Shown piece by piece: positions 1 through 64,000 of a DNA stretch of 64,000 nucleotides. The notes below the pieces were generated by a model. That model had not been told where the DNA came from. It made no database searches and saw only the letters and a program-made list of their open reading frames with translations. The position numbers were made by a program, and so were the translations under genes. Every line of letters begins with the position of its first letter. The stretch's first letter is position 1. Source of the DNA: Candidatus Methylacidiphilales bacterium (GTDB lineage Bacteria; Pseudomonadota; Gammaproteobacteria; JASGCS01); the NCBI GenBank assembly GCA_030054035.1, contig JASGCS010000002.1, positions 57,040 through 121,039 on the forward strand, written 5' to 3'.

Positions 1-758
1 AAATGCCTCATCCCTATACCAATACCATCAGGGCTAAATATACCATTGAATTTTGCTTTTGGATTAATAGGCTCATCATTTGGAGATAGAGTCATACCTA
101 GATTATTAGAAAATAAGTAGTTATGGGTAAAATCAAAATAAGCTCCTTCAGCTAAACACCTAAAATAATAAGGCCCTTCAGAGATACACCTGGGTACATA
201 GACCTTCTTAGCGTTTCTAAGTTTATACTTAATATCATCTCTCGAATAATCTAAGTCAATGCTTAGATAATTATTTTGACTTACTCCAAATAAAATACTA
301 AAATGACGTAGGGGAGACCTAAAGCCAGAAGTCTCTTTCACTTTAGGTACAAATTCTCTAACATCGTACATACATTCTCTGTCTTTCGTAACATGACAAG
401 AACCAGTAGCTATCGTATCCGTACCTAGTCCCAGTTTAACAAAGGATAAATCAGTTAAAACTGTTATTTCAAACCCCACATTAGACTCAGAAAGGTAAAG
501 GTAACTATAAAATTGACTCTCATATTTAGTTGTCATTGATTCAAATTCAGCAGTTTTGCTATTGTAACTATCATTTAAATCATACACTCTACTATCGTAA
601 ATTGAATCTCCCTTAGAAACATACCCTCTGAATGCTCCACCAATCACATGGTAATGTTTATCTTTACCACCCTCTTCTGAATACGAGCTAATGGTAAAAC
701 CAACTACGAACATTAAAATACTTATAGTGAGTATATAATTTTTGAATTTATATTTCAA
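1..758 (-). CDS. Unrecognised exported protein, 3' end beyond the window
   Basis: An open frame runs on the minus strand from a TTG codon at 758-756 to the window edge without a stop, so about 252 codons are visible and the C-terminus is missing. Starting at the TTG gives a convincing signal peptide: a basic MKYKFKNY start, a hydrophobic ILTISILMFVVGFTI core, then SSYS before EEGG. The next in-frame ATG, 15 codons later, would cut this peptide in half. An AAGGGCGAG stretch just upstream may serve as ribosome binding site. The mature part has two close cysteine pairs (GSCHVTKDREC and RCISEGPYYFRC) that could form disulfides, and is rich in Tyr, Ser and Asp. It lies 3 nt after the GLUG-type gene upstream, so the two are probably co-transcribed. 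I do not recognise the family; an outer-membrane or surface role is only inferred from export. Confidence 0.6.
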   Translation of the reverse strand, partial: MKYKFKNYILTISILMFVVGFTISSYSEEGGKDKHYHVIGGAFRGYVSKGDSIYDSRVYDLNDSYNSKTAEFESMTTKYESQFYSYLYLSESNVGFEITVLTDLSFVKLGLGTDTIATGSCHVTKDRECMYDVREFVPKVKETSGFRSPLRHFSILFGVSQNNYLSIDLDYSRDDIKYKLRNAKKVYVPRCISEGPYYFRCLAEGAYFDFTHNYLFSNNLGMTLSPNDEPINPKAKFNGIFSPDGIGIGMRH

Positions 759-761
759 TTG

Positions 762-2169
762 TTACTCGCCCTTACAACTTTCACCATAATTACCTGAAGG
801 ATTTGGTCTTGCGTTTGAAACTGGAGTTAAAATTTTGTTGGCGCGATTTGAATCATAGCTAATCCAATCTGCAATACTTTTATCATCACTATATTGATCT
901 AAGCAATTTAATCCTATAATTGAATTTAATTGTATGCCTCTAAAGCGAGGAGGATTTCTATGTGCTTCCTGAAAGTATATGAAATCTTTATTTCCAGCTA
1001 GTATGTCCGCTAAGCAAATGTTAGATAAACATTGTGAGGTAATCGTAATATAGTTTTTTGAAGTGTTGTCATGTAATCGAAGAGTTAATTTATCCGTATT
1101 AAGACTGATGTAGTGCGTTCCTGTTTCTCTTCTATGGGGAGAAACGGTACCACTCTTACATCTGAAACCATTCCAATAACTAAAATTATGCCAACTACCC
1201 CAGCCCGAACTGTATCTATACTTGTAACGGTGATCGTCAAACACAAACATACTTCTATAGATATCGCTATAATTTACAGTGCCATCTCTGTTTAGTACTG
1301 CGAAATTATTGAGTGATTGGATGTGGTTACTAGGTATGCTCTGGGGAAGTGGTGTATCCCAATCGGTATAACTATCAAGAGAATATCTTGTGTATGGAAT
1401 TAGCTGTGAGATAGAATTATATTCGTCTCTCCCTACAACACCTCCTGCGAATATATGTGGAGTGTCATAAGTATTAATATATCCTGCTGTGGCATTAATC
1501 CTAACAAATGAGACAGAGATTTCAGAATTTTCATTAAATGCACCACAAGAGCCATCTTCATCTTTACAGAAACTTCCTGAATTACTTCCAACTATACCGC
1601 CAATGTATATGGTAGGCACAAGACTATTTATCTGGGAATTATTGTAATTTACATTAATTGTACCAGTGGTTCTTACGCTTTTAATTACACCATAATTTTC
1701 AGCTATTAATGGGGCAATATAAAATTGACTTACATTAGGTGGCAATGTGAGATTGAAATTAACATGAATTCTTAGGTTTTCAACCTTCCCTTCACTACCT
1801 AAAACTTTTATTAAGGCTTTTCTAACAACCCTATCATCATCTAAAGCAAAGTTACTTGCATTTGATATCAAGGTAATAGTATGGCCATTACCCACAAATT
1901 TAGTATTTAAACTACTAAGGGTTAGATCTTGATTAAGATTTAAATCTGCCATCAATTTATAACCTTTACAAGCTCATAAAAACCAGTAGGATTTTGACAG
2001 ATGGAAACTAATTCTTGTGGTGTAGCGATATTAAGAAAACCATTACCATCTGCATCATTGTAAGTAATTGCTAGTGATTGGCTTGGAAATGAAAAAGAAG
2101 TTAAAAGCAGAGAGGGAGAAGATTTATTGAAAAAAGATTTGCAATGTTAGATGAAAATATTTGTCGCAT
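762..2169 (-). pseudogene. GLUG-type beta-helix surface protein, interrupted by two apparent frameshifts
   Basis: The longest intact piece is 762-1955 (397 codons from TTG). It contains GLUG-like repeats (YIGGIVGSNSG, FAGGVVGRDE) and the FVGNGHTI turn typical of right-handed beta-helix adhesins, but no signal peptide. The missing N-terminus is upstream in other frames. An ATG at 2169-2167, preceded by AGAGG, begins MRQIFSSNIANLFSINLLPL. A shift near the four-base A run at 2103-2106 leads into LTSFSFPSQSLA (signal peptide end) and NGFLNIATPQELVSIC. A second shift near 1956-1958 leads into KLMADLNLNQDL. Each break is repaired by adding one base to a short homopolymer, so the cause is either recent inactivation or sequencing error. 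If intact it would be about 468 residues, exported, probably surface-exposed. The partial exported gene follows 3 nt downstream. Confidence 0.6.
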
Positions 2170-2229
2170 GATGAATGACCTCTATGTTATATATTATTTA
2201 TTTTGTACGCCCCTAAGTTTATAGTTTTG

Positions 2230-2235
2230 ATTATA
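2230..2235 (-). promoter_or_regulatory. Possible -10 element for the GLUG gene
   Basis: On the minus strand this is a perfect TATAAT about 60 nt upstream of the proposed ATG at 2169. I see no good -35 hexamer at 16-18 bp, so the call rests on the -10 alone. Confidence 0.25.
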
Positions 2236-2324
2236 ACACGAGTGTAAAGACTATAAACATAAAATAATTGCTTAGATTAGGTCTATAAATCAATACAAAA
2301 ATGAAAATTAGAATGAGTTTAAAG

Positions 2325-2358
2325 CAAAAAAGCCCCATGATTATTCATCATGAGGCTT
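2325..2358 (-). terminator. Rho-independent terminator after 5S rRNA
   Basis: Read on the minus strand, AAGCCTCATGAT and ATCATGGGGCTT form a stem of about 12 bp with one mismatch and a five-base loop, followed directly by a run of T. It begins 19 nt beyond the 5S 3' end and would end the 23S-5S transcript. Confidence 0.85.
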
Positions 2359-2377
2359 AATTACCCTTTTAAGAAAA

Positions 2378-2495
2378 GCCTGTCACTACCTACTCTCGCG
2401 TGAGGAGATCCCCAAACTACCATCGGCGCTTAGTCGTTTCACTTCTGAGTTCGAGATGGGTTCAGGTGGTACCAACTAGCTATGTATGCCAGGCA
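2378..2495 (-). rRNA. rrf: 5S ribosomal RNA
   Basis: About 118 nt on the minus strand, starting near TGCCTGGCATACATAGC, with the conserved internal box CCCATCTCGAACTCAGAAG and ending GTAGTGACAGGC. Ends are estimated from family conservation to within a few bases. It follows the 23S gene after about 100 nt with no tRNA between, and is followed by a clear terminator. Confidence 0.93.
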
Positions 2496-2571
2496 AAATT
2501 ATGAAATGATAAATGTTGGCGTTCATGTGTATTATTGAGAGAGAATCTAACCTAATTCACCACTGATACAT

Positions 2572-2594
2572 TTATATGTTTTTCAGTGATGCAT
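2572..2594 (-). repeat. 3' half of the 23S processing stem
   Basis: These 23 nt directly after the 23S 3' end are complementary to 5484-5506, directly before the 5' end, at 21 of 23 positions. Such leader-trailer stems are the usual RNase III substrate that releases pre-23S rRNA. Confidence 0.75.
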
Positions 2595-5483
<2,889 letters not shown>

Positions 5484-5506
5484 ATGCAACACTCAAAAAC
5501 ATATAA
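5484..5506 (-). repeat. 5' half of the 23S processing stem
   Basis: Complementary to 2572-2594 with two mismatches over 23 nt. Together they form the long stem closing pre-23S rRNA, which shows that both 23S ends are intact. Confidence 0.75.
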
Positions 5507-5579
5507 TTACTGTGTCTGATGCGCATGTGTAAGTACGCTTGATTCTCATGTAATATTTTGCAATATTATGCAATATACA

Positions 5580-5600
5580 CGAACATTAAAAAAATGTTCG
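5580..5600. other. Perfect 7-bp hairpin in the 23S leader
   Basis: CGAACAT and ATGTTCG form a perfect inverted repeat around an A/T-only seven-base loop. It lies in the leader between the promoter and the 23S gene. Next to it (5559-5575) CAATAT occurs twice 10 bp apart. The role is unknown; a leader RNA structure or a protein site is possible. Confidence 0.4.
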
Positions 5601-5611
5601 CCTTGACTTAT

Positions 5612-5635
5612 CATTTCTAATTTATAAAAGAAACA
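5612..5635 (-). promoter_or_regulatory. boxA-like antitermination element in the rRNA leader
   Basis: The minus strand reads TTGTTTCTTTTATAAATTAG, similar to the boxA-type rRNA antitermination sequences (roughly GTTCTTTAAAAATT) of proteobacterial rRNA leaders and spacers. It lies between the putative promoter and 23S, as needed for Nus-factor loading on an independent 23S-5S transcript. The match is imperfect. Confidence 0.4.
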
Positions 5636-5654
5636 AAACTTAACGCTTTGTGGG

Positions 5655-5690
5655 GTAACCATTATACAAGATTTATTTTGAATTATTGGA
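5655..5690 (-). promoter_or_regulatory. Putative promoter of the 23S-5S unit
   Basis: A perfect TATAAT (5666-5661 on the minus strand, within TTGTATAATGG) lies about 178 nt upstream of 23S and is followed by the G/C-rich GGTTACCCC, like the discriminator of stringently controlled rRNA promoters. The -35 region, not well matched, would fall inside the last codons of mrcA. Readthrough from mrcA is also possible, as I see no terminator after it. Confidence 0.5.
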
Positions 5691-8403
5691 AAAAGTTTTG
5701 AATTGTTGTTTGCTCTTCAGAAGTGAGTATATTTTCAACAAGATAATATTCTTGGATTTCGTCTGGGTTTTGCGTTTTATTTTTTTCAACTTTAAGATTT
5801 TTTTGATAGTTTTTATGGTACCCATCCACCCCTAAGGTATTAATTAAATTTATCAATTGATTATCCACGGGAAGTCCCGTAACTTTATTAATTGTGGTGA
5901 TTATAATCCCGCTAGGAGGAGTGCGTAACAACTCAGAATCATTGTCTGGGCTTACTCCATACACTTCTGGTGTGGCATAATTAATCACATAATTTGGCTG
6001 TTTATCTCTAATTTCCTTAGTGGATTTCATAAAACTTATCCATATTGGTAGCGCAAGTGAAGATCCTGTTTCTAATTTACCGAGGGTCGTATAATCATCA
6101 TAGCCAACCCACACAGTAGCAACCAACGATCGGTTAAATCCGACAAACCATGAATCTTTAGAATCATTAGTGGTCCCTGTTTTGCCAGCAAAGGACTCAT
6201 CAGGAAATTCTTTACCAATACTCACAGCGGTACCTCGCGTAGTTACATCTTTCAAAATTGAATCAACAATAAAAACAACTCTTGGGTCGATAATGCGTTG
6301 ATTATATTGGATCAACCGGTCATATTTTTTACTACTATCTGAATTAGGTTTTTCATCTCTTGGCCCATTTTGCGACAAAGAATTAGTAGATACTAAAGTT
6401 GATATTTTATAGTTTGGGTTTGATTTTGCAATTGGGAATGAGGATGAAGTTGCCGCGCCTAGATCTTGTAGATGGACTTTTTCACCTGTAGGAGGAGTAA
6501 AACATTTTTGGCAACTTGCTTGGTAAGATTGGTAATAAACAATTTTTCCGTCGGAATCAAGCACTTTATTAATAAACCAAGATGAAACTTTATATCCTCC
6601 ATTTGCAAAAACAGCAAAACTATTATTTTGATTTAGTGGCGTGTTATGACCTGCTCCGAGCGCAAGGGATAGATTTTTTGGAGCTGAAGTACTATCAGTA
6701 AACCCAAATCGTTTTAGCGCAGGCAAAACAAGATCGAGCCCAAGTTCTTGTAAAATTCTAATTGAAACTAAGTTACGAGATCGTACTAGCGCTTCTCTAA
6801 ATCTTATTGGTCCTTCAAAATTATCAGAATAATTATCTGGTCTCCACTGTCCTTCCAGTGTTGAATCAAAAATCACAACAGGCTCATCTTGAATGATGCT
6901 TGAAGGTGTAAAACCATTCTCTAGTGCCACCGTATATAAAAAAGGCTTAAAGGATGAGCCGATTTGTCGCTTTGCTTGAGTTGCTCTATTAAACTTACTT
7001 CTCACAAAATCGTACCCACCAACCATTACCAACACCTCACCAGTATGAGGATTTTGAACTACTATAGACCCTTCTGCTGGCGGTTTCTGAGTAAATAAAA
7101 AATTGTTCTCTTTATACGTACCCCATATAATATCGCCAGGGCTCAAAACTAAGTTAACCGCATTTGGCGCAGGCCCTATGACTTCACCTGACAACCTTGG
7201 TCTAGCCCATAAGATATCTTTTACACCAAGTGTTGCTTTTTGACCTCCTCCTAGGTATACCCAAGCAAGCTGGGATGAAGTAGCAAGTACAATTCCCGGT
7301 TGTAAGTCACCATATATTCCTAACTTTTGTATTTCCTGATCTAAGTCAAGAGGATCATACGAACTTATTGGCATCGGCAAGCGCTCAATCTTGCTTCGAT
7401 CAAAGCCACTCCTTAGTGCATAGGCAATCAATCCATTTCGTAAAGCTTCATTAGCATAATTTTGCATGACGGAATCTAAGGTAGTGTAAACTTTATAGCC
7501 TCCACTGAATAGATCCCCTTTAATCACTGATTCTAATTGCAATCTAACTTGCTCACTTAAGTAACCCGCTTCACTAGATAAAGTTACAGGGTGATAAGAG
7601 GCATTGATTTTTTCATCAATCGCTTTTTTATATTCTTCTTTATTTATGTAACCTAACTCCCTCATTCTTGGCAAAACATACTCATTCTTTCTTAGGGAAG
7701 TTGCGAAAGGATTTTTAATGGGGTTGTTTGCTGAAGGGCGCTGAGGTAGGGTAGCCAAAACAGCGGCTTCTCCAATAGTTAATTCACTTGGCTCTTTTCC
7801 AAAATAAACTCGCGCTGCAGCCGATATTCCGTATGCACGGTAACCGAAAAAAATCTTATTTAAATAGAGCTCAAGAATTTCATTCTTACTTAGGCTCCTT
7901 TCAATTTTCAATGCAAGTAATATCTCTATAAACTTTCTTGAGAATTTTTTTTCTTTCGTCAGAAAAAAATTCCTTGCTAACTGCATAGTTATAGTGCTTC
8001 CACCTTGATCTTTTCTACCGGTTTTAACTAAAGAAACTACTGCACGAAGTAAACTAATTACATCTATTCCAGAATGACTATAAAACCGCGCATCTTCTGC
8101 CGCTAAAAACGCTTGGGGCACATAGGATGGTAAACTGCTCAATGAAATGGGTTTTCTAAATTGCTCTCCAAACAACCCAATGAGTTTGTTATTCCGATCA
8201 TAGATCTCCATTGGTACCTGAAGCTTGACATCCTTAAGCTCTTGCATTGAAGGTAGTGCAAAAATGGCGTACATAAAAACCCCGACTGTTGAAATTGAGG
8301 CAAAAACAAGAAATATCAGTGTGATTTTTAGAAAAAGCGAGCCAGAATTTACCTGAGATTGGGGTTGCTGAACGATTGGTGTAGGTGTAAAGTCTTCTTG
8401 CAA
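5683..8403 (-). CDS. mrcA: Penicillin-binding protein 1A (bifunctional peptidoglycan synthase)
   Basis: Class A PBP that polymerises lipid II and cross-links glycan strands at the periplasmic face of the inner membrane. The 906 residues have a short cytoplasmic tail, one membrane anchor (about 24-48), then a GT51 glycosyltransferase domain with EDARFYSHSGID and GGSTITMQLARNFF. The transpeptidase domain carries the three expected motifs: SSFK (nucleophile serine), SRN and KTGTTND. The length fits PBP1A (about 800-900). The only reasonable start is TTG at 8403; no in-frame ATG precedes the membrane segment. It is divergent from pilM, the order known from Pseudomonas (ponA//pilMNOPQ). Its 3' end abuts the 23S promoter region, so mrcA transcription could run into the rRNA unit. 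Confidence 0.95.
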   Translation of the reverse strand: MQEDFTPTPIVQQPQSQVNSGSLFLKITLIFLVFASISTVGVFMYAIFALPSMQELKDVKLQVPMEIYDRNNKLIGLFGEQFRKPISLSSLPSYVPQAFLAAEDARFYSHSGIDVISLLRAVVSLVKTGRKDQGGSTITMQLARNFFLTKEKKFSRKFIEILLALKIERSLSKNEILELYLNKIFFGYRAYGISAAARVYFGKEPSELTIGEAAVLATLPQRPSANNPIKNPFATSLRKNEYVLPRMRELGYINKEEYKKAIDEKINASYHPVTLSSEAGYLSEQVRLQLESVIKGDLFSGGYKVYTTLDSVMQNYANEALRNGLIAYALRSGFDRSKIERLPMPISSYDPLDLDQEIQKLGIYGDLQPGIVLATSSQLAWVYLGGGQKATLGVKDILWARPRLSGEVIGPAPNAVNLVLSPGDIIWGTYKENNFLFTQKPPAEGSIVVQNPHTGEVLVMVGGYDFVRSKFNRATQAKRQIGSSFKPFLYTVALENGFTPSSIIQDEPVVIFDSTLEGQWRPDNYSDNFEGPIRFREALVRSRNLVSIRILQELGLDLVLPALKRFGFTDSTSAPKNLSLALGAGHNTPLNQNNSFAVFANGGYKVSSWFINKVLDSDGKIVYYQSYQASCQKCFTPPTGEKVHLQDLGAATSSSFPIAKSNPNYKISTLVSTNSLSQNGPRDEKPNSDSSKKYDRLIQYNQRIIDPRVVFIVDSILKDVTTRGTAVSIGKEFPDESFAGKTGTTNDSKDSWFVGFNRSLVATVWVGYDDYTTLGKLETGSSLALPIWISFMKSTKEIRDKQPNYVINYATPEVYGVSPDNDSELLRTPPSGIIITTINKVTGLPVDNQLINLINTLGVDGYHKNYQKNLKVEKNKTQNPDEIQEYYLVENILTSEEQTTIQNFFQ

Positions 8404-8441
8404 TGTTAATCTTATTATAGTGAATATACAATCATTTGTAG

Positions 8442-8447
8442 TATAAT
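8442..8447 (+). promoter_or_regulatory. Possible -10 element for the pil operon
   Basis: A perfect TATAAT lies about 50 nt upstream of the pilM ATG in the 93-nt mrcA/pilM divergent gap. No convincing -35 is seen. Another TATAAT on the minus strand at 8419-8414 lies too close to the mrcA start to be assigned safely. Confidence 0.35.
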
Positions 8448-8496
8448 CTAATACTATAGCATGCTAGATACCTTAATTTGCAGATAATTATTATAT

Positions 8497-9558
8497 ATGT
8501 TTGATTTTTTAACAAAGGGAAAGGGATTAATTGGTATAGATATCAGTAATTTTACCGTAAAACTAATGGAATTTAGTAAAAATGGTAACAATTATAAAAT
8601 TGAACATTTCGGCATCTTACCACTTGAAGAAGGTATGGTGGTAAATTCTAAAATAGTTAAGATTGAAGAAGTAGCTGATAAGATCAGGGACTTAGTCTCA
8701 AAATACGGCGCTTCAACCAAACAGGCAGCTTTTGCAATTTCTGGATCTGACGCAATTACTAAAATCGCTCAGTTCTCATCGCTTGCAAGTGATGAAGAAA
8801 TTCTAAATTTGATTCAAACCTACCCCGATCAATATCTTCCGTTCCCAATTGAGGACATGGCAATTGATTTTAAAGTACTTGGTCCAAGTAGCGTCTCACC
8901 CGACTTAAGTGATGTAATTATCACTGGTGCTAAAATTACCGATATATCAACTATAGTGGAAACAGCACAACAAGCTGGATTGACACCCGCTGTTATTGAT
9001 GTGAGTACATACGCCATTGAAAATATCTATCCACTTGTTAATGAAAATTTTCCTGACTATGGCAGAAACAAAGCAATTGCATTGATTGATATCGGAGGAA
9101 TTAATACCAACGCGACCATCTTTGATAATGGCGATATCACTTTTGCACGAGTTGCTAATTTTGGAGGAAAGAAGCTTACCGATGAAATAATGTCCAAATA
9201 TGGTGTGTCTTATAACGACGCAGGAAGATTAAAACGAGAAGGCGGCTTACCTGATAACTATGAAACTGAATTGCTCAATCCATTCAAAGAAGATATTGTC
9301 AACCAAATTAACAGACTTTTACGTTTTTATTACAACAATAACCATGTAGAAACTGTTGATTTTATTGCACTCGCAGGTGGTTGTTCAAATATTGATGGGA
9401 TTAGTGAATTAGTTGAATCACGATTAGGTATTCATTGTAATGTGCTTGATCCCTTTTCCGGAATGTCTTGTGCTTTTAGAGTTTCAAAAAAGCAGTTACA
9501 ACTTAATAGCTCAAGTTTGCTAGTCGCTGGAAGCTTAGCCATGCGAGCGTTTAAATAA
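8497..9558 (+). CDS. pilM: Type IV pilus assembly protein PilM
   Basis: Cytoplasmic actin-like ATPase of the type IV pilus alignment subcomplex. The 353 residues show the expected FtsA/MreB-like pattern: GLIGIDISNFTVKLMEF as phosphate-1 segment near residue 10-26, ALIDIGGINTNATIF as phosphate-2 near 195, and ALAGGCSNIDG as adenosine segment near 290. Length matches the family (about 350). It is the first gene of pilM-N-O-P-Q, with 2 nt to pilN. PilM is known to bind the N-terminal tail of PilN, which is conserved here. A pilin is not encoded in this window. Confidence 0.95.
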   Translation: MFDFLTKGKGLIGIDISNFTVKLMEFSKNGNNYKIEHFGILPLEEGMVVNSKIVKIEEVADKIRDLVSKYGASTKQAAFAISGSDAITKIAQFSSLASDEEILNLIQTYPDQYLPFPIEDMAIDFKVLGPSSVSPDLSDVIITGAKITDISTIVETAQQAGLTPAVIDVSTYAIENIYPLVNENFPDYGRNKAIALIDIGGINTNATIFDNGDITFARVANFGGKKLTDEIMSKYGVSYNDAGRLKREGGLPDNYETELLNPFKEDIVNQINRLLRFYYNNNHVETVDFIALAGGCSNIDGISELVESRLGIHCNVLDPFSGMSCAFRVSKKQLQLNSSSLLVAGSLAMRAFK

Positions 9559-9560
9559 AT

Positions 9561-10166
9561 ATGAAAAATAGATTAGTTTATAGGATTAACTTATTACCTT
9601 GGCGAAATCAACTCATCAAGGAGAAAAATAACATTTTCTTTCTGCTTGTAGCTATAGTTTTATGCGCGGTATCAATTAGCATGTACGGGGTTAAGCTAAT
9701 CTTTGATGCGAGGATAGAACAACACAATCAACGGGTTGCTTATTTAGACAAAGAAATTACTTACCTTAACAAAGAACTCAAATCAATAGAAGATTTGGAA
9801 AAAAAGAAGAGGAACTTACAAGACAGAATGTCAATCATTGAGCAATTACAAAAAGACCGACCCGCTACAGTTCAATTTTTTCAAGAGATAATGAACGTCT
9901 TACCTGAAAATGGAATTTGGCTTGATAATCTTTCTACTAATGGTTTAACGGTAACTCTGCGAGGATTTGCAGATACAGCTGGAAGGGTCTCTTCATATGT
10001 AAATAATATTAACACTTCTCCAGTTTTCACAGAGCCTCGCTTAAGTGAAATCAAGGAAGTTCCCGAACAAAAATCAGTATCATTCGGCTTGACATTTCTA
10101 ATTAAAAAAGAAGAAACAGAAAACAACCTTAAACCAACAAATGCTGCAATTCAGAATAAAAAATAA
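9561..10166 (+). CDS. pilN: Type IV pilus inner-membrane protein PilN
   Basis: Bitopic inner-membrane protein linking cytoplasmic PilM to the periplasmic PilO/PilP part of the alignment complex. The 201-residue product has the diagnostic cytoplasmic motif INLLPWR at residues 9-15, the PilM-binding segment, then one membrane helix (about 24-45). A coiled coil rich in Glu/Lys (about 50-95) follows, then a periplasmic ferredoxin-like domain. Spacing is 2 nt after pilM and 6 nt before pilO, so it is translated within the operon. The Lys/Asn-rich C-terminal tail is low complexity. Confidence 0.93.
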   Translation: MKNRLVYRINLLPWRNQLIKEKNNIFFLLVAIVLCAVSISMYGVKLIFDARIEQHNQRVAYLDKEITYLNKELKSIEDLEKKKRNLQDRMSIIEQLQKDRPATVQFFQEIMNVLPENGIWLDNLSTNGLTVTLRGFADTAGRVSSYVNNINTSPVFTEPRLSEIKEVPEQKSVSFGLTFLIKKEETENNLKPTNAAIQNKK

Positions 10167-10172
10167 CTTGCT

Positions 10173-10796
10173 ATGAAATTAAACTTTGCATTATTACTTG
10201 AGCAACTAAAAAGCATAGACTCGGATAAATTAAAGAAAATAGGTTCACTTTCTTTAGAAATACGAATTATTTTTCTAGCCATAGAAGCTATCATTGTCAC
10301 GGTTGTTTTATATGTTTTATTAATTATTCCTCAGATCAATTCAATCTCTAATCTCAGCTCAACTATAGAAAAGAAAAAAAGCGACTACCAATTATTAGCA
10401 CAGAAAGCGCCAAACCTAAATCTTTTTCAAAAACAAATCGACGAGATGGAACAAACGTTCAAGGTGCTTCTTACCTTACTCCCCGTAAAAGTTGACATCA
10501 GCGAAGTGCTACGGGATATCACCGATGTGGCTGGTGAATCAGATGTCAAAATTGATCAATTTAGCCCAGGTGAAAAGGAAATCTCAAAAGAATTCTACGC
10601 TGAACAACCAATTAAATTGTCTATTTCTGGGAGCTATCATAGTCTTGGAAAATTTGTGAGTGAGCTTGCGCTCACACCTCGTATTATCACCCTTGGTGAC
10701 TTTACTCTTGCTCCTTCTGGAAAATCTAATTCTCTGAACGAAAAGATTCTTAAAATTACTGTAGTAGCAAAAACATATCGCTATGTTGCTAATTAA
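10173..10796 (+). CDS. pilO: Type IV pilus inner-membrane protein PilO
   Basis: Partner of PilN in the periplasmic alignment complex. The 207-residue protein has a short N-terminal cytoplasmic part, one membrane helix at about 30-50, a coiled coil (about 60-90) and a C-terminal ferredoxin-like domain containing the family feature FSPGEKEISKEFYAEQPI and later ISGSYHSLGKFVSEL. Size and layout match PilO. Its 3' end overlaps pilP by 14 bp, which suggests translational coupling. Confidence 0.93.
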   Translation: MKLNFALLLEQLKSIDSDKLKKIGSLSLEIRIIFLAIEAIIVTVVLYVLLIIPQINSISNLSSTIEKKKSDYQLLAQKAPNLNLFQKQIDEMEQTFKVLLTLLPVKVDISEVLRDITDVAGESDVKIDQFSPGEKEISKEFYAEQPIKLSISGSYHSLGKFVSELALTPRIITLGDFTLAPSGKSNSLNEKILKITVVAKTYRYVAN

Positions 10797-11310
10797 TATC
10801 AACCGAAATTATATCTGTATGCTTCTTGTATCAGTAGTGTTGGCAGGATGTGGTAAAGGTACGGAAGACATAAATAAATTTATTGAAGAGACCAATACCA
10901 ATCTTCGGCTATCAATTAAACCTATACCTGGTTATAAACCAGTTGAAAATTTTGAATACACTGGCGAAACACTAGGTCGGGATCCTTTTACTAGAAAAGA
11001 TGTAATTTCTATTCAGGCTGAAATTGAAAAACGGCAGAGAGAAAACCGTACACTTGAACCACTAGAATCATACCCTATAGAATCATTTACCTATCTCGGT
11101 TTTATTGTAGAACCAGCTACGAAAAATACAAAAATTATATTGCAAACATCAGATGGGCTTATCAAGTACGCCAAACTTAATGAAAAAATTGGAACTAACA
11201 ACGGAAGAATTAAATCTGTCAATGAAGCCTTCGTTGAAATTATTGAAGAAGGGTCTCCCTCCGGTGGTGATTCAGAAAAGAAAGTTTTAAAAATTATGAA
11301 AAAAGAATAA
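10783..11310 (+). CDS. pilP: Type IV pilus lipoprotein PilP
   Basis: Periplasmic lipoprotein connecting the PilN/PilO complex to the PilQ secretin. The 175-residue product has a lipoprotein signal with lipobox LAGC (Cys about residue 23), a flexible linker with PVENFEYTGETLGRDPF, the conserved PilP segment, and a small beta domain with the YLGFIVE pattern. The chosen ATG overlaps the end of pilO by 14 bp; a start further in would leave too short a signal. The next gene is pilQ after 13 nt. Confidence 0.92.
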   Translation: MLLININRNYICMLLVSVVLAGCGKGTEDINKFIEETNTNLRLSIKPIPGYKPVENFEYTGETLGRDPFTRKDVISIQAEIEKRQRENRTLEPLESYPIESFTYLGFIVEPATKNTKIILQTSDGLIKYAKLNEKIGTNNGRIKSVNEAFVEIIEEGSPSGGDSEKKVLKIMKKE

Positions 11311-11323
11311 TGAGGTATATACT

Positions 11324-13351
11324 ATGAAAAAATTACTCCTATTGCTTACACTTGTTGTAAGCGGAACTTCGGTGGGTGCACAATCAACTATCACCAGTGC
11401 GGTAGCTACTGATGATTCTTCTGAATCAATTTCGATTTTGTTTACTTTTAAAGATGGTAAAAGCATTAAGCCTCGTATTATTGCGTTATCTCAACCCCTC
11501 AGTCTCAACATTGATTTTGATGGCGTTAGTAGCGAAATCGCTACTGCAACTCTGTCAACTCCTAAAATGAGCTCCAAAGGCATCAAAGATATCAGATCTT
11601 ACCAAGATGGTAAAAAAACCCGATTTATTGTCACGCTAACTTTGCCAGTCTCCTACGAAGAGGTCAGTTCAGGTGATAATCAATACATAATTAAAATCAA
11701 CACAGCTACTTCGAAAATAACTAAACTTAAAAATATTGACTTTAAGAGACTTCCTAATCGGGGCGGTAGCGTTATTATTGAAACTAGTGGAGGAACTGCA
11801 TTATTAAACCCTCGAACCGAAGGCAAAAGCCTAGTGATAGATATAAATAACTCTTCGCCGAATTCTGAAATAGTACAAAATTACGATGTTTCTGACTTTG
11901 AGTCCACCTTAAAATCATTTAGCCTTTACCCAATCAATAATCAAAATATCACAAGAGTAACTGTACAGACTGACAGTGACGATTACGATTATGTTACTTA
12001 CCAGAGAGAGTCATTGATTATTATCGAAGTAAAACCACTCACCCAAGATCAAATTTCTATACGGCAAAAAAATCAGCCTCAGTATAAGGGTGAAAAAATC
12101 AGTCTTAGTTTCAATAACATAGAGGTGCGCACAGCATTAAACATCATCGCCGATGTCTCTAAACTTGATATGATTATCTCTGATTCTGTTGGGGGACAAT
12201 TAACTTTGAATCTAAAAGATATACCTTGGGATGAAGCGCTGGATGTAATTCTTAAATCTAAAAATCTTTCAAAAAGAATTGATGGAAATATTTTACGGAT
12301 TGGTACTGTAGAAGAATTTTCAAGACAAGACAAGCTAGAACTTGAAAGCACAACAGTAGCTAAAGCAGTTGCGCCATTACGAAGTGAGTTTATCCAGATC
12401 AACTACGCTAAAGCTAGTGAAATCGCTTCCCTATTGAAGGGAGATGCAAAAAACACATTTATCTCAGAACGAGGGAGTGTAATCATTGATGCTAGAACAA
12501 ACACGCTCCTCATCAAAGAAACTGCAGAGAACTTGAATGAGATTAGGAATTTTATTGGTCGACTTGATATACCAATCAAGCAAGTGTTAATTGAAAGTAG
12601 GATTGTTATCGCTAATAATACTTTCTCTGATGAAATTGGCTCAAGGTTTGGATTTACAGGCAATTATACAAAAGGAGATAACACACTACAAATCTCGCCT
12701 ACTGCAGCGCTTTCTCAAAGCAACCTAGACACTCTTGCTACCCCTGGCAATACAAAATTTCCTATCGGAGGAGGTTTTAATTACTCTAATGCGATAAGTG
12801 GCGGGGGGATTATTGGTGCGACATTGGGTAGTGTAAAAAACGGCTTCCTTACCTTAGAATTATCTGCCATGCAAGTGGAAGATCGTGGAGAAGTAGTCTC
12901 TAACCCCAGAGTAATAACTGTTGAACAAAAAGAAGCGACCATTGAGCAGGGTGTAGATATTCCCTATCAAGAGAGCGGTGCAAATGGTGCCACCACAACT
13001 TCATTTAAAAAAGCCACCTTAGGCTTGACTGTAACTCCGCAAATAACTCCTGATGAAAAAGTCATTATGGATCTGAAAATCAAAAAGGATTCACCTGGCA
13101 CCGCGGGCGCAAATGGTGTGCCCAGTATTGACACCAGACAAGTCACCACCCAAGTAATTGTATCCAATGGTGACACTATCGTATTAGGTGGTATTTTCGA
13201 GCAGAGTAAAAGGAGCCAACGCAGTAAAGTACCTTTGTTTGGTGATATTCCAATCTTAGGCGCATTATTTAGAAGAGACACACAAAGCGACTCCAAGACA
13301 GAATTACTTATTTTTATTACGCCTAAAATTATCAAGGCCACAGTCCGATAA
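11324..13351 (+). CDS. pilQ: Type IV pilus secretin PilQ
   Basis: Outer-membrane secretin forming the pore through which the pilus exits. The 675 residues begin with a signal peptide ending near GAQS, followed by AMIN-type peptidoglycan-binding regions (about 25-230), an STN-like domain (SLSFNNIEVRTALNIIADVS, about 260-330), an N1/secretin_N domain, and a C-terminal secretin domain with the conserved VEDRGEVVSNPRVITVEQ and VPLFGDIPILGALFR. Typical PilQ length is 650-750. It is the last pil gene; aroK follows after 5 nt. Confidence 0.95.
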   Translation: MKKLLLLLTLVVSGTSVGAQSTITSAVATDDSSESISILFTFKDGKSIKPRIIALSQPLSLNIDFDGVSSEIATATLSTPKMSSKGIKDIRSYQDGKKTRFIVTLTLPVSYEEVSSGDNQYIIKINTATSKITKLKNIDFKRLPNRGGSVIIETSGGTALLNPRTEGKSLVIDINNSSPNSEIVQNYDVSDFESTLKSFSLYPINNQNITRVTVQTDSDDYDYVTYQRESLIIIEVKPLTQDQISIRQKNQPQYKGEKISLSFNNIEVRTALNIIADVSKLDMIISDSVGGQLTLNLKDIPWDEALDVILKSKNLSKRIDGNILRIGTVEEFSRQDKLELESTTVAKAVAPLRSEFIQINYAKASEIASLLKGDAKNTFISERGSVIIDARTNTLLIKETAENLNEIRNFIGRLDIPIKQVLIESRIVIANNTFSDEIGSRFGFTGNYTKGDNTLQISPTAALSQSNLDTLATPGNTKFPIGGGFNYSNAISGGGIIGATLGSVKNGFLTLELSAMQVEDRGEVVSNPRVITVEQKEATIEQGVDIPYQESGANGATTTSFKKATLGLTVTPQITPDEKVIMDLKIKKDSPGTAGANGVPSIDTRQVTTQVIVSNGDTIVLGGIFEQSKRSQRSKVPLFGDIPILGALFRRDTQSDSKTELLIFITPKIIKATVR

Positions 13352-13356
13352 GTCAA

Positions 13357-13881
13357 TTGGCCAATTCCATTTTTGTTATTGGCCCAACAGGTGTGGGCAA
13401 GTCTACGCTTGTTACTGCTCTAGCTAACCATTGCCAAATCATTTCATACGATTTAGATACTTTAATCGCTGATTCTACAAAACAAACTATTTCAGAACTA
13501 ATTCGTTACAGAGGGATTCGAAAGTTCAGAATGATTGAATCTAACCTTTTGCGTTCAATCAGCGCCCCACCGTTACTTTCTACTGGAGCTGGCGTAATTG
13601 AAATAAAATCTAATCGTTGGTATCTCCGTGTACAGGGTGTATGTATTTATATGGCCATTCCACTACAAAAACAAATTGCCCGCTTACGATACTCAAAGGG
13701 AATTTCCAAACGACCATTGATAAGTAGAAACTTAGTGCTGAGTTTACGATTGATGCAGTTACGCCGAAGGTCTATATACCAACACTGCGCGACGATTACT
13801 TTTTGGTCGAGGAAAGAACCCGTGATTTCTAGCATCACGCGATTAATTTCTATGCTCTCCGCTCGAGGTGTAACGATATGA
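13357..13881 (+). CDS. aroK: Shikimate kinase (divergent)
   Basis: Phosphorylates shikimate with ATP in the chorismate pathway. The 174 residues contain the Walker A loop GPTGVGKST (residues 9-17), the shikimate-binding Asp in YDLD, an FRxxE motif (FRMIE), an RPLI lid-region motif and the distal arginine region RRRSIY. The usual GGG shikimate-binding turn is GAG here (STGAGVI), and the protein is more basic than most relatives, so it is divergent but keeps the main catalytic residues. The start is a TTG 5 nt after pilQ; no in-frame ATG precedes the Walker loop. It overlaps aroB by 4 bp (ATGA). The pilQ-aroK-aroB order supports the call. Confidence 0.85.
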   Translation: MANSIFVIGPTGVGKSTLVTALANHCQIISYDLDTLIADSTKQTISELIRYRGIRKFRMIESNLLRSISAPPLLSTGAGVIEIKSNRWYLRVQGVCIYMAIPLQKQIARLRYSKGISKRPLISRNLVLSLRLMQLRRRSIYQHCATITFWSRKEPVISSITRLISMLSARGVTI

Positions 13882-14981
13882 AGCTAGATACAATTACAGT
13901 TCGTCATACCACTAGAGAAGTTCCTATATATATAGGAGAAAATTTATTTGGCGAGGCTGATACATTGCGCCATCTTCTCAACAATAACTCTTACATTCTT
14001 ATCACAAACCAAACTATTGCTTCATTATATGAACAATCAGTTATTGAAGCATGTGGAAAAAGCGGACACAAAGGATCAATAATAATTCCAGATGGCGAGA
14101 TTTATAAGAATTTTACAACCTATCAAGCTGTCCTGGAAAAGATGTTTTCTTTAAAAACCCATCGCAACGATATTTTAGTGGTGGTTGGTGGTGGGGTGGT
14201 TGGCGATCTGGGAGGATTTTGCGCCGCTACCTATATGCGTGGTATCACGTATCTTTCAATACCAACCACACTACTCGCACAGGTTGACTCTTCAATAGGT
14301 GGAAAAGTTGCGATTAATCTCAACGCCGGTAAAAATATCGTTGGTAGCTTTTATCCGCCCCAGGCAATTATTTCAAGCGTTAACACATTATCAAGCTTGG
14401 CAGATGTTCATTATTATGGGGGATTTGCTGAAGTAATTAAATACGCTATGACTCATGACGCCTCAACGCTCACCTTTCTAATAGCGAGTCACGAAAAACT
14501 CATGGCTCGAGAAAGCGGATCGCTCATTTCAATTATCACTTGGGCAATGAGAATTAAAGCGGCTATTATTTCTAGTGACGAGTTTGAGCAAGGTGAAAGA
14601 AAATTATTAAATTTTGGCCATAGTTTTGGTCACGCCATTGAGTCGCTAGGAAAATATCAATCGCACAGTCACGGTGAAGCAGTGGCAATAGGAATGGTTA
14701 TGGCGGCATGTTTTTCTGCTTCTTTTCTAGGCACGATAACATCAGACGATATTAGGTTACTTAAAAAAGTTTTAGCGCTATATAATTTACCTACCACATA
14801 TCAAATCAAATCTGCACCAGCTTTCCTAGAAGCGATGAGGCAAGATAAAAAAAACAGCGGAACCTTTAACCTAATTCTTCTCAAAAAAATAGGCCAAGCG
14901 TATGTTGAAAATAATGTTGACGAAAATAGCTTGTTAACTTTTTTGCTCCAATGGGATAAAATGGAAACCCATGGTTGCTAA
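13878..14981 (+). CDS. aroB: 3-dehydroquinate synthase
   Basis: Converts DAHP to 3-dehydroquinate, the second step of the shikimate pathway, using NAD and a divalent metal. The 367 residues include the NAD-binding glycine motif GGGVVGDLGGF (about 96-106), the following YMRGITYLSIPTTLLAQVDS, the catalytic-site GKVAINLNAGKNIVG, and the metal-binding HSFGHAIE histidines (about 252-259). Length matches the family. ATG overlaps the stop of aroK (ATGA) and the next gene starts 11 bp before its stop, so three genes are coupled. Confidence 0.97.
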   Translation: MKLDTITVRHTTREVPIYIGENLFGEADTLRHLLNNNSYILITNQTIASLYEQSVIEACGKSGHKGSIIIPDGEIYKNFTTYQAVLEKMFSLKTHRNDILVVVGGGVVGDLGGFCAATYMRGITYLSIPTTLLAQVDSSIGGKVAINLNAGKNIVGSFYPPQAIISSVNTLSSLADVHYYGGFAEVIKYAMTHDASTLTFLIASHEKLMARESGSLISIITWAMRIKAAIISSDEFEQGERKLLNFGHSFGHAIESLGKYQSHSHGEAVAIGMVMAACFSASFLGTITSDDIRLLKKVLALYNLPTTYQIKSAPAFLEAMRQDKKNSGTFNLILLKKIGQAYVENNVDENSLLTFLLQWDKMETHGC

Positions 14982-15888
14982 CCGATACTACCTCTCTCAA
15001 CAAGCTCTGCAAATGTATGGATTCACAAACCAGCCCTTTCAATACACAAATACTACCAAAGAAATATATTTTGACCCCATCATCCAATCAGTAGTAGAGA
15101 AATGGGTGCAACAAATCTCGGCTCAAGAAGCTTTTTACCTTTTAACCGGTGCAAAGGGAAGTGGTAAATCTAGCTTTGGAAAGCTTATCGCTTTACATGG
15201 TTCTTCAAAAAGTGAACTTCACACGGTTTTTCTAACTTGCTCTCCTGTCAACACCCCGATTGATTTTTTATCTCTTTTAGTTGAGCAGTCTCAATTCCAA
15301 AGTAAAGATAATGTAAAGCAACTTACTAACAAAGCCGCAAAAGAAACTTATCAGCAACTAAAAAATGGCATACTTCCTATTTATATTCTTGACAACGCTC
15401 ATTCACTACAAACAAAAGTACTCGTAGAAATTGTTAAGTTTTGTAGTAGTTTTACTGAACTTGGTTTAACGTGCCCTCGTTTAATAATGTGTGGAAATGT
15501 GGAAGATATCAAGCATAAACTCGAAGGACATCCAGCCCCATTGGTCGTACAAAATAAGTTTACAGTATTATCCTGCCCAGCTTTAGATTATTCGCAAATG
15601 CATTCCTATCTTCAGTTTAAGTTTGCGAATGCAGGGATAATGAATAGCACTAAGCTAATCTCAATGCTTCCAGCAGAACGGTTAATGGAATGTCGAGGAA
15701 ACTTCCAAAAATTAAACGAGATCGTAGTTGGTCTCCTTGAGGACAACTTATTAACAGAACTTCCTATTGCAAATAATGAGATTAAAAAGCAGCCTAAACT
15801 TACATACCTACAACAAAACAAGGTATCAGTAATTTCTTTGGTCGTACTTGTGATCATTGGTCTTCTCATACAAATTCTGCTTAACTGA
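14971..15888 (+). CDS. DamX/ExeA-like AAA ATPase with a C-terminal membrane anchor, no SPOR domain
   Basis: The 305 residues carry a Walker A motif GAKGSGKSS (about 59-67), a Walker B-like YILDNAH (about 145-151), and an ExeA-type N-terminus with YGFTNQPFQY. One membrane helix sits at the very end (about 284-304). Downstream of aroKB, gammaproteobacteria usually carry DamX, an inner-membrane cell-division protein with an AAA-like region and a periplasmic SPOR domain. Here the protein stops right after the helix, with nothing beyond to bind peptidoglycan. It may be a reduced DamX or an ATPase working with a separate SPOR protein. It overlaps aroB by 11 bp and gltB follows after 12 nt. Confidence 0.75.
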   Translation: MVANRYYLSQQALQMYGFTNQPFQYTNTTKEIYFDPIIQSVVEKWVQQISAQEAFYLLTGAKGSGKSSFGKLIALHGSSKSELHTVFLTCSPVNTPIDFLSLLVEQSQFQSKDNVKQLTNKAAKETYQQLKNGILPIYILDNAHSLQTKVLVEIVKFCSSFTELGLTCPRLIMCGNVEDIKHKLEGHPAPLVVQNKFTVLSCPALDYSQMHSYLQFKFANAGIMNSTKLISMLPAERLMECRGNFQKLNEIVVGLLEDNLLTELPIANNEIKKQPKLTYLQQNKVSVISLVVLVIIGLLIQILLN

Positions 15889-15900
15889 TAAAATAGTGCT

Positions 15901-18900
15901 ATGCAAAACCGATCACGAGACAAGTCTCATTACCCCCTCCATGATATTTCTTTTGAGAAAGATTCTTGTGGATTTGGGCTACTTATTAGCCTTGAAGGGC
16001 CACAAAGAAAGGTAATCGATTATTCACTAGAGTCATTAACCAGACTTATGCACCGTGGAGCCATTGACGCCGATGGTTTAAGTGGTGATGGGTGTGGGAT
16101 AAGTATAAGCATGCCTATGGAGTTCATGAAATCTGTTTGCGCAACAATACCTATAAACTTCACATCCTCAACCATTGTGGCGCAAGTTTTTATGAGCCAA
16201 GCAACTAACTTGCAAGTACTAGAGGAACAAACATTCATCGCACATGCTCAAAACGCTGGATTAAAATTTCTAGGCAAAAGATTAATTCCTCATAATGTCA
16301 GCTTCTGTGGCGAGACAGCTAAAAATTATATGCCTGTGATTTGCCAATTCTATTTTGAAAAACCAAACAGCCCCAATTTTAATGAGACTAAAACGTGCTA
16401 CTGTATTAGGAAAAAAGTAGAGCATGAACTTAGAATTCATGATGATTTTTATATCTGCAGTTTTTCTTCATCACTAATTTGTTACAAAGCGTTAGTTCTG
16501 CCACAACATTTGGTTGACTTTTATCCTGAGCTTGCGAACCCACTAATGGCCTCTCGAGTGTGTTTAATCCATCAACGATTTGCAACTAATACAATTCCGC
16601 GATGGAAATTAGCGCAACCCTTTCATCATATCGTACATAATGGAGAAATAAACACATTGCAAGGTAATAGATTTTGGTTTGAAGCACGAACACCAAACTT
16701 CCTTAACGGAGAATTGTCAGAACTCAATGATGTGGTACCTTTGTTCAACCATAATGATTCAGATTCCGCCAGCTTTGATGAACTTATTTGCCTCCTCAAA
16801 GCCGGCGGACTAAGCATTGTTGAGAGTATGAGAGTTGCCATTCCACCTTCTTGGGCGAATCAGGCAGGTATTGGAAACCGAAGAAAGTCGTTTTATGAAT
16901 ACTACTCCATGTGTATGGAATCGTGGGATGGGCCAGCTAGTATGGCATTTTTTGATAACAATTTTGCAGGATGCATCACTGATAGAAACGGACTTCGTCC
17001 TGCACGTTGGGTGCTCACCACAGAAAAAATCCTAACCGTAGCATCAGAAATTGGGGTACGCGACTATGCTCCGAGCGAAGTGGTGGCTAAAGGTAAACTA
17101 AGTGCAGGTGAAATGCTCGTAGCAGATTTAACTCAAAATAAAATTCTAGGCGAGCAAGAAATATTTGATCAACTACTTGAGAAAAAAAGACCCTATACAC
17201 AATGGATAAAATCTCACGTACACTACATCAAACCTGATAGCAGTTCTTCGGTTTTGTATCAACCTATAACAACAAGTGATGCGTATCAATCACTACTAAA
17301 AGCCTTTGGAGTTAACAAAGAAGAAATTGAAAGTATTCTTAAACCTCTCGCTAATGCAGGTTCAGAAGCAGTAGGCTCCATGGGCGACGATACCCCTCTA
17401 CCACTTCTATCAACAAAGCAACGTTCACTATATGACTACTTTAGGCAGCAATTTGCACAGGTAACTAATCCCCCTATCGATTCACTGAGAGAAAACCTGG
17501 TCATGTCACTAGAAACTTGCATAGGACCTGAACCTGCGTTTTTTACTTTTGATGAGCAGCATGTTAAAAAAATTGTAATCAGAACACCTTTACTTTCTCA
17601 AAAACGATTTTTAGAATTACAAGACACCATTAACACCCTATGGAGTTGTTGTACTATTTCGCTTCTAGCAAAACGAGAAATTACTTTGCAAGCCGCTCTC
17701 GACGAAATCGTTAACCGTGCGATCACTTCAGTTTCACAATCCAACTGTGTAATAATCTTAAGCGATCGGGGGATAGATCCAGAGCATTATTCGGTACATG
17801 CTCTTTTGGCCACCGGCGCGATCCATCATGCCTTATGCAAGGCCGGATTAAGAACCAAAACCAGCATCCTAGTTGAAACTGCTACCGTGAGAGATCCTCA
17901 TCATCTCGCAGTATTGATAGGTAATGGCGCAACCGCGGTGTATCCGTATCTGGCCTATGAGACAATTTTTTATACTTTTGCCAACCAAGACCAAGATAAA
18001 CATATCGCTTTAGCGCATAATTATCGAAAAGGCATGAATAAAGGTTTATTAAAAATTCTTTCCAAAATGGGAATTTCTACTGTTTCAAGTTATCGAAGTT
18101 CACAATTATTTGAAATTGTAGGGCTTGATTCAGGCATTGTTAACTATTGTTTTAAAAACACCCCAAGTAGGTTAGGTGGGCACTCTTTTGACTCTCTTTA
18201 TCATGAATTTTTAGCAGAACATAAAGAAGCTTTTGATAATTCAAAAACATTGTCAGTGGGGGGACTCTTAAAATATGTAGATGGTGGCGAATATCATGCT
18301 TTCAATCCAGAAGTAGTTCGCACATTACAAGTGGCCTGCAACACAGGTAATGTAGAGGCGTATAAACAATACTCATCATTAGTTAACCACCGCCCACCAA
18401 TGGTGCTTAGAGACTTAATGAAAATTCGCTTTGATGAAAATAAAAAAATTTCCATTGATCTTGTGGAGCCAATTAGTAGCATTCTACCAAGATTTGATTC
18501 GGCTGGAATGTCACTTGGAGCGCTCTCTCCTGAAGCTCATATAACACTTGCAAAGGCGATGAACACAATTGGTGGCAGATCAAACTCTGGAGAAGGTGGT
18601 GAAGATAGCAATCGCTACGGGACATTAGCTGAGTCAAAAATTAAACAGGTTGCTTCTGGAAGATTTGGAGTAACACCATATTATTTACGAAACGCCGAAG
18701 TACTACAAATTAAAATTGCACAAGGAGCAAAACCCGGAGAAGGTGGGCAGTTACCAGGTGACAAAGTGAATCCTATGATTGCAAAGTTACGACTCTCCAT
18801 GCCAGGCGTTTCACTAATCTCACCCCCTCCTCATCATGATATTTATTCAATTGAGGATCTAGCTCAATTAATTTTTGATCTTAAACAAATTAATCCTAAA

Positions 18901-20367
18901 TGTTTAGTCTCAGTTAAATTAGTTTCTGAAGCGGGAGTTGGGACCATCGCCACAGGTGTAGCAAAAGCCTATGCTGATTTAATAACCATCGCCGGCTATG
19001 ATGGTGGTACCGGAGCTTCGCCTCTGAGCAGTGTCAAATATGCTGGCACTCCATGGGAATTAGGTTTGCCTGAAACGCATCAACTCCTTGTTGCAAATAA
19101 CCTTAGACACAAAGTTAGACTTCAAGTAGATGGTGGATTAAAAACTGGACTAGATATCATCAAAGCAGCAATACTTGGTGCTGAAAGTTTTGGGTTTGGC
19201 ACCGCGCCTATGATCGCTATGGGTTGTAAATACCTGAGAATCTGCCACCTAAATAACTGCGCAACTGGAATTGCCACACAACATGACACTCTTCGTAAGT
19301 TACACTTCCATGGTGAAATGCAAATGGTCATCAATTTTTTCACTTTTGTTGCTAATGAAGTTAGAGAATTAATGGCACAACTTGGAGTGCGCTCTTTACC
19401 TGAACTAATTGGCAGGACAGATTTACTTACCAGTGATCCAGGTATCCACGCAAAACATCAAAGAATTACACTGGGAGCAATTTTACATAAAACCGACAAT
19501 GTGTTTTACGAAGGGAATAAAAATAACTCATTTGATACAGGTGAGCTAGCTGAGCGCATGGTGCAAGATAGTATTGAATTTATCAGAACTTGTGCTACTC
19601 AAAAAATGGTCACAAAGGAACTTGACTACTCAGTAAAGAATTTTAACCGCTCAATCGGGGCGAGAGTTAGTGGGGAAATTACAGAACTGTACGGTAATGC
19701 TGGACTTGGTAACAACACACTTACATTCAACTTTACCGGAACTGCAGGACAAAGTTTTGGGGCATTTAACACTATTGGAATGCAACTTCATCTTGAGGGT
19801 GATTGCAACGACTATGTGGGTAAAGGTCAATATGGAGGTATCATTTCAATCAGACCCCCAGAAAACAGTACATTTAAAAGTAATGAAACTATTATTGCAG
19901 GAAATACCTGCCTTTATGGAGCCACTGGAGGAAAACTCTTCGCTGCTGGTATGGTAGGAGAGCGTTTTGCGGTAAGAAATTCAGGCGCCATTACTGTGAT
20001 TGAAGGCGCAGGTAATCACTGTTGCGAATATATGACTGGAGGAGTAGTGGTCGTGTTAGGAAAAACCGGTTTGAATTTTGCCGCGGGAATGACAGGCGGG
20101 ATAGCGTTTTGTTTAGATGAACATCACGATTTTGTTGATAAAATAAACAATGAATTAGTTGATATTGATAGAATCACTACCGAATCAAAATCAGACTACC
20201 AATCATTGCTGTTACTGTTTATTGAAGAACACTATCAATACACAAAAAGCTCTCACGCCAAACGAATTATAGATTCTTTTGAAGACATGGTAGAAAAATT
20301 TTGGTTAATCACTCCTAAGGCCGCCGACTTACAAGAACTATTAAATTCGCTTAAACTTGCTGCCTAA
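15901..20367 (+). CDS. gltB: Glutamate synthase, large (alpha) subunit
   Basis: Transfers the glutamine amide to 2-oxoglutarate in ammonium assimilation. The 1488 residues match the usual length. A short propeptide precedes the class II amidotransferase nucleophile in KDSCGFG (Cys22 in the precursor). The FMN domain contains SLGALSPEAH, GGRSNSGEGGEDSNRY and the 3Fe-4S cysteines in CKYLRICHLNNCATG. The C-terminal beta-helix has repeated glycine motifs such as GKGQYGGIISIRPP and GVVVVLGKTGLNFAAGMTGG. The small subunit gene gltD, which normally follows, is absent here; dnaG follows after 9 nt. The electron-supplying subunit must be elsewhere or a different donor is used. Confidence 0.96.
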   Translation: MQNRSRDKSHYPLHDISFEKDSCGFGLLISLEGPQRKVIDYSLESLTRLMHRGAIDADGLSGDGCGISISMPMEFMKSVCATIPINFTSSTIVAQVFMSQATNLQVLEEQTFIAHAQNAGLKFLGKRLIPHNVSFCGETAKNYMPVICQFYFEKPNSPNFNETKTCYCIRKKVEHELRIHDDFYICSFSSSLICYKALVLPQHLVDFYPELANPLMASRVCLIHQRFATNTIPRWKLAQPFHHIVHNGEINTLQGNRFWFEARTPNFLNGELSELNDVVPLFNHNDSDSASFDELICLLKAGGLSIVESMRVAIPPSWANQAGIGNRRKSFYEYYSMCMESWDGPASMAFFDNNFAGCITDRNGLRPARWVLTTEKILTVASEIGVRDYAPSEVVAKGKLSAGEMLVADLTQNKILGEQEIFDQLLEKKRPYTQWIKSHVHYIKPDSSSSVLYQPITTSDAYQSLLKAFGVNKEEIESILKPLANAGSEAVGSMGDDTPLPLLSTKQRSLYDYFRQQFAQVTNPPIDSLRENLVMSLETCIGPEPAFFTFDEQHVKKIVIRTPLLSQKRFLELQDTINTLWSCCTISLLAKREITLQAALDEIVNRAITSVSQSNCVIILSDRGIDPEHYSVHALLATGAIHHALCKAGLRTKTSILVETATVRDPHHLAVLIGNGATAVYPYLAYETIFYTFANQDQDKHIALAHNYRKGMNKGLLKILSKMGISTVSSYRSSQLFEIVGLDSGIVNYCFKNTPSRLGGHSFDSLYHEFLAEHKEAFDNSKTLSVGGLLKYVDGGEYHAFNPEVVRTLQVACNTGNVEAYKQYSSLVNHRPPMVLRDLMKIRFDENKKISIDLVEPISSILPRFDSAGMSLGALSPEAHITLAKAMNTIGGRSNSGEGGEDSNRYGTLAESKIKQVASGRFGVTPYYLRNAEVLQIKIAQGAKPGEGGQLPGDKVNPMIAKLRLSMPGVSLISPPPHHDIYSIEDLAQLIFDLKQINPKCLVSVKLVSEAGVGTIATGVAKAYADLITIAGYDGGTGASPLSSVKYAGTPWELGLPETHQLLVANNLRHKVRLQVDGGLKTGLDIIKAAILGAESFGFGTAPMIAMGCKYLRICHLNNCATGIATQHDTLRKLHFHGEMQMVINFFTFVANEVRELMAQLGVRSLPELIGRTDLLTSDPGIHAKHQRITLGAILHKTDNVFYEGNKNNSFDTGELAERMVQDSIEFIRTCATQKMVTKELDYSVKNFNRSIGARVSGEITELYGNAGLGNNTLTFNFTGTAGQSFGAFNTIGMQLHLEGDCNDYVGKGQYGGIISIRPPENSTFKSNETIIAGNTCLYGATGGKLFAAGMVGERFAVRNSGAITVIEGAGNHCCEYMTGGVVVVLGKTGLNFAAGMTGGIAFCLDEHHDFVDKINNELVDIDRITTESKSDYQSLLLLFIEEHYQYTKSSHAKRIIDSFEDMVEKFWLITPKAADLQELLNSLKLAA

Positions 20368-20376
20368 GCTAGTTGC

Positions 20377-22125
20377 ATGAATCAAATTGCCAAGAGTACT
20401 ATACTTACTATTGTAGATAGGATTGATATTGTCACATATATACAAAAATATCTTCCGTTAAAACGAGCTGGCAATAACTATATAGCGCTCTGTCCATTTC
20501 ATCAAGAAAAAACTCCATCCTTTAGTGTCAATCCTCGCGATCAATATTATTACTGTTTTGGTTGCCAAAGTAAAGGTAATGTAATCAGTTTTGTTATGCA
20601 GTATCGTAAACTTGAATTCAGGGAAGCGTTAGAAGAATTGGCACAACAAGCAGGAGTAACACTTCAACAAGATAATTCATCTTATAAAAATGAACATGAA
20701 GAATTATATGCGACCATGGAGTTAGCTAAAATTTTCTTCGCACAAACCCTCCATAGCCATGACGAAGCGAAGCAGTATTTAGAAAAAAGAGGGTTTTCCA
20801 GAACTGTGCAAGAACACTACGGACTTGGATACGCACCTTCCGGGAATTCACTTGTCAAGGCACTGACAGAAAAAAACATACCGCTTGCGCGCATTCAATC
20901 GCTCGGATTGGCCAATAAAAAAACCCCAGCCAATGATTTTTATCAATCACGGATAATCTTTCCCATTTATAACCGCAAGGGAAGAATCATTGGCTTTGGG
21001 GGAAGAATAATTAATAATGATTCAGAATCACCTAAATACATTAACAGTCCAGAATCGCCAATTTATTCTAAAAAGAAAGAATTATATTTATCTCACCTCA
21101 TAAATCGTGATATCACCACTACCATTGTAGTAGAAGGTTATTTTGATGCGTTACAAGTACATGTCTCTTCAATTGCCAATGTGGTAGCCGTACTTGGCAC
21201 GGCATTAACTGAAGAGCATGTACAGTACTTACAACGAGTAAGCAAGCAAATCGTATTTTGTTTCGACAGTGATAACGCAGGCATACAAGCTCTTTATCGA
21301 ACACTGACAGTGGCTTGCCAGAACGCCACACCTGATTGTGAATTTAAATTCTTAATCATCAGTAATGGTAAAGACCCTGATGAAGTAATTCTCAAGCACG
21401 GCAGATCAGAGTTTGAGAAACAATTGTCGAGTAGTTTAGATATCGCTCACGCAATTGACTTTATCTTATCAACAAAATATCCAGAGGACTCGTTGGCAAT
21501 GAAGGCTTTAAAACTATCTAAAGCAAAAGAATTTGTCAATCAAACAAGAAATACTTCAGTGCAAGCTATTTTAAAATCATCATTGGAATCAATTTACAAT
21601 CTACCCTTTGATATGCCTATAATTGAAAAACATACCTCGCATCGTCCAACCAATTTCTCTAGTGTCACCCGAGTGCTCTATTGCCTGTACCATTTTCCCA
21701 CACTAGCTCAAATAATAAATATTGAGCGATATCTACCAGTAAATTTAGGGGTAGAGAACGCACTGCACATTCAAGTCCTCAAAAACTTAATTAGCTACTT
21801 ACAAGATAACCCTGGATTAACTCACCAAGAACTTCTTGTAGAAATTAATTCTCCTGATTCTCAGGTTCCCGATCTAGACATAATTCTAAGTTTAGCAACG
21901 AATTACAATGACTTAAATTTTCAAAAAGACCAACTGCTTCAAGAATTTGAAGATATTATTAAATTTTGGATAGTAGAATCTAATAAACTTCGTATTAAAA
22001 ATTTAACTTCTTCTGACTCACCCAATCCTTCCTCCGAAGAGGTGAGACAAGCATTGGCCGATAACAATGTAAAACCATCATTTACACTTGACGCCATCCT
22101 TAGAAATAAATTATTAAATCAGTAG
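20377..22125 (+). CDS. dnaG: DNA primase DnaG
   Basis: Makes RNA primers at the replication fork, acting with DnaB helicase. The 582 residues start with the zinc-binding domain (CPFH about residue 41, then CFGC about 61), the RNA-polymerase basic domain with SRIIFPIYNRKGRIIGFGGR, and TOPRIM motifs VVEGYFDAL, LGTALTEEH and CFDSDNAG. The C-terminal helicase-binding part is short and poorly conserved, as is common. The location is unusual: dnaG normally sits in rpsU-dnaG-rpoD, whereas here it follows gltB and neither partner is adjacent. Its last 12 bp overlap the end of rdgB on the other strand. Confidence 0.95.
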   Translation: MNQIAKSTILTIVDRIDIVTYIQKYLPLKRAGNNYIALCPFHQEKTPSFSVNPRDQYYYCFGCQSKGNVISFVMQYRKLEFREALEELAQQAGVTLQQDNSSYKNEHEELYATMELAKIFFAQTLHSHDEAKQYLEKRGFSRTVQEHYGLGYAPSGNSLVKALTEKNIPLARIQSLGLANKKTPANDFYQSRIIFPIYNRKGRIIGFGGRIINNDSESPKYINSPESPIYSKKKELYLSHLINRDITTTIVVEGYFDALQVHVSSIANVVAVLGTALTEEHVQYLQRVSKQIVFCFDSDNAGIQALYRTLTVACQNATPDCEFKFLIISNGKDPDEVILKHGRSEFEKQLSSSLDIAHAIDFILSTKYPEDSLAMKALKLSKAKEFVNQTRNTSVQAILKSSLESIYNLPFDMPIIEKHTSHRPTNFSSVTRVLYCLYHFPTLAQIINIERYLPVNLGVENALHIQVLKNLISYLQDNPGLTHQELLVEINSPDSQVPDLDIILSLATNYNDLNFQKDQLLQEFEDIIKFWIVESNKLRIKNLTSSDSPNPSSEEVRQALADNNVKPSFTLDAILRNKLLNQ

Positions 22126-22707
22126 CTTACTTAATTCAGAAATAAACAATTTTGAAGCCTGGGCTCGATGAGAAATTTTATTTTTTTTGGCACTGCTCAA
22201 TTCTGCTACAGTTTTTTTATACTCAGGTAGATAAAACACTGGGTCGTATCCAAAGCCTGACTCGCCAATTTTATTTAATACTATTTCGCCATGTAATGTT
22301 CCAGATGCAACAATAGGGGCGGGATCATTAGCAGTGCGCACGAATACCAACACGCAAACATAAAATGCCTTGCGTTTACTTTTTGGAAGCTGAGAAACCA
22401 ATGATACTAATTTTTCAATATTTTTTTGCTCATCTCTGCTCTTACCTGAAAAGCGAGATGAATGAACACCTGGCGCGCCACCTAAGGCAGGCACTACCAA
22501 ACCAGAGTCATCGCTCAGAGTTGGTAAATTCATTTTTTTTGAAGTATGCCGAGCTTTTTTTAAAGCATTTTCCACAAAGGTGTCATAGGGTTCGTTTGTC
22601 TGAATAAACCCCTTAGGCAAACTTACCACATCAACTGGTAAATGCCTCAATAGTTGTTTAATTTCAATTAATTTGCCGCTATTGCTAGTCGCAATAACAA
22701 TTTTCAT
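22114..22707 (-). CDS. rdgB: Non-canonical purine NTP pyrophosphatase (RdgB/HAM1)
   Basis: Hydrolyses dITP/XTP to monophosphates, keeping deaminated purines out of DNA and RNA. The 197 residues have the phosphate-binding TSNSGKLIEIK (7-17), the catalytic SDDSGLVVPALGGAPGVHS (about 65-83), FGYDPVFYLPE (about 152-162) and a C-terminal SHRAQA. Length is typical. It follows the cytochrome c5 gene on the minus strand with 1 nt between, so both form a small operon, and it meets dnaG tail-to-tail with a 12-bp overlap. Confidence 0.95.
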   Translation of the reverse strand: MKIVIATSNSGKLIEIKQLLRHLPVDVVSLPKGFIQTNEPYDTFVENALKKARHTSKKMNLPTLSDDSGLVVPALGGAPGVHSSRFSGKSRDEQKNIEKLVSLVSQLPKSKRKAFYVCVLVFVRTANDPAPIVASGTLHGEIVLNKIGESGFGYDPVFYLPEYKKTVAELSSAKKNKISHRAQASKLFISELSKLLI

Positions 22708-22708
22708 T

Positions 22709-23221
22709 TTATTGAGATTTACTAATCATGTACTGTACTACAGCTTTAAGCTGTTCATCAGACATGGTTGTACCGCCTCGTGCAGGCATAGCATTAATAC
22801 CGCTAATTGCATTTTTTAAAAGCTGATCTTTACCTTTTGCAATTCTAGGCTTCCACATTGCCTTATCCCCTAATTGAGGAATATTAGGTAACTTACCAGA
22901 ATGGCACACAGCACAAGCACTTTTATATAGTGCATCAGGATCTTTTGATCCATTTAAATAAACTGCCAAAACAACATCAGTGGATTTACTAGAAGTACTA
23001 GCTGAACCAACTGCAGACTCTCCATCCAACATCACTTGCGAAACTGATTGTAAGCGAGCTGCAATTTTTTCTGGAGAATTTGCTAGTTCTGCTTTTAAGT
23101 TATTCGGTGGCACTATTGCACGAGCAATTCCAATTAACGCAAGGGTAAGTATTGATAAAAAAATTATAATAATTGAGAAACCAACGAGAAATTGCTGATC
23201 AGATGATGTATTTTCATTCAT
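22709..23221 (-). CDS. Membrane-anchored cytochrome c5-like protein
   Basis: Small periplasmic c-type cytochrome for electron transfer. The 170 residues have an N-terminal membrane helix (about 14-34), a low-complexity linker rich in Ser, and one haem domain with the CAVCH attachment site (about 103-107) and a later NAMPARGGTTMSDEQ, where the Met probably provides the sixth haem ligand. This layout fits the cytochrome c5 family of gammaproteobacteria. The gene is divergent from tyrS with only 32 nt between starts, so both promoters must overlap; it is followed by rdgB. The redox partner cannot be deduced. Confidence 0.88.
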   Translation of the reverse strand: MNENTSSDQQFLVGFSIIIIFLSILTLALIGIARAIVPPNNLKAELANSPEKIAARLQSVSQVMLDGESAVGSASTSSKSTDVVLAVYLNGSKDPDALYKSACAVCHSGKLPNIPQLGDKAMWKPRIAKGKDQLLKNAISGINAMPARGGTTMSDEQLKAVVQYMISKSQ

Positions 23222-23253
23222 GGTAAAATGACTCCTCGTATTATTATATCACG

Positions 23254-24522
23254 ATGAACAATACAATTATATTAGATCTGAAAGAACGAGGTCTAATTCA
23301 TGATAGCACCAATCTCGACACTCTCAGTGAATACCTTCAAAGTCCTCGCTCTCTTTATGTCGGATTTGATCCAACAGCTGATAGCCTTCATGTTGGAAGC
23401 TTACTACCACTCATTACTCTCAAACGATTTGCCTTACAGGGTCACACCCCCATTCTCCTCATCGGTGGAGGCACGGGATTAATTGGCGATCCAAGTGGCC
23501 GAAGCTCAGAAAGAACACTTCAATCCAACGAAACGATACGACATTGGACTGAGACACTGCAAAGACAAGTCGCACCCCTTTTTCAAGAAGTAACTGCATG
23601 CAAAATTATTGACAACGCAACCTGGCTAACTAAACTTTCATTATTAGAATTTCTCAGAGATATTGGCAAAGAATTTACCGTTAACTATATGCTGGCAAAA
23701 GACTCCGTAGCGGCTAGAATCAAACGAGAAGATACAGGTATTTCATTCACCGAATTCTCCTATATGATCCTCCAAGCCTATGATTTCCTTCACCTCTTCC
23801 AAACCCAAGAATGCGCTATTCAAATTGGTGGCTCTGATCAATGGGGGAATATCACAGCTGGTTGTGAGCTAATCAGAAAAAAAACCACTAGACAAGCCTA
23901 CGGACTCACCCTACCCTTACTCACCAAAGCAGATGGTTCTAAATTTGGCAAAAGCGCCGAAGGGACAATTTGGCTTGATTCAGCAAAAACAAGTGCCTAT
24001 CACTTCTATCAATACTGGGTCAATGTCGCTGACGCAGACCTTCCACACTATCTTCAATACTTTAGCCTACAGCCACAAGCAACTATAAAAGAAATCATTT
24101 TTGCATCAGAAAAACAACCCCATCTTCGCATAGGACAAAAATCACTCGCTGCAGAGCTCACCAAACTCCTCCATGGGGAACAAGCAACTAAAGAAGCTCT
24201 ATCCATAACTCAAGCATTTTTTAACCAGTCTTATGACAGCATGAGCATTCAGGAATTTCAACAAATTGCCGTCGGAGGCAACTCACATATCCTCACCAGA
24301 GAGCAATTCCAAAACTACACAATCACGGATCTTCTTACCAGCACACTAATCGCCACTTCCAAACGAGAAGCGAGAGAATTCATTAAAGCTGGTGCAATAT
24401 CCATCAATGCACAATCACAAACTACCGATATACCCATCAACACCATCATCCCGTACCATAACAAATACCTCATCATTGCTAAAGGCAAAAAAGCGCATAT
24501 ACTGGTTAGCATCACTACTTAG
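23254..24522 (+). CDS. tyrS: Tyrosyl-tRNA synthetase
   Basis: Class I aminoacyl-tRNA synthetase charging tRNA-Tyr. The 422 residues have the HIGH-type motif as LHVGS (about 46-50), the tyrosine-binding YVGFDPTADSLH and GGSDQWGN, the KMSKS-type loop as KFGKS (about 231-235), and a C-terminal S4-like RNA-binding domain (SKREAREFIKAGAISIN). Length fits the TyrS form of E. coli. It is divergent from the cytochrome c5 gene; the pentapeptide gene starts 14 nt after its stop and may be read from the same transcript. Confidence 0.97.
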   Translation: MNNTIILDLKERGLIHDSTNLDTLSEYLQSPRSLYVGFDPTADSLHVGSLLPLITLKRFALQGHTPILLIGGGTGLIGDPSGRSSERTLQSNETIRHWTETLQRQVAPLFQEVTACKIIDNATWLTKLSLLEFLRDIGKEFTVNYMLAKDSVAARIKREDTGISFTEFSYMILQAYDFLHLFQTQECAIQIGGSDQWGNITAGCELIRKKTTRQAYGLTLPLLTKADGSKFGKSAEGTIWLDSAKTSAYHFYQYWVNVADADLPHYLQYFSLQPQATIKEIIFASEKQPHLRIGQKSLAAELTKLLHGEQATKEALSITQAFFNQSYDSMSIQEFQQIAVGGNSHILTREQFQNYTITDLLTSTLIATSKREAREFIKAGAISINAQSQTTDIPINTIIPYHNKYLIIAKGKKAHILVSITT

Positions 24523-24536
24523 TCATTCATTTATCA

Positions 24537-26012
24537 ATGAGCGAACCGACTAACAAATACACAGCAGAAAAAAAACTATCAGATATTCTCCATGACAAGG
24601 ATGTAAATCCACACAATCTTCCCTACCTGCTACCTGTGATTAAAGACAATGGGGAAGTGAAGCCATATGAAGGATATTATAAAATCCTAAGTCTAGGTAG
24701 TCTTGAGAGATATGATGCATTAAAAAAATGGGTGATAAACGGGCATGGTGCTTTTATTAGTGAAGACGACTATGACAATCGATTAAAGATACTCAGGGAT
24801 AAACAATTTCATAACTTCTCAGGATGTATTTTAAAAGCTGATTTTTTTGCACAGACATTTACGGGGGGTGCTTATTTTTTTGCACAGACATTTACGGGGG
24901 GTGCTTATTTTTATGGAGCGACATTTACGGGGGATGCTTATTTTTATGTAGCGAAATTTACGGGGAAGGCTGATTTTAGAAGTGCGACATTTACGGGGAA
25001 GGCTAAATTTGTAGGAGCGACATTTACGGGGAAGGCTGATTTTGTAGGAGCGACATTTACGGGGAAGGCTGATTTTGTAGGAGCGACATTTACTGGGGAG
25101 GCTGATTTTGGAGGGGCGACATTTACGGGGGAGGCTGATTTTGCAGGGGCGACATTTACTGGGGAGGCTGATTTTGCAGGGGCGACATTTACTGGGGAGG
25201 CTGATTTTAGAAGTGCGACATTTACGGGGAAGGCTGATTTTTCTTCTGTTGATTTTCAAGAAACAGTTTTCTTTAATGCAATTAATACTGATAATAAATC
25301 AGCACCAGTCCACTATTCAAAAAGTTATTTTGATTTCAAATATAGCAAGTTTAAGTCATCATCTGTATTTGATGATACTATTTTTCATAATGTTCCTGAT
25401 TTTAGATATGTGCAATATAGAAGTAGCAATTTTAGATTTGATAAAACAGAAATTAAGGATGTGAAAGATCAGAATATTTCTAATTCAACATCCGATACTT
25501 TTTTTGAATTAAGTTATAAATACAAAGCACTAAAGGAATTAGCTATTGCTAGTAATGATTTTAAAAGCGAGGTTTATTTATATGGTGAAGAGCTTGAAGC
25601 TTATTTTAGGGGGATTAGAAAGTTAAATTGGAAAGCAATGAAAAAGTTGCCAATGGAACGGCATCCTCTTACGAAAATGTGTTTTTTATATATTTATTGG
25701 CTTATCTCCGATTATGCCAGATCAGTCGTACGCCCAATCGAAACGTTTATATTTGTGGCTTTCTTAAGTTGGCTATTTAGCTTTATGCTAGCTAGTGTTA
25801 ATGCTTTGGATAGTCATTCTTTTAGTTTTGCTATCAAAGTTATCAACCCTTTATTACTTAAACCAGAAGAATATAGTATTTGTTTTGATAATATCTCTTT
25901 CTCTTATCAGGTTTTAGTTATAATTTTTATTATATTGTTCAAATTATCAAGTGCAATATCATTATTTTTATTAGGTCTTGGCATTCGTAATATGTTTAAA
26001 ATCAAAGGGTAG
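24537..26012 (+). CDS. Pentapeptide-type repeat protein with two C-terminal membrane helices
   Basis: The 491 residues fall into three parts. A cytoplasmic N-terminal part (1-105) is followed by twelve 11-residue repeats of the type FTGxADFxGAT (about 108-239), which match the Pentapeptide_3 style of beta-helix, with Phe at alternating 6- and 5-residue steps. The C-terminal part contains YKALKELAIASNDFKSEVYLY, SDYARSVVRP, then two membrane helices (about 400-420 and 455-480), ending LGIRNMFKIKG. The same tail pattern occurs in the gene at 26728, so the two are related in their C-terminal halves. The helix-pore-helix look resembles small ion channels, but a channel function is only a guess. 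The gene follows tyrS by 14 nt. Confidence 0.8.
   Translation: MSEPTNKYTAEKKLSDILHDKDVNPHNLPYLLPVIKDNGEVKPYEGYYKILSLGSLERYDALKKWVINGHGAFISEDDYDNRLKILRDKQFHNFSGCILKADFFAQTFTGGAYFFAQTFTGGAYFYGATFTGDAYFYVAKFTGKADFRSATFTGKAKFVGATFTGKADFVGATFTGKADFVGATFTGEADFGGATFTGEADFAGATFTGEADFAGATFTGEADFRSATFTGKADFSSVDFQETVFFNAINTDNKSAPVHYSKSYFDFKYSKFKSSSVFDDTIFHNVPDFRYVQYRSSNFRFDKTEIKDVKDQNISNSTSDTFFELSYKYKALKELAIASNDFKSEVYLYGEELEAYFRGIRKLNWKAMKKLPMERHPLTKMCFLYIYWLISDYARSVVRPIETFIFVAFLSWLFSFMLASVNALDSHSFSFAIKVINPLLLKPEEYSICFDNISFSYQVLVIIFIILFKLSSAISLFLLGLGIRNMFKIKG
24858..25253 (+). repeat. Twelve tandem 33-bp coding repeats
   Basis: Exactly periodic 33-bp units, each starting TTTAC(G/T)GGGG, encode FTGxADFxGAT. 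Central units differ by only a few bases, including at silent positions, while the first three (FTGGAYF, FTGDAYF) and the last differ more. This points to recent expansion or gene-conversion homogenisation, so unit number probably varies between strains. There are no unique spacers, so it is not a CRISPR array. Confidence 0.9.
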
Positions 26013-26053
26013 TAGTCTGGTAATTAATTATTAAAAGCCATCGGTACTCGCAA

Positions 26054-26099
26054 GAGTTAGTTTTCTAACTTCAGGTGATCTATTTCTCACCACTAACTC
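26054..26099 (+). other. Nested, mutually exclusive stem-loops downstream of the pentapeptide gene
   Basis: GAGTTAG (26054-26060) can pair with the adjacent CTAACT (26065-26070) or with CTAACTC (26093-26099). In the second case the smaller stem GGTGA/TCACC (26074-26078, 26087-26091) fits inside. Two alternative folds in a 46-nt stretch resemble an attenuator, but no T run follows. The function is unknown. Confidence 0.3.
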
Positions 26100-26121
26100 C
26101 CTTACCAAAGTAAAGAATTAA

Positions 26122-26229
26122 GGTGTAGGTAAAGGTACATATGGAGATTTACTAGATTGTTTTGAACGAGTCGTAATTGAGCTTCGCGGTGAAATAGATG
26201 GCTACTTTAAGGGTTATAATAAAAAATAA
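26122..26229 (+). pseudogene. Possible C-terminal gene remnant
   Basis: A 35-codon frame without its own start (after a stop at 26119) has a protein-like composition, including YGDLLDCFERVVIELRGEID, and ends TAA 12 nt before the SRPBCC gene. It may be the tail of a decayed gene in the 229-nt gap; family unknown. It could also be chance. Confidence 0.25.
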
Positions 26230-26241
26230 TGTGTAAGGACT

Positions 26242-26703
26242 ATGTCAAATAAAATATCATTTACGGTAAGCATACATGCTCCAGCAGCAAAAGTATATGA
26301 CCTAATGTTGGGCATTAGCAATAAATCAACATATGAACAATGGACAGCATTGTTCAATCCAACATCTACCTATGAAGGCAGTTGGAATAAAGGTAGCAAA
26401 ATGTTATTTATAGGAACTGATGAAACGGGAGAAAAAGGTGGCATGGTTTCTGAAATATCAGAGAATATTGCTAGCCAATTTGTTTCAATTCGTCATTATG
26501 GACTTGTAAAAGGTAATATTGAAATTATAGAAGGCCCAGAAGTAGCGCAATGGGGGAATGGGTTTGAAAACTATACTTTTAAAGAGAACAATGGTATTAC
26601 TGAAGTTACAGTTGACCTAGGACTTCCAGAAGAATATGCAAGTTATATGAATGAGACTTATCCAAAAGCTCTGAGCAAATTAAAGGTATTATGCGAAAAT
26701 TAA
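26242..26703 (+). CDS. SRPBCC (START-like) domain protein
   Basis: The 153-residue product is a single small domain of the SRPBCC fold, close in look to AHSA1/polyketide-cyclase-like proteins. It has FTVSIHAPAAKVYDLM at the N-terminus, a central GSKMLFIGTDETGEKGGMVSEI, and a C-terminal helix from about 128. Such proteins bind small hydrophobic ligands in a deep pocket; the ligand here is unknown. An SD-like AAGG sits 6 nt before the ATG. It is on the same strand as the next gene, 24 nt away. There is no signal peptide, so it is cytoplasmic. Confidence 0.75.
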   Translation: MSNKISFTVSIHAPAAKVYDLMLGISNKSTYEQWTALFNPTSTYEGSWNKGSKMLFIGTDETGEKGGMVSEISENIASQFVSIRHYGLVKGNIEIIEGPEVAQWGNGFENYTFKENNGITEVTVDLGLPEEYASYMNETYPKALSKLKVLCEN

Positions 26704-26727
26704 AAAATCTGTATACATCAATTTAAT

Positions 26728-27780
26728 ATGAATCAAGATAATACGATTATGCAATATGAATTAACTGGTGAAGATCTCATTCTCCAAGATGTGACATATA
26801 TTAATCCAGTAGAAATAAGATGTGACCGATCTAATGAGGATCGGAAAATAAAAATTCACAACTGTGTGTTTAATAAGTCAGTTGCCATTTCTGGCGACTT
26901 CTCTGAACTCACATTGTATAACTGCGTATTTTTAGATAAGGTAATGGTTGAGAAAGCAAGTGCGTCTGGGGGGATAAAAAGTATCAATCTTTTTCGCTCT
27001 AAATTTAATAGCAAGCACGCACCTGATTTTACTAAGTCAAATTGCTCTAATTTTAATTTTCAAGCAACTGAGTTTATGCTTAAGAGTTCATTTATGAATA
27101 TGGTTAAGCTACTACCTCCCAATTTAGCAAGTCATACGGTACGCGCACCTCGCTATCTGATGTATTGCTCTCTACTATCATTATTGTTTGCTCCGTTTTC
27201 TTTTGCTTTTATAATTCCTATTTGCTTGGTTGGCTTGTTCTTATCCACTACGATCATCTTGGCTAAAACTGAGAGCAATGAGAAGTTATTGGCACTAGGG
27301 AATGAAAATTCTGAACGATATGACTATCTGAAGAGGAAAGCGCTGGAGCAAGGAGATCATATGGAAGCAATCACATTTACTGAACTTGAGGACAGGGCAA
27401 GCTGGGGTACTGATAGAGAAGATCCGTTTCCTGTACTAAATATTTTATTTAGTGTAAGTTGTAATTATGGAAGAAGTATCATTAAGCCAATTGTGCTCTT
27501 GATGCTAGAGTGGTTACTATTTACTCTTTTATATTTATTATATGCAGTGAAGGATGGCAACCTGCAACAATCGGCTTTATTTTCAACTTCAAATTTATTG
27601 CCCTTTGGGGTGGCTGGTAAAAGCGCAATAGAAAACTATGGCAAACCTTTGTTTGGTAACTTGTCAAGTGAATGGCCTGTTCAAATATATTATTTGGCAT
27701 TTGCTCAGGAAGTTCTAAGTTTAATTATGTTGCTCTTAGTTGGGTTAGCAGTTAGAAATAAATTTAAATTAAAAGTATGA
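26728..27780 (+). CDS. Pentapeptide-family membrane protein, paralogue of the 24537 product in its C-terminal half
   Basis: The 350 residues begin with a short, degenerate beta-helix-like part (about 10-115: IKIHNCVFNKSVAISGDF, LTLYNCVFLDKV) rather than regular repeats. A hydrophobic hairpin follows at about 145-180, then YDYLKRKALEQGDHMEA, NYGRSIIKPI, and two more membrane helices (about 255-275 and 325-345) ending VRNKFKLKV. The pattern of YGRS plus Arg/Lys-Pro before a helix is shared with the earlier gene. Its stop overlaps the start of the next ORF (ATGA), so the two are coupled. Function unknown; a stress sensor or channel is possible. Confidence 0.7.
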   Translation: MNQDNTIMQYELTGEDLILQDVTYINPVEIRCDRSNEDRKIKIHNCVFNKSVAISGDFSELTLYNCVFLDKVMVEKASASGGIKSINLFRSKFNSKHAPDFTKSNCSNFNFQATEFMLKSSFMNMVKLLPPNLASHTVRAPRYLMYCSLLSLLFAPFSFAFIIPICLVGLFLSTTIILAKTESNEKLLALGNENSERYDYLKRKALEQGDHMEAITFTELEDRASWGTDREDPFPVLNILFSVSCNYGRSIIKPIVLLMLEWLLFTLLYLLYAVKDGNLQQSALFSTSNLLPFGVAGKSAIENYGKPLFGNLSSEWPVQIYYLAFAQEVLSLIMLLLVGLAVRNKFKLKV

Positions 27781-28694
27781 ACTTTAGTGCATTAACGCAG
27801 GCAATTGGATCCTTTATGCAGGCTGTTGGATATTGGCGATTAGTCATCTCCTCTATAGTGATTGGCATCGTAATTTATATGACGCTTTTATGGGGCTTGT
27901 GGTACATGTTAGGGTTAGAATTTACTCAATTACTTACTGACCCAATTAATTTCCCTTTATTTGTATTTGCATTATTTTTTTCTATTGCCGTGGGGGTGCG
28001 CATACTGGCAAAATATATCTTCAATGACCCGCATCGGGTAATTCTCCTTAAAGGAGTAATCAATCGTACCTTGTTGTCTATAGTTGTATATGTAGCTCTA
28101 TTGTTCTCAATTATTGTCGTTGATTTTTATGACGCAAAAAGAGACCCTCTCACTAATCAAGTTCTCGCCATGAGTAAAAGGGTTTTTTACTCGGAATATC
28201 ACTATCGTCCGATAAGTTGGTATCGATTACTTGCTCAGTTGCAAACAGATACGATTGGAAGATATATAGATTTTGCGTACCCTTATGCTTGGATATTGCT
28301 AGAATCTAACTCACTAGATAGTAACAGGGAAGCGAGGAAAATTCTATTTGAATTGGCTAACCGAGGAAAAGCAAATGCCGAATATCTAGTTGGAAAAATG
28401 TATGAAGAAGGAAAAGGGGTATCACAAAATTATCTCTTAGCTCAAAATTGGTATCAAAAAAGTGCAGAACATGGTTTATCGGAGGGGATGTGTTTGTTGG
28501 GCAAGAGACTTGCGCTAGACGAATCAAATCGCGAAAATATAGTCCTTGCTCACAAATGGATTAATGTTGCAATAAGTAACAGATCTCCAAGTTGTGTCGC
28601 AAAAGACTTAAAGTTGCTTGAAGCTAAGCTTACCCCAGATGAACTAGCAAAAGCACAAAAAGAAGCGCTGGTTTTTAGATCAAAATTACAATGA
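27777..28694 (+). CDS. Membrane protein with C-terminal Sel1-like repeats
   Basis: The 305 residues contain three predicted membrane helices (about 20-45, 57-80 and 98-118), then a soluble domain with Sel1/TPR-like helices: ANAEYLVGKMYEEGKGV, NYLLAQNWYQKSAEHG and LSEGMCLLGKRLALD. Sel1 repeats usually serve protein-protein contacts. It starts inside the stop of the preceding gene (4-bp overlap) and the sigma factor follows after 13 nt, so it may form part of the signal path to that regulator. No catalytic motif is visible. Confidence 0.75.
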   Translation: MNFSALTQAIGSFMQAVGYWRLVISSIVIGIVIYMTLLWGLWYMLGLEFTQLLTDPINFPLFVFALFFSIAVGVRILAKYIFNDPHRVILLKGVINRTLLSIVVYVALLFSIIVVDFYDAKRDPLTNQVLAMSKRVFYSEYHYRPISWYRLLAQLQTDTIGRYIDFAYPYAWILLESNSLDSNREARKILFELANRGKANAEYLVGKMYEEGKGVSQNYLLAQNWYQKSAEHGLSEGMCLLGKRLALDESNRENIVLAHKWINVAISNRSPSCVAKDLKLLEAKLTPDELAKAQKEALVFRSKLQ

Positions 28695-28707
28695 GATCAA
28701 TTAGCCA

Positions 28708-29292
28708 ATGTCTCATAATTTAAAAATAAAAAAGGTAGAATCGTTGGTCATGCCACATTTGCCCTATTTACATCGCGTAGCCAGAAGATTTTGCAACAAT
28801 CGGAGTGATGCGGACGATCTTGTCCATGATTTGTTAGTAAAACTATTTGAACAACCTGATTTAATTGAAAGGGTAGAGTATCTAAAGACTTGGTTGGTGA
28901 GATGTTTATATAATTTGTATATTGACGGGGTTAGAAAGAACTCAAAAACAGTTGCCATGGAACCAGAGACAATTCAAGAGATAATTGAATCTGGGAGTTC
29001 AGCTCAAATAAAAACTTTAGAAGAAATCAAAGATTTAGAACAATTAAATGTGGTTCTAGGTAGACTGCTTAGTAACTTACCTGCCACCCAACGGGCTATA
29101 GTTGTGCTTCATGATATGGAAGGTTACCAACTGAGCGAACTTGCCACTCAGTTAGACATACCAATTGGTACGGTTAAATCCAGACTTCATAGAGGTAGAG
29201 AACGATTAAAAGCTCTATTAATTGAGGCAGGATATGGTAAATTAGAGCAAGAAAATGATAGCAACAATAATGCCAACGATGGGAACCTTTAA
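28708..29292 (+). CDS. ECF-family RNA polymerase sigma factor
   Basis: The 194 residues carry sigma region 2 (HRVARRFCNNRSDADDLVHDLLVKLFE, summarised by the core DADDLVHD, and LKTWLVRCLYNLYID, residues about 20-75) and region 4 (LPATQRAIVVLHDMEGYQLS and IPIGTVKSRLHRGRERLK, about 130-175), with no regions 1 or 3. That is the ECF layout. It would direct RNA polymerase to a small stress regulon. The next gene encodes a probable membrane anti-sigma factor, the standard partner arrangement. I could not identify its own target promoter in this window. Confidence 0.92.
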   Translation: MSHNLKIKKVESLVMPHLPYLHRVARRFCNNRSDADDLVHDLLVKLFEQPDLIERVEYLKTWLVRCLYNLYIDGVRKNSKTVAMEPETIQEIIESGSSAQIKTLEEIKDLEQLNVVLGRLLSNLPATQRAIVVLHDMEGYQLSELATQLDIPIGTVKSRLHRGRERLKALLIEAGYGKLEQENDSNNNANDGNL

Positions 29293-29346
29293 GCAAGTAC
29301 ATCCGTCTATATATGGAGAGCGTAAAAACTCTTAGTACCAGTACCG

Positions 29347-29964
29347 ATGACAAACGACTTAACTCGCTTATTACAGCAATATGAATGTGTTCTTACCTCC
29401 GAGGACCGAATGTTGACAATAAGTAGAAGGGCCAAGCTGTCTTGTAAGTTCTTATTACTTGGTAAGTGGATTAGAAAAGCTGCATCACCACTTTCGTTTG
29501 TCGGAGGTATCTTAGTTTCAATTAGTACAATACTTTATGCCCCGTCCGCTTCACAAATGATTGCCTCGATATTTAACCCAAACGAAAGCACAATTGCCAC
29601 AACTAATACTACAGCAAATCTAAGGCAAATTAATTGGAAAACCTCTTCTAAAGATGAGCCGCAGGTTCTTGAGATTCCAATTTCAACCAAACGCTTCATA
29701 CCCAATGCAAATGTAAAAGTTACTTTAGATGATAATATCTCAATTGAGAGATACCCAATGGTTAAGAAAATCACATTTCAAACAGATATCAGTCCTGAAC
29801 ATCCAGTGATCAATATTCCAGTGATCAAAACTGATGATCACGAAGCAAATATAATCGTAGAAATTGAAACACCTGATAAATCTCAAGTTATGCTCTATCA
29901 GATTGTTTCTGATCATTCTAGCGACACCTCACCAAAAGTATTTGATGCATCTTTTCAACAATAA
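29347..29964 (+). CDS. Probable membrane-bound anti-sigma factor
   Basis: The 205 residues have a cytoplasmic N-terminal part of about 55 residues, one membrane helix (about 57-78), and a periplasmic beta-rich domain containing ANVKVTLDDNISIERYP and later EHPVINIPVI. The combination of a short cytoplasmic sigma-binding segment, one helix and an extracytoplasmic sensor domain directly behind an ECF sigma gene is the usual anti-sigma layout. No zinc-binding HxxxCxxC motif is present, so it is not of the ZAS type. The next gene begins inside its last 20 bp. Confidence 0.75.
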   Translation: MTNDLTRLLQQYECVLTSEDRMLTISRRAKLSCKFLLLGKWIRKAASPLSFVGGILVSISTILYAPSASQMIASIFNPNESTIATTNTTANLRQINWKTSSKDEPQVLEIPISTKRFIPNANVKVTLDDNISIERYPMVKKITFQTDISPEHPVINIPVIKTDDHEANIIVEIETPDKSQVMLYQIVSDHSSDTSPKVFDASFQQ

Positions 29965-30802
29965 TATATCTACTGAAGCTCTAGTAAAAACATGTTGCAC
30001 TTCGCTCCTAACCCTAGCTACGCTGTTTTGCCTTATCCATAACACTATAGCTGAGCAAATCTATACTGCTGCTAAATTTGCAGAACTTTCAGATCTCTGC
30101 ATCACCAAATCAAATTCAGAAGATCAGAGACCGCAGATGACTCCGCCATTTCTTCACGACCATACTTTTTTAGAAGGGTTGAGAAAATTATTTATTTCGT
30201 ATGGAAGTTCTAGTTTTGTTTCTACTGCACAAAAAAATCAGGAAATCATCTCTTCACTGTATCAACAAGTGAATAGTGGGTCTATTGATGAGAATGAGAA
30301 AATAAAATTATGTAAATTATTTAGAAAATCCACGATTGAATTTCATCGAAAAACTCAATTTGAATTTGAACAAAATCCTCCCTTACGGGAAGCTGTGTCT
30401 GAATATCAAACATCATACTGTTTAGCAGTGCACGAACGAAGAATCGTAGTAAAGCATGATTTTATATTTAACCAACTACTATCAACTATTTCCGATAAAT
30501 CCATCATAAATAAATTAACTCTCCACAGAAACAATTTACTCTCTTACTTAAAACTAATTGATAATACCGATTCAAAGTTAGAGTCAAGAGAGCTTTTTAA
30601 TCAACTTACCTTTGAAAGAAACGCATTAGAAACGATTTTTGATCAACTAGTACTCAGCGATGCCGGGTTTGCTAATACCATACATTCTATTATTCAAAAA
30701 AATATCTCAAAAATCTCCCCGTTTGAGAGGGATAAAATTGAACGCGCCTCACATGCCTCGTATTCAACAAGATTTGACCGAAAATTATCACTAAATTGCT
30801 AG
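29945..30802 (+). CDS. Unrecognised exported helical protein of the sigma-factor locus
   Basis: I place the start at ATG 29945 (285 residues), inside the end of the anti-sigma gene, because it gives a good signal peptide: LVKTCCTSLLTLATLFCLI followed by AEQ. The longer frame from 29864 would bury this peptide and overlap by 100 bp. The mature part is mostly helical and charged, with scattered Cys (LCITK, KLCKLF, SYCLAV, the last residue). No known motif was found. Its position directly after sigma and anti-sigma suggests a periplasmic partner or output of that system, which is an inference from context only. Confidence 0.65.
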   Translation: MHLFNNNISTEALVKTCCTSLLTLATLFCLIHNTIAEQIYTAAKFAELSDLCITKSNSEDQRPQMTPPFLHDHTFLEGLRKLFISYGSSSFVSTAQKNQEIISSLYQQVNSGSIDENEKIKLCKLFRKSTIEFHRKTQFEFEQNPPLREAVSEYQTSYCLAVHERRIVVKHDFIFNQLLSTISDKSIINKLTLHRNNLLSYLKLIDNTDSKLESRELFNQLTFERNALETIFDQLVLSDAGFANTIHSIIQKNISKISPFERDKIERASHASYSTRFDRKLSLNC

Positions 30803-30818
30803 TGACCCAGTTCCTCTA

Positions 30819-30839
30819 GACAGAGCAAACGCTCTTGTC
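30819..30839 (+). other. Hairpin after the sigma-factor operon
   Basis: AGAGC AAAC GCTCT, extended by GAC/GTC with one bulged T. It could mark the end of the upstream operon, but no T run follows directly, so it is not a classic terminator. It lies in the 125-nt gap before fadE. Confidence 0.3.
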
Positions 30840-30884
30840 GCTGTTCAGTTGGCTACGGGGGTGTTTTAACACTTCAATTCATGC

Positions 30885-30910
30885 GATAATATAGCTAAAA
30901 TATAGCTAAA
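30885..30910 (+). promoter_or_regulatory. Possible fad operon promoter with an 11-bp tandem repeat
   Basis: GATAAT (30885-30890) is a candidate -10. It is overlapped by two contiguous perfect copies of ATATAGCTAAA (30889-30899 and 30900-30910), one helical turn apart on the same DNA face, 17 nt before the fadE ATG. This could be an operator for a fatty-acid-responsive regulator. No regulator gene is adjacent. Confidence 0.4.
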
Positions 30911-30927
30911 AAGGCAGGAATTATATT

Positions 30928-33438
30928 ATGTTACTCGTACTATCTACACTATTTTATATTTGGTTACTATTTTTAGCGATTGCTAAAAATAAAAAATCTT
31001 TCATTAGATCGATTATCTCAGTATTGGGGATAACATTATTATTTCTCTATATCCAACTTACTTCAAATATTGGTGATACCGATGGGGTAACTAAATTCTC
31101 TGTTACATTTGTTGATATTGGCATTTTACTAATTACCTTAGTAGTCTTGTTTTTCGTCTCAATTAAAGGGTTGCGACTATGGGTAACAAAGTTATTTTAT
31201 GACAAATTAAAAAACACCTTACCAAAAATTAGCGCCACCGAAATGACGGTCATTCAAGCTGGTAATACTTGGATTGAAAAAAATATCTTACAAGGGGAGA
31301 TTGATTGGTACGAAATTAATAAAATTAAGATTAATGATTTTACTGCTGAAGAGAAGAGTTTTTTAGCGACTGAAGTTAACCAATTATGTGAATTAGTAGT
31401 AAGCGAAGAAATTAAAAAAAATAAAAACTTAAGCCCTGAGATTTGGAAGTATATTCGGGAAAAAGGATTTTTAGGAATGGTATTGCCTAAAAAATATGGT
31501 GGCTTAGGCTTTAGTGCCCACGCGCACTCTGCGGTAGTTGCTAAACTTGCCACTTGTTCTCAGCCACTAGCAGTCACGGTAATGGTACCAAATTCACTTG
31601 GGCCTGGAGAATTATTAATACATTACGGAACTGAAGAACAGAGAAATTATTATTTGCCACGACTTGCAAAAGGTGTTGATATACCTTGTTTTGCACTAAC
31701 TTCACCTGTGGCAGGCTCTGATGCAGGCTCAATAGAAGACTCAGGTACTGTTTGTTTTGGTGAATACCAAGGTAACGCCAAGGTGCTAGGTCTTCGACTT
31801 AACTGGGAGAAGAGATATATCACCCTATGTCCAGTTGCTACATTATTAGGTTTAGCCTTTAAAGCTTATGACCCTGATAATTTATTACCTGTGAACCACC
31901 CACTAAAAGGAAAAGTCAGACTTGGTATCACGCTCGCAATCATTCCCACCAACTTACCAGGAATTCAAATCGGTAACAGACATGACCCAATGGGTGTAAG
32001 CTTTCAAAACGGTCCTACTAGAGGTAAAGATGTGTTTATCCCAATGGATCATATTGTTGGAGGCATAGATAGAATTGGTCATGGATGGCAGATGTTAACC
32101 GAATGTTTATCAATTGGAAGAGGAATTTCATTGCCTTCACTATCAGTAGCTGGTTGCAAACTCACCCTCGCCACTACTACCGCATACGCAACTGTGAGAG
32201 AGCAATTTAATTTACCTGTTGCTCGTTTTGAAGCAGTAGCGGATCGAATCTGCACTCTCGCTGAAAATACTTTTTCAACTGAGTCCGCACAACGACTTAC
32301 AAGTTCGTCAATTGATGAAGGCACAGTTCCTGCAGTAATTACCGCCATGATTAAATATAAAAACACAGAGTTGCTTAGAAACTCTGTAAATATTGCTTTT
32401 GATATCCATGGTGGTAGAGCGATAATGTGCGGTCCAAGAAACTACCTAGAGGAAATCTATCGGAGCATACCGATAGCTATTACGGTTGAAGGCGCAAATA
32501 TTCTCACACAGAGTTTGATAGTATTTGGTCAAGGGATAATGCGTTGCCACCCCTATCTTCTAGCCGAGGTAGAAGCACTAAGTACGCAAGATCAAAAACT
32601 AGCAATAGAAAAACTTGAAAAATCACTTTTCCCGCATCTGGGTTATGTTATGGGCAATCTCTCTTCTTCTCTAGCCTACGGATATTCGTTTGGTCATTTC
32701 GCACCTAGTATTGGAAATGGGGTACTCAAACGAATGACTCAAGCGGTTTCATCTACTAGTTATATTCTTTCTCTTACCAGCGATCTAGCTCTATTATTAT
32801 ATGGAGGCAATTTAAAGCGGATGGAGATCGCCTCTTCTAAATTTGCTACGGTGTGGACTAATCTTTATTACGCCTTGTCATGTATTAAACGATTTCAAGT
32901 AATAAATGAGCCAAAAAATCTTGAGCCCTTGTTACGGATAACTGTATTGGATTTGGTATATCAGGCAAGAGACAACTTACGCGATATATTATCCGACCTT
33001 CCGATTGTTCCAGGTAGAGTATTGGCGACATTACTACTACCCACGAATAGGCCATTTGGTCATATTTCTAACCGAGAACGAGTGGCGGTTAGTGAGCTTT
33101 TCTGTATGAATAACGGGCCACGCGTACTTTTTACGGACAACCTATTCCGATCACCTTCAATTGAGCATCCTTTAACAAGAATTGAAAGTGCTTTTCAAGC
33201 CGTTACTGATGAGAAATATAAATTAGTCGCTCGGCAACTTAAGTCATTACCGATTGATGCGCCAAAACGATTACCAAATGAATCATTATCAGATTGGCTA
33301 AATAAAATTGTGAGCGCGGGATATATTTCCGAAGAACAAAAAAGGCTCTATGTGCACACCAAAGCATTAGTTTTAGACGCGGTAATGGTTGATGAATTTA
33401 ATCCTAAAGATCACTCAGTAGTAGTGAGGAGAAATTGA
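30928..33438 (+). CDS. fadE: Acyl-CoA dehydrogenase, FadE type
   Basis: Catalyses the first oxidation of beta-oxidation (acyl-CoA to trans-2-enoyl-CoA) with FAD. The 836 residues match FadE of E. coli (about 815) in length and layout. Hydrophobic N-terminal segments (about 1-85) anchor it in the membrane. The dehydrogenase core has IREKGFLGMVLPKKYGGLGF, CFALTSPVAGSDAGSIED and the conserved GPRNYLEEIYRSIPIAITVEG, ending IVFGQG. The long C-terminal extension typical of FadE is present (DUF1974-like, about 540-836). It is the first gene of a four-gene run; the next ATG overlaps its stop by 1 bp. Confidence 0.95.
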   Translation: MLLVLSTLFYIWLLFLAIAKNKKSFIRSIISVLGITLLFLYIQLTSNIGDTDGVTKFSVTFVDIGILLITLVVLFFVSIKGLRLWVTKLFYDKLKNTLPKISATEMTVIQAGNTWIEKNILQGEIDWYEINKIKINDFTAEEKSFLATEVNQLCELVVSEEIKKNKNLSPEIWKYIREKGFLGMVLPKKYGGLGFSAHAHSAVVAKLATCSQPLAVTVMVPNSLGPGELLIHYGTEEQRNYYLPRLAKGVDIPCFALTSPVAGSDAGSIEDSGTVCFGEYQGNAKVLGLRLNWEKRYITLCPVATLLGLAFKAYDPDNLLPVNHPLKGKVRLGITLAIIPTNLPGIQIGNRHDPMGVSFQNGPTRGKDVFIPMDHIVGGIDRIGHGWQMLTECLSIGRGISLPSLSVAGCKLTLATTTAYATVREQFNLPVARFEAVADRICTLAENTFSTESAQRLTSSSIDEGTVPAVITAMIKYKNTELLRNSVNIAFDIHGGRAIMCGPRNYLEEIYRSIPIAITVEGANILTQSLIVFGQGIMRCHPYLLAEVEALSTQDQKLAIEKLEKSLFPHLGYVMGNLSSSLAYGYSFGHFAPSIGNGVLKRMTQAVSSTSYILSLTSDLALLLYGGNLKRMEIASSKFATVWTNLYYALSCIKRFQVINEPKNLEPLLRITVLDLVYQARDNLRDILSDLPIVPGRVLATLLLPTNRPFGHISNRERVAVSELFCMNNGPRVLFTDNLFRSPSIEHPLTRIESAFQAVTDEKYKLVARQLKSLPIDAPKRLPNESLSDWLNKIVSAGYISEEQKRLYVHTKALVLDAVMVDEFNPKDHSVVVRRN

Positions 33439-35936
33439 TGAATAAACAACCCAGCCCTCAAGAAATATATCCAGCGTATTACAGAAATAGTTTCAAAAAA
33501 ATTGGTGTACTTGGCGACGGTGTCATGGGAAGTCAGATTGCTGTCCACCTCACTAACTGTCGTATACCAACTATTTTGTATTGCACCATTACAATTGATG
33601 AAAAAGCTAAACCAGAATACATACGCAATCTCAAAAAGAGAATACTTGCTCTCAAACCCCCAGCGCTTGCATTACCAGCTTGGATAGATGAGATAGAAAT
33701 TGCATTTCTGGATGACGCTCAAGGTAAAAAATCACTTGGTGAGTGCGACTTACTAATTGAAGCAATTATCGAACAAATTGATGAAAAGAAAAAATTATAC
33801 CAGAGTATCGCTTCATCCGTCAATAAAAATGCCATTATTGCGTCAAACACTTCAGGCTTATCAATACAATCGCTTGCACAAGTACTGCCTAAGGAGTTTG
33901 CATCAAGATTCTGCGGGATACATTTTTTTAATCCAGTCAGATACTTAGCATTATGCGAGCTTATCCCACTCGCAACTGTACCCCCACAACAAATACAAAC
34001 GTTGCGTGGATTTCTTTCATCGGTACTTGGTAAACATGTAGTAATCAGTAAAGACTCTCCAGCGTTTATAGGTAATCGGTTAGGTTTATTTTGCGTACTC
34101 GCAACCTTTTCGCTCGCTGAAAAACACAAACTCCCGCCCGATCTCGTCGATGAATTAACCGGGAGCTTTATTAAACATGCCAGTAGTGCAACGTTCCGCA
34201 CCGCTGATGTGGTTGGATTGGATGTCTTAGCTTTTGTCGCAGAAAATATGGAGAAAAATCTTACCAGTGACCCATGGCATGCTTATTTTTCACTTCCAGC
34301 TTGGATTAAAAAATTATTGTTGGAAAAGAAACTAGGGGCAAAAACTGGCCAAGGTATTTATCACAAGCGCGGTAAAGATATCTATGTATTTGATCCAAGT
34401 TTAAACGACTACCGATTGACTGCAAAAAAACTAGACCCAGAACTTAAAAAACTTGTTCGCTCTTCAGAACAAGGTATCGTAAGCGCTTTAGTTGAACTTA
34501 AAAAAATAAACAATGCTCAATCTGCCTTTTTATGGGATTTACATAGAGAATTATTTTTATACGCAAGTTACCATTTGGACAGTTTTGCCCAATCTGTCAG
34601 AGAAGCGGATATTGCTATTACATCAGGATTTGGCTGGGAAATAGGGATCTTTGAACTTTGGCAAGCAGCTGGGATAGATAAAATCAATCAGTTAATTCTT
34701 AATGATTGCTCTAACAAAAATCAATTAAGTACAGTTTCACTCCCTACATGGGTACAATCAGGACAACCGTTTTACACTACTGAAGGGGCTCTAAGCCCAT
34801 CCCAATCTAAAAGAATTTCACTTTTAGAATCAGGAATTGGTGCAAGAACAATTAGAAGCGCTCGAGTAGTTGCTGAACAAGGGAATGCTGATAAAGTTTT
34901 TTTTGAAAATGATGGCATTATCGCGCATGAAATTAATTCATCCTTGATTGCGATTGCGCATAAAACTAAATTAAATGTTTTAAGCTACGATGTCATTAAA
35001 GGATACCATACGGTATTAGACCAACTTGAATCAAGAGATGCCGCAATAGTTATTCACCAGTTAAAACCACATTTTGGTGCTGGAGCAAATCTTGCTGAAA
35101 TGATTGTCGCCGCTAAAATAGGCAAGATACGCAGTTCTGGTATGTTGAGTTCTTTGAAAAGTAAAGCAGCAGTAATGCTGGACGATCGTCTTCCTGATAT
35201 TAGCAATATGCCTCCAGTCAGTGAAGTTATTCCTTTACTTCAAAATCTTTGTATGCGTCTAAAACATGGCCGCAACCCTGTCGTTGCTTGTGTAGAAGGC
35301 TTGACATTAGGTGGTTGCTGCGAAATTATTCTCCATACTACTAGAAATGTGGCCGCATTAAATAGTTACATTGGTCTGGTTGAGATAGGTGTTGGGTTGC
35401 TCCCTGCCGGAGGTGGAACTAAAGAAATGGCTTTCCGTGCCTCATTAAAGACTAGTGGAGCGCCAACTATGTTCTTTCACCAACAACATGTAGAGCAAAT
35501 TCTAATGGGCAAGGTTAGTGAAAATGCCTATCAGGCTAGAAATTTTAACTACCTAAGGCAAGAAGATATAATCATCGCCAATCCCGATGAATTATTTCAT
35601 ACCGGATGTAAAGTCGCGTTATCACTACTAGAAACTGACTACCGACCAGAGCCTAGAAATACTGCTTTTGAAGTACTTGGAATGGATGGCTATGCTACTA
35701 TCCTAAGCCAATTAGAAAACATGCACTATGGGAAATTTATTAGCGACTATGATCGACATTGCGCAACTACCATAGCTCATGTTTATTGTGGAGGTGGAGT
35801 TGACACCCATGAAAAAGTAACTTCTGACTGGATGTTACTAAAAGAGCGCGATGCTTTTTTAGAGTTACTGGAACAAGAAAAAACTCAAGAACGAATTGAG
35901 TACATGTTAAAAAATAACAAGCCTCTGAGGAACTAA
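33438..35936 (+). CDS. 3-hydroxyacyl-CoA dehydrogenase/enoyl-CoA hydratase (FadN/FadB-like, dehydrogenase first)
   Basis: Performs the hydration and second oxidation of beta-oxidation. About 832 residues. The NAD-binding GVLGDGVMGSQIA is near residue 23, catalytic-site segments CGIHFFNPV and GFIGNRLG-like FIGNRLG follow, and a hydratase domain at the C-terminus has VVACVEGLTLGGCCEIIL and GLVEIGVGLLPAGGG. The dehydrogenase-then-hydratase order is that of FadN-type proteins, opposite to E. coli FadB. The NAD motif has Asp where Ala or Gly is usual (GDGVMG). I start at ATG 33438, 1 bp into the fadE stop and 6 nt after a strong GAGGAG; a TTG one codon earlier is possible. fadA follows after 2 nt. 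Confidence 0.92.
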   Translation: MNKQPSPQEIYPAYYRNSFKKIGVLGDGVMGSQIAVHLTNCRIPTILYCTITIDEKAKPEYIRNLKKRILALKPPALALPAWIDEIEIAFLDDAQGKKSLGECDLLIEAIIEQIDEKKKLYQSIASSVNKNAIIASNTSGLSIQSLAQVLPKEFASRFCGIHFFNPVRYLALCELIPLATVPPQQIQTLRGFLSSVLGKHVVISKDSPAFIGNRLGLFCVLATFSLAEKHKLPPDLVDELTGSFIKHASSATFRTADVVGLDVLAFVAENMEKNLTSDPWHAYFSLPAWIKKLLLEKKLGAKTGQGIYHKRGKDIYVFDPSLNDYRLTAKKLDPELKKLVRSSEQGIVSALVELKKINNAQSAFLWDLHRELFLYASYHLDSFAQSVREADIAITSGFGWEIGIFELWQAAGIDKINQLILNDCSNKNQLSTVSLPTWVQSGQPFYTTEGALSPSQSKRISLLESGIGARTIRSARVVAEQGNADKVFFENDGIIAHEINSSLIAIAHKTKLNVLSYDVIKGYHTVLDQLESRDAAIVIHQLKPHFGAGANLAEMIVAAKIGKIRSSGMLSSLKSKAAVMLDDRLPDISNMPPVSEVIPLLQNLCMRLKHGRNPVVACVEGLTLGGCCEIILHTTRNVAALNSYIGLVEIGVGLLPAGGGTKEMAFRASLKTSGAPTMFFHQQHVEQILMGKVSENAYQARNFNYLRQEDIIIANPDELFHTGCKVALSLLETDYRPEPRNTAFEVLGMDGYATILSQLENMHYGKFISDYDRHCATTIAHVYCGGGVDTHEKVTSDWMLLKERDAFLELLEQEKTQERIEYMLKNNKPLRN

Positions 35937-35938
35937 TT

Positions 35939-37120
35939 ATGAAAAAAGTATTTATTATAGACACGATTAGAACGGCAGTTGGTAAACGCAATGGTGTATT
36001 CTCACGCACCAGACCAGATGATTTGCTCGTGCATTGCCTTCGAGCATTGGTGCAAAGAAATAATTCAGTTGATTGGGAAAGAGTAGGTGATCATATTGCT
36101 GGTTGCGCCATGCCTGAAGCAGAACAAGGACTCAATGTAGCTCGCAGTGCAGTATTACTAGCTGGGTTACCACAAGCAATATCGGGAATGACCGTAAATA
36201 GATTTTGCGCTTCTGGATTACAAGCTGTTTCTCTTGCCGCAGATAAAATTATGTTGGGTAATGAAGACCTCATGATTGCCTCAGGTGTTGAAAGTATGAG
36301 CCAGGTTCCAATGGGAGGTAACAAACCTTCATTTAATCAAAAAGTTTTTACAAACCAAGATGCTGTAGGTATAGCCTGGGGTATGGGTTCAACAGCAGAA
36401 GAAGTAAGTGTGAGATTTTCAGTAACCCGACAAGAGCAAGATGCTTTTGCATTTGAAAGCCATCGTCGAGCTATCAATGCTCAAGAAAAAGGGTATTTCA
36501 CTGATGAGATTATTCCATTTACTGTTGAGAGACATAGTGTTGTAGACAATAAACTTCAAACCAATACCCAACAAGTACTAAAAGACGAAGGCCCACGCGC
36601 AGATTCCACATTAGAGGCGTTAGCAAAATTAAAACCCGTGTTTGCTGGACAAGGTAGTGTCACAGCAGGCAATTCCTCACAAATGTCAGATGGTGCCGGT
36701 GCAGTGCTATTGGCCAGTGAAGAAGCAGTCAAAGCATACCAACTCACGCCAAAAGCAATTTTCCATGGCTACACGGTTGCAGGGCTTGATCCTAAGATTA
36801 TGGGCGTTGGTCCTATTAAAGCAATTCCAAAATTACTAGACCAAGTAAAAATATCTTTAGATGCTATTGATTGGATTGAACTAAATGAAGCATTTGCTGC
36901 TCAATCACTTGCAGTGATTAAGGAACTAAAATTAGACCAAGCTAAAGTAAATCCTCAAGGTGGTGCTATTGCATTAGGACATCCACTTGGTGCCACCGGT
37001 GCAATTCGAACCGCAACCATTGTTTCAGCGCTTCGTCGTAATAAATTACGATTTGGTATAGTCTCAATGTGTATTGGAACAGGCATGGGAGCCGCAGGAC
37101 TATTTGAGTCTTGCTCATGA
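35939..37120 (+). CDS. fadA: Acetyl-CoA acyltransferase (3-ketoacyl-CoA thiolase)
   Basis: Cleaves 3-ketoacyl-CoA with CoA to acetyl-CoA and a shortened acyl-CoA. The 393 residues have the thiolase signatures: acyl-accepting Cys in VNRFCASGLQAV (about residue 88), NEAFAAQ (about 316-322), GHPLGATGA (about 347-355), and the catalytic Cys in CIGTGMGAAG near the C-terminus. Length is typical. It lies 2 nt after the FadN-like gene with a GAGG ribosome binding site, and the fusion gene follows after 3 nt, so the thiolase is in the middle of the fad operon. Confidence 0.96.
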   Translation: MKKVFIIDTIRTAVGKRNGVFSRTRPDDLLVHCLRALVQRNNSVDWERVGDHIAGCAMPEAEQGLNVARSAVLLAGLPQAISGMTVNRFCASGLQAVSLAADKIMLGNEDLMIASGVESMSQVPMGGNKPSFNQKVFTNQDAVGIAWGMGSTAEEVSVRFSVTRQEQDAFAFESHRRAINAQEKGYFTDEIIPFTVERHSVVDNKLQTNTQQVLKDEGPRADSTLEALAKLKPVFAGQGSVTAGNSSQMSDGAGAVLLASEEAVKAYQLTPKAIFHGYTVAGLDPKIMGVGPIKAIPKLLDQVKISLDAIDWIELNEAFAAQSLAVIKELKLDQAKVNPQGGAIALGHPLGATGAIRTATIVSALRRNKLRFGIVSMCIGTGMGAAGLFESCS

Positions 37121-37123
37121 GTA

Positions 37124-39913
37124 GTGAAGCTTAAGGTTGTACTCGCCATAGATGGTGGGGGAATTCGAGGGATCATATCCTGTAGGATTCTACTTAGACT
37201 CATTGATGAAATTAGAAAAGTTACCAGAAAACAAGATGCACATTTAGCAGATTTTGTAGATTATTTTGCTGGAACATCAACTGGCAGTATTTTAGTTTCA
37301 GCAATGATCACTCCATCAGTTTACTCACCCTCAAAACCTGCATACACAATTGGAGATATTCAATCCTTTTATATAGAAAACGCTAAAAAGATTTTTTCCA
37401 AATCATTGTCACATAGTATTACTAGTCTAGGTGGCATTACAAAATCAAAGTATGAAAATAAAGGGTTACATGATGTGCTATATTCATATTTTGGCGGATT
37501 GCAACTATCTCAACTGATGAAACCATGCACGCTTACTAGTTTTGATTTATTTACCAATAAGAATTTATACTTTCGTAGCCAAGACGCCCGCAATAACTCT
37601 TCTCATGATTTTTATGTAAGAGACGCTTGCTTAGCTTCGTCAAGTGCTCCGATGTATTTTCCTCCTGCTAATATTCGTAATGTAAATGGTGAAAGATTCC
37701 TTTGTTGTGATGGGGTGGTATTTGCAAATAACCCAAGCCTATGTGCCTACGCAGACTATAGAAAAATTGAACCTAACGCTTTTGCTAATAATATGATTTT
37801 TATTTCCGTGGGAAATGGAGTGCATGACTCAACGTATGACTTAACCAGCTTTGAACGAACCGGTGGAGCTGGATCATGGTTTAAGGCTTTTTCCGATGTT
37901 TTTATTGGGAGTGTGAGTGAGAGTATAGATTTTCAACTAAGAATGATTTACCGAGAATGCCCTAACCTTTATTTTCGTTGGGTGCCCTACCTCGGAGAAG
38001 GAATAAGTAGAAGCATAGACACAACCTCTATTGATGATTTAAGTATATTTATCGATGTTGCCGATGCGTTTGTGGATAGTAACGCTGAACAAATTAAAAA
38101 AATTGCTAACTTGTTATATAATAACTCTATAAAAGATGATATTTCGAAGGAAACCATCTCTACTACTGAAATCAGTACAACCAACATGATCAATAACTCA
38201 ATCCCTCCTTTACCACCCACTTGGACTTCTCGTTATACAGATAATGCTCGGTATCCGATTAGCTATGATAATTACGATAATGTTGTTGAGATGATTAATC
38301 AAACCACAAGAATACATCGAGATAAAATTGCTTTTGAAAGTTTCAATCAAACAATATCATTTGAACAAGTTGGGTTTTATTCAGACCACATTGCCGGCTG
38401 GCTTCAAAAACACGCAATGTTAAAACCTAACAGCCGAGTTGCTGTATTTCTACCAAATATACTTGCTTTCCCTCCATTGCTTTTTGGTATCATCAAAGCC
38501 GGATGTATACCAGTATGCTGCAACCCAACTTATACGTCAAGAGAATTGATTCATGTGCTAAAGAACAGTGATGTATCATTGCTCTTTACTTTTGATAGAA
38601 ATGCAAAAGTTGTAGAAGAAGCTATTAAGGATAATCCAGTGCCAGTGGTCTGCGTTGAATTAGTTGATTTATTCCCACTACTTGCAAAATTAATTGTCAG
38701 GATAGCTCTTCGTCTAAAACTTGGAAAAGCAGACCCTTGGACTATCCCAACACTTACACTAAATGATATCACTAAATTCAGTGATTGTAGCATACCAAGA
38801 CCAGTTACAATTAACAATAATAACACCTTGTTACACCAATATACAGGTGGGACAACAGGCATAATAAAAGCCGCAGAACTTACCCATAAAAATATTATTG
38901 CAAATATGCTACAAATCACATCAATGATGCCACGTGAATTTATTAGACCTGATATTCAACAAATAGCATGCACACCTCTACCGTTGTATCATATCTTTTC
39001 ATTGACAGTGAACTTATTTACATGCTTTTCACTAGGTACACACAATGTATTAATCACAAACCCGAGAGATTTAACTACTACCATCAAAACGATGAGTAAA
39101 TATCGTTATAATTTTTTAACTGGAGTAAGTCCACTTTTTTATAGTATTGCCAATCACTCATTAGTAAAGAACTTAGATTTCAGTGATCTGCGTATTTGTA
39201 TTGCCGGAGGTATGTCAGTACCTGAATCAGTAGCTAAGCTTTGGAAAGAAAAAACTAATAACACCATAATTCAAGGTTACGGTTTAACAGAGGCTTCACC
39301 AGTTGTAAGTTGCTGCCCACATGACATTAAATCTTTCGATGGTAGCATTGGTATCCCACTACCTGATACAGAAATTGCTATAGTTAATGAAGAAGGGGTA
39401 ACAGTAAAAACAGGACAATCAGGCGAATTGCTGGTGCGAGGTCCACAGGTAATGAAAGGCTACCTAGAACAAAAAGAAGAGACCAAATTAGTAATCACTG
39501 AAGAAGGTTGGTTAAAAACTGGTGATTTAGCATACATAGATGATCGTGGATTCTTATTTATTGTAGATCGTCTGAAAAATCTAATTAATGTTTCAGGGTT
39601 TAAAGTATTCCCAAATGAAATTGAAAATGTATTATTAACCCACCCGAGCCTACTAGAAGCGGCTTGTATAGGAATAGCATCTGATAAAACTGGACAAAAA
39701 GTTGTGGCAGTAGTTGTAGCCAAAAACCCAAGCATAACTGATAAAGAAAAACAAATTATTATTGACGAATTAAAAACGATTTGTAACAATTCGTTAACAC
39801 ATTATAAAACTCCACGAGAATACTATTTTATACCTGCACTACCAAAATCAACAGTGGGTAAAGCGCTGCATAGAATTTTAGTTGAACAGTACGATAATTT
39901 AAAAAATAATTAA
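37124..39913 (+). CDS. Fusion of a patatin-like phospholipase and a FadD-type acyl-CoA ligase
   Basis: One uninterrupted 929-codon frame joins two enzymes. Residues 1 to about 310 are a patatin domain with oxyanion loop DGGGIRG (10-16), nucleophile Ser52 in GTSTG and the catalytic Asp in CCDGVVFANNP (about 196). A 60-residue linker rich in Ser, Thr and Pro follows. From about 375 to the end lies a full-length acyl-CoA synthetase of FadD size: YTGGTTGIIKAAELTHKN (P-loop, about 572), GYGLTEASP (about 719), GDLAYIDD (about 800), DRLKNLINVSGFKVFPNEIE, and the catalytic Lys in PKSTVGKAL. The start is a GTG 3 nt after fadA. Inference: it frees fatty acids from lipids and activates them to acyl-CoA for the three preceding genes. 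It meets the TPR gene tail-to-tail with a 4-bp overlap. Confidence 0.9.
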   Translation: MKLKVVLAIDGGGIRGIISCRILLRLIDEIRKVTRKQDAHLADFVDYFAGTSTGSILVSAMITPSVYSPSKPAYTIGDIQSFYIENAKKIFSKSLSHSITSLGGITKSKYENKGLHDVLYSYFGGLQLSQLMKPCTLTSFDLFTNKNLYFRSQDARNNSSHDFYVRDACLASSSAPMYFPPANIRNVNGERFLCCDGVVFANNPSLCAYADYRKIEPNAFANNMIFISVGNGVHDSTYDLTSFERTGGAGSWFKAFSDVFIGSVSESIDFQLRMIYRECPNLYFRWVPYLGEGISRSIDTTSIDDLSIFIDVADAFVDSNAEQIKKIANLLYNNSIKDDISKETISTTEISTTNMINNSIPPLPPTWTSRYTDNARYPISYDNYDNVVEMINQTTRIHRDKIAFESFNQTISFEQVGFYSDHIAGWLQKHAMLKPNSRVAVFLPNILAFPPLLFGIIKAGCIPVCCNPTYTSRELIHVLKNSDVSLLFTFDRNAKVVEEAIKDNPVPVVCVELVDLFPLLAKLIVRIALRLKLGKADPWTIPTLTLNDITKFSDCSIPRPVTINNNNTLLHQYTGGTTGIIKAAELTHKNIIANMLQITSMMPREFIRPDIQQIACTPLPLYHIFSLTVNLFTCFSLGTHNVLITNPRDLTTTIKTMSKYRYNFLTGVSPLFYSIANHSLVKNLDFSDLRICIAGGMSVPESVAKLWKEKTNNTIIQGYGLTEASPVVSCCPHDIKSFDGSIGIPLPDTEIAIVNEEGVTVKTGQSGELLVRGPQVMKGYLEQKEETKLVITEEGWLKTGDLAYIDDRGFLFIVDRLKNLINVSGFKVFPNEIENVLLTHPSLLEAACIGIASDKTGQKVVAVVVAKNPSITDKEKQIIIDELKTICNNSLTHYKTPREYYFIPALPKSTVGKALHRILVEQYDNLKNN

Positions 39914-41304
39914 TTAGTGATAACCGACTTAAGCTCTTGCAAAGCATCAAGTCCGCCAGCTACACTTTCTTCATTCTTGATCCTTTCAAGAACTGCCTCA
40001 CGATCAATAGTCGCAGAAACATACTGAATCCAATCGCGCGCTATTTTATCATTTGTTTTACTATCTTTAATCTTCATAAATTGAGATAAAGATTTTTTAT
40101 ATTGTTCTAAATTAAAGTATGCAGTGCCAAGAAGAATGATTGCTTTTTCATTATCTTTACTTTTAAAATTATTTAATGAAATGGCTTTTTCACAAGCTGA
40201 AACTACATCTTGCCATTTTTCTAAACCACTATAAGAATAAGCAAGACGAAGATGTAAGTCTGAAGAATTAGATTTATTTGCAGCTTTTAATAATGGTTGT
40301 ATTGATTTTTGAATATTATGTGATTGAAAATATGCCTGAGAAAGTAAAAGTAAATTCTGTTCGGATTCTTCCATTATTTTATTTTCGATTAGTGTTGATA
40401 ATATGCGGCTAGCTTTAAAACTTATCCCGAGATTTAACATAAGACCAGTTAGATTTCTATACTCACCTTCATTATTAAGATTTTTGGTATCATATAACAA
40501 TTCCATAAGTGCGAGTTGTTTGCTATCTTTACCATCAAGACCAAATGCACTAGCTAGATTTAATAAATAACTTGGGCGGGGATAAAACTTAACTAATATT
40601 TTCAATATTTCAATAGCATTTTTCTCATCTTTATTTTCTATATACAAAAATCTAAGTAAAACTAACCATTGTTCTTTGGGCTTTCTATTATTATTTATAT
40701 ATTGATCTACTGCTTCTTTTATATGGACAAAAGCCTTTTGGTTATTTTGTAATTGATAATATGCGATGGCAATAAGTGCCAACATGTCGGCATCTCTACC
40801 GGTGTTTTCAATCACCTTATTAGCACTTGCAATGACCTTCTGATATTGCTCTTTTACCATATACAATTGAGTTACTGTTCGAAGTGAAGATAAATATAAA
40901 CCTTCAGGCGTATCAGGACTATTTATAATTTTTTGGTAGGTAGCAATTGCACTATCAACATCGTCTTTTAGATAATACAAGAAGGCTTTTATATTCTGAA
41001 CTTGCGTTAATTCGTAAGGCGTAAGTTTTGCTTTTTCCAAATCATCAGCTAGTGAAAAAGCCTTATTAATTTTTTCAATTGATATTTTAGCATGAGGATT
41101 TTTGTCATCAGATTGTATTTGTGTCTGAATTTCAGATAGCTTTTTATAAACTCTTTCACTTATAGCTGGAGTAGCTTTTGTTCTCTGTGTTTTTGCTTTT
41201 ACAGTATTATCAACAGGTTGTGTTTCTTCTGGTATAGAATCACTTGCATTTACAAGCACTCCATAGCTCACAAGAAAAAATAATGGAAAGTAACGAGTCA
41301 TCAT
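39910..41304 (-). CDS. Periplasmic TPR-repeat protein of the TonB2-type operon
   Basis: The 464 residues carry a signal peptide (FPLFFLVSYGVLVNASDS) and many tetratricopeptide helices from about 90 to 430, for example YQKVIASANKVIENTG and LHLRLAYSYSGLEKWQDVV. TPR proteins of this kind occur at the end of TtpC/TonB2 operons, where they are thought to help the outer-membrane part of the energy transduction system. Here the gene overlaps the tonB ORF by 4 bp at its start, so translation is coupled, and it ends 4 bp into the patatin-FadD gene from the other side. Confidence 0.85.
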   Translation of the reverse strand: MMTRYFPLFFLVSYGVLVNASDSIPEETQPVDNTVKAKTQRTKATPAISERVYKKLSEIQTQIQSDDKNPHAKISIEKINKAFSLADDLEKAKLTPYELTQVQNIKAFLYYLKDDVDSAIATYQKIINSPDTPEGLYLSSLRTVTQLYMVKEQYQKVIASANKVIENTGRDADMLALIAIAYYQLQNNQKAFVHIKEAVDQYINNNRKPKEQWLVLLRFLYIENKDEKNAIEILKILVKFYPRPSYLLNLASAFGLDGKDSKQLALMELLYDTKNLNNEGEYRNLTGLMLNLGISFKASRILSTLIENKIMEESEQNLLLLSQAYFQSHNIQKSIQPLLKAANKSNSSDLHLRLAYSYSGLEKWQDVVSACEKAISLNNFKSKDNEKAIILLGTAYFNLEQYKKSLSQFMKIKDSKTNDKIARDWIQYVSATIDREAVLERIKNEESVAGGLDALQELKSVITN

Positions 41305-42149
41305 TTTTCAATACTGTATGTAAATCTATTTCGAACTCCAACAACTTCAACTGCTACACCATCTACAACTCTTGGTTTATACTTGAACTTAAGTGAAGCA
41401 TTGACTGAGGCAGATTCAAAAAGTGAACTACTGCATTCCCCAGGCACCACAGAAGAATCTTTAACTGTACCAATCTCAGAAACTGTATATTCCACAACGC
41501 AATAACCCTCAACTCCACGCTGTAATGCACCTTGTGGATAAATTGGAGCAACTTTTACGATAGGAATATACTCACCCTCACCAGCCCCAATACCCGAACC
41601 AAGTTTTACATCTATTGAACCTACATTTCCTAGGTTAACAGCAATGGATGCTTCTGAGCTCTTATTAGATTGTTTATCAAAGTCTTGATCTATAGATGGA
41701 GGTGGTGGGGTATTTTGTTGAGGTTTTAAAAGTTGTAAATCAGAAAGTAATTCAGCGTTTGAACGAGCGCTAACAAAATCAGATGAAATTCTAATCCGTT
41801 TGGATTCATCAAGTTTTAACTCACGAGAAGTGATAATTGTATTTAATAACCAAGCCTGAGTAAGTACAAATAAAAATGCTAAGGTAATTGCTAGTTTAAA
41901 TTTATTTTTTGAAGTAAGAAATGGGGTTACATATTTAACCCAACTTGATACAATAAGTCTAGCTAGAGCAGAATTAATAATTTTTACTTGAATACGATTT
42001 ACTAAAACCATAATTCTCGATGCATAATTATTAATTAAGTTAATAATAAAGTCAATCACACTCATTACCTTTGACTTCTCAACTACTAACCAAAACATGG
42101 TCATAATTTTACATGCGAAACTTTTTGCTAAGGTGTGGTCCATAACCAT
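41301..42149 (-). CDS. TonB-family energy transducer with an extended N-terminus
   Basis: The 282 residues end in a clear TonB C-terminal domain (about 200-282): PIYPQGALQRGVEGYCVVEY, then YKPRVVDGVAVEVVGV. The membrane helix is at about 84-106 (LAITLAFLFVLTQAWLLNTI), unlike ordinary TonB2 proteins whose helix is close to the start. The extra 80-odd residues are basic and helical. The ATG at 42149 is 6 nt after the exbD stop, which supports the long form. The Pro-rich segment normal to TonB is short (PPPPS). It would couple the proton-motive force from ExbBD/TtpC to an outer-membrane receptor not encoded here. Confidence 0.88.
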   Translation of the reverse strand: MVMDHTLAKSFACKIMTMFWLVVEKSKVMSVIDFIINLINNYASRIMVLVNRIQVKIINSALARLIVSSWVKYVTPFLTSKNKFKLAITLAFLFVLTQAWLLNTIITSRELKLDESKRIRISSDFVSARSNAELLSDLQLLKPQQNTPPPPSIDQDFDKQSNKSSEASIAVNLGNVGSIDVKLGSGIGAGEGEYIPIVKVAPIYPQGALQRGVEGYCVVEYTVSEIGTVKDSSVVPGECSSSLFESASVNASLKFKYKPRVVDGVAVEVVGVRNRFTYSIEK

Positions 42150-42155
42150 TGTTAA

Positions 42156-42563
42156 TTAGGGTAGAACCGTAGAAAGTGAAATATTATAAACACCTGCTTG
42201 TCTAGCAGCGTCCATTACCTTAACTAGTTTATCGTTTTTACTATCTTTATCAGCTTGTATGATTAAAGCACCTTGGGGATTCTCTGCATGGAGTTGCTCT
42301 ATAATTGGACGAAGACCAGAATCAGGCACAATTCGATTCTGTATCCATACTTCATTCCTGCCACTGATCGCCACAAGAATATTTGCATTTTCCCTAGTTT
42401 CAGATGTTGTTGCGCTTGACTTGTTTACTTCAATTCCAGTTTCTTTTATAAAATTAGCAGCTAATATAAAAAACAATAGTAAATTAAAAACCATGTCTAA
42501 CATCGGTGCCAAATCTAATGGTTCAATATATGATTCCTTAAGATAACTTCTTCTTCTAGACAT
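42156..42563 (-). CDS. exbD: ExbD/TolR-family proton channel subunit
   Basis: The 135 residues have one membrane helix near the N-terminus with the proton-path Asp in LAPMLDMVFNLLLFFILA (Asp about residue 23), followed by a periplasmic domain with GALIIQADKDSKNDKLVKVMDAA. Together with ExbB it forms the proton-driven motor energising TonB. The order exbB-exbD-tonB, with 2-6 nt gaps, is conserved. Size is typical. Confidence 0.93.
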   Translation of the reverse strand: MSRRRSYLKESYIEPLDLAPMLDMVFNLLLFFILAANFIKETGIEVNKSSATTSETRENANILVAISGRNEVWIQNRIVPDSGLRPIIEQLHAENPQGALIIQADKDSKNDKLVKVMDAARQAGVYNISLSTVLP

Positions 42564-42565
42564 TA

Positions 42566-43132
42566 TTAGCGTCCTCCTTTTCCAGTTTTACTAACTCGTT
42601 TAATTTCTAAACTATCTTCTAACAATTCCACTTCAACATCTTGCCGATGTCTGAGCCAACTACTTAATAAAAGACCCAATACTGCAACACTCATTCCAGT
42701 AAGCGTTGGTATGATTGCTTGATAAACACCAGAAGCCATTTGTCTTACATCGGTTGATCCAGCGTATGATAAGGTCTGAAAGATTCTGATCATACCAGTC
42801 ACTGTACCAATTAAACCCGCCAATGGTGCAATCATCACACAAGCATAGACAAAATCCATTTTTTCTCTTAAATTCATTTTAATTTGTGAAATAAGCTGAT
42901 CGCGGATTTTATGCGCATACCAAGATGAATGATCGGTGCGATTTTTCCATTCTTGTGCTACACGATTAATTTCGTTTGGTAATATGACTTTAATGTAATA
43001 AAATCTCTCCACTACCAAATACCATAAAAAACAGGCCATAATAAGTATCATCAAGACTATTGGGCCACCAAGTGTCACATAGCCAACAATAGACCTTAAG
43101 GCTGGTAACCAATAATAGACAAACTCTAACAT
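42566..43132 (-). CDS. exbB: ExbB-family proton channel subunit
   Basis: The 188 residues are of MotA/TolQ/ExbB type: three membrane helices at about 15-38, 92-118 and 135-160, with APLAGLIGTVTGMIRIFQTL and GVYQAIIPTLTGMSVAVLGL as conserved parts. It is the shorter of the two ExbB-like proteins here and directly precedes exbD, so it is probably the pore-forming partner of that ExbD. The stop is 2 nt from exbD. Confidence 0.92.
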   Translation of the reverse strand: MLEFVYYWLPALRSIVGYVTLGGPIVLMILIMACFLWYLVVERFYYIKVILPNEINRVAQEWKNRTDHSSWYAHKIRDQLISQIKMNLREKMDFVYACVMIAPLAGLIGTVTGMIRIFQTLSYAGSTDVRQMASGVYQAIIPTLTGMSVAVLGLLLSSWLRHRQDVEVELLEDSLEIKRVSKTGKGGR

Positions 43133-43153
43133 ATCAAAATCAGTATCCTTTTC

Positions 43154-44560
43154 TTATGATTTTTCAGCTTGTCTGGCGATAATTCCTGCTGTTTGTTCTT
43201 CTAATATTTGTGATATCATTCCAACACGATTGGTAAGATAGGCACTCATAAACATGCCTGGAATTGCGGTAGCAAGTCCTTGAATTGTATTTACCAACGC
43301 TTGAGAAATACCAGTTGCCATTAGTTTAGGATCCCCACTACCATAAAGTGTTATGGCTTGGAAGGTTAAAATCATACCCGCCACCGTACCTAACAATCCA
43401 GCTAGAGGTGCGACAACAGTTGAGAGTTTAATATAACCCATACCTTTTTGTAGTCCAGGTATTTCTTTAACTAAAATCTCATCAAGTTTCAGTTCTAAAC
43501 TTTCCGGATCTAATGATTTATTTTCTTTATAGACCATAAGCATTCTGCCTAAAGGATTATCATTTCTTGGTGTATCAACAGATTTTAGCTGTGATTGAAT
43601 GGATCGATAAATATCGTTAAGAACACGAGCTCGAACAATAGTTATTATGATTGCAATCACTAGTAAAGACATTATGAAATACCCAACAGTGCCACCCATT
43701 TTAATTTGATCGATAAATGAAGGAGTTTCCATCAGCGCTGCAATTAGCTGCCCTCGTGTTGGATCAATAGAAATTGGTTGAATTTCCTCATTTGAGTCTT
43801 CAGCAACATCTTCAGCGTAGTCAAGTTTAGCTTCGCCAGGTTGTCGGTTTAACATTGCTATTTTGCCATTTTCGCTAATATAACGCAAATACTCTCCATC
43901 GCCAACCAGATTAAATAGCCCAACTCGCATTACTTCGAGCTCTTCTTCACTTCCATTAACTTGAACAACTTTAGATTTAAAGGTTACAATCTTTCCTGAT
44001 TCAGTCATTTCACGATGTAACTCAAACCATAGTTTTTCAACGTCCTCAATTGAAGGTAATCTATTACCCTTAGAAATTCTGCTGTTGAATTCACGCAAAA
44101 ATACAGTTCGTTCGCCAAATTGTACTTGTGTTATTGAATTTTGAAACTGCCCTTGTGCGTCACCCGATACTTGAACAAATACCCCAAATAATTCTTTGAG
44201 AGAACCAAGTCTTTGATTTAGATTTTTTAATAAATCGGTAAGTTCGGCTTTATTTTTATTAAAGACACCTTCTAGCTGCTTAGATTTTGATTCAAGTTGA
44301 TTTCTTTGCTGTTCAGCTTGTCTGAGAAGATTGGCTTGATTTTGCTTATCTTTCGAAAAAGAATCAACTAACTTATCAATTTCATTCCGGTCACTTACAA
44401 TACCTGATGCGACTTGTTTTAACAACTCATCAGCACTAAGAAGTTGGGCTGGAGCTGTTTTATTTTCCAAACCTTTTTCTTCTGCGAAACAGGTAGAAAC
44501 AACGGCGTTGAATAAAACTAATGTGAAAACCGAATTAAATAAAATGGTAAATTTTTTCAT
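43154..44560 (-). CDS. TtpC-like protein (periplasmic coiled coil plus ExbB domain)
   Basis: The 468 residues have a signal peptide (about 1-26), a Gln/Lys-rich coiled-coil region (about 50-120), a periplasmic domain to about 280, and a C-terminal MotA/TolQ/ExbB channel domain with three membrane helices, APLAGLLGTVAGMILTFQAI and GISQALVNTIQGLATAIPG. This layout is that of TtpC in the TonB2 systems of Vibrio and relatives, where it is required for TonB2 function. It follows the DUF3450 gene by 3 nt and precedes exbB by 21 nt. Confidence 0.9.
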   Translation of the reverse strand: MKKFTILFNSVFTLVLFNAVVSTCFAEEKGLENKTAPAQLLSADELLKQVASGIVSDRNEIDKLVDSFSKDKQNQANLLRQAEQQRNQLESKSKQLEGVFNKNKAELTDLLKNLNQRLGSLKELFGVFVQVSGDAQGQFQNSITQVQFGERTVFLREFNSRISKGNRLPSIEDVEKLWFELHREMTESGKIVTFKSKVVQVNGSEEELEVMRVGLFNLVGDGEYLRYISENGKIAMLNRQPGEAKLDYAEDVAEDSNEEIQPISIDPTRGQLIAALMETPSFIDQIKMGGTVGYFIMSLLVIAIIITIVRARVLNDIYRSIQSQLKSVDTPRNDNPLGRMLMVYKENKSLDPESLELKLDEILVKEIPGLQKGMGYIKLSTVVAPLAGLLGTVAGMILTFQAITLYGSGDPKLMATGISQALVNTIQGLATAIPGMFMSAYLTNRVGMISQILEEQTAGIIARQAEKS

Positions 44561-44563
44561 GAC

Positions 44564-45331
44564 TTAGCCTCCTACTTTGTCATTAATTTTCTGAACTGGA
44601 ACAACGATAAACTCTGGTGATTTTTGCTTCCTTGCTACTTTCATAGCGTCATGAATAGCATTTTTATAAGTAAAAGCAGATACCTCTTCCCACTTACCAG
44701 TTTTTTTGTTCCATGAGGCAGTCAAACCCTTGTCATCAGTTTGAAACGCTAGGGAAATTCTCCCTACCCGAAGAACATTTACTTCAAGTTCCTTACCGTC
44801 ATATTGAACTTTATCACGATACGTTGAAACCGTTCTTCCGTATTCAATTTCACTCATATACACTTCAGCAACTTTTCTAAATTTTTCATTAATCTCAACA
44901 TCACCACGATCCATAAGTGTTCGTAATTCTTTAATTCTATCAATTCTAAAAGCATGATCAAACGGCATATCAATAGGCACAAACGACTCTAGACTTGAAA
45001 TCATTTTAAACATGGTTGGAACAATTTGTCGTTCAATTAATCCGCTCTTCTCAAGTGAATCTCTAATTTCTTTTTTCTCAACTGATTGTTGTATGATTTG
45101 TTTTTCTAACTGATTGTTGTAGACTCGCAGGTCTTCATTAATCTTAAGAACGGATTTATATTGTGAAAGTAACTTATCAGTATCTTTTGCAATGGCATCA
45201 ATTTTTTGTTGGCCACTAATTGCCTGATTGTTTCTCTCAACCCCTTTATCCACCACTGTATCAATAGTATTCTCCGCACCAACGATCATACTAAATCCAA
45301 ACAGCACTACTGTTATAATTTTTATTTTCAT
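44564..45331 (-). CDS. DUF3450 family periplasmic protein, first gene of the TonB2-type operon
   Basis: The 255 residues have a signal peptide ending near VGA and a coiled-coil half (about 28-95), then a domain with MISSLESFVPIDMPFDHAFR and YRDKVQYDGKELEVNVLRVGRISLAFQTDD (key part ELEVNVLRVGRISLAF). DUF3450 proteins consistently occur upstream of ttpC-exbB-exbD-tonB. The biochemical role is not known; a scaffold or sensor of the complex is plausible. dsbA ends 28 nt downstream? No: dsbA lies upstream on the same strand, ending 28 nt before this start, so the two groups may share transcripts. Confidence 0.85.
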   Translation of the reverse strand: MKIKIITVVLFGFSMIVGAENTIDTVVDKGVERNNQAISGQQKIDAIAKDTDKLLSQYKSVLKINEDLRVYNNQLEKQIIQQSVEKKEIRDSLEKSGLIERQIVPTMFKMISSLESFVPIDMPFDHAFRIDRIKELRTLMDRGDVEINEKFRKVAEVYMSEIEYGRTVSTYRDKVQYDGKELEVNVLRVGRISLAFQTDDKGLTASWNKKTGKWEEVSAFTYKNAIHDAMKVARKQKSPEFIVVPVQKINDKVGG

Positions 45332-45359
45332 AAGTATTACGCTCCTCCAATATATTACA

Positions 45360-46007
45360 CTATTTTTTAACTGATTTTTTATTCTTACCTATTTCTAACA
45401 ATAGCAACTCTCTTACTGTTTCAGCAATAGCGCTTATTTTAGTAGTATCTAGGTTCTTAAGTTTATAACGACCAGCAATGAAAAGTGCTGGGACCCCTTT
45501 AATTTCATAATGAACTGCCAGAGACCGAGCTCGTGAGACGCTGGTCTTGACTCCAAAAGAATTGCTCATAGCCTCAAACTCTTCGATAGGCACTTTGTAT
45601 TTTGCATTAATAAATTTTGCATACCCTTGTAAGTTTGTACCAAGACTTGCGCGAAGATCACCACTACGATGAATGCCGTGAAATATTGCAGAGTGTACTG
45701 TATCAATCAATTTCAAATTAACTAATGAATAATACAAGTTAGCTTCAACCATCCAACGATCATTTATCGCCGCGGGCACTCTAACAAAGGAAGCGCCTTT
45801 TGGTAATTGTTTAACTATTTCATCTATGACAGGTTCTGAGGAAAAACAATGAGGGCAACCATACCAAAAAAACTCAACAACTTCTACAGAGCTACCATCG
45901 CCAATTGGATTAAATACCTTGGTGGTAGGCTCATACAATGTTGGGTCAATCCCAGCATGTAATACATTTGCAAACATTAAAAAGCTAACTAAAATGGATT
46001 TTTTCAT
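45360..46007 (-). CDS. dsbA: Thiol:disulfide interchange protein DsbA
   Basis: Periplasmic oxidase introducing disulfides into exported proteins. The 215 residues have a signal peptide ending at about residue 18 (LHA), the active site CPHC at 51-54 in FFWYGCPHCFS, and the cis-proline loop KGVPALFIAGRY near 175. Size fits. It directly follows the cytochrome c4 gene (adjacent start and stop), an order known from Pseudomonas. The neighbouring exported protein genes with cysteine pairs may be clients. Confidence 0.95.
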   Translation of the reverse strand: MKKSILVSFLMFANVLHAGIDPTLYEPTTKVFNPIGDGSSVEVVEFFWYGCPHCFSSEPVIDEIVKQLPKGASFVRVPAAINDRWMVEANLYYSLVNLKLIDTVHSAIFHGIHRSGDLRASLGTNLQGYAKFINAKYKVPIEEFEAMSNSFGVKTSVSRARSLAVHYEIKGVPALFIAGRYKLKNLDTTKISAIAETVRELLLLEIGKNKKSVKK

Positions 46008-46658
46008 TTATTTTCCTATTAACTGTTCCTTAGTGACAGATTTTAAACCTTGAATATAATACGCCACAGCTTCTATTTCTGTTTGTGTCATTCGAAGAAC
46101 ATTTGAACGCATCTCACCATTAGTATCATTAGCTCTCTGTTTGGTTTGAAAATTTTTAATTTGGTTGATAACATAAGTGCTGTCTTGACCAGCCAAAGCA
46201 GGATAACTAGAATCAGGCATTCCGGACCCACTGGGTCCATGGCAACCGCTACAAGCAGCCACGGCAATATGAGGAATGCCCCCCATATAAATAGATCTAC
46301 CGAGTTCATACCTAGGATCAGTTGCAACAATAGGTTTAGCTACTCTCTTCATACTATTAAAATAAGCAGCCACATCGCTAAAATCTTCTTCCTTTAACGC
46401 CAAGATTAACCCATTCATAACGCTTGCTCTCAAAGTCGGTTGTTTTTTGAAATCTTTCATCTGTTTGATTAAATATTTTTCGCCAAGTCCGGCTAGATGT
46501 GGAGTGCCAGGTACTATGCTTACCCCTGACAAACCATGACAGGCTCCACTTGAACAAGTGGCTACAGCGGCTTTTTTGCCACCCGCTACAATATCACCAT
46601 CTGCTATCGCAGATAGGACTGGAAAAAACAATATTACAATTAATTTATAAATATTCAT
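46008..46658 (-). CDS. Dihaem cytochrome c4 with an unusual CX4CH first haem site
   Basis: Periplasmic electron carrier, usually to terminal oxidases. The 216 residues have a signal peptide (about 1-19) and two cytochrome c domains. The second has the normal site CSGCH (about 133-137). The first, at residues 35-41, reads CSSGACH, four residues between the cysteines rather than two. Apart from this, features of c4 are present: GVSIVPGTPHLAGLGEKYLIKQ and SYPALAGQDSTYVINQIKNF, both summarised by PHLAGLGEKYL and PALAGQDSTYV. Gene order c4-dsbA supports the assignment. It could be a normal haem with an expanded motif, which is known elsewhere, or a changed site. Confidence 0.9.
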   Translation of the reverse strand: MNIYKLIVILFFPVLSAIADGDIVAGGKKAAVATCSSGACHGLSGVSIVPGTPHLAGLGEKYLIKQMKDFKKQPTLRASVMNGLILALKEEDFSDVAAYFNSMKRVAKPIVATDPRYELGRSIYMGGIPHIAVAACSGCHGPSGSGMPDSSYPALAGQDSTYVINQIKNFQTKQRANDTNGEMRSNVLRMTQTEIEAVAYYIQGLKSVTKEQLIGK

Positions 46659-46741
46659 TTAATAATAATTTTATCATAGAAATATCTAGTAAAAATACCT
46701 ATTCGCATAAGAAACTTTCTTGCTACTACCTATAACTTAAT

Positions 46742-49525
46742 TTAATGCGCATCGTTCCAGTTGGCAGCGCTATGGATAGATACTTCTAATGGTACATCAA
46801 GTTGTATCGCGTTCTTCATATGCATACTCACCTCCTCTAACGCTTGGGATATATATTCATTATTAACTTCTAGCACGAGTTCGTCATGCACTTGCATAAT
46901 GATATGAGCTTGTTTATTTAGTATTATTGGCGCTTTAGCTAAAGAAAGCATTGCAATTTTTAGTACTTCTGCGGCGCTACCTTGAACAGGTGCATTAATA
47001 GCAACGCGTTCATGATGAGAGCGTTCGCGATAATTTTTGCTGTTGATACTTGGTAATAATACCACTCTACCCATCATGGTTGTAACATACCCTTCTTTTT
47101 TCGCAAGCAATTTACATTGTTCCATGTACTGTCTCACTTTAGGAAATCTACCAAAATAAGTATCAATATATTGTGTAGCCTGATCCCGTTCTATACCAAG
47201 CCGTGATGCTAGGCCAAACGCTCCCATGCCATAAATAAGCCCAAAATTTATTGCCTTTGCAGATCTGCGTTGCTCGGGAGTTACTTGATCGAGTGGTGTG
47301 GCAAATATTTCACTTGCAGTAGTTTGATGGATATCTATATTTTGTTCAAAAGCCTTTACCATAGTCTCATCTTGAGATAGATGCGCCATAACTCGAAGCT
47401 CAATCTGTGAATAGTCCGCGGATATTAATGACCAGCCTGGTTGAGCAATAAACGCACTTCTGATTTTTGCTCCTTCGCTGGTACCAATTGGAATATTTTG
47501 TAAGTTAGGATTAGTTGAAGATAGCCTGCCAGTACTTGTGGCAGCTTGGTGGTATGAAGTATGTATTCTCCCAGTTATACTCGATACCAAGTTTGGTAGA
47601 GGTTCAGTGTAGGTGTTTAAAAGTTTTGCGTACATTCTATGTTGTAGCATGTGCTTAGCAATTGCAACTGAATGAGGTGGATTAGCAAGTAGATCTAAAA
47701 CATACTCAGCAGTTGAAGGTGCCCCTTGTGGAGTTTTACCAAGTATCGGACACTTTAAGTTGTCATAAAGCAATTCAGCGACTTGTTTTGGTGAGGCGAG
47801 GTTTATTTTTTTCCCAGCAAGAGTCGCTATCGTTTCTTCCAGTTGCGATACCTCAGCTTTAAAATCCTTTGAAAGTTGGTTAAGGATACCAATATCAATC
47901 ATTACTCCACGCGTTTCTATATCTGACAACAATGTTAGCAGCGGGAGTTCAATATCGCGATACAGCCGTTCTGAGTGATGCGTGTGTATTGTTTTTGTAA
48001 AGTGGCGGTTAAGTCTGAGAGAATAATCAGCATCGGCGATAGCATATCCAGCCGCTGGAACTATTGGAACAAGTGAAAAATTTTCTTTGGCGTCATAGGT
48101 TTTAGTCAGTGTTTCAAAATCAAGCATAGGTAGATTAAGGTGAGCTCTGCTTAACGCATCTAAACTGTTACCATTGTTTTGTGATAGGGTAATATGCGCT
48201 TGAAGCAAACTATCATCAACTATCCCTCTAAGGGAAATACCGCTCGCAAGTAAAACATTTCTATCATATTTAAGATTATGTCCACATTTTCTATATAGGT
48301 CTGATTCTAACCAAGGTTTTAAAAGAGCCAATGCTTGGCTCATGTCACACTGGTCGGCGATGAGTGTTCCAGATACATCACGATGCAACAAGGGCACATA
48401 GTAACCTGCACCTTCTTGAAAAGAAAAAGACATGCCAACAATCTTCGCTTCAACAAATTGCAGAGAAGTCGTCTCACAATCAACCGCGACGAGGCTTTCT
48501 CTTTGCATATTCTCAATTAATATTTTTAGTCTATCAATAGAGGAAATTACGGTATAGCCGTCAGGTAGAGATGGGGCAGTCGGGATGGTTCCTTTCGGTA
48601 CATCTTGTTCCTGGTTAAAAAGTGGCAAATGGATTAGATTTTTTCTATTTCGCATATCATGCACATCTCGAAGTCTAGAGTGATGAGAGGCAAGTTCATA
48701 GGTGCGATAAATTTTTTCCACTTCTTTATAGTCTGGACCAGCCCAGTACAAGTTTGACAACACCGCTACATGCTCAGAAAGCGGTATGTCTTGTCTAATT
48801 GTAATTAAGGTACGATTGAGTAGCAATTGCTCTCGCATTGCAATTACCTGCAGAGAAATTTTATTAGGAATCTCGTGAATACGTTGCAAAATGGTGTCAA
48901 GTGAACCAAAGAGCGATAACCATTTACTAGCAGTTTTTGGGCCGACTCCTGGCACCCCGGGGATATTATCAGCCGAATCTCCAAGCAAACTTAGGTAATC
49001 AACCATTTGATTGGGTAAAACGCCAAATCGCTTTTTCACTTTATCAACATCCATTTCTGTATCATCCTGTAGATTACAAAGATACACCGATTCATTAATA
49101 AGCTGGGTAAAATCTTTATCAATTGAAGCAATACGAACTTGATATTTTTCTTCTAGTGCACGTTTGGTTAAAGTACCAATAACATCGTCAGCTTCGACAC
49201 CCGCTATTTTTTCTAGATGGAATCCAAACGCACGCACTAAGTCATAAATCACAGTAAGTTGCAATTCCAATGCTTCAGGCATAGGGGGACGATTTGCTTT
49301 ATAAGTAGGAAATAGATCATGTCTAAATTTTTTGCCTGGTGGGTCAAATACAAAAACCACCGAAACATGCTCACTTCTCGTTAATTGCATAGCCAACTTA
49401 AGCAGTAATGACGAAAAACCATAAATTGCATTGGTGGCAAAGCCTCGTACGCTCATATTACTAATCGCATACCAAGATCGATATACATATGAATGCCCAT
49501 CAACTAAAATTATCTGTTTTGTCAT
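46742..49525 (-). CDS. polA: DNA polymerase I
   Basis: Repair and Okazaki-fragment processing polymerase. The 927 residues carry all three domains. The 5'-3' nuclease (1 to about 300) has VDGHSYVYRSW and VEADDVIGTL, and GDSADNIPGVPGVGPKTA. The proofreading domain (about 335-530) keeps the acidic residues in VAVDCETTSL, GHNLKYDRNVL and YAIADADYSLRL. The polymerase domain ends with SADYSQIELRVMAHLS, RRSAKAINFGLIYGMGA and QVHDELVLEV. Length equals E. coli PolI. It is divergent from thrB with 75 nt between. The polA/thrB neighbourhood is also known from Pseudomonas. Confidence 0.97.
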   Translation of the reverse strand: MTKQIILVDGHSYVYRSWYAISNMSVRGFATNAIYGFSSLLLKLAMQLTRSEHVSVVFVFDPPGKKFRHDLFPTYKANRPPMPEALELQLTVIYDLVRAFGFHLEKIAGVEADDVIGTLTKRALEEKYQVRIASIDKDFTQLINESVYLCNLQDDTEMDVDKVKKRFGVLPNQMVDYLSLLGDSADNIPGVPGVGPKTASKWLSLFGSLDTILQRIHEIPNKISLQVIAMREQLLLNRTLITIRQDIPLSEHVAVLSNLYWAGPDYKEVEKIYRTYELASHHSRLRDVHDMRNRKNLIHLPLFNQEQDVPKGTIPTAPSLPDGYTVISSIDRLKILIENMQRESLVAVDCETTSLQFVEAKIVGMSFSFQEGAGYYVPLLHRDVSGTLIADQCDMSQALALLKPWLESDLYRKCGHNLKYDRNVLLASGISLRGIVDDSLLQAHITLSQNNGNSLDALSRAHLNLPMLDFETLTKTYDAKENFSLVPIVPAAGYAIADADYSLRLNRHFTKTIHTHHSERLYRDIELPLLTLLSDIETRGVMIDIGILNQLSKDFKAEVSQLEETIATLAGKKINLASPKQVAELLYDNLKCPILGKTPQGAPSTAEYVLDLLANPPHSVAIAKHMLQHRMYAKLLNTYTEPLPNLVSSITGRIHTSYHQAATSTGRLSSTNPNLQNIPIGTSEGAKIRSAFIAQPGWSLISADYSQIELRVMAHLSQDETMVKAFEQNIDIHQTTASEIFATPLDQVTPEQRRSAKAINFGLIYGMGAFGLASRLGIERDQATQYIDTYFGRFPKVRQYMEQCKLLAKKEGYVTTMMGRVVLLPSINSKNYRERSHHERVAINAPVQGSAAEVLKIAMLSLAKAPIILNKQAHIIMQVHDELVLEVNNEYISQALEEVSMHMKNAIQLDVPLEVSIHSAANWNDAH

Positions 49526-49570
49526 AGAACTGGATCAGCTTTGTGTAGCTATAGATATAGTAGCACATTG

Positions 49571-49576
49571 TATAAT
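49571..49576 (+). promoter_or_regulatory. Possible -10 element for thrB
   Basis: A perfect TATAAT, 25 nt before the thrB ATG in the polA/thrB divergent gap. I see no clear -35 at the right distance. Confidence 0.3.
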
Positions 49577-49600
49577 AACTGTTTAGGATTATGGTAAAGC

Positions 49601-50542
49601 ATGTCAGTTTACACAACGATAGATAATGATACTGTTCAAAAATTACTACTAGATTATAGTCTAGGTTCTTTAGTAGATATACGAGGCATAACTGGCGGAA
49701 TAGAAAATTCTAATTATTTTCTCATCACCTCTACACATAGGTGCGTATTAACGATTATTGAGCAGTTTCCACTTTCTGAATGTGATTGGTTTATTAAACT
49801 AAATAATCATTTGCAAGAACATAAATTTCTTGCACCAAAATACTACCACAATAATAAAAACCAGGCGATTAGTTCGTATCATGGAAAAGCTTTGGTGATT
49901 AGCGAACGCATCAGTGGGGCCTCAATCGATCATCCTGAACTTATGCATATTATGCAAGTAGCCATTGCTCTTGCTAAATTTCACAACGCAACGCAATCAT
50001 TTTTGCTTACAAGACAAGATAGCCGCTCTACCGTATGGCGAGAGCAGTGTATTGCAAAACTTCATGTTGTAATTCCTAAATCTGAATTTAAATTGATACA
50101 AGAAGAACATACGTACCAAGCTACTAAACAAACACAGCTGCCACAGGGAATCATACATTCAGATCTATTTAAAGACAATGTTTTGTTTCATGAAAATAAA
50201 TTAAATGGAATTATTGACTACTACTACGCTTGTCATGCTTCTTTGATTTATGATCTAGCAGTTGCAATCAATGATTGGTGTGTGGTTGAAAACCAATATA
50301 AAACCCACCTCGTACAGATTTTTATCTCAAGCTATGAACAACATAGAAAACTTCAAAACAGTGAATTTAATTCGCTTCCAGATATGTTGCGCTTAGCCGC
50401 TTTGCGTTTTTGGATTTCAAGATTAATGGATTTCAACTTCCCAAAACCAGGCCTGCTCCTACAGAACCACGATCCAGATCAAATGAAAGCAATTTTACTT
50501 CAGGCAAGATTACAAACATTATCAACCTTAGGATTAGTATAA
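49601..50542 (+). CDS. thrB: Homoserine kinase (choline-kinase-fold type)
   Basis: Phosphorylates homoserine for threonine synthesis. The 313 residues are of the aminoglycoside phosphotransferase/choline kinase fold found for ThrB in Pseudomonas and many proteobacteria, not the GHMP type of E. coli. Visible motifs: GITGGIENSNYFL (N-lobe, about 29-41), the catalytic-loop IIHSDLFKDNVLF (about 184-196) and the metal-binding GIIDYYYACHASLIYDLA (about 205-222). Length is typical. It is followed by a small membrane protein gene after 3 nt, so both are probably co-transcribed. The neighbour polA supports the assignment. Confidence 0.93.
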   Translation: MSVYTTIDNDTVQKLLLDYSLGSLVDIRGITGGIENSNYFLITSTHRCVLTIIEQFPLSECDWFIKLNNHLQEHKFLAPKYYHNNKNQAISSYHGKALVISERISGASIDHPELMHIMQVAIALAKFHNATQSFLLTRQDSRSTVWREQCIAKLHVVIPKSEFKLIQEEHTYQATKQTQLPQGIIHSDLFKDNVLFHENKLNGIIDYYYACHASLIYDLAVAINDWCVVENQYKTHLVQIFISSYEQHRKLQNSEFNSLPDMLRLAALRFWISRLMDFNFPKPGLLLQNHDPDQMKAILLQARLQTLSTLGLV

Positions 50543-50545
50543 TCC

Positions 50546-51007
50546 ATGCTCGTTATAATTCATCTTATCTGCGCATTAATAGCATTACTTTGTTTATTGC
50601 TTTTTTTAGGCAGTAGTGTAATCGCTGAATTATTTTTATCTCATGAACAACTCATAACAGTAAAATTCGCTATAGTCAATCCTGGATTATTCATCTTAAT
50701 TCCTGCGATGATGGGAATTGGTATCTCTGGATATTTCTTGTCAAAAAAAAACACCAGTGCTATTGTGGTGCGAAAAATTTCGCGAATGCGCACTATGGTA
50801 TTATTGGCTTTTGTAATACTCATTCCTTCAGCTTTGGTAGTGCGCTATCTAGTTGGCACATACCAAAATACTATTGAATTATATTTTTTCCAAACACTTG
50901 AGCTAGTGGTAGGTGGAGTCAATATTTATTTGCTTTTACGTAATATGTTTGACGGATTTATTTTAACTGGCCGGCGGCGTAATCATCAACTTCACAAAGA
51001 AAATTAA
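50546..51007 (+). CDS. Small four-helix membrane protein, unrecognised
   Basis: The 153-residue product has four strongly hydrophobic segments at about 2-27, 43-62, 78-100 and 110-133, with a short basic loop after the second (KKNTSAIVVRKISRMR) and a basic tail (GRRRNHQLHKEN). No motif points to a function. It resembles small integral membrane proteins of the DUF2269/SirB kind in general layout only. The start is 3 nt after thrB. Its last 50 bp overlap the end of the nuclease-helicase gene on the other strand, so the C-terminal tails are encoded on both strands. Confidence 0.7.
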   Translation: MLVIIHLICALIALLCLLLFLGSSVIAELFLSHEQLITVKFAIVNPGLFILIPAMMGIGISGYFLSKKNTSAIVVRKISRMRTMVLLAFVILIPSALVVRYLVGTYQNTIELYFFQTLELVVGGVNIYLLLRNMFDGFILTGRRRNHQLHKEN

Positions 51008-54000
51008 CCAACGCTAGATCTTCGACGGTATTTCCAACCGTGTAGAGTAGCTGTTTGCTACATACTACGATGGATAAACATTTAGCTCTACTTAAAGCAA
51101 CATTAATGCGATTACGGCTATACAAAAACTCAAGATCACGTGTAAGGTATTCAGCGCTTGAAGTGGCTAGTGAAATAATTGAAACCAGGGCTTCTTGGCC
51201 TTGAAATTTATCTATCGTGCCAATTCTTTCACGCGGTAAAAAACCAGCGAGACCGGCTTTTAAGGCAGCCACTTGTAGATTATAAGGAGTCACCACAAGA
51301 ATATCTTGAGCGGTAATAGGCTTTTTTTCACCGTTATCAATATAGTTGTGTTGTAGCAACAAGCCGCAGATATGTTTGACTGCTTCAACTTCTTCAATAC
51401 TCATTGCTGAACATTTCTGATGCTCAACATATCTAGTAGTTATTCCGTAGGGTTTAATTTCTGTTACAGAATTAGATTGTAAATAACGAAAGCTAGTAGA
51501 AGTATCACTAGACAACCGTCCTTCGTAGATAGAATCTGAAATAAACTTACAAAGCTCAGGGTGCATTCTATAGGTATTACTTAAAAATACCCCGTGAGTT
51601 GGTGGAATAGTATTATTATCTTCAAGGAGATAGCTCAACACTGAATCTGCAGTATGAGGCGGGTGAGAGCCTTTGCAGGGTTGGGAGAGTTGCATTTGAT
51701 CTCCGAGAATTACTACTTGATTTGCAATGAGCGAAAGCACAATAGCATTAGCTATAGACATTTGCCCAGCCTCATCAATGAACAAATAATCAAATTGCAA
51801 ATCAAAATTACTATCACTAAACGCCCAGACCGTGCCAGCGACTAACTGAATAGACGAATCTAACCCTGAACTACTTGGACGGGTTTCAAAATAATCGCTT
51901 TGAAACTCATCAAGGTTTTTAGATTCAATTTTAACACCAGCCACTTGCATTGAATGTTCTTGCAAGAGTTTTTCAACTGATTTAAATAAATTATTTATTG
52001 CTTTATGACTAAAGGCGCTGATCGCAACGCGTTTTTTTTTCGCAAGTAAGTCCACAATCAGCCTTGCGCCAGTATAAGTTTTGCCAGTACCGGGCGGACC
52101 TTGGATGACTAGATAACTATTGGTTAGGGAGTTTACTAATGTAGTAATTTCAGTTACAGTAGGTTTTTCAGAAACTAACCTTCCATCTGGATACCTGGGA
52201 GTTACTTTAGGTATGGCCCGAGCAAGCATATCATAGGTAGCATGATACTTTGTCGCAGGCGCATTACAATGATGATCGACAAACTCTACCAGCCTTTTAG
52301 ATAATTTTTTATGACTGACAGGAGTACCTTTGCCTAGATCAAATTGTTCAGGGACCTCTCTGGTCGAACCTACGGTGAACTCAACAGTTTTTGTTTCAAG
52401 ATCAAAAAATAAATTGGTGACACTAATTGGCCTTTGCTCAGGTTGAGTTGGGAAAATAACCAGAGAATCATTGGCATGAAGGGTACATTCTTGACTCGGA
52501 AAGGAACATGAATATCGTAATGATCTTTTCACTGGGGTTGTCTTTTTAATCTTCACGCCAGCGAGACATTCTGCGTCAGCAAAACGATCTTGACTTGACA
52601 TAGAAATCCGTTCAAAGTAACTCCACCAATCAGCTTTTTCTTCACGACGATAAAAATCAAGTAGATTGGCAAGAAACTCATTAAGTTTATTTCCTCTTTC
52701 AGGTAGCTCTCTAAGTCTTGCCATCAACCAAGCAAGCTCCTCTTCCCAAGCGATGATCTTTGGTTTTTCTTGATCAGAAGACTCCGGAATTGATTGACGA
52801 AATGGTATGGTTTCAGGTTTTAGTGAGAGTAGCCATTGGTGCGCCTTATAGGTAGAAATGACATCTCTTTCATTGTAAGCTCTGATCTGTTCTAACAGAG
52901 TAATATCAGCGCTCTCTCTATACTGGTCATAGATTTCTACACTTTCTAGTCCACCGGTGATTTGTTCTTCTCGCTTACCCATATAAAAGTGCTCAATCAA
53001 CTTTAAAGAATAGCCTGCTTCTGAAGTACGAATTGATTCTCGCAAAACTTGATAAAGATCAATTAGTTTTCCTTTGCGTAGCCAATCATCAATAACAGAC
53101 TCTGCCATTGCGTAGGTCCCCATACATCGTTTTAGTGCGGTTATTTCATATGGTGCATAGTGGTAAAGGTGAGCGTTTGGGTTTTCATCAAAGACGCTTT
53201 GGATAGTAGCAACTATTTCTTTAAACGCTTGCTGTTCTTGTTCTTTATCGTGGGCAAACCAATGTTGGTAGACCATTTGACCATGTTCGCGTTTATATAA
53301 TCCCCAAAGGTAATCGAGCCGTTCAAATGGAAATCCTTCTAGATCAAGGTAAAGATCACAAGCATCAGGAGAAGGTAAGCGCTGAAATCCTGAGACGCTT
53401 TGGTTGAGCGCATGTTCTTCCATACTAATGAGCTCAACAGTATGTGTGCCAGTTTTTTGAAATACGTTTTGTAATCTTGCTTGCTCTTTGAGACGGTGTA
53501 ATGTCGAAGGATCAATTCCAATTCGGTTGGTAACTTCGCAATCGGCAAGATCTTGCAAAGTAGTAATTTCATATTCTTTTAGTTTTTTAATTTGACTTAC
53601 CCGTATGCCTGCCACCAAACCGACATGTTGATCCGTTTGCCAACGAGATTGGCAATACGCTTGGTATTGACAGGTTTGACATTTGGCACAAGCATATGGA
53701 TAAGTTTGGGCGACAACGCAGCTGAGCTCTTCCATGTGATCGGTAAGATGTCTAACCAATGATGCAAAATCTCTGGTTGGATATGCGATCTCTTTACCAT
53801 CTCCAAATACAACCCCAACTCGCTCTACTGGCTGTTGCTGGGTCTCGCTTACCAAAGAAGCATAAAAAAGCAGTTGCAGGATATATTGGGCTTTTTCTTT
53901 TTTTGAAAACTTAGTATCCCACACTTCGTATTGGTAGGGCCCGAACTTAGAGTTGCCCGGTATGCGTTTAAGAAAATCCACAATACCATGTTTATTACCA

Positions 54001-54323
54001 ATCTGAAACTCTGCTTGATAAATAATACCGATACCTTTGTGCATGGCATCAATAGTTTTCTCAACCTTTGTCTCAATATTAGTTGCTAGTGTAGTAATAT
54101 CAAGATAACTCTCGCCACTAGTTTGCATGGAAGCGTAATATTTTTTTTCATGTAGTAGACCTTTTTTAATCACTAACGAAGATTGATGATTAGAGGATGG
54201 AAGCACTGGAGCACTAGCCTCACGACGAGCATTAAGAATTTTATACTCAAACAAAGTAGGGCATGAGGTAGCGTCAACTAAATCAGAGGCACTGAAAATC
54301 AGTTTACCTTTGCGCAGTCTCAT
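50958..54323 (-). CDS. RecB-like nuclease fused to SF1 (Dna2/UPF1-like) helicase
   Basis: The 1121 residues look like the COG2251/TM0106-type nuclease joined to a helicase. The N-terminus (about 10-230) has SASDLVDATSCPTLFEYKIL, a PD-(D/E)XK core with YEVWDTKF, and a four-cysteine cluster CAKCQTCQYQAYC (about 211-223) that together with Cys17 may hold an iron-sulfur cluster. An RNase H-like part starts LYLDLEGFPFERLDYLWGLY (about 321). The helicase has VIQGPPGTGKT (about 743), FIDEAGQMS (about 850) and NVALSRAK (about 1075). A role in DNA repair or end processing is likely; related proteins also occur near defence systems, but nothing here indicates that. The 5' end is 8 nt from the argH stop. 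Confidence 0.9.
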   Translation of the reverse strand: MRLRKGKLIFSASDLVDATSCPTLFEYKILNARREASAPVLPSSNHQSSLVIKKGLLHEKKYYASMQTSGESYLDITTLATNIETKVEKTIDAMHKGIGIIYQAEFQIGNKHGIVDFLKRIPGNSKFGPYQYEVWDTKFSKKEKAQYILQLLFYASLVSETQQQPVERVGVVFGDGKEIAYPTRDFASLVRHLTDHMEELSCVVAQTYPYACAKCQTCQYQAYCQSRWQTDQHVGLVAGIRVSQIKKLKEYEITTLQDLADCEVTNRIGIDPSTLHRLKEQARLQNVFQKTGTHTVELISMEEHALNQSVSGFQRLPSPDACDLYLDLEGFPFERLDYLWGLYKREHGQMVYQHWFAHDKEQEQQAFKEIVATIQSVFDENPNAHLYHYAPYEITALKRCMGTYAMAESVIDDWLRKGKLIDLYQVLRESIRTSEAGYSLKLIEHFYMGKREEQITGGLESVEIYDQYRESADITLLEQIRAYNERDVISTYKAHQWLLSLKPETIPFRQSIPESSDQEKPKIIAWEEELAWLMARLRELPERGNKLNEFLANLLDFYRREEKADWWSYFERISMSSQDRFADAECLAGVKIKKTTPVKRSLRYSCSFPSQECTLHANDSLVIFPTQPEQRPISVTNLFFDLETKTVEFTVGSTREVPEQFDLGKGTPVSHKKLSKRLVEFVDHHCNAPATKYHATYDMLARAIPKVTPRYPDGRLVSEKPTVTEITTLVNSLTNSYLVIQGPPGTGKTYTGARLIVDLLAKKKRVAISAFSHKAINNLFKSVEKLLQEHSMQVAGVKIESKNLDEFQSDYFETRPSSSGLDSSIQLVAGTVWAFSDSNFDLQFDYLFIDEAGQMSIANAIVLSLIANQVVILGDQMQLSQPCKGSHPPHTADSVLSYLLEDNNTIPPTHGVFLSNTYRMHPELCKFISDSIYEGRLSSDTSTSFRYLQSNSVTEIKPYGITTRYVEHQKCSAMSIEEVEAVKHICGLLLQHNYIDNGEKKPITAQDILVVTPYNLQVAALKAGLAGFLPRERIGTIDKFQGQEALVSIISLATSSAEYLTRDLEFLYSRNRINVALSRAKCLSIVVCSKQLLYTVGNTVEDLALVNFLCEVDDYAAGQLK

Positions 54324-54330
54324 ACGAGTG

Positions 54331-55749
54331 TTACTTTGCTTTTACTATCTGGGATAGTCTTTTTTTTGCTCGTATGATGGCTTCTTTTACCCGAACTGGC
54401 GCGGTGCCACCATAACTAATTCTTGCGTTGAGAGAGCCATGCAGAGATATTCTAGAATATATATCTTGCTGAAAAAGCTCGCTATTAGCTTTATAGATTT
54501 CGAGAGGCAACTCGGTTAAGGTGCATTTTTTAAATTCACATTCGCGAACAAGTTGCGCTGCGATTTGATACGCACTTCTAAAAGGTAAGCCTTTTGTAAC
54601 AAGATAGTCAGCAACATCAGTGGCATTAAGAAACCCTTGTTCACAGGCATGTAGCATGCGTTCACGATTAAATAAAAGTAATCGCACCATCGGTGTACAA
54701 ACTGATAACGATGAATTCCAGATCTCAAATGCTTCAAATAGTGATTTTTTATCATGCTGGTTGTCGCGATTATAGGTTAGACTCTGCGCCTTCATAAGAG
54801 TAAATAACGCGACCCAATTTCCTGCCACCATGCCACTTTTACCTCGCACCAATTCTGCAATATCTGGATTTTTTTTCTGAGGCATCATTGATGAGCCAGT
54901 TGCAAAAGTTTCGCTTACTTCAAAAAATTTAAATGGGGTAGAGGAAAAAAGGATGATGTCTTCACAGATTCTAGAAAGATGCATCATACCCAATGCGGCC
55001 ACTGAAACAGCTTCAATAACAAAATCACGATCGCTGACACCGTCAAGTGAGTTTTCAGAAATTTCTGAGAAAAATAATTGTTTAGCAGTCATTTTTCTAT
55101 TGATGGGAAAACTTACACCCGCTAAAGCACCACTTCCTAACGGCATAACATTAACTCGCTTTCTGGTCTCTTGTAATCGCTCAAGATCTCTGATGCACAT
55201 CTCAAACCAAGCTAAAAACAAATGCCCTAAGGTTACTGGTTGGGCAAATTGCAAATGGGTTAGTCCGGGCATTGGAGTAGAGGCTTCTAATCTAGCCTGA
55301 TCTAGCAATGCCTTGGCAAATTCAATAAGTTCTGCTTTAGTAAAATCTAAACATTCTCTGAGCCAAAGTCTAGTTGCAGTAACGGTTTGATCATTTCTCG
55401 AGCGTGCAGTATGTAATCGTTCTCCGACCGGACCAACCAGCTGCGTTAATCTATGCTCAACTAGCATATGGACATCTTCGAATTCTGATTCCCAAACAAA
55501 TTCCCCGTGAAGCATCTGAGTTTCAATTTGCTTTAACCCTTGTACCAGTTGCTTGCTATCTTTTAAAGTAATAATTTTACACGCCCCAAGCATAGTGGCG
55601 TGGGCAATAGAAGCGCGCACATCGTGTAAAGCAATAGTTTTGTCAATATCTAAGCTACTAGAAAAAGATAGAGCTCGACTATCTAAATCATTAGCAAATC
55701 TGCTTCGTAAGCTCGCCTTTGTAGTGCCGCTTAATAAAGCTTTTTTCAT
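54331..55749 (-). CDS. argH: Argininosuccinate lyase
   Basis: Last step of arginine synthesis, splitting argininosuccinate into arginine and fumarate. About 472 residues from the ATG at 55749, with ARSRNDQTVTATRLWLR, HLQFAQPVTLGHL and the signature GSSMMPQKKNPDIAEL near residue 285. The longer frame to 55890 is rejected because its first 47 codons lie in the 3' end of the dienelactone hydrolase gene and do not look like ArgH. Here the start is 22 nt after that gene. A GAGAA stretch precedes the ATG. Divergence from algR-hemC-hemD nearby is as in Pseudomonas, but a hydrolase gene is inserted. Confidence 0.95.
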   Translation of the reverse strand: MKKALLSGTTKASLRSRFANDLDSRALSFSSSLDIDKTIALHDVRASIAHATMLGACKIITLKDSKQLVQGLKQIETQMLHGEFVWESEFEDVHMLVEHRLTQLVGPVGERLHTARSRNDQTVTATRLWLRECLDFTKAELIEFAKALLDQARLEASTPMPGLTHLQFAQPVTLGHLFLAWFEMCIRDLERLQETRKRVNVMPLGSGALAGVSFPINRKMTAKQLFFSEISENSLDGVSDRDFVIEAVSVAALGMMHLSRICEDIILFSSTPFKFFEVSETFATGSSMMPQKKNPDIAELVRGKSGMVAGNWVALFTLMKAQSLTYNRDNQHDKKSLFEAFEIWNSSLSVCTPMVRLLLFNRERMLHACEQGFLNATDVADYLVTKGLPFRSAYQIAAQLVRECEFKKCTLTELPLEIYKANSELFQQDIYSRISLHGSLNARISYGGTAPVRVKEAIIRAKKRLSQIVKAK

Positions 55750-55771
55750 AGATAGTTTCTCAGTTTTATGG

Positions 55772-56557
55772 TTAGTTAAAAATTTGCGAAAACATGGCGT
55801 GCATAGCGACCCAAGATTGCTCATACACTTTAGCATTATATTTAATCCCAGGGATTTTTTTGCTATCAGCCTTGGGATTTGTAAACGCATGCTCGGCAGG
55901 ATATAAGTTCAACTGCCAATCAAGTCCAGTAGCACCAAGCTCAGTAGTGAATTTTTCGATTCCGCCTTTGGGTACAAATGGATCCTGAGCACCCTGTAGT
56001 GCTAAAATCTTAGTCGTTATTCCTTTCAAGTCATCATCTGAGTCAGGTAAAGCTAAGGTACTATGGAACGCAACTGCAGCAACAATATCATGTCTGGCGT
56101 ACACCATGTTAAGAGCAGTATTACCGCCTAAACAAAATCCAATAGCGGCAATTTGTTTTGGATCAACTATGGGCTGTTTTTTAAAAGCAACTAGGGAAGC
56201 TAATGCCCGAGCTCTCCAAGCAAACTTATTGCTGGTTAACTCACCCATTAATTTTCCTGCCTCCTCGGGATGATCGGCAGTCTTGGCGTCTCCATACAAA
56301 TCAGCAACAAACGCGACATAGCCATCATTAGCAAGTCGCTTAGCTTTGTCTATGAGTTCTGGAGTTATTCCCCACCACTCATGGAGCACTAAAATCCCTG
56401 GTCGTTTTTTATCAACACTTTCGTTATAAACTAACGAGCCCTTAAAAGCCTTACCTTCATGTTCATAGGTAACTGTTTTAACCACCACTTCAGATAGCGC
56501 CATTTGACATACCCCCATATAAATAAATAACAGTAAAATAGATTTTATTGGATTCAT
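55772..56557 (-). CDS. Exported dienelactone hydrolase family protein
   Basis: The 261 residues have a signal peptide (SILLLFIYMGVCQMALS), then an alpha/beta hydrolase with the dienelactone hydrolase pattern: KRPGILVLHEWWGITPELID, the nucleophile elbow GFCLGGN with Cys (about residue 142), and the catalytic His in YPAEHAFTNP (about 222). The nucleophile is Cys rather than Ser, as in this family. Substrate unknown; cleavage of lactones or esters in the periplasm is likely. It is divergent from the AlgR-like gene by 36 nt and upstream of argH. Confidence 0.88.
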   Translation of the reverse strand: MNPIKSILLLFIYMGVCQMALSEVVVKTVTYEHEGKAFKGSLVYNESVDKKRPGILVLHEWWGITPELIDKAKRLANDGYVAFVADLYGDAKTADHPEEAGKLMGELTSNKFAWRARALASLVAFKKQPIVDPKQIAAIGFCLGGNTALNMVYARHDIVAAVAFHSTLALPDSDDDLKGITTKILALQGAQDPFVPKGGIEKFTTELGATGLDWQLNLYPAEHAFTNPKADSKKIPGIKYNAKVYEQSWVAMHAMFSQIFN

Positions 56558-56593
56558 ACTGCCATTTTATCACAAGGTTAAAATATATTAATA

Positions 56594-57361
56594 ATGCCAC
56601 TACTATCAATACTTTTAGTTGAAGATGAGCCACTCTCAAGAAAAAGACTCAAATCCTTGTTGCTTGAATATGACCCAGAATTTATTATTGAACAAGCAAG
56701 TGATGGTATTCAAGCGCTAGCCTTATTGGAAAAAAATCAATATCAGCTTGTACTTTTAGATATTAAAATTCCTGGTATGGATGGAATTGCCCTAAGCGAT
56801 CGTATTAAATTATTAAACAACCCACCAGCTATAATTTACACCACCGCCTATAGTAATTTTGCTTTGCGTGCCTTTACTTTTCCAGCCGTGGGTTATCTGC
56901 TTAAGCCCATCAACCCAAAACAACTCTCGGAAGTATTAAAAACTGTAACCCGCACCCACCGAGGCCAAGATCCCAACTATACTCAAAATGATTCTTTTAT
57001 TATTGATTATGTTGATGGAAAAGGAGAAAAAGTAATTTTGCGTATGCCCATACATGAAGTATTTGCTTGTCATAGCGAAGATAAGCAATGCTGGATTATC
57101 ACCAGTCAAACTTCGTACCCAACCAACTACACCCTCAAAGACATTGAAGAGCAATTCGCCAATGTTTTTCTACGGATTCATAGAAATTGTTTAGTTAATA
57201 AAAGCAAGATACGCTCATTAGAATCTAACGAATTTGGACACTTTGTTAATATTAAAGATCACCCATCAAAATTTGCCGTGAGCAGACAGCAATGGCATGA
57301 GGTAAAAGAATTCTTTACCCAATTACTCGCACATGAAAAAATCAATCACCATCGCAACTAG
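56594..57361 (+). CDS. algR: LytTR response regulator, AlgR-like
   Basis: DNA-binding response regulator. The 255 residues hold a receiver domain (1-120) with acidic pocket DEP (11-13), the phospho-acceptor Asp56 in VLLDIKIPGMDG and the conserved Lys in GYLLKPI, followed by a LytTR DNA-binding domain (about 150-250, ANVFLRIHRNCLVNKSKI). The gene order before hemC and hemD matches algR of Pseudomonas. Its sensor gene algZ/fimS, which sits next to it there, is missing; the divergent upstream gene is a hydrolase. The stop overlaps the start of hemC by 29 bp, so translation is coupled. AlgR of Pseudomonas controls twitching motility, which would fit the pil operon here, but that is inferred. Confidence 0.9.
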   Translation: MPLLSILLVEDEPLSRKRLKSLLLEYDPEFIIEQASDGIQALALLEKNQYQLVLLDIKIPGMDGIALSDRIKLLNNPPAIIYTTAYSNFALRAFTFPAVGYLLKPINPKQLSEVLKTVTRTHRGQDPNYTQNDSFIIDYVDGKGEKVILRMPIHEVFACHSEDKQCWIITSQTSYPTNYTLKDIEEQFANVFLRIHRNCLVNKSKIRSLESNEFGHFVNIKDHPSKFAVSRQQWHEVKEFFTQLLAHEKINHHRN

Positions 57362-58277
57362 AGCAAGCCCTCTGGCATTGGCCCAAACCAAAGCTATTAG
57401 CGAAGCCTTGCTAGCGCACCATCCAGAACTACAAATCGAGATCCTTCCCATGGTAAGTGAAGGTGATAAGAATCTCAGTTTACAACTCAACGCTGGGGGT
57501 GGCAAAGGTCTTTTCACGAAGGAATTAGAGAATTCGCTCGCGTCTGGTCAGGCCGATCTAGCCGTGCATTCTATGAAAGATGTACCCATGTACACTAGAA
57601 AAGATTTTTTTGTTACCTCAGCACTAAAGCGAGAAGCATCATATGATGTCTTAGTTACTCCACTAGCAACAACTTCTCAAATCTTCTTTTCCGATTGTAA
57701 AATAGGTACCAGTAGTTTACGACGGCAAACCCAATTAAAAAAAAGTTTTCCTAACGCTACCGTAGTACCGATTCGTGGTAATCTTGGCACTCGGTTAGCC
57801 CAATTAGATAAAAAACAAGTAGACGCCATTACTCTCGCTCAAGCTGGCATAAATAGATTGTCCTTATCACTTTGCACCCATCCCCTTCCCTTAGAGAACC
57901 ATATTCCCTCACCAGGTCAAGGCATCATAGCAATTGAAACTCGCCTTGATGACTCTTCTATTAAAGCACTTATCATCCCTCTGCAGGACCCTGATACCGT
58001 TAAAGCATATAATTATGAAGAGTATATTAATAAAAACCTAGAAGGTGACTGTCTTGCCCCTATTGGAATTTATGCAAGCATGATTAGCCCTGATTTATTT
58101 TCTTTGAGTACTTACATTGGAGATCTTGACAACCATGATTCTTTCACGCACACCTCAACGATTAGAACTAGTCAAGAATCAAATGACCTTGACTCACATC
58201 TCATTACCTTACACTCTTTAGGGGCAAAATCTTTGATTCAGAAAGCAAAAAATTTTTTAGCAAATTCTCATGTATAA
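57333..58277 (+). CDS. hemC: Hydroxymethylbilane synthase (porphobilinogen deaminase)
   Basis: Joins four porphobilinogen units into hydroxymethylbilane in haem synthesis. The 314 residues have TIATRASPLALAQTKAI at the start, GTSSLRRQTQLKKSFP, IRGNLGTRL and the cofactor-bearing Cys in EGDCLAPIG (about residue 240). Length is typical. The ATG lies inside the algR 3' end (29-bp overlap), and hemD starts 8 bp before its stop. Confidence 0.96.
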   Translation: MKKSITIATRASPLALAQTKAISEALLAHHPELQIEILPMVSEGDKNLSLQLNAGGGKGLFTKELENSLASGQADLAVHSMKDVPMYTRKDFFVTSALKREASYDVLVTPLATTSQIFFSDCKIGTSSLRRQTQLKKSFPNATVVPIRGNLGTRLAQLDKKQVDAITLAQAGINRLSLSLCTHPLPLENHIPSPGQGIIAIETRLDDSSIKALIIPLQDPDTVKAYNYEEYINKNLEGDCLAPIGIYASMISPDLFSLSTYIGDLDNHDSFTHTSTIRTSQESNDLDSHLITLHSLGAKSLIQKAKNFLANSHV

Positions 58278-59028
58278 CGGAGGGATTTTTTTTACTCGCG
58301 CCGGGCATACCACTGATTTGAAATCAAAAACAAAGCGTAGGTTACTTTCATTAGGGATTCAAGCAATCAATCTGCCCTTGGTTGCCATTGTGCCAGACCT
58401 AGACGCGCTCTTATCAAATAGTAATAGAAAGGCACTCATCCAAGCAGATTGGATTATAGTTTTTTCTAGCAACGCCGCACAAATATTGTTCTCACAGTTT
58501 ATTCCAAATTCACATTGTAAGATCGCCACCATAGGAGAGAGCACCGCTCGGGTTGTCAGGCAATTTCATATCCCAGTAACATTAGTCGCACCACCACCTA
58601 ACTCAAGCGAAAGTCTCACCAGTGCACTTGTTGCAACTATTGGTATTTCCCAGTTAGCTCAATCTACTATCATTATTGCTACTGGGCATGAAGGACTCAC
58701 CACCGCGAGTGATTTTTTTCAATCCTTGGACATTTTCCCCATCACGATTGAGCTTTATAGACGGGTACCTCAAGAAGCTTCCGATGAGCTTCGCAGTAAA
58801 GTCAGTGCTATGGTTTCCTCTCTTCAACCAAAAGCGATTTCATTTGTTTCGGTAACAAGCGCACGACAATGCTCTATTCAGTTTCCTAACTTGACTTTTC
58901 TTCCAGCTATATGTGTCAGCTCAAGAATTGGTGAGCAAGCACTTGCGTTTGGCTGGAAAAAGATTCTTCTCACTGATGGGGTTAGTGATGATGCAATTAT
59001 AGATACCTTTTTATCACTTAAACAATAA
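58270..59028 (+). CDS. hemD: Uroporphyrinogen-III synthase
   Basis: Cyclises hydroxymethylbilane to uroporphyrinogen III. The 252 residues have the weakly conserved HemD pattern: FTRAGHT at the start, WIIVFSSNAAQILF (about 58-71), IATIGESTARVVRQF, and late SFVSVTSARQCSIQF. HemD proteins diverge strongly, so the overlapping position after hemC is the main support. It overlaps hemC by 8 bp. Its end overlaps the M23 peptidase gene on the other strand by 15 bp. hemX and hemY, which often follow, are absent. Confidence 0.9.
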   Translation: MYNGGIFFTRAGHTTDLKSKTKRRLLSLGIQAINLPLVAIVPDLDALLSNSNRKALIQADWIIVFSSNAAQILFSQFIPNSHCKIATIGESTARVVRQFHIPVTLVAPPPNSSESLTSALVATIGISQLAQSTIIIATGHEGLTTASDFFQSLDIFPITIELYRRVPQEASDELRSKVSAMVSSLQPKAISFVSVTSARQCSIQFPNLTFLPAICVSSRIGEQALAFGWKKILLTDGVSDDAIIDTFLSLKQ

Positions 59029-59820
59029 AAGCGGGTCAACACTTACTTGGTTAAGGTACAATGAAATATGCACATGACTTCCAGTAACTCTTCCAGTCAT
59101 ACCCATAGTACCAAACAATTGCCCTTTTTTAATAATAGCATTTTCCTGCACTTCAATAGATTGCAAATGTCCATAAAGTGTATAAAGCGATTGACCATGT
59201 GCCAATATTACCGTATTCCCTGTGTAAAACATATCCCCAGCATACACCACAGTGCTATCTGCAGGAGCATACAACTGCGTGCCCTCCACATTAGCTATAT
59301 CTAAACCTTTATGCGGACTACGCTCGACTCTATTGATCACTCGTCTAGTGCCATATTGCCCTGATTTTTTCCCTTCAGCAGGAAGTGATAACCGAATTGC
59401 AGGCATACCATCTTCCCATTTTGAAATAATTGAGAAGATAAGTTCTTGTTCTTTTTTTGCTCTAATTAAATCTTCATCAGTTGGATCTGCGAAGCGTTTA
59501 TTTGTTATAGTTAAATAATCAATGCCATAGTTTTTTTCTATAACTTGAAATTTTATTGAAGATAGGGGCTGGTCCTCTGCATCAAAAAGTCTAAGCTCCT
59601 CAACTACAGGTTTGTTATTTAGAGGAACGCCAAGTATTGCAGTGCTTCCATTATTATCTGAAACAACGGTAACTCTCTTATCGTAATAGGTAGCTGTTCT
59701 GGCATTTTCAGGCAATGGAATAAAACCAACTTGCCCTTGCGCAATAGTTATTAGTTTTTCGCTTTCTCCAAGGCCTAACCCCCAAGACAATGCGCCACAA
59801 AGCACTACCCAGTATCTCAT
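59014..59820 (-). CDS. M23-family metallopeptidase (LytM), periplasmic
   Basis: Peptidoglycan endopeptidase or divisome activator. The 268 residues carry a short signal peptide (about 1-19), an immunoglobulin-like N-terminal region, and a C-terminal LytM domain with zinc ligands in SPHKGLDIA (HxxxD, about 168-176) and GSHVHISLYL (HxH, about 247), so it appears catalytically competent. The intermediate GHLQSIEV and GMTGRVTGSH are also typical. It is 37 nt after the Cfa-like gene on the same strand, and its end overlaps hemD by 15 bp. Confidence 0.92.
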   Translation of the reverse strand: MRYWVVLCGALSWGLGLGESEKLITIAQGQVGFIPLPENARTATYYDKRVTVVSDNNGSTAILGVPLNNKPVVEELRLFDAEDQPLSSIKFQVIEKNYGIDYLTITNKRFADPTDEDLIRAKKEQELIFSIISKWEDGMPAIRLSLPAEGKKSGQYGTRRVINRVERSPHKGLDIANVEGTQLYAPADSTVVYAGDMFYTGNTVILAHGQSLYTLYGHLQSIEVQENAIIKKGQLFGTMGMTGRVTGSHVHISLYLNQVSVDPLLLFK

Positions 59821-59857
59821 AAGTCTATTTTATGGCATAAAAGCCTCTCATAGCTAA

Positions 59858-61063
59858 TTATGGCTTAGAGAGAAGAATTTGATAATCAAGTATTTCCTTT
59901 TCTAAAAATCCTGCTTCACAATAACAAAAATAAAATTCCCACATATTGATAAATGAATTTGTGCACCCTAGCGCACGGACTTGATCCAACTGTTGTAAGT
60001 AGTTTTTTCGCCAATGATACAAAGTCTTGGCGTAGTGCTTTCCAATATTTTCAATATCTTCCACTGACAAATCAGTAGAGCGCACCATGCTCTGCATCAG
60101 CGCGGTAAGCGAAGGCAAACACCCACCAGGAAATATATATTTCTGAATAAAGTCCACTGATCGTAGCGAAGATTGATAATTCTGCTCTTTAATCGTAATA
60201 GTTTGAATCAATGCCAATCCCTTGGGTTTGAGCAACTCAGAAATAATGCTCAAATAGATGTCAAAATACTGATGTCCAACTGCTTCAAGCATTTCAATTG
60301 AAACTATTTTGTTGTAACTGCCACTAAGATTTCTATAATCGGTTTTAAGCAGAGTAATAGAATCGCTCAGGTTTTCCTTAGCGATTAGTTTTTGTACATA
60401 GTGATACTGATTTTCTGAAATAGTAGTGGTAGTAACTTTGCATCCGTAGCGCTTAACTGCATACATAGCAAACCCTCCCCAGCCAGTGCCAATTTCCAAG
60501 ACTGAATCGTTTTTGGTCAACGCTAATTTCTCACAAATTAACTCAAGTTTAGTATAGGTTGCTTCTAACAAGGTACTTTGCGGATTTTTAAAAATTGCTG
60601 ATGAATACATCATTGATTCATCTAAAAATAATTTAAAAAAGTCATTGCCTAAATCATAATGTTTGGCAATATTGGACTTACTGGTTCGTTTAGTATTTCG
60701 TCTCAAAAAATGTCCGAGTAGCAGTATTGGTTGCGCAAAATACTTTGAAAATAATTCAAGTTTGTTAAGTGTGGTCTGATTAACGATTGTCCATTGAATG
60801 AGCATTACCATGTCCTTACTTTGCCAGTGTTGTTTCATATATGACTCTGCCACCCCAATACTGCCCCGAACCAATGCATCAATATAAAAACTACAATCAA
60901 ATACAGTAATTTCAGCAATATAATTCTGACCAGGAGCGACGAGCTTGCCAACAAATGTCGTGGTTATTTCCCCTTCATGCACATGCAATGTGCCATATTG
61001 AACTGACGCCAATCTACGATACACCAGCGCACGACATAGCGACTCAAATAGAGTGGGTTTCAT
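59858..61063 (-). CDS. Cfa-like SAM-dependent fatty acid methyltransferase
   Basis: The 401 residues belong to the cyclopropane-fatty-acid synthase family, which transfers a methylene from SAM to the double bond of phospholipid acyl chains. Motifs: AKHYDLGNDFFKLFLDESMM (about 130-149), the SAM site LEIGTGWGGFAMYA (about 190-203), SIEMLEAVGHQYFDIY (about 250) and SVDFIQKYIFPGG (about 312). The gene partners (DUF1365, FAD oxidoreductase, desaturase) mark the subgroup found in photooxidative-stress clusters rather than stand-alone Cfa. Its ATG overlaps the end of the DUF1365 gene by 4 bp. The product could be cyclopropane or another modified fatty acid. Confidence 0.9.
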   Translation of the reverse strand: MKPTLFESLCRALVYRRLASVQYGTLHVHEGEITTTFVGKLVAPGQNYIAEITVFDCSFYIDALVRGSIGVAESYMKQHWQSKDMVMLIQWTIVNQTTLNKLELFSKYFAQPILLLGHFLRRNTKRTSKSNIAKHYDLGNDFFKLFLDESMMYSSAIFKNPQSTLLEATYTKLELICEKLALTKNDSVLEIGTGWGGFAMYAVKRYGCKVTTTTISENQYHYVQKLIAKENLSDSITLLKTDYRNLSGSYNKIVSIEMLEAVGHQYFDIYLSIISELLKPKGLALIQTITIKEQNYQSSLRSVDFIQKYIFPGGCLPSLTALMQSMVRSTDLSVEDIENIGKHYAKTLYHWRKNYLQQLDQVRALGCTNSFINMWEFYFCYCEAGFLEKEILDYQILLSKP

Positions 61064-61809
61064 TTTGGATAGGAATAGAACGGTACTCGCTTCAAGAATA
61101 ATACCATAGCATTAACATAGATTAACACAACAGTTTTAATTGCGATAGGGATATGTAAAAAAAGTTTTTTATATAGCTGGGCATTAGTCAAAGTAATTTC
61201 ATATAGATGTAATGAAGCAGAAAAGACAGCTAGAGACTGTTGAGATAGATGCATTTGAATAGTAATGGAGTCGTGATTTTTGGTAACTAGCCACTCATAT
61301 TGCATATCCATACTCATGAAGGGTGAAACATGGAAATTCTTATCACAGGTAAATCTATAGACACCCTTTTCCTGCCCGATACGACAATCTAACACATAGG
61401 CATATCGTTTGTGCCATGGGGTATTGGTTACATCTGCAACCAAAGCCTGTAATTGATTTGCCTCATCATAACAGAAATAAAAACTAACTGGATTAAAGCA
61501 AAAACCAAAAGTACGGATTGAGGTAAGTAAAAATATTTTTAATTTTTCCGATAAACATGAAGACATACCGGTGCGCTCCTTAACCAATGATTGAATTTCT
61601 TTTATCAGGGGAATATCAGGATCTCCATAATAATCTTTTCGTTGGAAGCTTGCTAATGCTGCAGTATTAACTCCATAGAATTTAACTTTACTAAATGCAG
61701 TGTCTAATCTTTGTAAGTCAAAATAAAACAAAGCTATGTGGTAAGAAAATGAATGGGGTGTAGGGATAAGGCGATTATGTACAATGCGGCCTTGAAATAA
61801 CTGATGCAT
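61060..61809 (-). CDS. DUF1365 family protein
   Basis: The 249 residues match the DUF1365 pattern: LFQGRIVHNRLIPTPHSFSY at the start, FYFDLQRLD, YGDPDIPLIKEIQSL, LLTSIRTFGFCFNPVSFYF (about 96-114) and KNFHVSPFMSMDMQYEW. The family has no assigned reaction but is consistently linked to Cfa-like and FAD amine-oxidase-like genes, as here. There is a hydrophobic stretch near the C-terminus (about 213-240) that may associate with the membrane. Spacing is 2 nt after the FAD gene and 4-bp overlap with the next. Confidence 0.9.
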   Translation of the reverse strand: MHQLFQGRIVHNRLIPTPHSFSYHIALFYFDLQRLDTAFSKVKFYGVNTAALASFQRKDYYGDPDIPLIKEIQSLVKERTGMSSCLSEKLKIFLLTSIRTFGFCFNPVSFYFCYDEANQLQALVADVTNTPWHKRYAYVLDCRIGQEKGVYRFTCDKNFHVSPFMSMDMQYEWLVTKNHDSITIQMHLSQQSLAVFSASLHLYEITLTNAQLYKKLFLHIPIAIKTVVLIYVNAMVLFLKRVPFYSYPK

Positions 61810-61811
61810 GA

Positions 61812-63044
61812 TTACTTTGAACGAGTGAATGAATTGACAGCCTGGTATGCGCTACGAACACCATCCTCATGAAACCCATTTCCCCAATATGCTCCAGCAT
61901 AATAGGTACGATTAGGTCCAGATATTTCATCTCTCCTACTAACTGCGTGCATCGCATCAAGGGTAAGCAATGGGTGTGTGTACTGTGTAGTTGATATTAT
62001 TAATTCGGGCTTAATAACATTCGAGCAATTTAAACTGACAAAAAGAGGCTGAGTGGTAGCTAATGGTTGTAACTGATTCATATGATAGGTAACTGATACT
62101 TGACGTGCGCTATCAATATTATAATTCCAAGCTGCCCAATTATTTTTATTAACTGGCATAAGATTTTTATCAGTATGCAGTGTAGCAGTATTAGTTTGAA
62201 ATTTAATCGCAGATAAAATTTCAATTTCGCGAGTAGTGGGTGAGGCAAGTAGTGCCAGAGCCTGATCGCTTGGGCATGCGAAAAAAAGATAGTCATAACG
62301 ATTTGCACCATCGTTAGTATTAATAATCACTCCACCGTCATCTCGTTGAATAGTAGTGATGTGGCTAGACAACCGAAAAGAACTCTCAAAAGGTTTAATT
62401 AAAGTGTTAATATAATTTTTAGACCCGTTGGGAATAGTTAACCATTGTGGCCGGCTATGTAATGATAATAATCCATGATTATGAAAAAAATTAACTACAA
62501 AAGAAGTTGAATAGGTACCAATGGTTGCTAAATCGGTAGACCAAATCGCAGAGCACATAGGAAATAAATATTTTGAGATAAAATAATCTGAATATCTGTA
62601 TTCTCTTAGAAAATCTTGCAAGGGAAGATCAGCATGTGTTGATACCAATCGTTTACTTTGGCGATTAAATTTTATTATCTCATAGAGCATGCAAAGAAAC
62701 TCTTTATTTAATAGGTTTTTTTTCTGTGAAAATAACGTAGCTAGATTTGAACCACAATATTCAAAATTTTCCTTACGCGAAAACACACTAAAGCTCATAG
62801 TGCTTTTCGCACTCGGCACTTGAAGATTGGAAAGCAACGCAGTAAACAATGGGTAGGTAGTTTGGTTATAAACAATAAATCCAGTATCTACTGAAACGGT
62901 ATTGCCATTTACTGTAACATCTTGAGTGTGTGCATGCCCACCAATACGATTTTCTTTTTCATAAATAGTAATGCTGTGATCTTTGTGGAGTAAATGGGCA
63001 AGCATTAATCCTGAAATACCAGATCCAATTATGGCGACCTTCAT
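61812..63044 (-). CDS. FAD/NAD(P)-binding amine oxidase-like protein (COG2907 type)
   Basis: The 410 residues start with the FAD-binding GSGISGLMLAHLL (7-19), then IYEKENRIGGHAHT (about 31-44), TGFIVYNQTTYPLF (about 54-67), and a C-terminal GPNRTYYAGAYWGNGFHEDG. This is the predicted NAD/FAD-binding protein of the Cfa/DUF1365 group, perhaps an oxidase, reductase or desaturase-like enzyme for fatty acids. It lies 9 nt after the desaturase gene and 2 nt before DUF1365, so the four genes form one operon. The exact reaction is unknown. Confidence 0.9.
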   Translation of the reverse strand: MKVAIIGSGISGLMLAHLLHKDHSITIYEKENRIGGHAHTQDVTVNGNTVSVDTGFIVYNQTTYPLFTALLSNLQVPSAKSTMSFSVFSRKENFEYCGSNLATLFSQKKNLLNKEFLCMLYEIIKFNRQSKRLVSTHADLPLQDFLREYRYSDYFISKYLFPMCSAIWSTDLATIGTYSTSFVVNFFHNHGLLSLHSRPQWLTIPNGSKNYINTLIKPFESSFRLSSHITTIQRDDGGVIINTNDGANRYDYLFFACPSDQALALLASPTTREIEILSAIKFQTNTATLHTDKNLMPVNKNNWAAWNYNIDSARQVSVTYHMNQLQPLATTQPLFVSLNCSNVIKPELIISTTQYTHPLLTLDAMHAVSRRDEISGPNRTYYAGAYWGNGFHEDGVRSAYQAVNSFTRSK

Positions 63045-63053
63045 AGTTTGAAA

Positions 63054-63965
63054 TTAACTTCGTTTATTGCTTTCGCGCAATTTTTTAGGGATAGTTTGAA
63101 TGTCCCACACGATACCAAACCAAGATAAGAATGTCAAAATATAAAAAGACATATCAATCTCCCACCAATAAAAGCCTTGCCTGGTAGAAGCTGGATAATA
63201 ATGATGGTTATTATGCCATCCCTCTCCAAAGGCCAATATTGCAACGAGGAGATTATTTCTACTAAAATCTTTGGTTACGTATCGTCTTGTTCCCCATAAA
63301 TGAGAGATAGAGTTAACCGAAAAGGTTACATGGTATAAAAATAAAGTGGAGAGAACAAAGCCCCAAACCAAAAACTGCCACCCCGCATTAAAAAAACTTT
63401 CACCAATTACATACAATACAATAGCTAATAATAAAGGTGCGATAATATCAAAACGGTCAATAAATTTAATCTCTGGAAATTTACAAAAATCTTTAATTAA
63501 ATTATAATCCGTGGAGAAATTTTTTTTAGATAAAAACCACCCACAGTGACTCCAGAATAAACTGTTACTGATTGGTGAATGACAGTCATCTTTAGTATCA
63601 GAGACAACATGATGTTTTCGGTGGTGTGACGCCCACCACAGCGGACCGCGTTGCACTGCAGTGGCGCCAATGAACGCAAAAATAAACTGTACGACCCTAC
63701 TAGTCTTAAATGTTTTATGGGAAAAATAACGATGGTAAAATGCCGTCAGAGTAAAAGCACGAAGACTAAACATTAAAATAAATGCAAAAAAAGCAGGCCA
63801 GCTAAATCCCACCACAAAGACGGTAAGTGCCGATACATGTAAAATAATAAAAGGAACCACTCTAATCCAATCAATGGAATCTTTTAATTCTGTTTGTGTT
63901 TCACTATATTCTTTTTCTTTAATAGAATTATCAAGCCAAGCAAAAAAGATCGTACGTAAGTTCAT
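63054..63965 (-). CDS. Membrane fatty acid desaturase (acyl-CoA/acyl-lipid type)
   Basis: Introduces a double bond into acyl chains with a di-iron centre. The 303 residues have four or so membrane helices and the three histidine boxes: HRYFSH (about 79-84), HHRKHH (about 115-120) and HNNHH (about 251-255), with WGTRRYVTKDFSRNN between. The size fits a stearoyl-CoA desaturase-like delta-9 enzyme. As first gene of the cluster it would supply the unsaturated chains that the Cfa-like enzyme modifies. Upstream (63966-63995, minus) the leader reads CTGTATACTATAAA, a possible -10 region. Confidence 0.92.
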   Translation of the reverse strand: MNLRTIFFAWLDNSIKEKEYSETQTELKDSIDWIRVVPFIILHVSALTVFVVGFSWPAFFAFILMFSLRAFTLTAFYHRYFSHKTFKTSRVVQFIFAFIGATAVQRGPLWWASHHRKHHVVSDTKDDCHSPISNSLFWSHCGWFLSKKNFSTDYNLIKDFCKFPEIKFIDRFDIIAPLLLAIVLYVIGESFFNAGWQFLVWGFVLSTLFLYHVTFSVNSISHLWGTRRYVTKDFSRNNLLVAILAFGEGWHNNHHYYPASTRQGFYWWEIDMSFYILTFLSWFGIVWDIQTIPKKLRESNKRS

Positions 63966-64000
63966 TACTTTTTTTATAGTATACAGTATTACAGCTGCTT

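Follow-up and report, generated by a model that had tools for sequence, protein, structure and literature searches.

The stretch of DNA analysed here (the window, 64,000 nucleotides) belongs to a draft genome of 1.72 Mb in 16 contigs (96% complete), and carries a tight fad operon in the order fadE, fadB, fadA and, as its last gene, a fusion of patatin and fadD (Table 1). The intergenic gaps within this operon are, in order, -4, +2 and +3 nt, the first being a 4-nt overlap between fadE and the fadB-like gene, whose product has its dehydrogenase part first. The terminal frame runs for 929 codons from a GTG initiator with no internal stop, and Pfam, a motif check and an AlphaFold2 model gave the same order of parts, with a disordered linker between the patatin and the complete FadD that follows it. 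This confirms, by Pfam matches as well as motifs, what a preliminary description of the DNA had claimed, namely that a patatin domain and the motifs of an acyl-CoA synthetase share one reading frame.

Table 1. Genes, domains and catalytic motifs of the fad operon (positions are those of the window; residues are those of the fused protein)
Feature	Position	Strand	Basis or remark
fadE, acyl-CoA dehydrogenase, first operon gene	30928..33438	+	PF09317, PF02771; PRK13026 above cut-off
fadB-like 3-hydroxyacyl-CoA dehydrogenase/enoyl-CoA hydratase	33435..35936	+	PF02737, PF00725, PF00378
fadA, 3-ketoacyl-CoA thiolase	35939..37120	+	PF00108, PF02803; PRK09052 above cut-off
Fused patatin-FadD gene	37124-39913	+	GTG start, 3 nt past fadA stop
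Patatin domain, residues 1-334	37124..38125	+	PF01734
Oxyanion-hole DGGGIRG, residues 10-16	37151-37171	+	Motif check
Ser52 nucleophile	37277-37279	+	GTSTG, residues 50-54
Asp196	37709-37711	+	DG at 196-197; reads DGV, not DGG
Linker, residues 335-365, Ser/Thr/Asn-rich	38126..38218	+	AlphaFold2 model, motif script
FadD domain, residues 366-929	38219..39910	+	PF00501, PF13193
P-loop YTGGTTGIIK, residues 573-582	38840-38869	+	Motif check
FadD signature DRLKNLINVSGFKVFPNEIE, residues 815-834	39566-39625	+	Motif check
Catalytic Lys913	39860-39862	+	PKSTVGK, residues 907-913

According to the same description, the fusion would be undone by a frameshift or by a misassembly that had merged two genes. 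We found no evidence in support of such an error and regard it as extremely improbable: the frame is continuous with catalytic motifs intact on both sides, codon-position G+C is similar across the patatin half, the FadD half and the adjoining fad genes, as expected of one native gene, and an independent genome (G387, below) has the same two domains fused, which rules out a one-off assembly error.

The operon is flanked by genes of other kinds. A cluster encoding TPR, TonB_C, ExbD and ExbB proteins and a long ExbB extended at its N-terminus (39910-45331, minus strand) is convergent with it, with a 4-nt overlap between the stop codons. Directly upstream (24537-30802) lie genes for a pentapeptide-repeat protein, a Sel1-repeat protein and an ECF sigma factor, together with several ORFs with no Pfam match.

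Domains of the fused protein

A Pfam search placed the patatin match (PF01734) at residues 7-204 (3.8e-22; 79.9 bits against a gathering score of 27.7), and this half of the protein has the motifs of patatin membership, i.e., the GxSxG serine, the DG aspartate and the glycine-rich oxyanion hole. Ser52 and Asp196 were invariant among 11 relatives. The closest solved structure to the patatin profile was plant Patatin-17 (1oxw; E-value of 3.4e-27 by alignment and 2.7e-58 by profile, with GTSTG and DG matched), CapV-type structures being next-best (1.9e-27 or weaker). The patatin fold is assigned from sequence, as the matches listed by the fold search were ligase-type structures throughout, and we describe this half as a putative lipid acyl hydrolase with a Ser-Asp dyad. 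By inspection it has no evident signal peptide and therefore probably acts at the cytoplasmic face of the membrane. A search of the source genome (96% complete draft) identified no second patatin.

The ligase half matched AMP-binding (PF00501) at residues 396-781 (7.1e-78) and AMP-binding_C (PF13193) at 832-913 (2.3e-16), both well in excess of their gathering scores, and aligned with E. coli FadD from the N-terminus of that half to its end, with 39% identity and all signature motifs. The motifs of FadD membership, comprising the ATP/AMP P-loop, the FadD signature and the C-terminal catalytic lysine, are all present, as is YGLTEASP at residues 719-726. The best NCBIfam FadD model, PRK08974, had a score (2.6e-148, 494.6 bits) below the equivalog cut-off of 884, and for this reason the ligase is best called FadD-like. 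A preference for long-chain substrates is suggested by the operon and by the best-scoring models. This half of the fusion is the only FadD-like ligase of the source genome; the three other strong AMP-binding matches are to frames of 648-656 codons with ~30% identity or less, which, judging from their length, are probably acetyl/propionyl-CoA synthetases.

The AlphaFold2 model (mean pLDDT 81, pTM 0.61) consists of two confident, separate domains, whose relative placement is unreliable, the input alignment having contained no paired fusions. Residues 232-300 of the patatin half were poorly modelled, and residues 337-357 were disordered (pLDDT < 50). A disordered linker of ~20 residues suggests that the predicted arrangement keeps the domains in proximity, rather than forming a tunnel between them.

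Fused, adjoining and missing partners in related genomes

A second patatin-FadD fusion was identified in G387, as one frame of 871 residues at the same place in the same operon. This genome is a member of family f109, of the same class as the source genome, in which we searched 83 genomes of 0.7-2.8 Mb, several of them closed at 1.0-1.2 Mb. Judging from genome size, this family may resemble the SUP05/Thioglobaceae group. In seven other members patatin and fadD are separate genes that adjoin downstream of fadA; the contig of one of these (G409) ends within patatin, and the fadD copy of two others (G405 and G447) is cut or incomplete. The patatin slot differs again in G441, where fadA is followed directly by fadD with a 4-nt overlap (L201:1703-8000), and in G393, where patatin is interrupted by stops (L074:4839-7530), so some members of the family seem to have kept the beta-oxidation operon but lost its patatin. 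A further member has patatin and fadD on opposite strands in a tail-to-tail arrangement (L071:7057-9805), and in other members patatin is located elsewhere. The recurrence of the fusion, along with the side-by-side genes in relatives, indicates that the pairing is real.

Beyond the source genome and G387, 1,445 genome searches (covering more than 1,000 different genomes of one phylum) revealed no patatin-FadD fusion, and no third example emerged from searches directed at patatin, which covered 369 genomes in the class, 399 in the phylum, 385 in a second class and 78 in a third. A search of genome contigs with the full-length fusion protein returned separate FadDs only, and a tblastn search of plasmids returned no record that covered 80% of the protein or both of its domains. 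No other member of the source genome's own family or genus was found in our searches, and patatin relatives in six other genomes had no fad genes within the flanks examined. Several long frames were considered as candidate fusions and rejected: a frame of 1448 residues in G188 (L049:4488-8834, minus strand) has a C-terminal patatin and a weak DnaJ match with no FadD, and frames of 698-2169 residues in another class (L191-L198) have a C-terminal patatin, again with no FadD.

The two known fusions could descend from one event, with the gene later split in some f109 members, or could have arisen separately. A single origin is possible, as both fusions have the domain order and operon context in common and the source copy groups, weakly, with f109 in the best FadD (86/73) and patatin (70/84) trees. 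Against this, an exclusive pairing of the source and G387 FadDs was rejected (AU p 8.7e-5), the equivalent patatin pairing was borderline (p 0.052), and the FadD of G387 clusters with the split f109 relatives (100/100), though long branches weaken both sets of trees. The junctions are also unlike: that of the source protein keeps the FadD N-terminal segment and adds a Ser/Thr/Asn-rich linker of ~30 residues, whereas that of G387 has neither linker nor FadD N-terminal segment, like the split relatives. Two fusion events are the more likely history.

Proposed function and comparison with known systems

We propose, with a probability of about two in three, that the fused protein is a two-domain membrane-lipid salvage enzyme that feeds beta-oxidation. 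The patatin domain, at the cytoplasmic face of the membrane, would cleave fatty acids from glycerolipids of the cell itself; the flexibly tethered FadD domain would adenylate these and yield acyl-CoA, which FadE, FadB and FadA of the same operon would then oxidise to acetyl-CoA. Fusion may bring equal dosage and closeness of hydrolysis and activation. Both enzymatic activities, the use of internal phospholipid as substrate and the benefit of proximity are predictions, for which the intact catalytic residues of both domains and the presence of a single patatin and a single FadD in each genome speak. Degradation of fatty acids from a cell's own membrane lipids is known to require FadD (PMC7232532), and in E. 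coli FadD activates, with no need of FadL, the fatty acids that the phospholipase PldA sets free (PMC5874903). FadL was not detected in nine genomes (the source and eight of the f109 family; the E. coli control was positive), making exogenous long-chain fatty acids a less likely source, although other uptake routes may operate and the source assembly is a draft of 96% completeness. Storage lipid may also serve as a substrate; a WS/DGAT search gave no match, its controls being silent too. It also counts against salvage that patatin is dispensable in f109, being absent from G441 and broken in G393, and that the flexible linker of the AlphaFold2 model offers no structural case for direct transfer.

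The latter point bears on the preliminary description, which had the fusion passing released fatty acid straight to activation and so avoiding toxic free acid. Coupling of hydrolysis to activation is well supported by the position at the operon end, the seven unfused neighbouring pairs and the second fusion, and avoidance of toxic free acid is plausible, but the disordered linker does not favour 'straight' passing. Direct channelling, in which the freed fatty acid would travel between the active sites of patatin and FadD and never escape the protein, is unlikely: consecutive pathway steps have been fused in two families, as it would lead one to expect, yet seven relatives manage with separate proteins, and the model, in which domain orientation is unreliable, predicts no rigid interface across its ~20 disordered residues. 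We would not expect the full combination of a twice-evolved bifunctional lipase-ligase derived from a five-gene operon, direct hand-over, and FadL-less burning of membrane lipid by small-genome bacteria with no release of free acid to hold as a whole.

It is also improbable that the acyl-CoA derived from phospholipid is reused for lipid synthesis or serves as a signal; the PldA-FadD route of E. coli, which is independent of beta-oxidation (PMC5874903), provides a precedent for such remodelling or signalling, but wherever flanking sequence sufficed the pair, fused or adjacent, was found within a beta-oxidation operon. Very unlikely, finally, is a CapV-type defence or toxin-like phospholipase fused by chance: PADLOC models of CBASS phospholipase effectors do match the patatin domain (2.8e-44) and CapV-type structures are its next-best solved relatives, but Patatin-17 is closer (2.7e-58 against 1.9e-27 or weaker), the operon slot is conserved in a second family, and the neighbours are fadE-fadB-fadA and the TonB/ExbBD cluster, with no CD-NTase cyclase found by Pfam or PADLOC among those checked (fad, TPR/TonB/ExbBD, repeat proteins and ECF sigma factor).

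Membrane-lipid salvage, the reading we prefer, gives the fusion a wider interest. It is known that fatty acids set free from a bacterium's own membranes can be burned, and the E. coli phospholipase that feeds FadD is a separate outer-membrane protein; a hydrolase joined to the activator within a beta-oxidation operon names the partner enzyme, so that a single gene suffices to test endogenous lipid salvage. The series of absent, broken, neighbouring and fused patatins in relatives is a clear example of fusion arising from operon neighbours, and the fused enzyme might be used as it stands, as a tool for converting phospholipids to acyl-CoA.

The preliminary description knew of no described example of this architecture, and we likewise found none in the open-access literature. 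A functional counterpart is PldA-FadD of E. coli, in which FadD also activates phospholipid-derived fatty acids without FadL; PldA, however, is an outer-membrane phospholipase separate from FadD, whereas the fusion has a patatin as its hydrolase, covalently linked to the ligase (PMC5874903). E. coli FadD (NCBIfam model PRK08974) aligns with the ligase half over its full length, but only the fusion has an N-terminal patatin, and it scores 495 against 884 bits. Patatin-17 has the Ser-Asp dyad, DGGGIRG, GTSTG and, judged from sequence, the fold in common with the fusion, which differs in being bacterial and ligase-joined and in lacking an evident signal peptide. CapV, a CBASS phospholipase activated by cGAMP (8zr9), is similar as a member of the patatin family, but the fusion lies in a metabolic operon with no cyclase neighbour. 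Aas (PRK08633), whose model matches the ligase part, likewise joins an AMP-forming acyl activator, in one protein, to a second enzyme of phospholipid acyl chains, in its case an acyltransferase domain with a re-acylating role. Pfam identified no N-terminal acyltransferase domain in our protein, where that position is occupied by the patatin, so that in place of an acyltransferase the fusion has a putative hydrolase, and it lies with beta-oxidation genes. What is new is the union of two ordinary domains in a beta-oxidation operon, in two lineages.
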